Notes under the pieces: model-generated
Told to the model about the DNA's origin: nothing
Seen by the model: the letters and a program-made list of their open reading frames with translations, nothing else
The model's database searches: none
Program-made: the position numbers and the translations under genes
In this document: piece after piece, positions 1-41,604 of the stretch
Numbering within the stretch: the first letter of the stretch is position 1
Layout: each line of letters opens with the position of its first letter
From: Planctomycetia bacterium
GTDB taxonomy: Bacteria; Planctomycetota; Planctomycetia; Pirellulales; UBA1268
Direction of reading: 5' to 3'
Length of the DNA stretch: 41,604 nucleotides
Assembly: GCA_021414115.1 (NCBI GenBank)
Contig: JAIOPD010000040.1
Span: 1-41,604 of the forward strand

Positions 1-54
1 ATCTTCGGCCGTCGCAATGTCGCCGGCAGGTGCCGCGGCAAACCCAGACGCCAT
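1..54 (-). CDS. Start of an unidentified protein (cut by window edge)
   Basis: Only the first 18 codons lie in the window, reading MASGFAAAPAGDIATAED, so no function can be assigned. The start is supported by a purine-rich GGGAGG just upstream of the ATG on the minus strand and by a strong promoter (126-152) pointing at it. The Ala/Gly-rich start does not look like a signal peptide. Confidence 0.6.
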   Translation of the reverse strand, partial: MASGFAAAPAGDIATAED

Positions 55-125
55 CGCCAACCTCCCTCGTTGAGATGCATGTGTCACCAAGACATCGTCG
101 ATCAACGCTCCAGCTCGAGCAAGAA

Positions 126-152
126 ACTATACGCATGTACATTTCTTGTCAA
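126..152 (-). promoter_or_regulatory. Sigma-70-like promoter with TGTACA palindrome in the spacer
   Basis: On the minus strand a perfect -35 TTGACA (147-152) is followed after 15 nt by TATAGT (126-131), directed at the partial gene starting at 54. The spacer contains the palindrome ATGTACAT (135-142). The same arrangement, TTGACA then TGTACA then GCGTATA, recurs at 16477-16504, which suggests a shared operator. The 15-nt spacer is shorter than the usual 17. Confidence 0.55.
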
Positions 153-275
153 GCCCCTGTTGCCCGCCCCGGTTCTTCGCTTGCACCATGAGCTTCTCGC
201 CGTCCGGCGGTACTCACCGTGTTTATGGCGATTTCACGATTCGTGCGAGGCACCTGTCTCGCGTAAAATGACGTC

Positions 276-635
276 ATGCCCCAACTATCCACGCTTCCCC
301 TGACGCGGTGCGACTACGAGACGATTGCGGCCGTGATGGCCGCCGTGACGAGCCGTTGGCCAGTGGAGCGGATCATCCTGTTTGGCTCGAAGGCTCGCGG
401 TGACGATGAGCCCGACAGCGACATCGACCTGCTCGTGATCACGATCCCGGAGCTGGATCGGCAGGCCGAGGATGCCATGCAGGACGCAGCATGGGAGACA
501 GGCCTCGAGCATGGCCGGTGCGTGCAGCTGGTCATACGCTCGCACGAGCGGTGGTATCACGGCATTGACCAGGCGACTCCGCTCCGCCTGCAGATCGATC
601 AGGACGGCGTGGAGATCTTTCACCATGACGGGTGA
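276..635 (+). CDS. MNT-family nucleotidyltransferase (antitoxin of an MNT/HEPN pair)
   Basis: A 119-aa minimal nucleotidyltransferase. The signature GSKARGDDEPDSDID (residues 37-51) matches GS-x10-D-x-D of the MNT/MntA family, with G37, S38, D49 and D51 as nucleotide and metal-binding positions. In characterised MNT/HEPN systems the nucleotidyltransferase neutralises the HEPN RNase by AMPylation. It overlaps the HEPN gene at 625 by 11 nt, so the two are translationally coupled in the usual antitoxin-toxin order. No Shine-Dalgarno precedes the ATG, and a TAAAAT box (264-269) ends 7 nt before it, so a leaderless transcript is possible. Family call is firm; toxin-antitoxin function is inferred. 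Confidence 0.85.
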   Translation: MPQLSTLPLTRCDYETIAAVMAAVTSRWPVERIILFGSKARGDDEPDSDIDLLVITIPELDRQAEDAMQDAAWETGLEHGRCVQLVIRSHERWYHGIDQATPLRLQIDQDGVEIFHHDG

Positions 636-1038
636 GGAAGCTCGAGGCCGCACGATCGATGGCGAGTTGGCCCTGGCCCGGGAGTGCCTCCAGGAAGCCC
701 GATATGCGATTGAAGGAGGCTTCTTTCGGCTGGCCCGATCGCGGGCGTACTACGCGTGCTTTCATACGGCGACTGCTGTTTTCGCCGCCCAGGGAAAGGC
801 CTTTCGTCGGCACATTGGGCTGCAGGCCGCGGTGGACACCGAACTCGTCAAACCAGGGCTGGTGCCGCCGGAGTGTGCAGCATCGCTCAGGCGGCTCTAT
901 CAAGCACGGCTCCGGTCCGACTACGGAGACATCGCCCCCGCGTCGCGAGCCGAGGCCGATCAGGCCGTCGCCGACGCCGAAAAGATTGTTGCGGTGCTAA
1001 CGCCGCTCGCCTTCCGTGCAAAAGACGACGGCCACTGA
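625..1038 (+). CDS. HEPN-domain protein (probable RNase toxin partner)
   Basis: A 137-aa all-alpha HEPN protein. The segment SRAYYACFHTA (39-49) carries the family R-x(4-6)-H motif as R40-x6-H47, which forms the RNase active site in active HEPN toxins. It belongs to the AYYAxFHAA type rather than the DUF86/HepT type with R-x4-H-x-Y. The start at 625 lies inside the end of the MNT gene, and no longer start is needed because the upstream frame only shadows MNT. Gene order and overlap fit an MNT/HEPN toxin-antitoxin module. Whether it cleaves RNA or acts as a nucleotidyltransferase partner in another process cannot be told from sequence. Confidence 0.85.
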   Translation: MTGEEARGRTIDGELALARECLQEARYAIEGGFFRLARSRAYYACFHTATAVFAAQGKAFRRHIGLQAAVDTELVKPGLVPPECAASLRRLYQARLRSDYGDIAPASRAEADQAVADAEKIVAVLTPLAFRAKDDGH

Positions 1039-1079
1039 TGGTTTCGGATGATGAACGGTGGCAACACGCTGTCCGCCCG

Positions 1080-2073
1080 TCACCGCCGCCAGAGCAGCTG
1101 CAGCGAGAGGCCGAGGCCGGGATCGAAGGAGACGATATCGGTGCGGCCGGAGAGGAAGCTCGTGCCCTAGAAGAGCTGGCGGTCGAAGATGTATGACGCC
1201 GTCGCCTCGATTGCGAACCCGCGGCCCAGGGTGCGTTCGAGTCCCACGGCCGTTCGCTGGTCGAACACGTAAAACCGCTGGTCGTCTTGCAGGCGGTCGG
1301 CGAGGAAGTAGATCTCCGTGTCGCTGCGGTAGAAGGCGATCAGCGAGAAACCGTCGGCGAGCCGGCGCCGGGCCGTGGCGTTGAAGTTCACGAGCGGAAA
1401 GTAGTTGGCCGTGAACGTCCAGTCGTCGGTGGGCCGCCATTCGAGGGCCGTCGGCAGGCCGGTCGCTCGCGGCGCCGAAGAGATAATTCCCGCCGATCGA
1501 GCCGCCCTCGTCCAGCGGCCTCACATGCATGAAGCCCGTCTCGATGAGCCAGAGCTGGTTCGGCACGCGCAGCCCCGAGTCGGGGAGCACGGCATCGGTG
1601 ACAAACTCGAGCCGGCCAAACTTCCCGATCGCGAGCCACAAGGGCCGCCCCTCGGCGGGAACGCCAAGCGGGGCAGCCACCCGCGCAAACTTCGCGTTCA
1701 TGGCGAGCGTGGCATCCTGCCCGCCAACGTTCACAGCCGGCGCCAAAAACGCCCCGAGCGACACGGGCGCCGAGGACCCGAACGGCGGGCTACCGCGGCG
1801 GTGCGGGGCGGCGACTTCGGGGTCGGCATCGGAGATCGGCTCGTTGGCGAACGTGTCTTCTTCGAGGTTGAAGTCGATGGGTGGCAGTAGGGCGATGCGG
1901 TCGTCGTCCCGAATGAGTGGCGGCACGGGCGTGGCCGGTGCCGGCAGGTCGGCACATGCGACCGCGGCAGCAACGAGCAAGGCGAGTCCAGCCAGCCCCG
2001 CCGCGTGCAGCGCCCCAAAAAAGCCCGGAGCGGAAGCGACGGGATCGGGAATCCGAACACCGTCACTTTTCAT
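1080..2073 (-). pseudogene. Broken secreted beta-barrel-like protein (DUF6268-like)
   Basis: Reading from ATG 2073, an N-terminal hydrophobic stretch ending AAAVACADLP is followed by a low-complexity linker and beta-rich sequence (KFGRLEFVTDAVLP, NQLWLIETGFMHV, GGNYLFGAAS). At about 1465-1475 the frame shifts: homologous-looking sequence continues in another frame as TALEWRPTDDWTFTANY through GFAIEATASYIFDRQLF. An in-frame TAG at 1167-1169 follows, after which coding-like sequence (GTSFLSGRTDIVSFDPGLGL) runs to a natural stop at 1080. The WRPTDDW and late VGLER..FAIEA pattern resembles the planctomycete outer-membrane DUF6268 family. Two independent lesions argue for a decayed gene, though sequencing error could explain one. 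A half copy of repeat B (2021-2048) lies within the N-terminal coding part. Confidence 0.6.
2021..2048 (-). repeat. Half copy of repeat element B
   Basis: The sequence CCCGGAGCGGAAGCGACGGG resembles one arm of the palindromic B element found at 20548, 30432, 34748 and 34903. It lies in the signal-peptide region of the broken beta-barrel gene. Confidence 0.55.
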
Positions 2074-2318
2074 CCGTGCTGTTCTTGATCGCTGGGGCAC
2101 TGGCCGGCTCCTGGCCCCGCGGGAGGGACGGGAGGTTGTACCGGGCCGTCAGATCGGGGGTAACCGCAAAAGTCTGGGATTTAGCGGGTACGGTCAAGGA
2201 CAGTTTTTAGGACCTCGTAGAACGATGGCGACCACTGCGATTCCGAATCCTAGCGTTGCATGCGAAGCCCTCAGCACGCGGTCGGTGGCCAAATCGATGC
2301 GATGCGTGGCAGGGCGTA

Positions 2319-4352
2319 TCAGATTTCTAGGGCGCCAGTCGTTCGAGCTTCATCGCAGCCATTACGACGTCTCCACGGAAGGCACACGACGGTCGAGATC
2401 ATTGCGACGATGCCAGCAGCAGTGAGCACGAGGGCGACCTGTTGGGGCGTGGCGTGCCACTTTGCGAGGCATGCGAGATAAACGATCGCACAGGCGAGCA
2501 ACGGCACGACGACGGTCATCCGTCGCTGGGCGAGCTCGAAGTTCATGATGAAGAACGTAAGACTCAAGGGGCACATTCCCCACACCAACAGCCGCACGAG
2601 AGGCACGAGATCGGGGGAAGGATCGCCGCACAGGATCCGGAGAACGGTTTGGGCGAACAGACTGCAAAAGAGAGCCGTACCGCCGAGCACAACGCATGCG
2701 AAAATGATCGCCTTGCCGAGCGTGCGCCAGTTTGCGTGGGTCACCTGGCCATCGGACACGACTTTGGGAAACATCGCGGTTACGATGGGCTGCGGCAGGA
2801 AGAGGATGATCCGGCCCACCATCGCTGCAACGGCGTAGCGGCCCGCCTCGTCGGCGGCGAAGTAATGCTTCACGAGCACGACGTCTGCGTTCATGAGAAT
2901 CGCGTAGCCAACGTAGGCGAGGGCGTATTGCAGGCAGTATCGGTAGAACGCCGGTATCCGCGCCGGTGGCTCCCAGCCGCCGCCGAGTACATGTCGTACG
3001 CCCAGGAACGCCACGACGGCGACGACGCCCATCGACGCAGCATGTCCAAACAGGGCCCCGGCGGCGCCCCCGCCCAGCGCCACCAAGAGCACCGCCAGCA
3101 GAAGCCTGGCCAAGCTTCCGACAAACCCAACACCGGCCAGCCACGCAAACCCCTGGGCCCCCTGCAGGGCGCCCATGAAAGCGGCCCCGCCAAGGCTCAC
3201 CGCCACGGCGGTGATCGTGAGCAGGAGCGGAGGGCTCCCCTCGAGGTTGAAGTAGCGAAGCAGCGGGCCCGTTGCCACTGCCGCGAGCGACAGCAGCAGG
3301 ACCCCGCCCAACGATGCATCGCGCGTGACCGCAGAAACCAGGCCGCGCGCCTCGCGCACGCGCCCATCCTTGAGATACCCCGCGGTGAAGTAGGCTACGG
3401 CCCACGGCAACGCGGCCAGGGGCATGGTGATCACGGTGAACACGCCAAGCATGGCGACGAGCGTGCCGTACTCGGCGGCATCGAGCATCCGCATCATCGA
3501 CGCCTGGAAAAGCAGATTCGTGATGTTGGCAGCCTGCGCGCAGGCCAGCAGGATCACGCTGTGTCCGAACAGATGGTCCCGGCCCAGCCCCTTCGAATGA
3601 CTGAACGGGCCTAGCAGTCGGTCACACAGACCGACGATCCACCGCAACGGTGAATAGAGCAACCGCAGGCGGACAAGGGCCACCGCCATTTCGGCCGATG
3701 CCGGCAGGATGTCGATCTTGGATCCCGCGATGTCGTGCCACTCGGTGGGAACCTCGACGATCTTTCGGCCCGCGCGCTGCATCTGGAAGAGCAGGTCCAC
3801 GTCGAATGCCCAGCGCGTGATGCCAAGCTTGTCGAGGACCGGAGCGAGGGCGTCTCTCTTCATCAATTTCGCACCGCACTGCGTGTCGGTAAGTCGCAGG
3901 CCGAAGAGGAGCCGCGTCAGCACGTTGAAAACGCGCGAAGCGATCCGGCGTGTCAGCGGCTGCGGCGGGCTGACGATCGCGCCCCGACACCACCGCGACG
4001 CCACCGCCACGTCAGCGTCGCCAATGCGGTCGATGAGATCCTGAAATGCCGCGGGGGGCGTCGAGCCATCGGCGTCGACGAATCCCACGAGGTCGCCCCG
4101 TGCCTCGCGGAACCCGAGGATCAGGGCACCTCCCTTGCCGATCCCCCGCGGCTCGACGATGCAGCGAAGTTGAGGAAACCGCGCGCCATACTGCGCTACG
4201 ACCCCGGCCGTATCATCGGTGGAGCCATTGACGACCACGATGAATTCCACGTCGTCGCCGTAGCGCTGCGTGAAAAACGGCAGGTACGCATCGAGCATCC
4301 GCCCGATCCGTGCCTCCTCGTTATGTGCGGGGATGATGAGCGAAAGATTCAT
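2319..4352 (-). CDS. GT2 polyprenyl-phosphate glycosyltransferase fused to a MOP-family flippase
   Basis: A single 677-aa reading frame with two domains. Residues 1 to about 240 are a GT2 enzyme of the dolichyl/undecaprenyl-phosphate glucosyltransferase type: SLIIPAHNEE (4-13), NGSTDD (42-47), the metal-binding DAD (93-95) and WAFDVDLLFQMQRAG with the downstream EVPTEWHD. From about residue 255 to the end there are many hydrophobic helices typical of the Wzx/MOP polysaccharide flippases. The GT2 half should load a sugar onto a polyprenyl phosphate on the cytoplasmic face and the membrane half could flip it. I start at 4352 because MNLSLIIPAHNEE is the normal GT2 N-terminus; ATG-like starts up to 4463 would add unrelated sequence. 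It is transcribed away from the rest of the polysaccharide locus. Domain calls are firm; coupling of synthesis and flipping is inference. Confidence 0.85.
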   Translation of the reverse strand: MNLSLIIPAHNEEARIGRMLDAYLPFFTQRYGDDVEFIVVVNGSTDDTAGVVAQYGARFPQLRCIVEPRGIGKGGALILGFREARGDLVGFVDADGSTPPAAFQDLIDRIGDADVAVASRWCRGAIVSPPQPLTRRIASRVFNVLTRLLFGLRLTDTQCGAKLMKRDALAPVLDKLGITRWAFDVDLLFQMQRAGRKIVEVPTEWHDIAGSKIDILPASAEMAVALVRLRLLYSPLRWIVGLCDRLLGPFSHSKGLGRDHLFGHSVILLACAQAANITNLLFQASMMRMLDAAEYGTLVAMLGVFTVITMPLAALPWAVAYFTAGYLKDGRVREARGLVSAVTRDASLGGVLLLSLAAVATGPLLRYFNLEGSPPLLLTITAVAVSLGGAAFMGALQGAQGFAWLAGVGFVGSLARLLLAVLLVALGGGAAGALFGHAASMGVVAVVAFLGVRHVLGGGWEPPARIPAFYRYCLQYALAYVGYAILMNADVVLVKHYFAADEAGRYAVAAMVGRIILFLPQPIVTAMFPKVVSDGQVTHANWRTLGKAIIFACVVLGGTALFCSLFAQTVLRILCGDPSPDLVPLVRLLVWGMCPLSLTFFIMNFELAQRRMTVVVPLLACAIVYLACLAKWHATPQQVALVLTAAGIVAMISTVVCLPWRRRNGCDEARTTGALEI

Positions 4353-4682
4353 GCACCCGTCCGGCTTGCCAAATAGGACAGGCCGCCCCATCTCGCTGGT
4401 GGATCCATATCCGACGAAGTTTCTGTCATCGTGATCATCGTGCCTAGAGAGCCAGTTCCACACAGTCGGATGCTCGGGAACGGCACCTCAATGCCTGCCC
4501 CCAAACCCCGCTTTTCTGCCACGCGGGCGCCATTGTTGACGCAGCACATAGCCAACATACCCTTGGTGGAGTGGGTTTGTATTCTCGTCGCCGAGAATCA
4601 CGGCATCATTTCCTATCGCAGGGCTTAGGATGGGGGAAGCGGATGTTTAGGGCCGTTCTGCCACAGCCTCTCTTTGCAGATC
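4353..4682. other. 330-bp divergent intergenic region
   Basis: Separates the minus-strand GT2-flippase from the plus-strand fucosyltransferase. It should hold promoters for both, but no convincing -35/-10 pair was found: a TTGACG (4536-4541) on the plus strand lacks a good -10. The only clear structure is the inverted repeat at 4581-4598. Confidence 0.5.
4581..4598. repeat. Perfect 7-bp inverted repeat (operator or hairpin)
   Basis: ATTCTCG, 4-nt TCGC, then CGAGAAT form an exact palindrome about 85 bp before the fucosyltransferase start. No T-run follows, so an operator is likelier than a terminator. Confidence 0.45.
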
Positions 4683-5798
4683 ATGAAACTCGGCTTCTAC
4701 AACTTTTATCGGCAATACAACGCCAACCGAATGTTTCAAACAGCCGATTACGGCATCGGGGACGACCTTGGTTTTCCCTTCGTCTACATGGCGAAATATT
4801 TCCAGCAGCGGGGATGGGGCCTTGCTACGATCGACACGGAACCAATCGAAAACTTCGATGCCGTCGTCTTCCTGGACTACCCCACGCTGCTCAACCCGCT
4901 GTTCCGCCGACTGTCACGCGCGAAAACGGTGCCCCTTCATCTTGTGCTGTTTGAGAGCCCTGCGATCCGCCCTGACAACTGGGTCCGGCGAAATCACGCC
5001 GCTTTTACCAAGGTCTTCACGTGGAATCCCGACTGGGTGGATGGCAAGAAATACATCCGCTTCCACATACCAAACAAACTTCCTGATCGCATCGACTACG
5101 CCCCCAGCACGGCGGACAGGTTTTGCTGCTTGATTGCGAGCCAAAAATACTCCTGGGTGCGCAAGGAGCTCTACACCGAGCGACTCCGAGCCATCCGCTG
5201 GTTTGAGCGGCATCATCCCACTGAATTCGACCTCTATGGTCAACGTTGGGATCGCTACTACCTCCGCGGCCGGCTCTCGTTCGCCAACCCGTTGCTCGCC
5301 CGGCTCTACCAGCGCTTTCCCAGCCTGCCTCGCCGGAGCGACTTCCCTTCAGCGCGGGGCGAGGTCGCCTCCAAGCGGACCGTTCTCCAGCGATATCGCT
5401 TTTGCATTTGCTACGAAAATGCCAGCTACCCCGGCTATCTGACCGAGAAAATGCTGGACGCCATGTTTGCAGGCTGCGTGCCGATTTATGAAGGCGATCC
5501 GGAAGTCACCCAGATCGTTCCCGCCGCGGCATTCATCGATAAGCGTCATTTTCACGACTACGATGCCCTGTATCGATATCTGAAGGGCATGTCAAACGGA
5601 GAGTACGAAGGCTACCGCAAGGCAATCCACGACTTTGTGCATGGCGAGCTTATTCGCCCGCTGGGCGCCGAGGCCTTCGTTGACACAATCGTTCGAGAAG
5701 TCGTCGAACCGCTCGCGCACCATTCGGCCATCGCCCACTCCGATCAAGACGATCGTCATTCAGGACTGAACTCACTCGCCAAAAATGGTCTCTCATGA
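4683..5798 (+). CDS. GT10 family fucosyltransferase
   Basis: A 371-aa glycosyltransferase predicted to transfer fucose (or a related deoxy sugar) from GDP-fucose in alpha-1,3/4 linkage. The diagnostic GT10 block lies at residues 240-271 and includes FCICYENASYPGYLTEKMLD, with E245, N246, Y252, E255 and K256 at the conserved nucleotide-sugar positions, followed by CVPIYEG. The N-terminal half (LGFYNFY, DLGFPFVYMA, LVLFESPAI) is the expected acceptor domain. ATG 4683 is chosen over a TTG nine bases upstream. The stop overlaps the next start (ATGATGA), so it is cotranscribed with the FkbM gene. The sequence looks less GC-rich than the housekeeping genes further on, which may reflect transfer of a glycan locus. 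No GDP-fucose synthesis gene is in the window. Confidence 0.88.
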   Translation: MKLGFYNFYRQYNANRMFQTADYGIGDDLGFPFVYMAKYFQQRGWGLATIDTEPIENFDAVVFLDYPTLLNPLFRRLSRAKTVPLHLVLFESPAIRPDNWVRRNHAAFTKVFTWNPDWVDGKKYIRFHIPNKLPDRIDYAPSTADRFCCLIASQKYSWVRKELYTERLRAIRWFERHHPTEFDLYGQRWDRYYLRGRLSFANPLLARLYQRFPSLPRRSDFPSARGEVASKRTVLQRYRFCICYENASYPGYLTEKMLDAMFAGCVPIYEGDPEVTQIVPAAAFIDKRHFHDYDALYRYLKGMSNGEYEGYRKAIHDFVHGELIRPLGAEAFVDTIVREVVEPLAHHSAIAHSDQDDRHSGLNSLAKNGLS

Positions 5799-6595
5799 TG
5801 ACAAATGGGTTCATAATGAGCGCCTTTCCTGCATTCCTCCCGTGGCGGGAATTGATGCCACCCGTCGTCGAAAAACTGCTGCAACGAATTCCATTTGGAG
5901 GCCATCGTCGCCACCCCTTTACGGCGTTTCCCGCCTCGCTCGATGCACGCGTGATCCTCGATGTGGGGGCAAACATCGGCCGAGTCGCCGAGGCAGGCTT
6001 ACGGACATATGCCCGCAGTGAGGTCCATTGCTTCGAACCCGTATCTGCAACCTTTGAAACGCTCAGCCGTCGGCTGGCCCGCTTCGGAGATCGCGTGCAC
6101 CTGCACAACTTCGCCCTTTCCGACCAGAACGGCGAAGCAGTGATCAATCTCACGAGCTTTCACGGCGCCAACTCACTCCATCCCCAAGCCGATCTCCACA
6201 AGCGACTGAATCCCCACGTCAGAGAACTCGGCACCGAACGCATTCGTCTGCAGCGGCTGGATGACCTTGCGGGGTCATTGCCGCCTTTCTGCGACATCAT
6301 GAAGATCGATGTCGAGGGGCACGAATTGCAGGTGCTCGAAGGGGGCGAAGCGTTTATCCGCGAGCGAGTCGACACGGTCCTCATCGAGATATCGCTGATG
6401 CGAGACCAATCGTGGGAACACCAGTGCGTCTTCGACATCTTTGCAATGATGAAGAAACTGGGGTTTGGCCTCATCAACGTGATCGACCTGCATCGTGCTC
6501 CACAGCCCGACATGATGCTCGTTCAGATGGATTGCCTGTTCCGAAACCACCGTCGACTGACGACACCGACTGTTCGAAATGGATCGCCGAAGTAA
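5795..6595 (+). CDS. FkbM family SAM-dependent methyltransferase
   Basis: A 266-aa class I methyltransferase. Motif I is ILDVGANIG (54-62), followed by VHCFEPV with the acidic residue that binds the SAM ribose, and the FkbM signature MKIDVEGHE with VLEGGE. Members of this family O-methylate sugars or polyketides, and in polysaccharide loci they usually cap or modify a sugar residue. It starts within the stop of the fucosyltransferase (4-nt overlap); internal ATGs at 5798 and 5816 are alternatives that would not affect the domain. Placed between two glycosyltransferases, it most likely methylates a residue of the same glycan. The substrate cannot be read from sequence. Confidence 0.88.
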   Translation: MMTNGFIMSAFPAFLPWRELMPPVVEKLLQRIPFGGHRRHPFTAFPASLDARVILDVGANIGRVAEAGLRTYARSEVHCFEPVSATFETLSRRLARFGDRVHLHNFALSDQNGEAVINLTSFHGANSLHPQADLHKRLNPHVRELGTERIRLQRLDDLAGSLPPFCDIMKIDVEGHELQVLEGGEAFIRERVDTVLIEISLMRDQSWEHQCVFDIFAMMKKLGFGLINVIDLHRAPQPDMMLVQMDCLFRNHRRLTTPTVRNGSPK

Positions 6596-6679
6596 TCACT
6601 CTTTCGGGCAAGCGCCGGCCCGGCTCAAGCCATTGAACGCCATGGCATGTGGCAATGTCCCTGTTGGACCGTTATCCGC

Positions 6680-7702
6680 ATGAGCAATCCCCTCGTTTCG
6701 ATCTGCATACCCACGTACAACCGGCTGGCGCTCCTACAGGCCGCAGTCCAGTCCTGCCTCGCCCAAACGTTTACAGACTTTGACATCGTCATCACGGACA
6801 ACAGCGATCGCGATGATTCGGAGCAGTGGGTTCGGCAACTGAACGATCCCCGCATTCGGTATCACCGCAACGAGCGCAATCTCGGGGGGGCGGGCAACTT
6901 CTCCAAGGCGATTTCCTTGGCGCGCGGGAAGTACGTGAAATTGCTCATGGACGACGACCTCATGAAGCCAGAGTTCCTCGCGCTCACCGTGGCGGCATTG
7001 GAAAAGCATCCGACCGCCGGTGTGGCCATGGCCCCCATGGATCTCATTGATGTGCACAGCGCGCCGATCACGCCTCGATTCTATTTGGTCAAGAGGATGC
7101 ATTATCGATACAGATATCGGGTGGGCGATGGCTTGATCGACCGAAAGACGCTACTGCGTGACTTCCTGACTCGTGATTACCCCTGCTGCGTTCCCAGTGG
7201 CGTGTTATTCCGCAAGGAATTCTTCGATCGATTCGGAGGCAATGACCCTGCCGCGGATTTTGGCCAAGACCTGGACTTGTGCATGCGGGCAGCCGTTCAT
7301 TACGACTTTTATTACATCGACCAGGTGCTTTCTTCGTGGCGCTATTTTCCTGAAAATCACACCGCCACATTGCACCGATCGGGCTATCCGATCCATGTCT
7401 TCTACTACATCACTCGCAAGATATTGTCTGATCCAGAAGCGAGGAGAATCTTCGCTGGAGAGAACTGGCAGAGGTTGGAACGACAAAGCTATTACTTTGC
7501 CAGCTGCCGGTGCTTGCTGAACCTTCAAGCCGCTTTGTTTCGGCACGATCCAAGGATCATCGCCTCGACTTTCGCAACGATCTGGCGGGAGGATCCGTAT
7601 CGGACCAACCTCTTGCGCCTGCCTTTTTCCGTGCTCGGTGAAGTGTGGACAGGGCTTTTTCCAGCGAAATTGCCGCCGCCCCCTCGGGACGGTTGTTTTT
7701 AG
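6680..7702 (+). CDS. GT2 family glycosyltransferase
   Basis: A 340-aa inverting GT-A enzyme. PLVSICIPTYNR (4-15) opens the nucleotide-binding fold, and VITDNSDRDDSE and LLMDDDLMKPEF (DDD at 91-93) supply the metal and donor-binding acidic residues. The later CVPSGVLFRKEFF and AADFGQDLDLCMRA match the acceptor-binding and catalytic-base region of rhamnosyl/galactosyltransferase-like GT2s. The start at 6680 is chosen because the fold begins there; an upstream start would add a Cys/Trp-rich stretch unlike the family. No transmembrane segment is evident, so it should act at the cytoplasmic membrane face during repeat-unit assembly. Confidence 0.87.
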   Translation: MSNPLVSICIPTYNRLALLQAAVQSCLAQTFTDFDIVITDNSDRDDSEQWVRQLNDPRIRYHRNERNLGGAGNFSKAISLARGKYVKLLMDDDLMKPEFLALTVAALEKHPTAGVAMAPMDLIDVHSAPITPRFYLVKRMHYRYRYRVGDGLIDRKTLLRDFLTRDYPCCVPSGVLFRKEFFDRFGGNDPAADFGQDLDLCMRAAVHYDFYYIDQVLSSWRYFPENHTATLHRSGYPIHVFYYITRKILSDPEARRIFAGENWQRLERQSYYFASCRCLLNLQAALFRHDPRIIASTFATIWREDPYRTNLLRLPFSVLGEVWTGLFPAKLPPPPRDGCF

Positions 7703-7820
7703 AGGCAACCCCTGAAGCGAGTTGGAGCGGGATGGTTATTTCGGCAACGCACGGCATTTCGTGCGGATCCGAGACCCCGTGCTACACTGCAAATATCCTG
7801 CTTTTACGGGGTCGGCCGAC

Positions 7821-8606
7821 ATGAAAGTGGTCATTCTTTGCGGTGGCAAGGGCACGCGACTTCGGGAAGAGACCGAATATCGCCCCAAACCGATGGTGCC
7901 GATCGGCGGAATGCCGATTCTGTGGCACATCATGAAGTACTACGCGCACTTTGGACACAAGGACTTCATCCTGTGCCTCGGTTACCGCGGTGACATGATC
8001 AAGGAGTTTTTTCGGAACTACCTGTGGAATGTGAGCGACGTGACACTGTCGCTCGGTCAGCGACCGTCGGTCCGATTCCATGACCATCACGATGAAGAAG
8101 ACTGGACCGTCACGCTTGCGGAAACGGGCGCGGATTCGATGACGGCGTACCGGGTTCGCCAGGTCCGACGCCACCTGGAGCCGGGTGAGCCATTCCTTCT
8201 GACTTACGGTGATGGACTCTCCACGATCGACATCAACGCTTCGATCTTGCAACACGACACGGCAGGGCGGGTGCTCACCGTGTCGGCCGTGCATCCCGCC
8301 GGACGTTTCGGGTCGCTTGCGATCGACGACCAGGGTCGCATCCATCGGTTCCAGGAAAAGCCTCAAATGGAGGCGGCATACGTGAATGGCGGCTACATGG
8401 TGTGCAGCCACGGAATTTTCGATTATCTGCCGGAAGACCCGTCGGTGATGCTGGAGCGGCAGCCGATGGACGCCTTGCTCCGCGATCGACAACTGCATTC
8501 GTATCGCCACGAGGGCTGGTGGCAGCCGATGGACACCTACCAGGAGATGCAGTATCTCGACGCGCTGTGGGCAGAGGGAAAGGCACCCTGGAAGGTCTGG
8601 GCATGA
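7821..8606 (+). CDS. rfbF: Glucose-1-phosphate cytidylyltransferase
   Basis: A 261-aa nucleotidyltransferase that makes CDP-glucose from CTP and glucose 1-phosphate, the first step to CDP-3,6-dideoxyhexoses. MKVVILCGGKGTRL with EETEYRPKPM is the RfbF form of the sugar-nucleotidyltransferase signature, and ILWHIMKYYAHFGH and LTYGDGLS with the metal Asp are typical. ATG 7821 gives the canonical N-terminus. The stop overlaps the rfbG start (ATGA at 8603). A 118-bp gap separates it from the GT2 gene, so a separate promoter is possible though none is convincing. The F-G-H order matches known dideoxyhexose clusters. Confidence 0.95.
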   Translation: MKVVILCGGKGTRLREETEYRPKPMVPIGGMPILWHIMKYYAHFGHKDFILCLGYRGDMIKEFFRNYLWNVSDVTLSLGQRPSVRFHDHHDEEDWTVTLAETGADSMTAYRVRQVRRHLEPGEPFLLTYGDGLSTIDINASILQHDTAGRVLTVSAVHPAGRFGSLAIDDQGRIHRFQEKPQMEAAYVNGGYMVCSHGIFDYLPEDPSVMLERQPMDALLRDRQLHSYRHEGWWQPMDTYQEMQYLDALWAEGKAPWKVWA

Positions 8607-9757
8607 CCGCCGTGGCCGAGGGCGCGCCGTTTCGAGGCATCTTTCACGGGGCCCGCGTGCTCGTGACGGGCCACACGGGCTTCAAGGGTTCTTGGCTCTG
8701 CCAGTGGCTACTCTCGCTGGGCGCCGATATCACGGGTTTCGCATTGGAACCGGAAACCTCGCCGGCCCTGTTCAGCCAATTACAGCTGGCGAATCGCCTG
8801 CGGCACATCGTCGGGGACATCCGGTGTGCCGACTCGGTCCATCGAGTTGTGGCCGACACACGTCCCGAATTCGTGTTTCATCTGGCCGCGCAACCGCTCG
8901 TGAGGCGGTCATACCGCGAGGCCTGCTACACGTGGGAAACGAACGTGTTGGGCACGGTGCACGTGCTCGACGCACTGCGGCGGCTTCCCGACCAGTGCGC
9001 GGCCGTCATGGTGACGACCGATAAATGCTACGAGAACCGCGAGATCCCTCACGGCTATTCGGAAACTGATCCGCTGGGCGGCCACGATCCCTACAGTTCG
9101 AGCAAGGCAGCGGCCGAACTGGCGATTGCTTCCTGGCGGGATTCATTCTTTGCCGCCGGCCATCCGGTGCGCATCGCCAGCGCGCGTGCGGGAAACGTGA
9201 TCGGCGGGGGCGATTGGGCCGAGGACCGGATCGTGCCCGATTCGATTCGCGCCCTTGCCCGTGGCGAGCCGATCCACGTGCGCAACCCGCACGCCACCCG
9301 CCCGTGGCAGCACGTGCTCGAGCCGACGAGCGGCTACATGGCGCTCGCCGCCGCGTTGCGGAAAAGTCCGGAGGATCGGCGACTGGTTTCGGCGTTCAAC
9401 ATCGGCCCCGGGCGGGAGGCCAACCAGCCCGTGAAGCGACTCGTGGAAACCGCACTCGAGCACTGGCCGGGAACGTGGACGAACGGCGCCGATCCGGCCG
9501 CCTTCCACGAGGCGGCTCTCCTGCAACTCGACAGCGGTAAAATCGAGTCGCTGGTCGGCTGGCGGCCGACGTGGAATTTTTCGGAGGCCGTTGAACGCAC
9601 GGTGGCCTGGTATCGAGACATGGAGATCGAGTCGCAGGGCTGCGCCGCTGACCGGACGATGCGCGACATCTGCGACTACGTGTCCGCCGCCACCCGGCAG
9701 GGAGTTTCCTGGGCTGCCGGTCGCCTGCCTCACCCTGCGAGCACCGCCGATGGCTGA
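8603..9757 (+). CDS. rfbG: CDP-glucose 4,6-dehydratase
   Basis: A 384-aa short-chain dehydrogenase of the extended class, converting CDP-D-glucose to CDP-4-keto-6-deoxyglucose with bound NAD+. It has [13 protein letters not shown] (19-31), [11 protein letters not shown], the TTDK block at 138-141 and the catalytic YSSSK at 164-168. [21 protein letters not shown] is a hallmark of CDP-glucose dehydratases and is present almost intact. It overlaps rfbF by 4 nt and rfbH by 8 nt. The extreme C-terminus beyond about residue 350 is variable and reads through the rfbH start region. Confidence 0.95.
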
Positions 9758-11192
9758 ACCCGCATCCGAGGCCGAACTGCGTGCGGAAATCCTGCGGCTC
9801 GTCCGCGAGTATGCGGGTCTCCGGCATGCTGGCTTCGCGCTCCCGGCGGCCGGTGATCCCGAAGGATTCACGCCCGGAGTGTCGCCCGTGCCGTATGCCG
9901 GGCGGGTATTTGACGCCGATGAAGTCGAAGCAGGCGTGGCATCGCTCCTAGACTTTTGGCTCACTCTGGGAGTGGAAGGCGAGGCGTTTGAGCGCGAGTT
10001 GGCCGCGATGCTCGGCGTTCGCAACTCGATCCTCGTCAACTCGGGATCGTCCGCAAACCTGGTCGCATTTTCCGCGCTGACCAGCCCGAAGCTGGGCGAT
10101 CGACGGCTCAAGCCCGGGGATGAGGTGATCACGGTCGCGGCGGGGTTTCCGACAACGGTCGCTCCGATCGTGCAAAACGGGTGCGTGCCGGTGTTCATCG
10201 ACAACGACCCCGCCACGCTCAACGCCCGCGTCGAGCAACTCGACGACGCCTACGTGCCCGGGAAAACCCGGGCCGTGATGATGGCGCACACGCTCGGCAA
10301 TCCCTTCGACGTGACGGCCGTCACCGACTTCTGCCGCCGGCACGACCTGTGGCTGATCGAAGACAATTGCGACGCGCTGGGGAGCACGTATGACGGCACC
10401 CTCACGGGCACGTTCGGAGACCTTTCCACGCAGTCGTTCTATCCGCCGCACCACATCACGATGGGCGAGGGCGGGGCGGTGAACGTGGTCCGAAACGCCG
10501 GCCTGAAGCTGCTCGTGGAGAGCTTTCGCGATTGGGGACGCGACTGCTGGTGCCCCAGCGGCAAGGACAACACCTGCAACAAGCGCTTCGGCTGGCACCT
10601 CGGTGAGCTTCCCGAGGGCTACGACCACAAATACATCTACACGCACCTCGGCTACAACCTGAAGCCGACCGACGTCCAGGCCGCCATCGGGCGGAAGCAG
10701 TTGCAGAAGTTTCCGGCCTTCGCCGCCGCGCGCCGCCGCAACTGGCACACGCTGCGGACGCTGCTCGACCCGCTGTCGGAATGGCTCGACTTCCAGCTGC
10801 CCACGCACGCGACGGCGTGGACGCAGGCTGGCTTCACCTGGGATTTCAGCGGCCACCGCAGCGAACCGTCGTGGTTCGGCTTCATGATCCGCGTGAAGCC
10901 TGGCAGCCCGGTTTCCCGCAGGGATCTGGCGGTCGCGCTCGACGACGCCAAGATCGGCAATCGCATGCTGTTTGGCGGTAATCTCGTGCGGCAGCCGGTG
11001 TTTGCGCAGGCCCGCAAGACGGGGGCATTTCCGATGCGGATCGTCGGCGATCTGGCGGGCGCCGATGCGATCATGAATGAGACGTTGTTCGTGGGCACGT
11101 ACCCTGGATTGCGAGAAGCCGCATGCGGCTTCATTGCCGGCACGATCGCGAAGCTGTATCGATGCCAATCAGTCGCTGTTCAGCCGCGGTGA
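9750..11192 (+). CDS. rfbH: CDP-4-keto-6-deoxyglucose 3-dehydratase (E1)
   Basis: A 480-aa PMP- and [2Fe-2S]-dependent enzyme that removes the C3 hydroxyl of CDP-4-keto-6-deoxyglucose. The aminotransferase fold is clear ([24 protein letters not shown]), but the usual PLP lysine is replaced by histidine in [14 protein letters not shown] (His234/235), as in E1. Cys207, Cys266, Cys268 and Cys276 ([12 protein letters not shown]) match the unusual cluster ligands of E1. E1 needs an NADH-dependent iron-sulfur flavoprotein (E3, RfbI/AscD type) for electrons, and none is in this window. The start at 9750 matches the family N-terminus, and upstream in-frame sequence is the rfbG shadow. Confidence 0.95.
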
Positions 11193-11198
11193 GGCCTC

Positions 11199-12119
11199 GT
11201 GAAACGGGTATTCGTTACCGGCGCGACGGGATTCATCGGAGAGGCGGTCTCGCGCCGCTTGCTTGCCGATGGCCACGAGGTCGCCGTCCTCGTCCGTCCC
11301 GAATCCTCACGATGGAGGCTTAGGCCGATCATCGACCGGATTCATGTGATATCCGGTTCCTGCGACTCACCAGCCATGTTTGCACGATCACTGGCAGACT
11401 TCTGCCCCGACACCGTAATACACCTGGCTTGGCACGGGGTGGGCGGTGTGCATCGCAATGATTCGGATCAGATTTGCAAGAACGTCTGCGGGTCGGTCGA
11501 GTTCTTTGAGACGGCGGCCAAAGCCGGTTGTCGTGTGTTCGTCGGAACTGGTTCGCAAGCCGAATACGGGCCCAGCCGCGACGTCTTGCACGAGCAGAGC
11601 CCGGCACGGCCCGTTACGGCGTACGGAGCAGCCAAACTCGCCACCTCCATTCTGCTGGCCCAGCGCGCCGCGCTGCACGACGTAGGATTCGCCTGGCTGC
11701 GCGTCTTTTCCGTGTTCGGGCCGGGAGACGACGCCGGAACACTGATGAGTTACGTCACCACGGAATTGCTGTCGCGACGCTGCCCCGCCGTCAGCAAGTG
11801 CGATCATGTGTGGGACTATTTGTTCGTCGACGACGCAGCAAACGCGTTCGTCGTGGCGGCGCAATCGCAGGCGACTGGCGTGATCAATGTCGCGTCCGGA
11901 CAAGCCGCTCCCCTGCGAGACATGATCTCCAGGGTGCGCAACGCGATCGATCCATCTCTGCCGATCGATTTCGGTGCGGTCGCTGAACCGCCGTCCGGAA
12001 CCTATCCACTTCAGGCCGATATCGACAGGCTGAGGGCACTGGGCTGGAGACCGGAGACGCCCGTCGATGACGCGATCGAACAGACTGTTTCTTGGTATCG
12101 TCATCGAGGTGCCGTCTAG
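11199..12119 (+). CDS. NAD(P)-dependent epimerase/reductase of an activated sugar
   Basis: A 306-aa extended short-chain dehydrogenase. FVTGATGFIGEAV (5-17) is the nucleotide-binding glycine motif, and VGTGSQAEYG with Y142 and K146 of TAYGAAKLA form the catalytic Ser/Thr-Tyr-Lys set. WDYLFVDDAANA and the late LGWRPETPVDDAIEQTV are typical of sugar epimerases and reductases. Start is GTG 11199, seven bases after rfbH, with GGTGAGG just before. In known pathways this position is held by the C4 reductase (abequose, paratose or ascarylose type) or, in yersiniose loci, the reductase of the branched side chain. Which role applies here is not decidable from sequence, but the downstream transketolase pair favours the second. 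Confidence 0.85.
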   Translation: MKRVFVTGATGFIGEAVSRRLLADGHEVAVLVRPESSRWRLRPIIDRIHVISGSCDSPAMFARSLADFCPDTVIHLAWHGVGGVHRNDSDQICKNVCGSVEFFETAAKAGCRVFVGTGSQAEYGPSRDVLHEQSPARPVTAYGAAKLATSILLAQRAALHDVGFAWLRVFSVFGPGDDAGTLMSYVTTELLSRRCPAVSKCDHVWDYLFVDDAANAFVVAAQSQATGVINVASGQAAPLRDMISRVRNAIDPSLPIDFGAVAEPPSGTYPLQADIDRLRALGWRPETPVDDAIEQTVSWYRHRGAV

Positions 12120-12141
12120 GCTTACCGCGGGATCACACGTC

Positions 12142-12960
12142 ATGACTCCTCAATGCTATCGCCCCGGCCCAGTCTTCGACCCCAAGGATCTGCGCCGCCA
12201 CATCCTGCGCATGGCGTTCCATGGACAATCGGTGCACGTTGCTTGCGCCTTTTCCTTGGTCGAGATCTGTTCGGTGCTGTACTCCCAGTTCCTGCGGTTC
12301 GATCCCATGAACGCGGTCAGCCCGGGCCGTGATTTCCTCATCCTCTCCAAGGGGCACGGCGTCATGGCTCTTTACGCGTGTTTCCGGGAAATTGGCTGGC
12401 TCAAGGACAGCGACCTGGACACGTATTTTCGCAACGGCACGCACCTACGAGGACTGTGCGAGGCCGACGTTCCCGGATGCGAAGTAACGAGCGGATCGCT
12501 CGGCCATGGCCTGCCGATCGCCGCAGGAATTGCGTTCGGCCTTCGACGTCTTGGTAGTGACCGTCGCGTGTATTGCATCGTCGGTGATGGCGAGATGAAC
12601 GAGGGGCCGATGTGGGAGGCGTTCCTTTTCGCAGCTCATCAGAAACTCGATAACCTTACAGTGATCGTGGACGCGAATCGGTATCAAGCAATGGGGCGAA
12701 CGGAGGAAGTTCTCGGGCTCGAACCCTTGCCAGCAAAAATCGAGGCATTTGGGTTCGCGACGAAAGAGTGCGATGGCCACGATCCGGAGGCACTCACCCG
12801 CTGCCTATCGGATCTGCGGGAGATCGGTTCTCGCCCTGGTGCTCTCGTGGCGCGCACGACGAAAGGGCAAGGAGTGTCGTTCATGGCGGACGACAATCGC
12901 TGGCACTACACCCGACTTACCGAACATGATTATTTACGGGCGGTGAAAGAGCTTTCATGA
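12142..12960 (+). CDS. Transketolase N-terminal subunit
   Basis: A 272-aa thiamine diphosphate-binding half-transketolase. Features: FLILSKGHGVMALYAC with the catalytic-region His, VTSGSLGHGLPIAAGIA, and the ThDP/Mg motif from GDGEMNEG (GDG 148-150) to VIVDANR (Asn179). It ends 4 nt inside the partner gene, so the two halves form an alpha/beta enzyme. It moves a two-carbon ketol unit. Location directly after rfbFGH and a sugar reductase, rather than with pentose-phosphate genes, suggests that the acceptor is a CDP-keto-sugar. ATG 12142 is chosen; the reading frame extends upstream only into the previous gene. Confidence 0.9.
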   Translation: MTPQCYRPGPVFDPKDLRRHILRMAFHGQSVHVACAFSLVEICSVLYSQFLRFDPMNAVSPGRDFLILSKGHGVMALYACFREIGWLKDSDLDTYFRNGTHLRGLCEADVPGCEVTSGSLGHGLPIAAGIAFGLRRLGSDRRVYCIVGDGEMNEGPMWEAFLFAAHQKLDNLTVIVDANRYQAMGRTEEVLGLEPLPAKIEAFGFATKECDGHDPEALTRCLSDLREIGSRPGALVARTTKGQGVSFMADDNRWHYTRLTEHDYLRAVKELS

Positions 12961-13895
12961 TGCGCGACATGCTTTCCCAGCTGTTGGTCGAAGCGGCCGC
13001 GGCCGATGACCGATTCATCGTCTTGTCGGGCGACCATGGTTACGCCTTGTTCGACTCGCTGCGGGACGGCCACGGTTCGCAGTTTGTGAACGTTGGCGTC
13101 GCGGAACAAAACATGATCGGTGTAGCGGCCGGGTTGGCGAAAGTTGGCTTCAGGCCTTGCGTCTACGGCCTCGCAGCGTTCGTGCCGATCCGTGTGCTGG
13201 AGCAGATCAAACTCGATCTGTGCCATGCCAAGGCACCTGTGATTCTCCTAGGCGATGGAGCCGGCTTGGTGTATTCCACGCTGGGCGTATCCCACCAATG
13301 CGGCGAGGACGTCGCCTGCCTGCGGCCGCTTCCGGCCATCGCGATCTACTCACCTTGTGATAAATTCGAGTTGCAAGCTTGCTGGGCCGAAGCTCGCCGC
13401 GCTGATCATCCGTGCTATATCCGAATCGGTAAGGCGGACCGTCCTCCCGTTCACGACGCGGCGATCACGGATACGGAACCCCACTGGACGAACCAACGCG
13501 ATGTGCACAATCACGACCGACTGATCGTTGCGACAGGATCGATGACGAGCATCTCCACAGCGATCGCGCGGACGCACGGCGTGCCGTGCTTGAGCGTGTC
13601 ACGAATCAAACCCCTACCACCGAGCCTCGTTTTGGCTGTTCAGTCCCACCGCCAGACGATCGTGGTCGAAGAACACGCCCGTGCGGGCGGTCTATTCAGC
13701 GCGTTGGCGGAGGAACTCGCCTCTGCCGAGTCGCCATCCGGCCGACCTCATCTTGCGCACCTCGGCCTATCCACTCAATTTACCTTCACGGCCGGCTCGC
13801 ATGAACATGCCCTTTCCGAGCATCGACTGGATGATGCCGCCGTGAACCGCAGCCTCACCGCCTGGATCACCGCAAGCCCAGGTCAAATGTCCTAG
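12957..13895 (+). CDS. Transketolase C-terminal subunit
   Basis: A 312-aa pyrimidine-binding and C-terminal half of transketolase. VNVGVAEQNMIGVAAGLA places the essential activating glutamate at E50, and GLVYSTLGVSHQCGEDVACL is the expected donor-phosphate and active-site loop, with SHQ in place of the usual THH-like segment. The C-terminal domain (LIVATGSMT, VVEEHARAGGLFSALAE) completes the fold. It overlaps the N-terminal subunit by 4 nt. Divided transketolases are common in bacteria and archaea, but this pair sits inside a sugar-nucleotide cluster. Related two-subunit enzymes add two-carbon branches to activated sugars in some antibiotic pathways. That role here is inferred from context only. 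Confidence 0.9.
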   Translation: MMRDMLSQLLVEAAAADDRFIVLSGDHGYALFDSLRDGHGSQFVNVGVAEQNMIGVAAGLAKVGFRPCVYGLAAFVPIRVLEQIKLDLCHAKAPVILLGDGAGLVYSTLGVSHQCGEDVACLRPLPAIAIYSPCDKFELQACWAEARRADHPCYIRIGKADRPPVHDAAITDTEPHWTNQRDVHNHDRLIVATGSMTSISTAIARTHGVPCLSVSRIKPLPPSLVLAVQSHRQTIVVEEHARAGGLFSALAEELASAESPSGRPHLAHLGLSTQFTFTAGSHEHALSEHRLDDAAVNRSLTAWITASPGQMS

Positions 13896-13925
13896 GTATC
13901 ACGCGGCACACAAAGATCGCTTCAT

Positions 13926-15833
13926 ATGAGAACGACCAAGTCGACAAAACAGGTTGCGGACCGCATGCCCGAAGACGTTCCAAACAATGCCGTACCAAGC
14001 GAGGGCAGGTTTCTCGCGAAGACCTGCGAATGGACTGTGTGCGTCGGCGTTCTCGTACTCACGGCCGTCATCTGGTGCGTCGCATACGGGAAGTTCTCCC
14101 CGTCATCGTGGGCGTTGCCCACGACGTATGTCGATCCCGTGTATTCCGACTTCCTCGCAACAGCCGGCCTCGTCAAGGCCATCAGCGAAGGATATTGGAT
14201 GCCCTTCGGCTGGAAAAAAGTCCCGCAACTGGCAGCGCCCGACGTGGCAAACTGGGGCGGATTTCCAACGACGGACGAGGTGGTGTTTTTGGTGTGTGGG
14301 CTGCTGGCGCGGCTGTGCGGGCTGTTTACCGGATTCAACCTCGCGTTGCTTTTCGGACATCTGGCCGCTGCAGCGACCTTCTATTTCGTCGCTACACGCT
14401 GGCTCCGCGCCACTCCCGCATGGTCATTCGTCGGGGGTCTCGCCTTCGGCCTCGCCCCCTACCTGTTTGCCGAATCGCCCCACCACATCAACTGCGTTTA
14501 TGCCTGGCATGTCCCGCTGTTTCCGATCGTGTGGACAGAGGTCGCCAGCGGCCAGGGGCTCCAGTGGCGGTCGAGATCGTGGTGGCAGGCGCTGGCCATC
14601 GCCTTCGTGACGGGGCTCTTCTTCCCCTACTACACGTTCGTCTTCTGCCAACTCACGCTCCTTGGAGGGGCGGTGGCCGCGTGGAAACAGCGGGCCCGAA
14701 CAGCGCTGCTGTCAGCCGCTGCGGTCGTCGCCGCCGCTGCCGCCGGTTTTTTTGTCTGCAACCTCGATACGCTCACGTATCGAATGGCTCATGAGTCCGG
14801 CGATGGACCGATCGTCGCCGAGAGGCAATACAAGTGGATGGATATTTACGGGTTCAAGCTCGTGGACATGTTCATCCCGTCGTTCACGCACCACTCCGAG
14901 ACGCTCGCAAAGTTTGGCATCGCGCACCGTCAGGCGTCGGTGCTGAACGACGAGGAGGGCTGCGCCTACCTCGGCATGCTCGGGATTTGCTGCCTCCTCG
15001 CGCTCGTGGCTGCCGCCGCCAAAGCCTTGCTCAATGACAACCTCGCCGCCGTGCCCATCCAGGCATGGTGGGTGCTCTGGATCGTGCTTTTCTTTAACAC
15101 TGGCGGACTCAACTCCCTGCTGGCCGCATTTACAGGGTTGACGCTCTTTCGCACGGCCTGTCGCTACAGCGTCGTCATTCTTGTGATCGCGTTGCTCTAT
15201 GGAGTACAGAGGCTCTCGCAGTGGCATCGCGACGCCACGGGCCGGACCCCCGCCGACCTGCTGCGCGTCGGAACTCTCACGGCGGCGATCTCGGCCTGCT
15301 TGGTTGTGATCTGGGATCAGGTGCCGCGGGCGCCTGCCGCCGAGCAAACGGCCCTGATCGCGAAACTCGTCGACTCGGACCGGGCGTTCGTCGGCAAACT
15401 GCAAGCCGCTCTGCCCGACAAAGCCATGGTCTTCCAGTTTCCGGTGATGGATGGCACGCCGCTGCCGGGCATTCCGTCATCCGACCATTACCGCCCGTAC
15501 CTCTACAGCTCGAGCCTGCACTGGTCGAGCGGCGCCCTCCCCGGCAGCGCGACGCTGCAGTGGCAGCAGGCCGTGCAGCAAACACTCGTCGCAGGTGCTT
15601 CCATCGACCAGCAGAGCAAGCAGGTGAAGTTCGACCTCGGCAGCGTGCGGCAGGCCGTCGAAGCGATGCGCAGCAAGGGCTTCGCTGCGATCTACGTCAA
15701 CCGCAACGGTTTCCCCGACCGAGGCAAGGGGCTCTTCGATGCCCTCGTCGAACTGGGCTACGAGACACCGCCGATCTACAGCCCGGCCGGTGATCTGGCC
15801 TGCCTCATTCTCAGTGACCGCCGTGCCGAATGA
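13926..15833 (+). CDS. Large multi-pass membrane protein, GT-C glycosyltransferase-like
   Basis: A 635-aa protein with about ten to twelve hydrophobic segments between residues 35 and 465, then a soluble C-terminal domain of about 165 residues. An acidic motif in the first external loop (VDPVYSDFLATAG) and a long early loop before the third helix are typical of GT-C glycosyltransferases, which use polyprenyl-phosphate-linked sugars on the outer face of the membrane. The C-terminal part (FVGKLQAALPDKAMVFQFPV and AAIYVNRNGFPDRGKG) looks like the soluble domain of bacterial YfhO/ArnT-like membrane proteins. It is last in the polysaccharide run, 30 bp after the transketolase. No family can be named firmly; a role as transferase or polymerase for the glycan is plausible. 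Confidence 0.6.
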   Translation: MRTTKSTKQVADRMPEDVPNNAVPSEGRFLAKTCEWTVCVGVLVLTAVIWCVAYGKFSPSSWALPTTYVDPVYSDFLATAGLVKAISEGYWMPFGWKKVPQLAAPDVANWGGFPTTDEVVFLVCGLLARLCGLFTGFNLALLFGHLAAAATFYFVATRWLRATPAWSFVGGLAFGLAPYLFAESPHHINCVYAWHVPLFPIVWTEVASGQGLQWRSRSWWQALAIAFVTGLFFPYYTFVFCQLTLLGGAVAAWKQRARTALLSAAAVVAAAAAGFFVCNLDTLTYRMAHESGDGPIVAERQYKWMDIYGFKLVDMFIPSFTHHSETLAKFGIAHRQASVLNDEEGCAYLGMLGICCLLALVAAAAKALLNDNLAAVPIQAWWVLWIVLFFNTGGLNSLLAAFTGLTLFRTACRYSVVILVIALLYGVQRLSQWHRDATGRTPADLLRVGTLTAAISACLVVIWDQVPRAPAAEQTALIAKLVDSDRAFVGKLQAALPDKAMVFQFPVMDGTPLPGIPSSDHYRPYLYSSSLHWSSGALPGSATLQWQQAVQQTLVAGASIDQQSKQVKFDLGSVRQAVEAMRSKGFAAIYVNRNGFPDRGKGLFDALVELGYETPPIYSPAGDLACLILSDRRAE

Positions 15834-15884
15834 GGCGATTTCGTTACGCTCTGCGTGCGGGCAGATGATCACTTTCGGAGCGCC

Positions 15885-15910
15885 CGGCGACATTCCACGC
15901 CGCCGTTTTT
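15885..15910 (+). terminator. Possible rho-independent terminator
   Basis: CGGCG (15885-15889), an 8-nt loop, CGCCG (15898-15902), three bases and TTTTT (15906-15910), in the 85-bp gap between two convergent genes. The stem is short, so support is moderate. Confidence 0.4.
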
Positions 15911-15918
15911 AACCGCCG

Positions 15919-16443
15919 TCAACAGCTCTCATAGGCCTCGACGCCAAGCGCGAGCCGCCGCTCCCTTTCAACCTCGGCACCAGGGTCGCGCACGATCGCG
16001 GCCGAGTGAATGCCGGCGTTGATTCCCGCCTCCCAATCGGTCGGAGCATCGCCGACCATCCAGGCCGTCTCGGCGACGATCGCGTGGGCTGCGAGCATCT
16101 CATGGATGAACCGGGGCGACGGCTTGCGATAGACCGGCGGCTCGTCGGGCCGTTCCGGGGCGATGCAGACTCCGGCGAAGAGATCGTCGCCCAACTCGAG
16201 TGCGTCGATCATTCGCCGGTTCACCGCTTCGACGTCGGCGAGCGTGAACATCCCGCGGCCCACGCCCGACTGGTTTGTGAAGAGAAAGAGCTTCGCCCCT
16301 GCGTCGCGGACTCTCGCGAGCGCCTCGCGGACGCCCGGCAGCAGGGCGACGCCCTCGGGTGAGGCGAGGTAGTGGCGGTTCTCGATGAGCGTGCCGTCGC
16401 GGTCGAGGAAGACGGCCTGCGGCGTGGAGCGGGGAAGGCTCAT
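15919..16443 (-). CDS. HAD-IIIA phosphatase, GmhB-like (heptose or histidinol-phosphate type)
   Basis: A 174-aa HAD phosphatase. Motif I is FLDRDGTLIEN (DRDGT 14-18), motif II is LFTNQSGVGRG (TNQSG 56-60), then YRKPSPRFI and MVGDAPTDWEAG. This is the layout of D,D-heptose 1,7-bisphosphate phosphatase and histidinol-phosphatase. The zinc-binding loop of GmhB (four Cys/His) is reduced to a single Cys in VCIAPERPDEPPVYRKP, so this is the non-zinc form. Both a polysaccharide locus and his genes are near; the substrate is open. Start ATG 16443; a TTG at 16461 is less likely. Confidence 0.8.
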   Translation of the reverse strand: MSLPRSTPQAVFLDRDGTLIENRHYLASPEGVALLPGVREALARVRDAGAKLFLFTNQSGVGRGMFTLADVEAVNRRMIDALELGDDLFAGVCIAPERPDEPPVYRKPSPRFIHEMLAAHAIVAETAWMVGDAPTDWEAGINAGIHSAAIVRDPGAEVERERRLALGVEAYESC

Positions 16444-16476
16444 GCCAATACTGTACGCCAATCACGGAGAGGACGC

Positions 16477-16504
16477 TTGACAAAAGAGTGTACAGGCGTA
16501 TATC
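16477..16504 (+). promoter_or_regulatory. Sigma-70-like promoter with TGTACA palindrome in the spacer
   Basis: Perfect -35 TTGACA (16477-16482), 16-nt spacer, -10 TATATC (16499-16504), 72 bp before the ATG at 16577. TGTACA occupies 16489-16494 and TGTACAGGCGTATA differs in one base from the corresponding part of the promoter at 126-152, suggesting the same regulator. Confidence 0.6.
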
Positions 16505-16576
16505 ACTTTGGCGTCGATTGCCGCCGGTCGCTGTGCCGGCAAGAATACACCTGAACACCTGCGGAACGAGTCCCCC

Positions 16577-17296
16577 ATGATCACCTCCCTTGCCGACATC
16601 AAGCGTCACCTCCAGCCGGGGTTCACCGAGTTGCAGACCAATCTGCTCGCCACCTGCCTCTACGAGTGTTACGAGCCCATCGTGCACCAACGGGAAATGG
16701 CCGCGATCCGCGACACCCTCGATCGCGCGGCTGCAATCCAGGCGCGGACGGACGAGCGTCTCGAGAGAATCGCAGCTGGACAGGATGCCTCAAACCAGCG
16801 GATCGACCGGCTCGTGGCTGCCCAAGAAGAGATGCGAGCGGACATCGAGAACCTCGTCGATGTCACCAGAGAAGTGGTGTGGGGCATCGGCGACCTCCGC
16901 AAGCAGGTCGGCGGCATCGCCCTCTCGGTCGGCCAGGGCCTCGAGGCCTACGCCATGGAGCGAATCCCGGCGCTGTTGGAGGAGCGGTATGGCTTTAAGA
17001 CGCAGTCGGCGATGCCTGAAGTCATCGGGCCGCCTGGTGCCTCGTCGGAGATCGACGTCGTCTACCGGGGCTCGCACGAGGGCCAGCCGGTCGTCGTGCT
17101 CTCGGAGGTAAAGACGAACATCACCGAGACGGAAGTGCGGGATTTTCTCGCGGTCACAGACCGCGTGCGAGGGGCAGCCGGCTCGCCTGACGTTCGCGTG
17201 CTGTTTTTCTGCTACCGGGCGGCCGATTCCGCCCGCCGGCTGATCGCCGAATACGGCTGCCTGCTGGCTTTTCCGCGGGGCCTGGTCGTGGACTGA
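16577..17296 (+). CDS. Coiled-coil protein with PD-(D/E)XK nuclease-like domain (DUF3782-like)
   Basis: A 239-aa protein. Residues about 50-115 are heptad-rich coiled coil (ERLERIAAGQDASNQRIDRL). The C-terminal 110 residues carry a PD-(D/E)XK-like core: SSEIDVVYRG supplies the Asp and VVVLSEVKTNIT the E-x-K. Homologues are usually called DUF3782 or, misleadingly, chordopoxvirus fusion protein, and their biological role is unknown. Start ATG 16577 follows a strong promoter whose TGTACA motif is shared with the gene at the window's left edge, so it is probably a single regulated gene. It could be a repair or defence nuclease; this is not established. Confidence 0.7.
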   Translation: MITSLADIKRHLQPGFTELQTNLLATCLYECYEPIVHQREMAAIRDTLDRAAAIQARTDERLERIAAGQDASNQRIDRLVAAQEEMRADIENLVDVTREVVWGIGDLRKQVGGIALSVGQGLEAYAMERIPALLEERYGFKTQSAMPEVIGPPGASSEIDVVYRGSHEGQPVVVLSEVKTNITETEVRDFLAVTDRVRGAAGSPDVRVLFFCYRAADSARRLIAEYGCLLAFPRGLVVD

Positions 17297-17326
17297 CGGC
17301 CTTCTGGCGCCCGGCAGTGGTGAAAC

Positions 17327-18925
17327 ATGCTTCCCGGCGACCACAAATGGAATCGGTGGATTCTCGTGCGGCAGGCGGCGATTCTTGCCGGCATTACGCT
17401 GGCTGTCTTCTCGACCACGCTCTCGGCAGGCTTCGTGTACGACGCGAGGCTACAGATCCTGACCGATCCGTTTCTGCACGATCCGTGGAACTGGCCGAGC
17501 GTGCTCTCGTTCCGCGTACTCGGCATGGACGTGCTCGACTTCAACCGGCCGGTGCATCTGGCCTCGCTCATGCTCGATGCGGCCGTCTGGGGACGGGAGT
17601 CCTTTGGCTACCACCTTTCAAGCATCCTCTTGCACGCGTTGAACGTGGTGCTGGTGTGGCTGGTGGTGCAGGCGGTGTTGACGGGCCACGAGGAGCGACG
17701 CGACGAGGATGAGCCACAGACGAGCCGCTCGCTGGCGGCGTTTCTCGCGGCGCTCTCCTTTGCCGTGCACCCGGTCGTCGTCGAGGCGGTCTGCGAGCCG
17801 ACGTTTCGGGAGGACCTGCTGGCGGCGGCGTTTACACTCGGGGCGGTCGTGCTCGCAGCGGGACACGCCGCAGCGGCGGGGGCGGAGTCTCGTCGGGCGG
17901 TGGGCTGTGTGATCATGTGCCTGCTCGCCGTCGCCAGCAAAGAGTCGGGTGTCGCGGCGCCGGTCGTGCTCGCCGCTTTCTGGTGGCTCTTTCGCGGCGG
18001 CGAGCGGACCCGGTTCTGGAGCGTGGCGATCGGCGGCGGGCTTGTGCTCGTGGCGGCGTTTCTCGCAGCGAGATTTTTACTGGAGCCGTCGCCCTCGCGG
18101 ATCTTCGAGACAAAGCCCGACTACCCAGGGGGCTCGTTCGCCGAGGTGCTGAAGATCGAGCCCCGAATCCTGGCCCTTTATGCCCAGTTGATCGTCTTCC
18201 CGGTCAACCTCTGCGCCGACTACGGGCTCTACTCCGTCCGCCATCTGCCGCTCTGGGCCTCGCTCGTCGTGCTGGCAGTGCTTGGCTTGCTCGCAGCCTT
18301 CGCCGTGCGGCAGGACCGCCGCATCCTCTTTGGGCTGGTCCTGCTGCTCGGGCCACTCGTGCCGGTATCGAATCTGGTGCCGATCTACCGGGCCGCAGCC
18401 GACCGTTATCTCTACCTGCCGCTGGCCGGCGTGGCATGCATCGCCGCCTGTGTGCTCGATTCGGCATGGGCGGCGCGGAACGAACTCCGCCGGCAGACCG
18501 TGATGACGGGATCGCTGGCGGCGATCGTCGTGCTGGCAGCGATCTGCCTCGGCAGGCAGGCCGTGTGGGCGAGCCAGCTCGCGCTGTGGGAGAATACGTT
18601 CCAGCGAATCCCCACGTCGTATACCGCCGCGCACGGCTATTCCTCGGCCCTCCGCGCGGCAGGCAGGAACGAAGAGGCGGTGGCGTTGGCCCGACGGGCG
18701 ATCGAACTTTCTGACGGCAAGCGGGGCGATGCCTGGCTCACGCTGGCACTGGCGCTCGACGCTGCGGGGCAAGCGACCGAGGCCGACAAGATGACGGCCA
18801 AGGCGGTCGAGATCGATGGCCGGCTGGCCGATCCGGATGCCCGCGTCGCGGCGCTCGCGATGGAGCGGGACGAGGCGGAGGAAGTGAAGCGGATTCTGAC
18901 GCGAACGAGCAGCGCGATCCGTTAA
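17327..18925 (+). CDS. TMTC-like multi-pass membrane protein with C-terminal TPR
   Basis: A 532-aa protein with about eleven hydrophobic segments in the first 430 residues and tetratricopeptide-like helices at the end (AHGYSSALRAAGRNEEAVAL, DAWLTLALALDAAGQATEAD). The membrane part matches the TMTC/DUF1736 pattern: GFVYDARLQIL near residue 35, FNRPVHLASLMLD, GYHLSSILLHALNVVL, AVHPVVVEAV followed by FREDLLAAAF, and RAAADRYLYLPLAG. Animal TMTC proteins are O-mannosyltransferases that use dolichyl-phosphate mannose; bacterial relatives are uncharacterised. Its stop overlaps that of a DPM1-like synthase on the opposite strand. One residue of the usual diacidic YDD motif is changed (YDA), which may affect catalysis. 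Confidence 0.75.
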   Translation: MLPGDHKWNRWILVRQAAILAGITLAVFSTTLSAGFVYDARLQILTDPFLHDPWNWPSVLSFRVLGMDVLDFNRPVHLASLMLDAAVWGRESFGYHLSSILLHALNVVLVWLVVQAVLTGHEERRDEDEPQTSRSLAAFLAALSFAVHPVVVEAVCEPTFREDLLAAAFTLGAVVLAAGHAAAAGAESRRAVGCVIMCLLAVASKESGVAAPVVLAAFWWLFRGGERTRFWSVAIGGGLVLVAAFLAARFLLEPSPSRIFETKPDYPGGSFAEVLKIEPRILALYAQLIVFPVNLCADYGLYSVRHLPLWASLVVLAVLGLLAAFAVRQDRRILFGLVLLLGPLVPVSNLVPIYRAAADRYLYLPLAGVACIAACVLDSAWAARNELRRQTVMTGSLAAIVVLAAICLGRQAVWASQLALWENTFQRIPTSYTAAHGYSSALRAAGRNEEAVALARRAIELSDGKRGDAWLTLALALDAAGQATEADKMTAKAVEIDGRLADPDARVAALAMERDEAEEVKRILTRTSSAIR

Positions 18926-19704
18926 CAACCCAGCCAGGTGCGGCGGGCGAGCCTGAGCAGATCGCCGATGCTGCGGCGGGTCTCGGCGAAGTCGGCCTTG
19001 CTCGACCCGTGCGTGCGGTCGGTGAACGTGATCGGCACCTCGACGATGCGGGCCCCCGCACGGTGCAGTCGCCAGAGGAGGTCTTCCTGGAACGCGTAGC
19101 CCCGTGACTCGGGGGCCGCGATGCGATCGAGCAGCGAGAGACGAACCGCGCGAAAACCGCCCGAGCCGTCGCGGACCGGTACGCCGAGCACCCACCGCGT
19201 GAACCAGCAGACGAGACGGCTGGTGACTTCACGGGACAGCGGCCAGCCAAGCGTTTTTCCACCGGGCACGCGGCGGGAGCCGATGGCCAGGTCGGCAGGC
19301 GTGCCGCCCGGGGGTTCCATCGCGATGAGGAGCCGGGGGATGTCATCGGGATCGTGGCTCATATCGGCGTCCATGTAGACCGCGATTTCGAAGCCGCGGC
19401 GACGGGCCTCGTGGAGACCCTCGAGGATCGCGCTGCCGAGTCCGCGGCGTCCGTGACGGACAAGCACGTGGAGCCTTGGTTCCGTCGCCGTCTTCTCCAG
19501 GGCGATTTGGCCGGTGCCGTCGGGGGAATCGTCGTCGATGACGAGCATGTGGAGATCGGGCCGGGCCGCCAACACGCGGTCGATCAGCGTGGCGATGTTA
19601 TCGCGTTCGTTGTAGGTCGAGGCGTTGACGATGATCCGGCCTGCGGTCCATGGCTCGGCAGAGCGGGTATCGGATGCGGAGGATGGTTCAGATGGCGAAG
19701 CCAT
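18922..19704 (-). CDS. DPM1-like polyprenyl-phosphate glycosyltransferase (GT2)
   Basis: A 260-aa cytoplasmic GT2 enzyme of the polyprenol-monophosphomannose synthase group. It has IIVNASTYNERDNI (24-37), LVIDDDSPDGTG, YMDADMSHDP with the DAD metal site, GSRRVPGG, and GYAFQEDLLWRLHRAGARIVE followed by FTDRTHGSSK. This is the full DPM1 motif series, without the C-terminal membrane helices of longer homologues. It should attach mannose or another hexose to undecaprenyl phosphate. The first 22 residues are a Ser/Pro-rich extension. Gene order (20438 to 18922) makes it the second gene after the transglutaminase-like gene, 47 bp downstream. Its TAA overlaps the TAA of the TMTC-like gene in a shared TTAA. 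Confidence 0.88.
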   Translation of the reverse strand: MASPSEPSSASDTRSAEPWTAGRIIVNASTYNERDNIATLIDRVLAARPDLHMLVIDDDSPDGTGQIALEKTATEPRLHVLVRHGRRGLGSAILEGLHEARRRGFEIAVYMDADMSHDPDDIPRLLIAMEPPGGTPADLAIGSRRVPGGKTLGWPLSREVTSRLVCWFTRWVLGVPVRDGSGGFRAVRLSLLDRIAAPESRGYAFQEDLLWRLHRAGARIVEVPITFTDRTHGSSKADFAETRRSIGDLLRLARRTWLGC

Positions 19705-19751
19705 GAGTCGATTGTGCCTTCGACTGCCGCCGGAGTCACGGGCCGTGGATT

Positions 19752-20438
19752 TCAGCGGCCGCGGGACGCGTGGTCGCGGAGCAGGTTGCTGCGGGCCTCG
19801 ATCTCGTCGATCGGCCGAAGCGACGCCTCCGCGGCCCGCGGCAGGATTCGGAAGTGCCGCGCGGCCGTGAGCGAGTCAACGACTTCGTGGCAGAAGCCCT
19901 TGTGGGTTATCCAGAGCGCGGGATCGAAGCGTCGCAGGTCGATCGACACCGAGTAGGTGCGGAGGGTCTTGCGCCGCTTCTTGACATATTGCGGGAAGAA
20001 CGAAATCGAGAGTTCGCGGAGCGAACGGTGGATCGGATCGCGGTAGCGGAGAAAGGGGCTGTTGCTCTTCGAGATCGCGCCCCAGAGACCACGGCGCCGG
20101 AAGAGCACGACGACGTGGTCGACGTCGCCCCGCGCCGCCCCCATGTCCATCACGAGCGGCGGCTCACCGGCGAGCCAGAGCGAGCATGCCGCGATGAAGG
20201 CGGCCTCCACGCACTGCGCCTCGCCGTGGCGGAGCGCCTCGGCCACCGACCGGGCGGTGGGACCGTGGGCTTCGTGGTTCCACCGGAGACGGTTAACGAA
20301 GTCTTGGATCCGCTCGGGAGTCCGCAGGGCGGCGAGCCTCGCGGCAACGTTCCGCGGCAGGCCGAGGTGAACACCGAGGGCGGTGCCACGGGCAGGCGAG
20401 GCGGCGGCAGGGGAGTGCTGGCGGGGGCGTGCTATCAC
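19752..20438 (-). CDS. Transglutaminase/papain-like protein of unknown function
   Basis: A protein of about 228 aa. GEAQCVEAAFIAACSLW, DVDHVVVLFRRRGLWGAI and SKSNSPFLRYRDPI give an ordered Cys-His-Asn/Asp arrangement expected of transglutaminase-like cysteine enzymes. The RDPIHRSLRELSISFFPQY block recurs in uncharacterised bacterial proteins I recognise only as hypothetical. The start is uncertain: GTG 20438 is used here. The open frame extends to 20588, but that extension runs through a repeat B copy (20548-20658) and is probably not coding. It precedes the DPM1-like gene by 47 bp on the same strand. Substrate and pathway are unknown. Confidence 0.6.
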   Translation of the reverse strand: MIARPRQHSPAAASPARGTALGVHLGLPRNVAARLAALRTPERIQDFVNRLRWNHEAHGPTARSVAEALRHGEAQCVEAAFIAACSLWLAGEPPLVMDMGAARGDVDHVVVLFRRRGLWGAISKSNSPFLRYRDPIHRSLRELSISFFPQYVKKRRKTLRTYSVSIDLRRFDPALWITHKGFCHEVVDSLTAARHFRILPRAAEASLRPIDEIEARSNLLRDHASRGR

Positions 20439-20547
20439 GGCCGGAGGGTACCACCGCCGCGGTCGCGGCGAAATCGGCGGGGGGCACTTTCCGACCTCGC
20501 GTGAGGCACCTTCCGGCTCGATTCGGCCGCGAGGCACTGCCTCGGTT

Positions 20548-20658
20548 CGGGAAGCCCCAAGCGCGAGCGCGGGGAATCCGGCCCCCATCTCGAGCCGCTC
20601 CCCGCCGCCGAAACGGTCGCCACCCGTCTACCCGTCGCTTGCGCTCCGGGCTTCCCGG
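20548..20658 (+). repeat. Repeat element B, full copy
   Basis: About 111 bp with near-complementary ends: GGGAAGCCCCAAGCGCGAGC at the left and GCTTGCGCTCCGGGCTTCCC at the right, with a variable core. Further full copies are at 30432 (reverse), 34748 and 34903, and half copies at 2021, 23313 and 33111. Confidence 0.75.
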
Positions 20659-20692
20659 AACCGGCGGTCGGGAAAATCACCGTACCGAAATG

Positions 20693-20722
20693 TCGACCTT
20701 TTCGCGACGGCTTTCGTAGAAT
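20693..20722 (+). promoter_or_regulatory. Probable promoter of the Gly/Trp/Cys-repeat protein
   Basis: TCGACC (20693-20698), 18-nt spacer, TAGAAT (20717-20722), 24 bp before the ATG at 20747. The -10 matches five of six consensus bases and the -35 four. A GGAGG (about 20736-20740) provides the ribosome site. Confidence 0.4.
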
Positions 20723-20746
20723 GCTGCTAACCACTGGAGGGTTGCC

Positions 20747-21886
20747 ATGACACGTCGATTTGTGTGCGTGATCGCGGTGTGTGCCGCAGTTGTGATCGGC
20801 TCGTGGAGTCGCGAGGCCACGGCCCGGGGCTGCTATCCCACGTTCGGCTACGGCAATGTCGGCTACTCCGCCGGCTATAGCATGCAGCGGGTCGGCTTCT
20901 GCGGCCCACGCTGGGGCGGATGGTGTGCGCCTCGCGCGGCATGGTGCGGCCCACGCTGGGGCGGATGGTGCGCGCCGCGATTCAACTGGGGCGGCTGGTG
21001 CGGCCCGCGATGGGGTTGGGGCTGCCGACCCTGGGGCTGGCGATCCGCCTGCTACGCCCCGGCCTATTCGTATGGCTGCTCGTATGGCTGGCCCGTGTCG
21101 TACGGCACGTCGTGGTATCCGTCGTGCGAGTCGATCTATTACTCGTCGCCCGTGGGCGGCTCGTTCTTCTCTGGCGGCTTGATTCCCTTTCCGACGATCG
21201 GCTACGGCTATCCCGCCGTCGTGCCCGGATTCGTCTCGACGAACACCGTGGCGACGCCCGTCGCGAACCTCGCGAGCGTCAGGCCCGCCCTGCCGCAGGT
21301 GCAGCAGGTGGCCGCGACGATTCGCGATCTGCGGAGCCGCCGCGCGGCCGCCCAGCAGACGGCGGTGGCGCCGACCGCAGTGGCGCAGACGGCGACCCGC
21401 GGTCGGCCCAGCAACGCGATCGCGAGGCTGCGGGCTGCGCGGCTCGTCGCGGTGGGTGACCGCCAACTCCGCGATGCCAAGGGCGATCCAACGCTCGTGC
21501 GCCGCGCGGTCGATTCCTACCGCCGTGCCGGAGCCATCGCCGGCGATCAGCCCGACACGTTTGTCCGCGAGGCGATCGCGCTGGTGGCCCTCGGAGAACG
21601 CGGGCAGGCCGACGCCGCCATGGCCAAGGCCGTGGCCATCGACGGACGGCTCGCCGACCTGCCCCCGGCCCGGGGCAATCAGCCGCCCGATCCCGTCTTC
21701 GGTGACCGCTCGGCCGAGGCGGAACAACCGCTCGCCGCCCGCGGAAAGGCCGTGCTGCGGCAGATCGGGGCGGAGACGACTGCCGGCGATTCCGATCCTG
21801 CGGTCCAGTGGCTGGCCGGCCGCTGGGCGGACCGGTTCGGAGGCGTACTCAACGCCGTGGCGTCAAACGGCCGCCGCGTGGAGTGA
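20747..21886 (+). CDS. Secreted Gly/Trp/Cys-repeat protein with TPR-like C-terminus
   Basis: A 379-aa exported protein. A signal peptide is clear (RRFVCVIAVCAAVVIGSW, cleavage likely after ATA). Residues about 45-105 are repeats of the form CGPRWGGWCAPR, rich in Gly, Trp and Cys, followed by a Tyr/Ser-rich section. After an Ala/Gln-rich linker the last 150 residues form two helical TPR-like units (DPTLVRRAVDSYRRAGAIAG, ALVALGERGQADAAMAKAVA). The DNA encodes an exact direct repeat of about 25 bp with a 45-bp period. Repeats of this sort are common in surface or envelope proteins, but no family is recognised. Start is fixed by GGAGG eight bases upstream. Confidence 0.75.
   Translation: MTRRFVCVIAVCAAVVIGSWSREATARGCYPTFGYGNVGYSAGYSMQRVGFCGPRWGGWCAPRAAWCGPRWGGWCAPRFNWGGWCGPRWGWGCRPWGWRSACYAPAYSYGCSYGWPVSYGTSWYPSCESIYYSSPVGGSFFSGGLIPFPTIGYGYPAVVPGFVSTNTVATPVANLASVRPALPQVQQVAATIRDLRSRRAAAQQTAVAPTAVAQTATRGRPSNAIARLRAARLVAVGDRQLRDAKGDPTLVRRAVDSYRRAGAIAGDQPDTFVREAIALVALGERGQADAAMAKAVAIDGRLADLPPARGNQPPDPVFGDRSAEAEQPLAARGKAVLRQIGAETTAGDSDPAVQWLAGRWADRFGGVLNAVASNGRRVE
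20901..20970 (+). repeat. In-gene tandem repeat coding CGPRWGGWC
   Basis: Two identical 25-bp units (20901-20925 and 20946-20970), 45 bp apart, beginning GCGGCCCACGCTGGGG. A degenerate third unit starts near 20997. Confidence 0.8.
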
Positions 21887-21928
21887 GGCTCCTCGTCAGC
21901 GGAGTCGAGGCGGGTATTCTTGAGCGGC

Positions 21929-23293
21929 ATGACCGCAATCCGCCCGCTCTGTGAACGCATCGACCTCGATCATCCCGCCGGCCGCGGCCGCTTGGACGCG
22001 CTTCGCGGCAAACTTGTCTCGCAGGGCGACGTCATCAGCCCGGCCGGCCGGCAGAAGACGATCGACGTCTTTGGCGAGGCCCTCTCGCCGCGGCAGGTCG
22101 TGGAACGGATCTGTGGCGATGTGAAAGAGCAGGGGCTTGCGGCCCTCCTCGACTACTCGCGGCGGATCGATGGGGCCGACCTGCAGGCCGAGTCGCTTTT
22201 TGTGGCCCCCGCCCGACTCGCCGCGGCCCACCAGTCGGTCGAGCCCGGCTTCCTCGCCGCCATTCGCCGGATCCGCGACCGCGTGGAACGGTTTCAGAAG
22301 GCGGTGCTCATCCGCGACGTCGAGGTGAAACTGTCCGGCGGCGGCAGCCTGCGGCAGCGGTATCTGCCGCTCGACCGCGTGGGCGTGTGCGTGCCGGGCG
22401 GCGCCGCGGCCTACCCATCGACGCTCCTGATGACCGTCGTGCCGGCGCAGGTGGCGGGCGTGAAGGAGATCGTGGTCGTCGCCCCGCCGACGAAGTTTGG
22501 CTCCGAGAACACGCACGTGCTGGCGACCTGTCATGAGCTCGGTGTGACCACGGTGATGCGTGCCGGCGGTGCCCAGGCCGTGGCCGCGATGGCCTACGGC
22601 ATCGAGGGCATGGTCCGCGTCGACAAGATCGTTGGCCCCGGCAACCTTTTCGTGGCCCTCGCCAAGGAACATGTCTATGGCGACGTGTCGATCGACTCGA
22701 TCGCCGGCCCGAGCGAGATCGTGATCGTGGCCGACGACGCCGGGAACCCCGAGTCGATCGCCTCCGACATGCTCGCGCAGGCGGAGCACTCGCCCGGCTC
22801 GGCAATCCTGCTCACGGCCAGCCGGTCGCTTGCCGACGCCGTTGCCGCGGCCCTCGAACGCCGCGTGGCGGTGCTCGAGCGGAGTGACCTCACGCGGGAC
22901 AGCCTCGAACGGTTCTGCGGCATCGTCGTGACCCGCAGCGACGAGGAGTCGGCCGACCTCGCCAATGACCTCGCCCCCGAGCACCTCTCGATCGACACCC
23001 GCGACCCGGAGGCGGCGCTCGCCCGGATCCGGCATGTGGGAGCGGCCTTTCTCGGGCCCGACAGCCCCGTCGCTGCGGGCGATTACGCCGCGGGGCCGTC
23101 GCATGTGCTCCCGACCGGCGGCACGGCCCGGTTCGCCGCCGGGCTCTCCGCCAACGAGTTTCTGCGCGGCGGGAGCGTGATCCGGCTCACGCAGGCCGAT
23201 CTCGCGGAGATGGCCGACGACATTCGCTTGCTCGCCGACACCGAAGGGCTCACCGCCCATCGCCGCAGCGTCGAGGCGCGGCTCGACGCGTAG
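21929..23293 (+). CDS. hisD: Histidinol dehydrogenase
   Basis: A 454-aa zinc-dependent enzyme that oxidises L-histidinol to histidine in two NAD+-linked steps, the end of histidine synthesis. Recognisable blocks: YLPLDRVGVCVPGGAAAYPS, VMRAGGAQAVAAMAYG, KIVGPGNLFVALAK, DSIAGPSEIVIVAD, and LAQAEHSPGSAIL with the Gln and His zinc ligands, then DLAPEHLSI and GPSHVLPTGGTARF. Length is normal. ATG 21929 is preferred over the TTG at 21920. It is followed by a half copy of repeat B before hisC. Confidence 0.97.
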   Translation: MTAIRPLCERIDLDHPAGRGRLDALRGKLVSQGDVISPAGRQKTIDVFGEALSPRQVVERICGDVKEQGLAALLDYSRRIDGADLQAESLFVAPARLAAAHQSVEPGFLAAIRRIRDRVERFQKAVLIRDVEVKLSGGGSLRQRYLPLDRVGVCVPGGAAAYPSTLLMTVVPAQVAGVKEIVVVAPPTKFGSENTHVLATCHELGVTTVMRAGGAQAVAAMAYGIEGMVRVDKIVGPGNLFVALAKEHVYGDVSIDSIAGPSEIVIVADDAGNPESIASDMLAQAEHSPGSAILLTASRSLADAVAAALERRVAVLERSDLTRDSLERFCGIVVTRSDEESADLANDLAPEHLSIDTRDPEAALARIRHVGAAFLGPDSPVAAGDYAAGPSHVLPTGGTARFAAGLSANEFLRGGSVIRLTQADLAEMADDIRLLADTEGLTAHRRSVEARLDA

Positions 23294-23312
23294 CCGCGGC
23301 ACGCCGAACCCT

Positions 23313-23345
23313 CGGGAAGCCCGGAGCGCGAGCGACGGGTATGCG
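23313..23345 (+). repeat. Half copy of repeat element B between hisD and hisC
   Basis: GGGAAGCCCGGAGCGCGAGC with downstream GACGGGTATGCGGGTGG matches one arm of element B in reverse orientation. It begins 20 bp after the hisD stop and lies in the only sizeable gap (144 bp) of the his run. Confidence 0.7.
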
Positions 23346-23437
23346 GGTGGCACCGTGTGGAGCGGTTATGCCGGCCGCGGGAGCGGACGGGGCGTGAGGT
23401 AGACTTTTGGCGTCACCACCCTTTGCCCGAGTGCGTC

Positions 23438-24511
23438 ATGTCCGCCGTGCCAACCTCATCCGCCGCCGCGCTTGTGCGGCCCGCGATAGCCGGGATCGAC
23501 GGCTACGTGCCCGGCGAGCAACCCCAGGCGGGGAAGTGGATCAAACTCAACACCAACGAGAATCCGTACGCGCCGTCGCCGGCGGTGGCCCGGGCGCTCG
23601 CCGCCACCGCGGCCGGCCGGACGCTCGCCAAGTATCCCGACCCGATGGCCAACGCGTTTCGGCGTCGCGCGGCCGAGGTGCTCGGCGTCGAACCCGACTG
23701 GATCATCTGCGGCAACGGCAGCGATGACCTGCTCACGATCCTCGTGCGATCGTTCGTGGGCGAAGGGCAATGCCTGCGGATGCCCTATCCGAGCTACATC
23801 CTCTACCGCACGCTCGCCGGCATCCAGGGAGCTGCCTGCGAGGAGGTGCACTACCAGCGTGACTGGTCGCTCGGCGACGACTTCGCTGCTCCCCGCGACG
23901 ACCTGCGGCTCGCCATCATCGCCAATCCCAACAGCCCGTCGGGCACGCTCCTGCCGCCGGCCCGTGTGGCCGAGCTCGCCGACCGGCTCGCGTGCGCCGT
24001 CGTGGTGGACGAAGCCTACGGCGACTTCTCCGACACCAACTGCCTCGGCCTCGTCAGGGACAATCCGCGGGTGATCGTGTCGCGGTCGTTCTCGAAGTCA
24101 TACGCCCTCGCGGGTCTCCGGTTTGGGTTCGCCGTGGCGCAGCCCGCCGTCATCGAGCAGCTGCTCAAGGTGAAGGACTCCTACAACTGCGACACCCTCT
24201 CGATCGCGGCGGCCACCGCGGCGATCGACGACCAGGCCTGGCTCGCGGAGAACCGGGCCAAGATCATCGCCACCCGGCGGCGGCTCACCGACGCCTTGCG
24301 CGGGCTGGGCTACGACGCGCTCGAGAGCCAGGCCAACTTTGTGTGGTGCACCCACCCCACACGGCCGCACAAGCCGATCTACGAGGCCCTCAAGGCCAAC
24401 GGCATCCTCATCCGCTCCATGAACTACGCCGGCTGGGGCGACGGGCTGCGGATCACCGTCGGCACCGACGACGAGATCGACGCCTTTCTCGCCTGCCTGA
24501 AGACGATCTGA
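23438..24511 (+). CDS. hisC: Histidinol-phosphate aminotransferase
   Basis: A 357-aa PLP-dependent class I/II aminotransferase acting on imidazole-acetol phosphate with glutamate. KLNTNENPYAPSP is the N-terminal HisC signature; CGNGSDDLL, NPNSPSGTLLP, VVVDEAYGDF and SRSFSKSYALAGLRFGFA (PLP lysine in SFSKS) follow, and the C-terminal LRITVGTDDE holds the substrate arginine. Start ATG 23438 gives a normal N-terminus; the open frame upstream lies in repeat-rich DNA. The 30-bp gap to hisB indicates cotranscription. Confidence 0.96.
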   Translation: MSAVPTSSAAALVRPAIAGIDGYVPGEQPQAGKWIKLNTNENPYAPSPAVARALAATAAGRTLAKYPDPMANAFRRRAAEVLGVEPDWIICGNGSDDLLTILVRSFVGEGQCLRMPYPSYILYRTLAGIQGAACEEVHYQRDWSLGDDFAAPRDDLRLAIIANPNSPSGTLLPPARVAELADRLACAVVVDEAYGDFSDTNCLGLVRDNPRVIVSRSFSKSYALAGLRFGFAVAQPAVIEQLLKVKDSYNCDTLSIAAATAAIDDQAWLAENRAKIIATRRRLTDALRGLGYDALESQANFVWCTHPTRPHKPIYEALKANGILIRSMNYAGWGDGLRITVGTDDEIDAFLACLKTI

Positions 24512-24541
24512 CCGGTTTACCCCCGTACCACAAAACCTCCC

Positions 24542-25138
24542 ATGCCCCGCACCGCCACTGTCACACGAAAAACCGCCGAGACCGACATCCGCCTCACGCT
24601 CGACCTCGATGGCACGGGCAAGGCCGAGGTTCGCACGGGGCTCGGCTTCTTCGACCACATGCTCACGCTGCTGGCCGGTCACTCGCTCTTTGACCTGACG
24701 ATCGAGTGCATGGGCGATCTGCATGTGGATGGCCACCACACGGTCGAGGACGTGGGCCGCGCCATGGGAACGGCCCTCGTCGAGTGCCTCGGCGACAAGA
24801 AGGGTATCCGCCGCTACGGCCACGCGATCATTCCGATGGACGAGTCGCTGGCGACGGTCGCCGTCGATCTCGGCGGCCGCTCGGCCTGCGTGTGTGCCGT
24901 CGATTTCCCGGTGCCCACGATCGGCACGTTCGATGCCCAACTCGTGGAGGTGTTTTGGGAGAGCGTGGCCGCCACGGCGGGCATGAACTTCCACGCCATC
25001 CTGCACCACGGCAGGAACGGGCACCACATCGCCGAGGCTGTCTTCAAGGCCGCTGCCCGGGCCCTACGGGTCGCCGTGGAGCACGATCCGCGGCAGCCCG
25101 GCATCCCGAGCACCAAAGGCACGCTCACCTCCAAGTGA
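24542..25138 (+). CDS. hisB: Imidazoleglycerol-phosphate dehydratase
   Basis: A 198-aa monofunctional IGPD, the manganese-dependent sixth step of histidine synthesis. Both metal-binding His clusters are intact: [17 protein letters not shown] and [34 protein letters not shown] and the ending PSTKGTL are also typical. There is no fused phosphatase domain, so histidinol phosphatase must be a separate gene; the HAD protein at 15919 is one candidate. Thirteen bp after the stop an A-type inverted repeat begins. Confidence 0.97.
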
Positions 25139-25150
25139 GCCTGTGGCTCC

Positions 25151-25289
25151 GCGAGGGGCTGCCCGTGTCCCGGAGCCGGGCTGTGGGAGCAAGCGGAGCC
25201 TGGAGGGCGAAGCGCCGCGGACATGCAGCGAGTCGAGGGCACGAGGCCCTCGGCGAGCGTCCGGCCACGGGACACGGGCAGCCCCTCGC
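25151..25289 (-). repeat. Repeat element A, copy 1
   Basis: A perfect 22-bp inverted repeat (25151-25172 and 25268-25289) with outer sequence GCGAGGGGCTGCCCGTG encloses a 95-bp core. It lies between the convergent hisB and pfp genes. The core matches the other A copies best when read on the minus strand. It may act as a bidirectional transcription terminator or RNA hairpin. Confidence 0.8.
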
Positions 25290-25346
25290 AGCGTACCGCA
25301 AGAGTCCGCGGCCTTCCGGCCGGTCGGCTTCCTGAGGCGAGCGGCG

Positions 25347-26657
25347 CTACTCGTTGACGTAGGTCTCGAGGAACCGGGCGAGCTTGTGGAAGTCGCAGCC
25401 GCGCTCGACGTAGCGGACGACCGTCACGAGCGTGTTGGGATCGACGAGCTCCTCGAACGGCACGTAGTTAAGGTCGAGCTGCCCCGACACGCTCACCATC
25501 ACGCCGTTGAGCCCCCGCTCGGCCAGCGCCCGGTAGCCGCCCACGCCGAGCTGACTGCCGAGCATGACGTCGAAGGCGTGGGGCTTGGCACAGCGGGCCT
25601 CGTAGCCGAGCTGCAGGCCCACGATCTTCCGCGACCGGCCGGTCTGCTTCTTGAATTCGTCCGAGACGAGCTTCGCGAACATGCGGCCGAGCTGGACGTG
25701 CGAAATCGAGATGTGGCCGTGGTCGTCACGGGGAATGCCCTCGAGCGACTTGGCGGGCAGGTATTCGGCGAGGCCCTCGGCCATCACGATCACGCCGTAC
25801 TGCTTCCCTTCTTGCTCCTCGCGGACCCGCATCGTCTTCACGATCCGGCCGATCACCGCGTCGATGTTCATCACCGGCTTGACCCGTGTCTGGCCGTTCG
25901 GATCGGTGACCGTCTCCTCGCCGCGAAACTTGCCGTGGATGTCCTCCACGCTGATCACGAGGCTCGCCTCGCCGGCGATGGCGGCCCCGTAGGAGAGCCA
26001 GCCGGCGCTGCGGCCCATCGTCTCGCAGAGGAAGTAGGAACGGCTCGCCTCTGCATCGTAGAGCAGGTTGCGGATCTCGCCGCCGAGCGTGTCAACGGCG
26101 GTGAAGTAGCCGAAGGTGAAGTCGATCCCCATGTAGTCGTTGTCGATCGTCTTCGGCAGATGGACGACCGGGATCCGCTTGGCATCGGCGGGCAGCCGAT
26201 CCTGATAGAGCTTGAACTTGTTGGCGGTCTTGAGGGTGTCGTCGCCGCCGATCGAGATCAGGGCTTCGACGCCGAGCGACCGCAGCCCCTCGTAGACGTT
26301 CTTGAGCGGCTGCACCCGCTCCGCATCGTCGAAGTGGCTGGGATGGGAGACGTGCTTGCCGGGATTGGTGCGGGCCGTGCCGATCATGATGCCCTGACCG
26401 CTCCGCGTCCGCTTGAGGAACTCCGACGCGATCTTGATGTAGTCGCGGCCCTCGACGAGCGGCTTCGCCGGTGAGAAATCGGCGAGCGACGAGTAGCCGT
26501 GCTTCATGCCGATCACTTCGGTGCCTTCCCGCATGAACGACGTGGCCGCCGTCGAGATCACGGCATTGGCACCGGGGGCCGGGCCGCCGGCGAACAGGAT
26601 CGCGACGCGGCGGAAGTGGTGGACGGCACGGTCGGGGCGGGAGAGGGACTCGGTCAT
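25347..26657 (-). CDS. pfp: Pyrophosphate-dependent 6-phosphofructokinase
   Basis: A 436-aa phosphofructokinase that uses PPi instead of ATP, allowing reversible fructose 6-phosphate/fructose 1,6-bisphosphate conversion. The PPi class is indicated by ISIGGDDTLK (Asp where ATP enzymes have Gly) and LPKTIDNDYMG (Lys before TIDND). FAGGPAPGANAVI, CETMGRSAGWLSY and VMAEGLAEY complete the active site. Start ATG 26657 lies 17 bp after the accC stop, with AGGAA upstream, so it ends an accB-accC-pfp transcription unit. The gene symbol is by function. Confidence 0.93.
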   Translation of the reverse strand: MTESLSRPDRAVHHFRRVAILFAGGPAPGANAVISTAATSFMREGTEVIGMKHGYSSLADFSPAKPLVEGRDYIKIASEFLKRTRSGQGIMIGTARTNPGKHVSHPSHFDDAERVQPLKNVYEGLRSLGVEALISIGGDDTLKTANKFKLYQDRLPADAKRIPVVHLPKTIDNDYMGIDFTFGYFTAVDTLGGEIRNLLYDAEASRSYFLCETMGRSAGWLSYGAAIAGEASLVISVEDIHGKFRGEETVTDPNGQTRVKPVMNIDAVIGRIVKTMRVREEQEGKQYGVIVMAEGLAEYLPAKSLEGIPRDDHGHISISHVQLGRMFAKLVSDEFKKQTGRSRKIVGLQLGYEARCAKPHAFDVMLGSQLGVGGYRALAERGLNGVMVSVSGQLDLNYVPFEELVDPNTLVTVVRYVERGCDFHKLARFLETYVNE

Positions 26658-26674
26658 GAACGGTTCCTGGGGTG

Positions 26675-28018
26675 TCAGCCGGCGAGCATCCGCTCCACGA
26701 AGGTGGTGTCGACCTGGGCTTCGTGGAAGGCGGTGTTGGACAGGACCTTGAGATGGAGCGGCACGGTGGTCTTGATGCCCTCGATGCGGAGCTCCTTGAG
26801 CGCGCGGATCATCGTGCCGATCGCTTCCTTGCGGGTGGGCTGATGGACGATCAGTTTGCCGACGAGCGAATCGTAGTGGGGCGGCACGACGTAACCCGTC
26901 GTGGCATGCGAATCCCACCGCACGCCGAACCCACCCGGGGCGATGATACGCTCGATCCGCCCGGGGCAGGGGCGGAAGTTGGCGTCGGGATCCTCGGCGT
27001 TGATCCGGCACTCGATGGCATGGCCGCGGGGCGTGATATCGGCCTGCACGAGATCGAGCTTCTCGCCCGCAGCGACGCGGATCTGGGCCTTCAGGAGGTC
27101 GATGCCCGTGACCATCTCGCTGACGGGATGCTCCACCTGGATTCGGGCGTTGACCTCGATGAAGTAGAAGTTGTCCTGCTGATCGACGATGAACTCGACC
27201 GTGCCGGCGGAGTAGTAGCCGGCCGTCTTGGCAAGCCGCACGGCGGCCTCGGCCATCTTCTGGCGGATGGCCTGCGGCAGGCGGGGCGAGGGGCTCTCCT
27301 CGATCAGTTTCTGATGCCGCCGCTGCGTCGAGCAGTCGCGCTCCCAGAGGTGAAAGATGTTGCCATGCTGGTCGCCGAGGATCTGGATCTCGACGTGCCG
27401 CGGCCGCTCGATGTATTTCTCGATGTAGATGCCGGCGTTGCCGAAGGCCGCCTGGGCCTCGGCCGAGGCCTGCTGCCAGGCGCTTGCCAGCGAGAGGTCG
27501 TTGGCCGCCACCCGCATGCCCTTGCCGCCGCCGCCGGCCGTGGCCTTGAGGAGCACGGGGAAACCGATCTCCTTGGCGATCCGCACCGCCTCCTGCTCGT
27601 TGGCGATCAGGCCATCGCTGCCCGGAACGGTGGGCACGCCCGCCTCGCGGGCCAGGGCCCGGGCGGAGTTTTTATCGCCGACCCGTTCCATCGCCTCGGG
27701 CGTGGGGCCGATGAAGCCGATGTCGCAGGAGCGGCAGACCTCGGCGAAGTGGGAGTTTTCCGAGAGGAAGCCGTAGCCGGGGTGGATCGCCTGCACGTTG
27801 CCGATCTCGGCCGCGCTGATCACCCGGTCGATCCGGAGATAACTGTCGGCGGCCTTGGCGGTGCCGACGCAGATCGTCTCGTCGGCGAGCTCGAGGTAGG
27901 GGGCTCCGCGGTCGGCCTCGCTATAGATGGCAACCGTCTCAACACCGAGCTCACGGCAGGCACGGATCACGCGGAGCGCGATCTCGCCTCGATTGGCAAT
28001 CAGGATCCGTTTGAACAT
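26675..28018 (-). CDS. accC: Acetyl-CoA carboxylase, biotin carboxylase subunit
   Basis: A 447-aa ATP-grasp enzyme that carboxylates biotin on Acc[21 protein letters not shown] is the family N-terminus, with [23 protein letters not shown] (ATP loop), [20 protein letters not shown] and [12 protein letters not shown] (catalytic Glu, Asn and Arg). Length is standard. ATG 28018 is clear. It follows accB by 49 bp and precedes pfp by 17 bp. No accA or accD lies in the window. Confidence 0.97.
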
Positions 28019-28067
28019 GGAGTCTCCCAGGTTGGCGTGTTCGCCGGGGCCGCCATCCACCCCCGGG

Positions 28068-28559
28068 TCACCCCTCCGGGTCGACCTTGATCAGCGGCTG
28101 GCCAAACTCGACCGCCGCGCCGTTCTCGACCAGGATCGCCACCACCTGGCCCGAGACGCCGGCCGGGATCTCGTTGAACACCTTCATCGCCTCGACGATG
28201 CAGCAGGTCTTCTCGGGACCGATCCGATCGCCGACTTTGACGAACGCGGGGGAGTCGGGGCCGCTGGCCTTGTAGAACGTGCCGACCATCGGGCTCTTGA
28301 TGACGAGCATCCGGGCGTCGGCGGCCGATTCCTTGGGGGCCGCGGCCGCCTCGACCGCACCGACTGCCGGACGGACCGCCGGGGCAGGGGCCGAGTAGGC
28401 CACGACCTCGCCGCCCCGACGAAGACGCACGCGGTTGTCGGCCTGTTTGAGGTCGAGTTCGGAGAGATCGTGCTCCTTCATGAGCTCGATCAACTGGCGG
28501 ACTTTTTGGACGTTGAAAATGTCGACTGATTTGTCGACGGATCGCTGGGCGGCACACAT
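28068..28559 (-). CDS. accB: Acetyl-CoA carboxylase, biotin carboxyl carrier protein
   Basis: A 163-aa carrier protein. The C-terminal biotinyl domain is intact: [20 protein letters not shown], then [12 protein letters not shown] with the biotinylated lysine at residue 126. The N-terminal part ([20 protein letters not shown]) is the usual helical region, joined by an Ala/Pro-rich linker. ATG 28559 is preferred, though an AGGAGA about 13 nt upstream is far for it. First gene of the accB-accC-pfp run; the promoter should lie in the 85 bp before 28645, divergent from the next gene. Confidence 0.93.
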
Positions 28560-28644
28560 GGGCGGGGGCTGGTCTCCTGACGCGGCCAAAACCGGTGGAT
28601 TTCGCGGCGAAGGTAGCCCCTCCGACAGGTTTCAGTCAAGGTAA

Positions 28645-29442
<798 letters not shown>

Positions 29443-29462
29443 GGACGGCGCTCCGGCGTCTG

Positions 29463-30197
29463 CTATCGGGCCCGCATCGCGAGCTGCGCGAGGCGTGTCA
29501 CATCGACGACGCCGTCGTCCCGCGCGATCCAGAGTCGCAGCCCATCCGCCGGCGACACGCGATGACCGCCGGTGAACGAGCCGAAGGCCGGCAGCACGAG
29601 GAGCGACTCCTCGGCCACGAAGCACCGCTCGACGATGCGGTCGCCGCCGGGCGCGCGGAGCGCGATCGTGGGATGGAGATGGCCGCCGATCGTGAAACAG
29701 GTCCGATCCGGCTCCGAGAGGCCGGTGGAAGGCTCGTGGACGAAGTGAAAGGGGGGCTCGTCGAGCGTCCGCAGGCACGAGTCGATCCCGAGCGACGACG
29801 GGATCCTGCCGATGGCGCGGTCGTGGTTGCCGGCCACGAGCAGCACCTCGGTGGCAGGAAATCGCGATCGCGTGGCGGCGAACTCGGCGAACACCTGCTC
29901 GGTGCAGCCGCTCCGCGCGTGAAAGAGGTCGCCGAGGATCACGAGCCGCCGCGCCGACGTGTCATGCACCAGTTGTTCGAGTCGGGCGAGGTCACCCTGG
30001 GCCGAGCCCTCGGGCACCGGAATGCCGGCGCTTCTGAACGTGGCCGCCTTACCGAGATGCAGGTCGGCCACGAGCAGCGTCGCCGTTGCGGGTAGCAGCG
30101 CCGCCCGCCCCGGAAGCAGGAGGATGTCGGCGTCGTGTTTTTGTGTGGTGGAATCAGCGGGATGGATTCGCACGGCCGCACTCCTTTCGCGATGCAT
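29463..30197 (-). CDS. pdeM: Ligase-associated DNA damage response endonuclease PdeM
   Basis: A 244-aa calcineurin-like metallophosphoesterase. LVADLHLGKAATFR, VILGDLFHARSG, LVAGNHDRAIG and GGHLHPTIAL supply the binuclear metal ligands in order. This is the PdeM family that accompanies a helicase, an ATP-dependent DNA ligase and an MBL exonuclease in a DNA repair module; the other three occur on the same strand at 30650-37819. ATG 30197 gives a normal N-terminus; the open frame continues upstream only through 15-bp tandem repeats. A 452-bp repeat region separates it from the helicase. Confidence 0.87.
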   Translation of the reverse strand: MHRERSAAVRIHPADSTTQKHDADILLLPGRAALLPATATLLVADLHLGKAATFRSAGIPVPEGSAQGDLARLEQLVHDTSARRLVILGDLFHARSGCTEQVFAEFAATRSRFPATEVLLVAGNHDRAIGRIPSSLGIDSCLRTLDEPPFHFVHEPSTGLSEPDRTCFTIGGHLHPTIALRAPGGDRIVERCFVAEESLLVLPAFGSFTGGHRVSPADGLRLWIARDDGVVDVTRLAQLAMRAR

Positions 30198-30211
30198 TCT
30201 CGCAGAACCCG

Positions 30212-30271
30212 CGGATGGCGAGGAGTGGGTGGCGAGGCGTCGGGTGGCGAGGCGTCGGGTGGCGAGGCGTC
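30212..30271 (+). repeat. 15-bp tandem repeat
   Basis: Three exact head-to-tail units of GGGTGGCGAGGCGTC (30227-30241, 30242-30256, 30257-30271), preceded by one degenerate unit (30212-30226). It abuts repeat A copy 2. Confidence 0.85.
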
Positions 30272-30403
30272 GGGGCTGCCCGTGCCCCGAGAGCCGGACG
30301 TTCGCTGCGCCCATCCTGGGCTTCGCTCACTCGATGCTGCCTGCGCTTCGGCATCCTGCCTGCGCTGGCCAGCAACGCCGGCTCTCGGGGCACGGGCAGC
30401 CCC
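30272..30403 (+). repeat. Repeat element A, copy 2
   Basis: A perfect 26-bp inverted repeat (30272-30297 and 30378-30403), outer sequence GGGGCTGCCCGTGCCCC, with an 80-bp core nearly the same as that of copy 3 at 37923. It lies in the 452-bp gap between the helicase and pdeM. Confidence 0.85.
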
Positions 30404-30431
30404 TCGCGGGGTCTCGATTGTGTCGGTTGCC

Positions 30432-30543
30432 GGGGAAGCCCGGAGCGCGAGCGACGGGTATACGGGTGGCGATCCGAGGTGGTGATGCGGAGCGGTTTGG
30501 GGTGGAGGCCGTATTCCCCGCGCCTGCGCTTGGGGCTTCCCGA
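30432..30543 (-). repeat. Repeat element B, full copy (reverse orientation)
   Basis: GGGGAAGCCCGGAGCGCGAG at the left and CTGCGCTTGGGGCTTCC at the right; reads as the copies at 34748 and 34903 on the opposite strand. Confidence 0.8.
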
Positions 30544-30613
30544 CGGAAAGCACGCGACGGAAAGCACGCGACGGGAGGGAGCGCGACGGGAGGGAGCGCG
30601 ACGGGAGGGATCG
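30541..30613 (+). repeat. 14/15-bp tandem repeat
   Basis: Two units of CGACGGAAAGCACG (30541-30554, 30555-30568) followed by three of CGACGGGAGGGAGCG or a one-base variant (30569-30613). It abuts repeat B, so tandem arrays flank the A+B pair on both sides. No coding or spacer structure is present. Confidence 0.85.
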
Positions 30614-30649
30614 CGACGCGTGCGGGAGGCGGCGCGGGAGGGCGAGGTG

Positions 30650-33102
30650 TCAGCCGCTGGTCGCCGCGGCCTGCTCCAACTCGCGAGCCATGTCGGTGAT
30701 CTGTGTCAGCCAGTCCTTCGTCGTCAGCCGCGACTGGACAAACTCCGCCCAGATCGGAAATGCCAGCGGCGAGATGCGGGGCGTGTCCACGATTCGGATC
30801 TCCTTCGCGGCGACGGCTTCGAGCGCGTCGTGGAGCCGGCGAAACTCGAACTGCTGCTCCAGCACCTCGCGCCGCGCCTGCGCGAGGAGCATGTTGCCGG
30901 CGTCGTGTTCGGCGAGCACGTCGAAGATCAGGCCGGCCGAGGCCTGCGTTTGCCGATCGCTCTGCTGCGATCCCGACACAAGCCCCGCCACCCGGGCGAT
31001 CTCGCGGAAGTGCCGGCGGGCCATCTCCGTGGAGTTGAGGCAGGCGAGCAGGTCTTCGAGAAGATTGGCCGGCGACAGGAGCTGCCGCCAGGAGCGGTCG
31101 TCGGCGATGATCGCGTCGCGGCCCGCAAGCTCGAAGCCCCAGTCGTTGCAGGCGAGCGTGAGCGTGGCGGGCTTCGCGCGGGCGATCCGCCAGGCGACGA
31201 GCGACGCGAGCCCCTCGTGGACGAGCCGGCCCTCGAACGGAAACACGAACAGGTGGTGGCCATCGCGGCCTTCCCAGCGTTCGACGAGGAGCGTGTCGCG
31301 GTCGGGAAGCCGGCTCCACCGCGACTGGATCTCGAGCAGCGGCAAGACCGCATGCACCTCGCGGGGCATCGTCTTTGCCCGGCCGGGGCGGGTGGCATCG
31401 CCCACGAGGTCGAGCACGGCCGAGGAGAGCAGGGTGGAGAGGGGCATACGGCCGCCGTTCCACCGCGGCACCTGCAGCGCCGTCGTCACGCGGCTGCGTT
31501 TGACCCACGCGGTGAGACCGTCGAACCGAAAGAGCACGAGCGGCCGGCCCGCGAACAGAAACCGGTCGCCTTCGTTGAGCCGCGAGATGAACGACTCTTC
31601 GACCGTGCCCAGCCGGCCGCCGCGGAGCCACTTCACCTCCACCGTCGCATCGCCGGTGATCGTGCCGATGCCCATGCGGTGCCGACGGGCGATCGCCTTG
31701 CTGGCGACATACCAGCGGCCGAAGCGTTCGATGATCTTCGCGTAGTTGGGATACGCGGCGAGGGCCGGACCGCCGCGGGCCGCGAAGTCGAGTGCCCAGC
31801 GCCACGAGGCGTCGTCGAGATCGGCGAAGGCCCGCGTGCGACGCACCTCGGCGAGCAGCTCCTCCGCACGAAAGCCGCCGCTGCAGGCGACGGTGACGAT
31901 GTGCTGGGCGAGACAGTCGAGGGAGTTGACGAGTGGGCGGCGGGCCTCGACCACGCCGTCGGCCACGGCGGCCCGGGCGGCGGCGCACTCGATCAGCTCC
32001 AGTGCGTGCGTCGGCACGCAGACGAGCCGGCCCAGTGCCCCCGGCGCGTGCCCGCTGCGGCCGGCCCGCTGGAGGAGCCGCGCGATTCCCTTGGGACTGC
32101 CGATCTGCAAGACCTGCTCGACCGGTCCGAAGTCGACGCCCAGATCGAGGCTCGACGTGGCGACGACGCACTTCATCTTCCCGCGGCGGAGCCCCTCCTC
32201 GGCCTTCGCCCGCAGGTCGCGATCGACGGAGCCGTGATGGAGGGCGAGCGCCTTCTTCCAGTCGGGACGCGCCGCAGCGATCGCGTCGTGCCACCGCTCG
32301 GCCTGCGAGCGGGTGTTGGTGAAGACGAGCGTCGTCGCGGCCCGGTCGATCGCCGCCACCACCTGCGGCAGGAGCCGCATCCCCATGTGACCCGCCCAGG
32401 GAAACCGTTCCATCGGCTCCGGGATCAGCGTCTCGATCTCGAGCCGGCGCGGGATAAGGGCCGACCGCCCCGCTTCGTTGAAAGGAGCTCGTGCCACTCA
32501 TCGACGATCACGGTGTCGAGGCCGGCGAAGACGTCGTGGGCATCGTCGAGCGACAGCAGGATCGAGAGCGACTCGGGCGTGGTCACGAGGGCCGACGGCC
32601 AGTGCTCCCGCAGCCGGCGGCGGTCGGCGGCCGAGGTATCGCCGGTGCGGACACCGACCGACCAGCCATGGGCGACGGGCTGCGGCTTGGCGAGCGGCTC
32701 TTCGAGCGCTCGCACGGTGTCGGCGGCGAGGGCCCGCAGCGGCGTCACCCAGACGGTGCGGAGACCAGACCGTGGCGTGCCTTCCGCGGCATCGACCGCC
32801 TGCGACCGCGCGATCGCCCCGAGCCAGGCCGCCAGCGTCTTGCCCGTCCCGGTCGGGGCATGCAGGACGCCGCTCGTGCCCGCCGCAAAGGCCCGCCAGA
32901 CCTCCTCTTGAAAAGGAAACGGTTTCCAGCCGCGGTCCGCGAACCAGCGTTGGCAGGCCTCTATGATGTCGGCAGGCCCGGGCGGCAGCGACGTTGCGGA
33001 CGCCCGATGCTTCCGCTCTTTCGTTCCACGCGTCGCCACGCCGTCGCTCCGATTTTCGTGCGCTGCCCGTCTCCCGTAGTCTATTGACGCCTGAAGAGTC
33101 AC
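30650..33102 (-). pseudogene. Ligase-associated DEXH-box (Lhr-like) helicase with internal deletion and frameshift
   Basis: The N-terminal part (33102 to about 32480) has PFPFQEEVWRAF, HAPTGTGKTLAAWLG (Walker A), VTTPESLSILLS and VIVDEWHELLSTKRG (DEXH). The C-terminal part (about 32485 to 30650) continues in another frame with LIPEPMERFPWAGHMG, LVFTNTRSQAERW, VVATSSLDLGVDFG and LQRAGRSGH (motifs IV-VI) and a normal long C-terminal domain. Family members have roughly 45 further residues between DEWHELL..KRG and ERFPWAGH, including helicase motif III (SAT). Here they are gone and the frame is shifted. As written the gene gives a 225-aa fragment and cannot make an active helicase. A recent deletion or an assembly fault at about 32470-32490 are the alternatives. 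GTG 33102 is a tentative start. Confidence 0.75.
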
Positions 33103-33110
33103 GTCATGCC

Positions 33111-33142
33111 GATCCCGTCGCTTCCGCTCCGGGCTTCCTGGG
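33111..33142 (+). repeat. Half copy of repeat element B upstream of the arsenic operon
   Basis: CCCGTCGCTTCCGCTCCGGG followed by CTTCC is the right arm of element B, closest to the variant at 2021-2048. It lies between the divergent helicase and aquaporin genes. Confidence 0.6.
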
Positions 33143-33184
33143 TGAATCTCATGACTGGTTTTTCAAGAACCTGGAGATGATGAC

Positions 33185-33886
33185 GTGGTTGCCGCGATGC
33201 ACAGTGACCGCCGGAAACTGGCCGCCGAGGCGTTTGGCACCTTTGCGCTGGTGTTTGCGGGCACCGGGGCCATTGTCATCAACGAGGCCAGCGGCGGCGC
33301 GATCACCCACGTGGGCGTCGCCGTCACCTTCGGGCTGATCGTGCTGGCGATGATCTACGCGATCGGCGACGTGTCGGGGTGCCACCTCAACCCCGCCGTG
33401 ACCCTCGGCTTCTACGCCGCGCGGAGGTTTGAGGGCCGGCTGGTCGTGGCGTATGTGCTCAGCCAGTGCGCCGGCGCCATTCTGGCGAGCCTCGTGCTGA
33501 GGCTCATGTTTCCGACGAGCGTCACGCTCGGGGCCACGGAGCCCGCGGGTGGGCCGCTGCAATCGTTCGTGATGGAGTTTCTGCTCACGCTCATCCTGAT
33601 GTTCGTGATCCTCAGCGTGTCGATCGGAGCCAAGGAAAAGGGCCTGCTGGCCGGAGTGGCTATCGGCGCCGTCATCGCGCTCGAGGCGATGTTCGCCGGA
33701 CCCGTGAGCGGTGCGTCGATGAATCCCGCGCGGTCGCTGGCCCCGGCACTCGTCGCGATGCGTTGGGGAAGTCTCTGGCTCTACCTCGTGGCTCCGGTGC
33801 TGGGCGCCGTCGGGGGCGTGGTGGTCTGCCGCTCAGTGCAGGCGCCGGGGTGCTGTGGCGGAGCGACTGAAGGGGGCTGTGCATGA
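33185..33886 (+). CDS. MIP-family aquaporin/aquaglyceroporin (arsenic operon)
   Basis: A 233-aa six-helix channel with both half-helix signatures: GCHLNPAVTLG and GASMNPARSLAPA. It starts the operon aquaporin-ArsC-DUF6428, and the stop overlaps the arsC start by 4 nt. In some bacteria an aquaglyceroporin (AqpS type) lets out arsenite made by ArsC in place of an ArsB pump, which fits this order. The C-terminus ends in a Cys-rich tail, GCCGGATEGGCA, with three cysteines that could bind metalloid. GTG 33185 is chosen because GGAG lies eight bases before it; ATG 33197 is the alternative. No ArsR-type regulator gene is adjacent. Confidence 0.88.
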   Translation: MVAAMHSDRRKLAAEAFGTFALVFAGTGAIVINEASGGAITHVGVAVTFGLIVLAMIYAIGDVSGCHLNPAVTLGFYAARRFEGRLVVAYVLSQCAGAILASLVLRLMFPTSVTLGATEPAGGPLQSFVMEFLLTLILMFVILSVSIGAKEKGLLAGVAIGAVIALEAMFAGPVSGASMNPARSLAPALVAMRWGSLWLYLVAPVLGAVGGVVVCRSVQAPGCCGGATEGGCA

Positions 33887-34296
33887 AGAAGGTGTTGTTC
33901 GTCTGCGTCGAGAACTCCAACCGGAGCCAGATGGCGGAGGCGTTTGCTCGGATCCACGGTGCCGACCGCGTCGATGCCGCGAGCGCCGGGTCGAAGCCCT
34001 CGGGTCGGGTCAACCCCAAGGCCATCGCCGCCATGCAGGAGTTGGGCTATGACCTGACCACGCATGCGTCGAAGGGGCTGGACGAGTTCAACGGCCGAGA
34101 GGTCGACGTGGCCGTGACCATGGGCTGTGGCGACGAATGCCCGCTCGTGCAGGCCCGCCAGCGCGTCGACTGGAAGATCCCCGATCCACGCGACATGACG
34201 CAGGAGGAGTTTCGGGGCGTCCGCGATCTCATCGAGCGAATGGTCAAGCAACTCCTCGTCTCGCTCGAAACCACGACCCCAGGGGCTTCGCCATGA
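33883..34296 (+). CDS. arsC: Arsenate reductase, low-molecular-weight phosphatase type
   Basis: A 137-aa thioredoxin-coupled ArsC. The P-loop is CVENSNRS (Cys8, Arg14), and the resolving cysteines lie in TMGCGDECP (Cys82, Cys86), with the IPDPRD motif near residue 103. It reduces arsenate to arsenite, passing disulfide to Cys82/86 and then thioredoxin. Overlaps with the gene before and after (4 nt each) show tight coupling. True phosphotyrosine phosphatases of this fold lack the GCGDxCP segment, so arsenate reductase is preferred. Confidence 0.92.
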   Translation: MKKVLFVCVENSNRSQMAEAFARIHGADRVDAASAGSKPSGRVNPKAIAAMQELGYDLTTHASKGLDEFNGREVDVAVTMGCGDECPLVQARQRVDWKIPDPRDMTQEEFRGVRDLIERMVKQLLVSLETTTPGASP

Positions 34297-34733
34297 CAGC
34301 CATGACCGTCAAAGAGTTTCGCCACGTGCTCGCCGGCAATCCGGACGTGAAGATGCACTGGATGCTGCCCGACAGGTCGTTTGTTCCCGTCCACTACCAC
34401 ATCACAGAGGTCGGCAGGGTTCAGAAGGACTTCATCGACTGCGGCGGCACGGTCCGCTCGAAGACGGCGTGCGTGCTCCAGGTGTGGGTCGCCGACGACG
34501 TCGATCACCGGCTCGAGACCACGAAGCTGGCGGCGATCATGGAGGTCGCCGGCCCGCTCCTGCAGAGCGACGAGCTGCCCGTGGAAGTCGAGTATGAGGA
34601 GGGCGTGATCTCGCAGTATCCCCTCGGGGGCGTCGAGGTCACGCCGGCGGGGCTGCTCTTCCATCTCGGCACGAAGCACACGGCATGCCTGGCGCCCGAA
34701 AAGTGCGGCGTGGACGGCACCGGCTGCTGCTGA
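34293..34733 (+). CDS. DUF6428 family protein (arsenic operon)
   Basis: A 146-aa protein of a family often encoded with arsenic genes. MTVKEFRHVL with MHWMLPDRSFVPVHYHITEV and KDFIDCGGTVR are the recognisable blocks; its biochemical role is not known. The C-terminal HTACLAPEKCGVDGTGCC holds four cysteines, a likely metal or metalloid site together with the Cys-rich tail of the aquaporin. It overlaps arsC by 4 nt. A full repeat B begins 15 bp after its stop. Confidence 0.8.
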   Translation: MTAMTVKEFRHVLAGNPDVKMHWMLPDRSFVPVHYHITEVGRVQKDFIDCGGTVRSKTACVLQVWVADDVDHRLETTKLAAIMEVAGPLLQSDELPVEVEYEEGVISQYPLGGVEVTPAGLLFHLGTKHTACLAPEKCGVDGTGCC

Positions 34734-34747
34734 CGCGATTCTCCGTC

Positions 34748-34856
34748 AGGAAGCCCCAAGCGCGAGCGCGGGGAAAACGTCCTCCACCCCGTCCCGCTCC
34801 GCGCCACCGCGCGGAGAGCCATCCGTATACCCGTCGCTCGCGCTCCGGGCTTCCCG
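34748..34856 (+). repeat. Repeat element B, first of two tandem copies
   Basis: GGAAGCCCCAAGCGCGAGCG to GCTCGCGCTCCGGGCTTCCC. Nearly identical to the copy at 34903. It begins 15 bp after the DUF6428 stop, in the convergent gap before the DNA ligase end. Confidence 0.85.
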
Positions 34857-34902
34857 AGCACGCGCACACCGTCGCGGTTTCTCGCAGGCGTCATCTCCCG
34901 TC

Positions 34903-35012
34903 AGGAAGCCCCAAGCGCGAGCGCGGGGAAAACGTCCTCCACCCCGTTCCGCTCCGCGCCACCGCGCGGAGAGTCATCCGCCTACCCGTCGCTCGCGCTC
35001 CGGGTTTTCCGG
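34903..35012 (+). repeat. Repeat element B, second of two tandem copies
   Basis: Separated by 46 bp from the first copy and differing at only a few positions, including a CCGGGTTTTCC in place of CCGGGCTTCCC at the right end. It ends 13 bp before the ligase stop codon on the other strand. Confidence 0.85.
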
Positions 35013-35025
35013 GGGCAGCTCGCGA

Positions 35026-36678
35026 TCAGCCGTCCGTGGCGATCATCCGCTTGAGATCGGCGAGCGTGCCGGCGTCGGCGGGCTCCTTGTCCTTTCGCCA
35101 GCGGATGATCCGCGGGAAGCGGACGGCCACGCCCGACTTGTGTCGCGTCGAGAGCGACACGCCCTCGAAGGCGAGCTGCATCACGAGCGTGGGCGTGCAG
35201 ATCCGCACCGGCCCGTGTTTCTCGAGCGTCGTGGCGCGGACGATGCGGTCGATCTCCACGATCTCCGCGTCGGTGAGCCCGGAGTAGGCCTTGGCGACCG
35301 TGACGAGCTTGCCGTCGTGCCAGAGGCCGAGCGTGTAATCGCTGTGGAGACCCGCGCGGCGGCCGTGGCCGGCCTGCGCGTAGAGGATGACCGCATCGAT
35401 CTCCAAGGGCTCCACTTTCCACTTCCACCAGTCGCCCTTCGTGCGGCCGACGGCATACGGGCTCGAGAGCCGCTTCAGCATCAGCCCTTCGACGCCCCGC
35501 GACCGCGACTCGGCGCGGCAGACGGCGAGCTCGGCCCAGGAGTCGCCGGTCACGAGCGGCGAGAGGAAGATGCGTCCCGCGTCGGCCGACGCCGTGCCCG
35601 CGAGCAGGTCGGTGAACGGTGTGGCGACCAGGGCCTCGAGCCACCGTCGCCGCTGGACGAGCGGCTGCTGCCGCAGGTCGATGCCGCCTTGCTCCAGCAG
35701 GTCGTAGGCCACGAACACGCACGGTACCTCGGCGAGGATTTTCTTCGTGACCCGCTTGCGGCTGGCCCGCTTCGAAAGCATCGCGAACGGCAGCAACTGT
35801 CCGTCGCGGACCGCGAGCAGCTCGCCGTCGAGCACGGTGCCTTCCGGCAATGAGCCTCCTGCGGCGACGATCTCGGTGAAGGCATCGTTCACCAGTTCCT
35901 CGCCGCGGCTCCAGACGGTCACGTCGTCGCCGCGACGCACGAGCTGGGCCCGCATGCCATCCCACTTCCACTCCGCCTGCCATGCGGTCACGCCGCCGAG
36001 ATCCTCGGCCACGTGCTCCACGAGCGTGCGGTCGAGCGCCGACGCAAGAAAGAAGGGATAGGGCCGCCGGCTGTCGGTCGTCGTCTCCTCCGGGGCGAGC
36101 AGTCGCGTGAAGGCGGCGCCGTCGGCCGGCGGCTCACCCATCAGCCGGTGGGCCATCTCGGCCTGTTCGACATCGGCGAGCTCGGCGAGCGCGCGGGCCA
36201 CGAGTGTTCGCGACACGCCCACGCGGAGGCCACCGGTGAGCAGCTTGTGCCAGACGATCCGCTCCCGCGGAGCGAGCCGCTGCCAGACGGCCGTCACGAC
36301 CTCGCGCTTGCGGGCATCGTCGGCGCCGCGAAGGTCGTGGATCGTGGTCTGCATCGCCTCGGCGAGACCGAGGTCGGAGGCCGAGGCGGCCGGCGAGTCG
36401 CACTCGGGCAACAGAAGCGCGAGCGTTTCGGCGAGATCGCCGACATGCGCATAGCACTCCTCGACGAGCCACGCCGGGTAGCCGGTGGCCGCGGCGGCCC
36501 ACTCGCGGAGTTGGACGGTCGAGATGCTGCGGAGCTGCCGTCCTCCTGAGAGCACGGCCAGCGCCGCAGCCGCGTCGGCGGCGGGGGCAGCCGCGAAGTA
36601 GTCCCGCAGGGCGGCCACTTTCTCCGTGATGCTCGCCGTGCCGTCGAGCCGCCAATAGAGTTCGGTGAAGCGTTTCAT
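35026..36678 (-). CDS. ATP-dependent DNA ligase (ligase-associated repair module)
   Basis: A 550-aa ATP-dependent ligase. The adenylation motif is [10 protein letters not shown], with the AMP-binding lysine near residue 230, then [32 protein letters not shown] and EGLMLKR, and the [17 protein letters not shown] motif V region. The N-terminal 200 residues are the alpha-helical DNA-binding domain ([11 protein letters not shown]). The C-terminal OB domain ends with [16 protein letters not shown] 36678 gives the family N-terminus and a 13-bp gap from the exonuclease stop. The family works with the MBL exonuclease, DEXH helicase and PdeM in double-strand DNA damage response. Confidence 0.93.
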
Positions 36679-36691
36679 CGCCGCGTGCCCC

Positions 36692-37819
36692 TCACGGAGC
36701 CTCCGTGGCGGGTGCGTCGTTTTCATTGCCCTCGGCGTCGCTCACGTCGTCATCATCGCCCGTCGCGGCGGCATCGGGCGTGGCTTCGCCCGTGAACCGC
36801 GTCGGCAGCACCGCCGCGTCGAGGCCGCGGGACTCGCGGAGGTAGCGGGCCAGCGCATCGCTGAACCCGTGGGTCGCGAGCACACGCCGGGCGCCGGTCG
36901 CGTCGATCGCCGCGAGCAGGCCCGGGAAGTCGGCATGGTCGGACACGGCAAAACCCTTGTCGAAGCCGCGGCGGCGGCGGACGCCCCGCAGCATCATCCA
37001 GCCGGACGCCATCGCCACGCTCGATTCCCCGAAGAGATTGAGCCACGAACTGCCGAGCACGCTCGGCGGTGCGATCACGAGCGCCCGGCCGTCACCCACG
37101 CGTCGCGCCCGCGGCGGCACGCGGTCGATCGGGGGCAGCCGCACACCGCTGGCCCGGTAGGCTTCGACGAGCTTCATGACCGCGCCGTGGGCCACGATCG
37201 GTCCGATCGACGGGTCGACCATCGCCGCCAGCCGCTGCGCCTTGCCAAGCGAGTAGGCCAGCAGCACGCTCGTGCGGCCGGCGTCGCGGTTGGCTCGCCA
37301 CCAGGCATTGATCTCGGCGGCGATCTCGTCGGGGCTCTGCCAGCGGTAGACGGGCAGGCCGAACGTCGACTCCGTCACGAAGACGTCGCAGGGCACGTGC
37401 TCGAAGGAAGCGCAGGTCGGGTCGTGGTGGAGCTTGTAGTCGCCGGTCACCACCCACGTCGTGCCACCGTGCTCGACCCGCACCTGGGCCGAGCCGAGCA
37501 GGTGGCCCGCGGGGTGGAGCGACACCTTCACCCCGTTGATCGACATGCTCTCGCCGCGGCGGAGCGTGTCGATCGGCGCTCCACCGCCGATCCGCGAGCG
37601 AAGCACGAGCTTTCCTTCGGTGGCGCAGAGGTAACGGTCGCAGCCGGCACGCGCGTGGTCGGCGTGGGCATGCGTGATCACCGCCCGCGGCACCCGCCGC
37701 CAGGGATCGATGTAGAAATCCCCCTGCTCGCAATACAGGCCCGACTCGGTGACGACCAACAGATCCGACACGGCACGCTCGCTGAAGATCCCGCTGCGAC
37801 AGGCGGGGAGGTCGATCAC
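36692..37819 (-). CDS. Ligase-associated MBL-fold exonuclease
   Basis: A 375-aa metallo-beta-lactamase-fold nuclease of the SNM1/CPSF-related group. [13 protein letters not shown] carries the HxHxDH metal site, with [36 protein letters not shown] and [14 protein letters not shown] giving the remaining ligands. Between them the [15 protein letters not shown]-terminal segment is typical of the ligase-associated family. GTG 37819 is used; GTG 37771 just before [11 protein letters not shown] is a good alternative. The C-terminal tail is acidic ([17 protein letters not shown]). It is the first gene of the exonuclease-ligase pair. Confidence 0.9.
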
Positions 37820-37922
37820 TCGGCCGGTGCCGCGCGATCAACCCTTGAGAATACGGTACTTCCAGCGGTCCTGTGGCTCCGGTCTTCCCGTGCCCTCTCG
37901 CCCGGACGTTCGCTCAGGGCTC

Positions 37923-38053
37923 GGGGCTGCCCGTACCCCGTCGCCGGACGTTCGCTCCGGGCATCCTGCCCTTCGCTCACTCGATGCTGCCTGCGCTTCG
38001 GCATCCTGCCTGCGCTGGTCAGCAACGCCGGCTCTCGGGGCACGGGCAGCCCC
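37923..38053 (+). repeat. Repeat element A, copy 3
   Basis: Same orientation and core as copy 2, including CGATGCTGCCTGCGCTTCGG. The left arm differs (GTACCCCGTCGCCGG) so the inverted repeat is imperfect. It lies in the 285-bp gap before the exonuclease gene. Confidence 0.85.
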
Positions 38054-38076
38054 TCGCTACGTTCATGCCCTGCGCT

Positions 38077-38105
38077 CGGGGCTGCCTGCGCCCCGTCACG
38101 TTCGC
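38077..38105 (+). repeat. Half copy of repeat element A
   Basis: CGGGGCTGCCTGCGCCCCGT followed by CACGTTCGCT is a left arm and first core bases of element A, 24 bp after copy 3 and touching the stop of the small secreted protein. Confidence 0.6.
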
Positions 38106-38455
38106 TACCGATACGCTTGGCTGCCGACGGCCGGGAATCGATAGCCGCCGAATCCAAGAGGGGCGTAGGTCGGCCAGTCGCCAGGGGTCACTCCCGGAGG
38201 CGTGCCGTACATCTTCCAGGTCGGTGTGCGGGGATTCGTCGGGGGCACGAAATACTTGGGTCGCGTGCCGTGGCCGGTCACATAGGGCGAGGCGCCGGGG
38301 GCATAGGGAGCCTGCTTCTGCGGCGTGCCGAGTGACGCGGCGGAGCGGGGCCCGCTGAACCAGCGGCGGCCGGCGGCCTCGGCGCGGCCGGAGACCGACA
38401 CCGCGACGAGCAGGGCGAAGAGGACGGCGGTCAGCGGAAGCGACAGACGGCGCAC
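38105..38455 (-). CDS. Small secreted protein of unknown function
   Basis: A 116-aa protein with a clear signal peptide (LPLTAVLFALLVAVSVSG, likely cut after AEA near residue 27). The mature part is Pro/Gly/Tyr-rich (GTPQKQAPYAPGASPYV, FVPPTNPRTPTWKMYGTP) with no known domain. Start is GTG 38455, as no ATG is available in frame; the signal peptide supports it. It is followed at its 3' end by element A copies. Confidence 0.55.
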   Translation of the reverse strand: MRRLSLPLTAVLFALLVAVSVSGRAEAAGRRWFSGPRSAASLGTPQKQAPYAPGASPYVTGHGTRPKYFVPPTNPRTPTWKMYGTPPGVTPGDWPTYAPLGFGGYRFPAVGSQAYR

Positions 38456-38579
38456 GAGGAACGTTCCCAGACGGCGAATGTTGAGGCCTCGATAGAGTAT
38501 CGGTCGCCGCGGCCGTTGGCCTTCGTGAGGCTTCCGCTGGCGCGAACGGCACGGATTGCGCCGGTCGTAGGGATGCCCG

Positions 38580-40223
38580 TTACTCCCGCGCCGCCGGCGT
38601 TTCGTTCGGGACGGCTCCGGCCCAGCGGACGTCCATCTTCATGCCGTAGACCTTTTCAAACAGGTCGGTGCGGCGCTCGGCGCCCCAGATATCGGCCTGC
38701 GGCTCCTGGTCGGCCACCACGTCGAGCACGACGCGGCCATCGTCAACCCGGGCGAACACGTCGCGGACCTGCTGCGACCGGCTGCGGTCGAGGCCGCCGG
38801 CCACTCGCAGGATCGCCGCCATCCGCTGCACGCGACGCTGGTCGTCGGACGAAAGCCGCGAAAGGTTTTCGTGCTTGCGCTTGGGATGGGCGCCGCGGTG
38901 ATACCGGGCCACGTTGGCGATCATTTCGATGTCGTGCGACCGCAAGCCAGGCAGGCGGCTGTTGCGGATCAGGTGATAGCTGTGCTTGTGGTGCTGGTCG
39001 TAGTTGATGACGTAGCCGACGTCCTGGAGCCGCGCGGCGCATTCCAGCAGCAGCCTGTCGCCGGAAGGGAGCTCCAGCGGCACGGCGAGTTGCTCGAAGA
39101 TCCTGCCGGCGAGCGTGGCCACCTTGCGGCCGTGTTCGAGCTCGCCGGAGCAGGCGGCCGCGAGCCGTTCGATGGCGGCCTCGCGGTGTGCGGCATCGTC
39201 TGCCTCGCCGCCGACCGCCGTCTCCTCGATCATCTCGCGGAGGAGCCCGTCGCGGACACCGCGGGTGTGGATCGCGAGCGTGTTGACGCGGAACCGCCGC
39301 ATGAGCGCGTCGACGATCGTCAGGCCCGCGATGATGATGTCGGCCCGGTCGGGCGTCATGCCGGGGATGCCGCGGCGGGCCCGCAGGGGAATCTTCCGCA
39401 GCCTGTCGAGCAGGTGGTGAACCTCGGCCTGGGAGATCGTGTAGCCCGCCACCGGCACGTCGAACTCCCGCTTGGCGGCCATCATCAGCTCGGCGAGCGT
39501 CGTGAACGTGCCGCCACAGCCGACGAGCAGGTGCGGCGCGAACAGCGGCCGCGTCGTCCGCTTCTTGAGGACGCCGTTGATTTCCTCGTCGAGACGTTCC
39601 AGTGCACGGAGCGCGTCGGCCCCCTCGCAACACTCGCCGAGGCCAAACTGCTCGGTGAGGCGGACGGCGCCCAGCGGCGTCGAGAAGATCGACTCGATGA
39701 GGTTGCCCGTGGCGAACACGATCTCGGTGCTGCCGCCGCCGATGTCGGCCACGACGGTGTTGCGGCCGGAGAGGTCGAAGGCGTGTTGCACGCTGGAGAA
39801 GGCGAGGCGGGCCTCGCGCTCGCCCGAGATCACTTCGACCTCGAGTCCGACCTCTTCGCGGACGCGGCGACAGAACTCGGGCCCGTTTCGCGACTCCCGG
39901 ACGGCACACGTCGCGATCGTTCGCAGGCGGGTCACCTGATACCCGGTCGCGATCTCCTTGAAGGTGCGGAGCGCGGCGACCGTGCGGTCCATCGAGTCGT
40001 CATCGAGCCGACCCTCGGACGAAACGCTGCGGCCGAGTCGTGTGGGCTCCCGCTCTTCGTCGAGAATCCTGTAGTTCCCCCCCCGCAGGGCCTCGGCCAC
40101 GAGCAGGCGGACCGAGTTGGAGCCGATGTCGATCGCCGCCAGCCGACACGCCAGGTCGGCGGAGAGGTAGATCTGTCTGTCTTCGCCAACGTGGCTCGGT
40201 TGGGTCACGAGTGGTGATTCCAT
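38580..40223 (-). CDS. ppx: Ppx/GppA family phosphatase with C-terminal HD-like domain
   Basis: A 547-aa exopolyphosphatase/guanosine pentaphosphatase family protein. AAIDIGSNSVRLLVAEAL, IATCAVRESRNG and VVADIGGGSTEIVF are the ASKHA-fold ATPase motifs, with VGCGGTFTTLAELM and TRGVRDGLLREM after. The last 200 residues are HD-like helices. The expected HD pair reads ARLQDVGYV: Gln replaces the His, so the HD metal site is probably inactive, while HHKHSYHLI is kept. ATG 40223 is just 36 bp from the divergent ribF start. Ppx versus GppA specificity is not resolved. Confidence 0.85.
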   Translation of the reverse strand: MESPLVTQPSHVGEDRQIYLSADLACRLAAIDIGSNSVRLLVAEALRGGNYRILDEEREPTRLGRSVSSEGRLDDDSMDRTVAALRTFKEIATGYQVTRLRTIATCAVRESRNGPEFCRRVREEVGLEVEVISGEREARLAFSSVQHAFDLSGRNTVVADIGGGSTEIVFATGNLIESIFSTPLGAVRLTEQFGLGECCEGADALRALERLDEEINGVLKKRTTRPLFAPHLLVGCGGTFTTLAELMMAAKREFDVPVAGYTISQAEVHHLLDRLRKIPLRARRGIPGMTPDRADIIIAGLTIVDALMRRFRVNTLAIHTRGVRDGLLREMIEETAVGGEADDAAHREAAIERLAAACSGELEHGRKVATLAGRIFEQLAVPLELPSGDRLLLECAARLQDVGYVINYDQHHKHSYHLIRNSRLPGLRSHDIEMIANVARYHRGAHPKRKHENLSRLSSDDQRRVQRMAAILRVAGGLDRSRSQQVRDVFARVDDGRVVLDVVADQEPQADIWGAERRTDLFEKVYGMKMDVRWAGAVPNETPAARE

Positions 40224-40259
40224 GAGGTCGAACCCAGCATACCTTCGCCACGTTACACT

Positions 40260-41267
40260 ATGGACCCCGAGAGTGGATTTCGAGTCACGTCGGCTACGTC
40301 CGCACCCGTGCAGCACCTTTCCGCCCCGATCGTTTTTGCCCCCGAAGGCACCACGCCGCTGACGGCCTGCGTCGTGGCGGTGGGCAACTTCGACGGCGTG
40401 CATGTCGGTCATGCGGCGATTGCAGCCCGACTGCGGGCGGCTGCGGCCCGACTCGGCGTGCCCGGCGTCGTCCTCACGTTCGACCCGCACCCCGCCAGCG
40501 TGCTGCGGCCCGAGCGGGCGCCGACGCCGCTCACCACGCCTCGCCGCCGCGCGGAACTGCTGCTCGCCCTGGGCGTCGATGCCGTGCAGGTGCAGCCTGC
40601 GGACGCCGCGCTCTTGGCGCTCGAGGCCGAAGCCTTCTATGGGGACGTCCTCCGCGGCCGGCTTCGCGCCCAGGGAATCGTCGAGGGGGCCGACTTTCGC
40701 TTCGGCGCCCGGCGGACCGGTGACGTGCGGCTGCTGGAGACGCTCTGCCGCCGCGACGGGGTGGAACTCGAGGTCGTGCCGCCGGTGGTGGTCGATGGCG
40801 AGCCCGTGTCGAGCTCGCGGCTGCGGGCCCTCATCGCTGCCGGCCGCGTCCGCGACGCCAACACGCTGACAACCGCCGCCTACCGCCTCTCCGGGACGGT
40901 CGTGACCGGCGCCCGCCGCGGCTCCGGCATCGGCTTCCCCACGGCCAACCTCGCGGGGATCACCACGCTCTTGCCGGCCAACGGCGTCTACGCGGCACGG
41001 GCCCACGTGGCGGGCGAGCCCTTTGCCGCCGCGGTACACGTCGGGCCTAACGTGTCGTTTGGCGAGTCGGCGATCTCCGTCGAGGCCCATCTCGTCGGCT
41101 TCCGTGGCGATCTCTACGGACAGTCGCTCGACGTTGACTTCCTCGATCGCGTGCGCGAAACTCGTCGCTTCGACACGGTTGATGATCTGAAGGCGCAACT
41201 CGCCATCGATGTGGCGGCCGCGACTGGCATCGTGGCGGAAGCGGCCGAACCTCACAGGAATGCATGA
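40260..41267 (+). CDS. ribF: Bifunctional riboflavin kinase/FAD synthetase
   Basis: A 335-aa enzyme that phosphorylates riboflavin to FMN and adenylates FMN to FAD. N-terminal nucleotidyltransferase: VVAVGNFDGVHVGHAAIA, VLTFDPHPASVL, IVEGADFRFG and PVSSSRLRALI. C-terminal flavokinase: YRLSGTVVTGARRGSGIGFP, TANL, NGVYAAR and VEAHLVGFRGDLYG. ATG 40260 leaves only 36 bp for divergent promoters; GTG 40308 gives a more usual N-terminus. The stop overlaps the next start (ATGA). Confidence 0.93.
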   Translation: MDPESGFRVTSATSAPVQHLSAPIVFAPEGTTPLTACVVAVGNFDGVHVGHAAIAARLRAAAARLGVPGVVLTFDPHPASVLRPERAPTPLTTPRRRAELLLALGVDAVQVQPADAALLALEAEAFYGDVLRGRLRAQGIVEGADFRFGARRTGDVRLLETLCRRDGVELEVVPPVVVDGEPVSSSRLRALIAAGRVRDANTLTTAAYRLSGTVVTGARRGSGIGFPTANLAGITTLLPANGVYAARAHVAGEPFAAAVHVGPNVSFGESAISVEAHLVGFRGDLYGQSLDVDFLDRVRETRRFDTVDDLKAQLAIDVAAATGIVAEAAEPHRNA

Positions 41268-41604
41268 TGCGACTCGATTGGGCCAGCCTGCTTGACGTGC
41301 TGCGAGGATGCGAGCGGGTGGTGCTCACGAGCCATGTGCGGCCCGACTGCGACGCGCTCGGCAGCGAGCTCGGCATGGCCGGGATCCTCGAGGCGATCGG
41401 GAAGCACGTGCGGATCGTCAATGCCCAGGCCACGCCGGCCAACCTCCGCTGGATCGACCCCCGCGGCAAGATCGAATCGCTTGCGGAGAAGGTGCGGCCC
41501 GCCGACCTCGCTGACCGCGACCTGTTCATCGTGCTCGACACCAGTGCCTGGGCGCAGCTCGGCGCGATGGGCGAGGTGGCCAAGTCGATGCGCGACCGGG
41601 TGCT
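41264..41604 (+). CDS. DHH-family phosphoesterase, NrnA-like (cut by window edge)
   Basis: The first 113 codons of a DHH/RecJ-type phosphoesterase. LTSHVRPDCDALGSELGMAG has the metal-binding S/T-H-x-x-P-D-x-D-x-x-G pattern, and DLFIVLDTSAW supplies the next Asp. This is the NrnA (nanoRNase/pAp phosphatase) layout; oligoribonuclease activity is a family expectation. It overlaps ribF by 4 nt; ATG 41267 is an equivalent start. The DHHA1 domain lies beyond the window. Confidence 0.85.
   Translation, partial: MMRLDWASLLDVLRGCERVVLTSHVRPDCDALGSELGMAGILEAIGKHVRIVNAQATPANLRWIDPRGKIESLAEKVRPADLADRDLFIVLDTSAWAQLGAMGEVAKSMRDRV

Follow-up and report, generated by a model that had tools for sequence, protein, structure and literature searches.

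Gene organization around the fused gene

The window (the whole 41,604-nucleotide stretch analyzed, from the draft genome of a Planctomycetia bacterium) carries on its minus strand a gene (2319–4352) for a 677-residue protein in which a GT2 domain of the polyprenyl-phosphate sugar synthase type is joined to a predicted MOP flippase. Its frame begins with an ATG at 4352 and stays open until the stop codon at 2319. A GTG at 4463 is a possible upstream alternative start, though the alignment with relatives begins at the ATG. The adjoining GT10 (fucosyltransferase-family) gene (4683–5798, plus strand) is divergent from the fusion and opens a group of GT10, FkbM methyltransferase, and GT2 genes (4683–7702, plus strand; Pfam). 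These are followed on the plus strand by RfbF, a glucose-1-phosphate cytidylyltransferase (7815–8606, TIGR02623), RfbG, a CDP-glucose 4,6-dehydratase (8603–9757, TIGR02622), and RfbH of the CDP-4-keto-6-deoxyglucose 3-dehydrase type (9834–11192, NF011936), all three of which passed the NCBI curated cut-offs. Directly after them lie an NAD-dependent epimerase/reductase of the SDR type (11199–12119, plus strand; PF01370), a candidate for the last CDP-sugar step, and a transketolase-like pair comprising the N and C parts (12067–13895, plus strand; PF00456, PF02779, and PF02780), which may add a two-carbon branch to the CDP-sugar. Further on, the plus strand encodes a 635-residue multi-transmembrane (TM) protein (13926–15833) and a TMTC-like multi-TM protein with TPR (17327–18925; weak PF08409 and TPR matches), and the minus strand encodes a separate GT2 (18922–19704, PF00535) that appears polyprenyl-phosphate-mannose-synthase-like by inspection. 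At the left end of the contig, a nucleotidyltransferase gene (276–635, plus strand; PF01909, E = 4.7e-12) and a HEPN gene (640–1038, plus strand; PF05168, E = 2.3e-16) form a predicted MNT/HEPN-type toxin–antitoxin pair.

The original prediction had described a GT2 that runs unbroken into a MOP-family flippase, and had named a frameshift or misjoin as grounds for discarding that description. Apart from the fact that the window genome is a draft in 144 contigs, nothing was found in favor of such an error. A 92%-identical fusion is present in an independent assembly from a different genus in the family of the window (L007 = G474 = G483), with the same gene order: GT10, FkbM methyltransferase, GT2, RfbF, RfbG, RfbH, SDR, transketolase-like pair, and 635-residue membrane protein. 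Because of this independent copy with the same neighbors, together with ten further fused genomes, we rule out a misjoin or missed frameshift as the source of the fusion and give it practically no weight.

Structure prediction of the two halves

The GT2 half comprises residues 1–250 (3603–4352, minus strand), of which residues 4–169 match Glycos_transf_2 (Pfam, E = 3.9e-26). With a profile built from the GT2 halves of 25 relatives, the best PDB matches were dolichyl-phosphate mannose synthase (DPMS), ArnC, and cyanobacterial GtrB. The DAD motif at residues 93–95 (D93-A94-D95; 4068–4076, minus strand) is invariant. In the alignment with PfDPMS, D93, D95, R120 (3993–3995), R135 (3948–3950), and S139 (3936–3938; all minus strand) correspond to D89, D91, R117, R131, and S135, respectively, and none of the five varies among the 25 relatives. 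R117, R131, and S135 of PfDPMS bind dolichyl phosphate, and the counterparts of R131 and S135 are difficult to identify in GtrB (PMC5526996). Since both counterparts are present here, the GT2 half appears to be closer to DPMS than to GtrB in this respect. The half combines a GT2 fold carrying a DxD motif with the residues for the lipid phosphate, as in polyprenyl-phosphate sugar synthases. A polyprenyl phosphate as the acceptor of the predicted enzyme is well supported, because the acceptor-phosphate residues align with those of PfDPMS and are invariant among relatives. The original assignment to the Dol-P-Glc synthase type was correct as to a polyprenyl-phosphate sugar synthase; as for glucose, the conserved neighbors in the branch of the window point instead to a CDP-3,6-dideoxyhexose.

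The second half, residues 251–677 (2322–3602, minus strand), is weakly recognized by sequence. Residues 266–529 match Polysacc_synt (PF01943) with E = 0.005, and this half matches PF13440 with E = 1e-4, both under the cut-off; five of 36 relatives match PF01943, with a best E of 2.7e-13. A sequence search of this half against the PDB gave no match, and only the fold search succeeded. Because sequence by itself gives no proof, the MOP assignment was made from structure. Modeled alone with 36 relatives, the half reached a pLDDT of 91.5 and a pTM of 0.90. Among solved structures, it matches WzxE best (Foldseek E = 5.7e-9; VIA-align Z 35.6, rmsd 3.0, 394 residues), followed by MurJ (Z 29.9) and then by MATE proteins. 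The model thus has the two-lobed fold of 12–14 TM helices that defines MOP proteins, and the second half is predicted to be a MOP-fold transporter with approximately 12 TM helices. D490, K495, P529, and K530 of this half are invariant in the fused proteins.

The model of the whole protein, built with 12 fused relatives, has a mean pLDDT of 83, and a low-confidence linker with pLDDT below 50 spans residues 250–261 (3570–3605, minus strand). In a fold search with the whole model, one half retrieved ArnC, DPMS, and GtrB, and the other half retrieved WzxE and MATE proteins. A C-terminal half outside the MOP family had also been named as a ground for rejection and is contradicted by the clear MOP fold of the model. 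The proposed domain search of both halves recovered Glycos_transf_2 in the N-terminal half and MOP families weakly by sequence and clearly by fold in the other. The original observation is therefore confirmed as one open frame in which both folds are present as predicted models.

Distribution and history of the fusion

Of 387 genomes from the phylum to which a Lentisphaerales MAG belongs, 69 had strong relatives. Ten of these genomes contain the fusion; with the window and G474, the search for GT2-MOP fusions elsewhere, which had also been proposed, brought the total to 12 fused genomes. Most other relatives examined encode the GT2 (approximately 255 residues) and the flippase (approximately 425 residues) side by side, and the two genes often overlap by 4 nt (ATGA). 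In the tree of the flippase half, the fused proteins form two groups with split forms between them: group A (the window, L127, and L089–L094) and group B (L097–L100). To explain this tree, the GT2 domain must have been joined twice and lost once. A tree constrained to a single clade of fusions was rejected (AU test on the flippase half, p = 3e-42), which rules out a single origin; according to the flippase sequences, the join arose at least twice. The tree of the GT2 half is weakly resolved and has two changes of state. It places L094 with group B, possibly owing to domain exchange or to a long-branch error.

Within the family of the window, a close MOP half was found in only 3 of 72 genomes, and most genomes of the genus of the window do not have the fused gene. 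Genome G030 represents a third genus of this family and encodes the flippase alone (L032, 7619–9034, minus strand). Its flippase is nested in group A, where it pairs with those of the window and G474 at full support in the flippase tree. The N-terminus of this protein is a GT2 tail that corresponds to window-protein residues 218–250, and upstream of the gene no GT2 is left. The G030 flippase is best read as a former fusion that lost its catalytic domain, because the tail is retained, the protein is nested among fusions, and the upstream GT2 is absent.

The cluster proteins of the window and G474 are 75–96% identical, compared with 79% for hisD, suggesting that the cluster moved horizontally between the genera. 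Misbinning of the window contig is unlikely, as the window hisD is 91% identical to that of a genus mate and 79% identical to that of the other genus. Among plasmids, no match spanned the fusion, and only GT2 halves were matched, in Deinococcus and Halobellus. No report of a GT2-MOP fusion was found in a literature search that covered mainly open-access papers.

Neighboring genes for a candidate glycosyltransferase partner and for the predicted sugar

The original prediction had called for a search for GT-C enzymes near the fusion. We defined a partner ORF as one of at least 400 residues with at least five hydrophobic segments, no more than 50 nt from the GT2–flippase pair. Of the 29 loci, 21 contained such a large multi-TM ORF, mostly immediately upstream of the GT2, compared with 1.3% for random 2-kb blocks of the same loci. 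Among the 26 adjoining multi-TM proteins, seven matched PMT_2, four matched YfhO, and two were GtrII-like, some of them weakly. In the CsbB/GtcA/YfhO system, the GT-C is YfhO (PMC7389260). Alignment A3 was rejected as a pure set of GT-C candidates because one member resembles amino-acid permeases and K-Cl cotransporters; hence at least one adjoining protein is a permease and no GT-C, and the adjoining proteins are not all GT-C enzymes. Synthase and flippase are encoded together (fused here and adjacent in most relatives examined), and GT-C-type genes directly adjoin the pair in relatives. This arrangement fits a three-component system.

Among the clade-A fusions, an adjoining GT-C is found only in L089. 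The two candidates in the window lie 9.6 kb (the 635-residue protein) and 13 kb (the TMTC-like protein) from the fused gene. GT-C-type genes are the usual partners of the pair in relatives; in the window itself, the nearest candidate, at 9.6 kb, is a putative GT-C with no Pfam GT-C match. Neither a sequence search against the PDB nor a profile comparison with the GT-Cs of relatives, for which few sequences were available, supported this 635-residue protein as a GT-C. Its G474 counterpart is 85% identical, and those in G030 and G451 are about 60% identical; the protein is encoded by 40 of the 72 genomes of the family, and the majority of these do not have the fusion. In G451, a distant MOP flippase adjoins the relative of this protein. 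In two family genomes beyond that of the window (L107, 7100–10715; L108, 9364–13338), the relative adjoins a distant stand-alone MOP flippase. Because of this adjacency in L107 and L108, the family of the 635-residue protein may itself be linked to flippases.

The rfbFGH genes lie beside six of eight clade-A fusions (the window, L127, L090, L091, L092, and L093); they are absent from the other two and from all 25 other loci with the pair. The linkage is significant by locus (Fisher p = 2.5e-5) and with one row per lineage (p = 0.003, about three lineages). The three genes follow the fusion on one strand in L090 and L091, arranged as fusion-rfbF-rfbG-rfbH with short gaps. A ferredoxin-reductase-type protein, the kind required for 3-deoxygenation, is additionally encoded in L092 and L093. 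The product of the RfbF–RfbG–RfbH route is CDP-4-keto-3,6-dideoxyglucose. Based on the conserved linkage and this known product, the cargo in group A is probably a 3,6-dideoxyhexose, perhaps branched, and we are less sure of this than of the other assignments; the linkage could also reflect co-transfer without functional coupling.

Discussion

We propose that the two-domain protein opens a three-component glycosylation system by performing its first two steps. Judging from its fold and invariant acceptor-phosphate residues, the cytoplasmic GT2 domain would load undecaprenyl phosphate with one sugar taken from a nucleotide-sugar. The fused MOP domain, by its fold, would move the lipid-linked monosaccharide to the periplasmic leaflet, where a GT-C, of the kind whose genes adjoin the pair in relatives, would transfer the sugar onto a glycan or protein. 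The fusion would stand in for the TM anchor of GtrB and DPMS and keep synthase and flippase together. The direct hand-over of the lipid-linked sugar suggested in the original prediction is conceivable. In the branch of the window, the conserved linkage suggests that the adjacent RfbF–RfbG–RfbH route supplies the CDP-sugar donor. On balance, we favor the reading that the protein supplies a periplasmic GT-C with a sugar, perhaps a 3,6-dideoxyhexose, which it links to undecaprenyl phosphate and flips. The narrower version is tentative; in it, a self-contained synthase-flippase loads undecaprenyl phosphate from a CDP-3,6-dideoxyhexose or its branched derivative and passes the product to its own MOP domain, and a GT-C would add the dideoxyhexose in the periplasm rather than in the cytoplasm ahead of flipping.

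One alternative to this narrower version differs in the sugar only. The same two-step protein could use UDP-glucose or another common nucleotide-sugar, with rfbFGH feeding a different glycosyltransferase in the cytoplasm. This possibility falls within the favored reading, so our confidences in these readings do not sum to one. The GT2 half is presumably Dol-P-Glc-synthase-like, as the original prediction also read it, the other glycosyltransferases of the cluster (GT10 and GT2) could take a dideoxyhexose, and two clade-A fusions do not have rfbFGH. However, rfbF-rfbG-rfbH directly follow the fusion on one strand in L090 and L091, and the linkage spans two bacterial groups, persisting at flippase-half identities of about 37–41%. 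We regard a common donor as quite possible, though we do not expect it. The strongest rival (ALTERNATIVES) casts the MOP half as the cluster's ordinary Wzx, a flippase for Und-PP-linked repeat units; the GT2 would extend the lipid-linked unit by a sugar, and the fusion would only couple assembly with export. The fused gene adjoins O-antigen-type genes, and WzxE is the closest solved fold. In the 95%-complete assembly, the fusion is the sole match to PF01943 and the sole match to PF13440, both under the cut-off, and a phosphoglycosyltransferase (PF02397) is encoded elsewhere in the genome, on contig C61 only. No Wzy was identified in the window. This rival does not account for the polyprenyl-phosphate acceptor residues of the GT2 half, for polyprenyl-phosphate sugar synthases as its best solved matches, or for the GT-C-like genes adjoining the pair in relatives. 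The gene is missing from most genomes of the genus, and the polysaccharide might be exported by another route, because ABC-2 transporter genes are present in the genome. We consider an ordinary Wzx role doubtful.

The MOP half could also have lost transport and serve merely as a membrane anchor or dimerization module, as its MOP-family sequence matches are under the cut-off and other polyprenyl-phosphate GT2s have TM anchors. Yet the whole MOP fold is retained across 394 residues, the invariant residues of the fused proteins include D490, K495, P529, and K530, and G030 has kept its flippase after losing the GT2, which an anchor alone does not explain. Such a role is therefore very improbable.

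The recurrent natural joining of a lipid-sugar synthase to a MOP protein points to the flippase through genetics alone, and synthesis and flipping become measurable together in a single polypeptide. The split, fused, and GT2-less relatives provide a natural series for the effect of the fusion. If the rfbFGH linkage reflects function, it would connect the CDP-sugar route with the periplasm as a new site of 3,6-dideoxyhexose addition. If the protein is a dideoxyhexose synthase-flippase, the MOP family would serve Und-P-monosaccharides in bacteria.

The window protein shares the GT2 fold and DxD motif with DPMS from Pyrococcus furiosus (5mlz), GtrB (5ekp), and ArnC (9bhc), and the three acceptor-phosphate residues with DPMS. 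The membrane part of these enzymes consists of a few anchor helices, whereas the window protein has a complete predicted MOP transporter. Its MOP half shares the fold of the lipid III flippase WzxE and of MurJ over about 394 residues; these are stand-alone proteins for Und-PP-linked oligosaccharides or lipid II, while the predicted cargo here is an Und-P-monosaccharide. In Salmonella-type O antigens, 3,6-dideoxyhexoses are added in the cytoplasm. AglR of Haloferax volcanii is Wzx-like. AglD, AglR, and AglS of this organism act as a Dol-P-Man synthase, a proposed Dol-P-Man flippase, and an outside-acting transferase, respectively (PMC3871713). They have the same three roles, a likeness drawn from roles alone without sequence comparison, but are archaeal and encoded by separate genes. 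Citrobacter youngae adds a side chain in the periplasm from Und-P-ribofuranose through a flippase and a GT-C; unlike the GT2 of the window, its synthase is related to the mycobacterial DPPR synthase, and its flippase ORF14, though called MATE, is a 4-TM ArnE/EmrE-like protein, so we dropped it as a precedent for the MOP flippase of the window (PMC11127046). The Gtr (GtrB/GtrA/Gtr(type)) and CsbB/GtcA/YfhO systems likewise combine a polyprenyl-phosphate sugar synthase of the GT2 type with a flippase and a GT-C, and YfhO-like or PMT-like genes lie beside the pair in relatives. As the original prediction had pointed out, Gtr-type systems have a small separate flippase, GtrA; GtcA is likewise small, whereas the flippase predicted here is a MOP protein with 12 TM helices that shares one polypeptide with the GT2. 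The locus is therefore no classical GtrA/GtrB/GtrC system, and its gene arrangement fits a three-component system with two parts fused, in which a MOP flippase replaces GtrA.

Follow-up and report, generated by a model that had tools for sequence, protein, structure and literature searches.

We asked whether a TMTC-like membrane protein and a putative polyprenyl-phosphate sugar synthase, encoded side by side in a planctomycete genome, act together in the glycosylation of exported proteins, as an earlier note on this locus had proposed. The window (the whole stretch of DNA analyzed here, 41,604 nt) is one entire contig (C7) from a genome assembly of 144 contigs that totals 4.35 Mb. We examined the two genes and their predicted products within the window, and we followed their orthologs and neighbors through related genomes.

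Two convergent genes in a planctomycete contig

Reading of the open frames gave two convergent genes, denoted TMTC-A (532 aa) and GT2 (Table 1). Their TAA stop codons overlap in TTAA, exactly as had been described, and the convergent orientation means that the two are not part of one transcript, which had also been pointed out correctly. We measured the distance between stops at 20 loci, of which five pair TMTC-A with GT2 and 15 pair GT2 with TMTC-B, a second TMTC-like gene introduced below. The overlap was found in the window only, and the remaining 19 gaps were 0–205 nt long. Being private to the window genome among these 20 loci, the overlap was rejected as a meaningful feature.

Table 1. 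Features of the locus, in window coordinates
Feature	Position	Strand	Basis
mem635, GT-C-fold membrane protein (by model) with a C-terminal domain, upstream of TMTC-A	13926..15833	+	Model, AftA match, linkage
TMTC-A, TMTC-like GT-C membrane glycosyltransferase (predicted) with a short C-terminal TPR	17327..18925	+	ORF, model, fold, orthologs
D39 codon, in the first loop, behind predicted membrane helix 1; putative match to the first Asp of the TMTC DD	17441..17443	+	Invariant 31/31
K205-E206 codons; putative TMTC motif M4 (KE)	17939..17944	+	Invariant 31/31
D359-R360 codons; putative TMTC motif M7 (ERxxY), reads DRYLY	18401..18406	+	D359, R360, Y363 invariant 31/31
TTAA, overlapping TAA stops, unconserved among relatives	18922..18925		ORF ends, 20-locus comparison
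GT2, probable DPM1-like polyprenyl-phosphate hexose synthase, 260 aa	18922..19704	-	Pfam, 5mlz, invariant residues

Several other genes lie close by. The stretch directly upstream of mem635 (9591–13895) encodes an RfbH-type protein, an epimerase and, in two genes, proteins like the N- and C-terminal halves of a transketolase, an arrangement that resembles a nucleotide-deoxysugar cluster. A gene for a 262-aa protein (16508–17296), to which no Pfam family matched over cut-off, adjoins TMTC-A here and in loci L081, L090 and L093. Two genes without a Pfam match (278 and 379 aa; 19752–21886) lie beyond GT2, and among the compared loci they were seen only in L075, L082, L083 and L093.

GT2 is most likely a polyprenyl-phosphate hexose synthase

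The GT2 product matches the Pfam family Glycos_transf_2 (E 2.1e-24), and its best match among solved structures is the dolichol monophosphate mannose synthase 5mlz (E 6.6e-27, 97.8 bits), with three ArnC sequences far behind (33–36 bits). Residues 23–238 align with 5mlz, and the two proteins have the stretches DDDSPD, MDAD and GSR in common. Unlike DPM1, the planctomycete protein has no strongly hydrophobic segment, as its maximal 19-residue hydropathy is 0.97. All 14 NCBIfam matches fell below their cut-offs and were of mixed specificity. An alignment of 42 GT2 sequences contained 41 invariant residues, including D57, D58, H117, R144, R158 and R230 as well as D112 and D114 of a putative DxD, a metal/nucleotide motif. 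GT2 is thus most likely a polyprenyl-phosphate hexose synthase, and the hexose is probably mannose. The earlier description of a DPM1-like gene of the polyprenyl-phosphate mannose synthase type held up in this comparison, with mannose itself as its conditional part.

TMTC-A models as a GT-C membrane enzyme with a TPR end

The neighbor of GT2 had been described as a TMTC/DUF1736-type protein ending in TPRs. In the window protein, the Pfam family TMTC_DUF1736 scored 16.1 bits (E 0.011), below its cut-off of 27, and all TPR matches, which lie within residues 433–509, were sub-threshold. A set of 31 TMTC-A orthologs, window protein included, gave a firmer picture of the C terminus, with TPR_2 matched in all 31 at E ≤ 0.05 (best 3.2e-10). 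DUF1736 was matched in 12 of the 31 at the same threshold, and even the best of these matches (E 7.3e-4) is very likely under the 27-bit cut-off (a member with E 0.0016 scored 18.8 bits). PMT_2 had a weak match in three orthologs, and the window protein had no PMT match in Pfam. Searches with PF08409 in the window genome and in a set of 60 genomes gave no match at E ≤ 0.001; the controls were unmatched too, making these searches uninformative on absence.

We then relied on predicted structure. The TMTC-A model, built on 31 sequences, has a pLDDT of 85.3 and a pTM of 0.88. A structural aligner placed it near Pmt4 (9i5k_A; Z 20.2, 334 residues, rmsd 4.2), a yeast oligosaccharyltransferase chain (Z 20.2), chain 6p25_B of the Pmt1–Pmt2 complex (Z 20.0, 346 residues) and ArnT (Z 17.5). 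Foldseek alone returned nothing at E ≤ 0.001, with AglB and ArnT among its five best matches (E 3.1e-3 to 8.6e-3, TM-scores ∼0.4). Sequence searches of the PDB with the TMTC-A profile (best 60 of 108 matches) and the TMTC-B profile (best 60 of 288) aligned the C-terminal repeat region only, mostly with TPR, PPR and designed repeat proteins. Because the matches listed are limited to the repeat region, we base the GT-C assignment on the comparison of folds, in which the N-terminal membrane domain of TMTC-A models as a GT-C fold. The earlier description therefore stands for the predicted membrane fold and the TPR end, and not for a DUF1736 match over cut-off.

Putative catalytic residues of TMTC-A

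The available part of PMC7801869 tabulates seven motifs for the human TMTCs, among them a DD in external loop 1 that is strictly conserved, and states that the first Asp of this DD is present in all sugar transferases of that paper's search. We matched TMTC-A to these tabulated motifs by eye, on an alignment made up of its orthologs and no eukaryotic TMTC, and all equivalences are putative in this sense. The candidate for the first Asp of M1 is D39, present in all 31 rows. The residue after it is A or S in 24 of the 24 displayed rows, so that the second Asp is absent from every displayed ortholog. A lack of acidic loop residues across homologs had been named as the observation that would speak against a catalytic reading, and it is half borne out: One Asp is kept throughout and the other is gone.

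The putative counterparts of M2 (N73-R74-P75), M3 (R161-E162-D163) and M4 (K205-E206) are invariant in the 31-row alignment. At M5 we found DY in place of DW (D298 in at least 90% of rows, Y299 invariant), and at M7 DRxxY in place of ERxxY (D359-R360-Y361-x-Y363 invariant). Matched in this way, the counterparts of M2–M7, M6 (PxxP) excepted, are conserved but partly altered from the human motifs. TMTC-A therefore resembles the animal protein O-mannosyltransferases TMTC1–4 (GT105) in its predicted GT-C fold, its C-terminal TPR and its putative M1 (first Asp), M2 (RP), M3 (RxD), M4, M5 and M7, and it differs from them in the A or S at the second Asp of the DD, the sub-cut-off DUF1736 match, the short TPR and the bacterial host. 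As neither a DUF1736 match over cut-off nor the full DD motif was found, we call the protein TMTC-like, by architecture and site, and stop short of assigning it to TMTC.

The conserved neighborhood has four genes

A locus search with a single sequence returned no relatives, and an alignment query returned 34 loci (33 with planctomycete titles and one titled "bacterium"). Most of these loci lie on contigs that also belong to the genomes counted below, and they are not independent evidence. Seven of the assemblies in which TMTC-A was found (L105, L109, L118, L124, L127, L128 and L129) are titled Candidatus Kuenenia stuttgartiensis, titles that look mislabeled judging from the distribution of the gene. 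Genome-wide comparisons covered 116 genomes, 72 of which, counting the window genome (G000), make up family f1.

The conserved unit is larger than a pair, with mem635, TMTC-A and TMTC-B in this order and GT2 convergent to them. Of the 26 genomes in which TMTC-A and GT2 are linked, 21 have TMTC-B between the two; in the other five (G000, G002, G004, G016 and G021) it is found on another contig. In the window genome this is contig C76 (4841–6757), 21 kb long, whose first 14 kb contain no GT2, TMTC-A or mem635. The protein is ∼630–670 aa long where the start is clear, and its first loop carries DDD in 14 of 14 sequences. An hhalign comparison of the TMTC-A and TMTC-B profiles gave 99.8% probability over 464 columns, TPR included. 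TMTC-B orthologs (at least 45% identity) were detected in 45 genomes of the family, namely, all 38 that have TMTC-A and seven more (G001, G005, G018, G033, G038, G050 and G070). The two TMTC-like genes thus co-occur strongly, with TMTC-B in 38/38 genomes that have TMTC-A versus 7/34 others (Fisher 1.1e-13, a value that ignores relatedness). In genome G057 they are fused in one open frame (L094:884–4621), a reading that rests on a single assembly and may reflect a sequencing error.

The gene mem635, which the earlier note had left out of the pairing, was present upstream of TMTC-A in 22 of the 34 named loci. Of the other 12, L109 and L111 are short upstream, L122–L129 and L133 correspond by name or length to contigs of genus g7 genomes, and L118 lacks it in the 4 kb upstream. 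Its product has no Pfam family above cut-off and no detectable sequence relation to TMTC-A (hhalign probability 0.4%). Its model (pLDDT 73.5, pTM 0.77, with some stretches <50) resembles AftA (8if8_B; Z 20.3, 490 residues) and yeast oligosaccharyltransferase chains (Z ∼18–19); mem635, too, models as a GT-C fold.

The likeness of mem635 to AftA, and of TMTC-A to ArnT, raises the possibility that these GT-C enzymes would use the lipid-linked sugar made by GT2 to decorate a glycolipid, an O-antigen or an envelope polysaccharide, and not proteins, with the TPR serving in complex assembly. The RfbH-type deoxysugar gene and the epimerase upstream of mem635 in the window point the same way, but among 40 loci of relatives, many of which span only a few kb, the RfbH-type gene had a single partial and weak match (33% identity, L076). 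On the other hand, the top structural neighbors of TMTC-A are protein O-mannosyltransferases and oligosaccharyltransferases, although the differences in Z are small, and its TPR end agrees with the architecture of TMTCs. We regard a glycolipid or polysaccharide acceptor as possible but rather doubtful.

Linkage is kept in most informative genomes of the family

TMTC-A orthologs are present in 38 of the 72 family genomes (best E 4.0e-81 or lower, at least 46% identity). Leaving out G012, G013 and G014, in which contig ends intervene, 35 genomes are informative, and in 26 of these TMTC-A is convergent to GT2 on the same contig at a distance of at most 2.5 kb, with G040 counted from a GT2 tail at a contig end (L115). 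The nine genomes in which the two genes are unlinked are all from genus g7, and they are all the g7 genomes that have TMTC-A. The check that the earlier note had suggested, whether the two families are neighbors in related genomes, hence came out in its favor, with exceptions confined to one genus. Four genomes that lack a TMTC-A ortholog (G001, G033, G038 and G050) have TMTC-B close and convergent to GT2, and so does G064, whose TMTC-A is at another site. Counting either gene, 31 of 41 informative genomes have a TMTC-like gene no more than 2.5 kb from GT2, and these 31 are spread over 10 of the family's 12 genera. The 41 are the 45 genomes with TMTC-B, less the three in which contig ends intervene and G005, where GT2 has no ortholog. 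Among the ten without a TMTC gene at GT2, G070 has mem635, and not TMTC-B, on the GT2 contig at a distance of ∼2.2 kb. All these rates come from genome-wide ortholog tables, for which up to 12 (TMTC-A), 22 (GT2) and 10 (TMTC-B) candidates were scored per genome, making absences less sure than presences. The compared loci, in contrast, were hand-picked as a linked set and a set of one-gene, contig-end-cut or other-family (three) loci, and proportions among them are not rates.

The arrangement of a TMTC-like gene convergent to a GT2 occurs twice in G044: At 7206–9860 of L165 (G044:C256:20000–34000), a second, paralogous TMTC-like gene is convergent to another GT2-like gene, with ∼27 bp between the frames.

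We considered whether the neighborhood could be an inherited order without functional meaning, in which GT2 would serve other pathways and the TMTC-like genes would work independently of it. GT2 homologs were detected in 115 of 116 genomes (E ≤ 1e-10) versus TMTC-A orthologs in 38, and GT2 therefore probably has uses besides TMTC-A. The convergent orientation and the unlinked TMTC-A of genus g7 are also consistent with such an order, as is the picture outside the family, where one of 23 GT2 neighborhoods, viewed up to ∼10 kb on each side (L078–L080 and L135–L154), has a TMTC-like gene (L140). Against this reading, the far flank of GT2 turns over while the TMTC side persists: A gene for the 278-aa protein h278, or a gene that we take to be hisD from its sequence, is kept beyond GT2 in three of 14 linked loci that are long enough on both sides (having been chosen as linked, these loci inform on the far flank only). 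Moreover, several rearranged genomes retain one TMTC gene at GT2, which is TMTC-A without TMTC-B in the five genomes with TMTC-B on another contig, and TMTC-B without TMTC-A in G001, G033, G038, G050 and G064. General gene order does not account for the linkage between the TMTC genes and GT2, and we consider it unlikely that the neighborhood is devoid of functional meaning.

A proposed route to glycosylated exported proteins

Computation supplied the genes, fold predictions for TMTC-A and mem635, the conserved residues, the linkage and the co-occurrence of TMTC-A and TMTC-B, and from these we infer a donor, a sugar (mannose), a flipping step, a protein acceptor and a partnership between the two TMTC-like proteins. 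GT2 would take a hexose (probably mannose) from a nucleotide sugar and attach it to polyprenyl phosphate at the cytoplasmic face, and some further protein would flip the lipid-linked sugar across the membrane. On the outer face of this membrane, TMTC-A and its putative partner TMTC-B, both TPR-ended, would pass the sugar on to an acceptor. Exported proteins that the TPRs would recruit are the most likely candidates, and mem635 may be a third GT-C enzyme using the same or a related donor. We hold with about even confidence that the four-gene unit consists in this way of a polyprenyl-phosphate-sugar synthase and several GT-C acceptor enzymes that glycosylate what are most likely exported proteins.

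A comparable scheme has been described for actinobacteria, in which, according to the accessible portion of PMC12757957, a GT2 enzyme makes polyprenyl-phosphate mannose, a hypothesized flippase follows, and a GT-C enzyme mannosylates exported proteins. Judged by fold, motif and linkage, the window genes fit the first and last of these steps. A search for GtrA and DPMS_TM in the window genome (95% complete) had no match and so offered no candidate flippase. Two neighboring matches to the PMT family (PF02366) are located elsewhere in this genome (G000:C81:53308–55589), and these proteins could use the same polyprenyl-phosphate sugar donor. Heavy O-glycosylation of the surface-layer protein of Kuenenia, also a planctomycete, is on record in the part of PMC5088730 available to us, which makes protein acceptors plausible.

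The proposal of a bacterial donor and acceptor-enzyme unit for O-glycosylation is thereby upheld in part. The predicted GT-C fold, the invariance of D39 and other putative ligand-site residues, the DPM-like neighbor and the kept neighborhood agree with it, whereas the lost second Asp, the sub-cut-off DUF1736 match and the nine unlinked g7 genomes do not, and mannose and the protein acceptor remain its conditional elements. Evidence against a unit also comes from the wider comparison, in which TMTC-B-like genes are present in 84 of 116 genomes (E ≤ 1e-10), yet just the one extra-family GT2 neighborhood in 23 contains a TMTC-like gene. A more far-reaching version of the proposal, which we offer as speculation, is that TMTC-A and TMTC-B would form an obligate pair like the Pmt1–Pmt2 dimer, with TMTC-B contributing the acidic DD(D) and TMTC-A the donor-site motifs (KE, RxD and DRxxY), and that together with mem635 and GT2 they would make up a dedicated planctomycete machine for the glycosylation of exported proteins.

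Relation to known systems

Bacterial TMTC homologs are already in print without an assigned function (PMC7801869, and PMC12757957, where they appear as "bacterial orthologues" of GT-105, both as far as accessible). They share the GT-C domain and TPRs with the genes described here, and TMTC-B with its DDD fits them best; TMTC-A, in contrast, is a divergent relative, and every genome in which it was found has TMTC-B as well. The accessible parts of these two papers make no mention of a linkage between bacterial TMTC homologs and a DPM-synthase-like gene, and literature searches confined to a collection of open-access papers listed none that describes the cluster of mem635, TMTC-A, TMTC-B and GT2 by title or abstract. 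The logic of a GT2 donor synthase plus a GT-C transferase is shared with actinobacterial O-mannosylation, which pairs a polyprenyl-phosphate mannose synthase with a GT39 PMT (PMC12757957, in its accessible part). The planctomycete system differs from it in that the acceptor enzyme is TMTC-like, without a PMT match in Pfam for the window protein, and in that there are several GT-C enzymes per cluster.

TMTC function is known from animals, and a cluster of TMTC-like genes with a donor synthase in one bacterial family provides a defined and testable gene set. The co-occurrence of TMTC-A and TMTC-B, with the motifs split between them, leads to a specific prediction on paired GT-C enzymes. More generally, the kept neighborhood of TMTC-like and donor genes hints at a putative bacterial glycosylation pathway.
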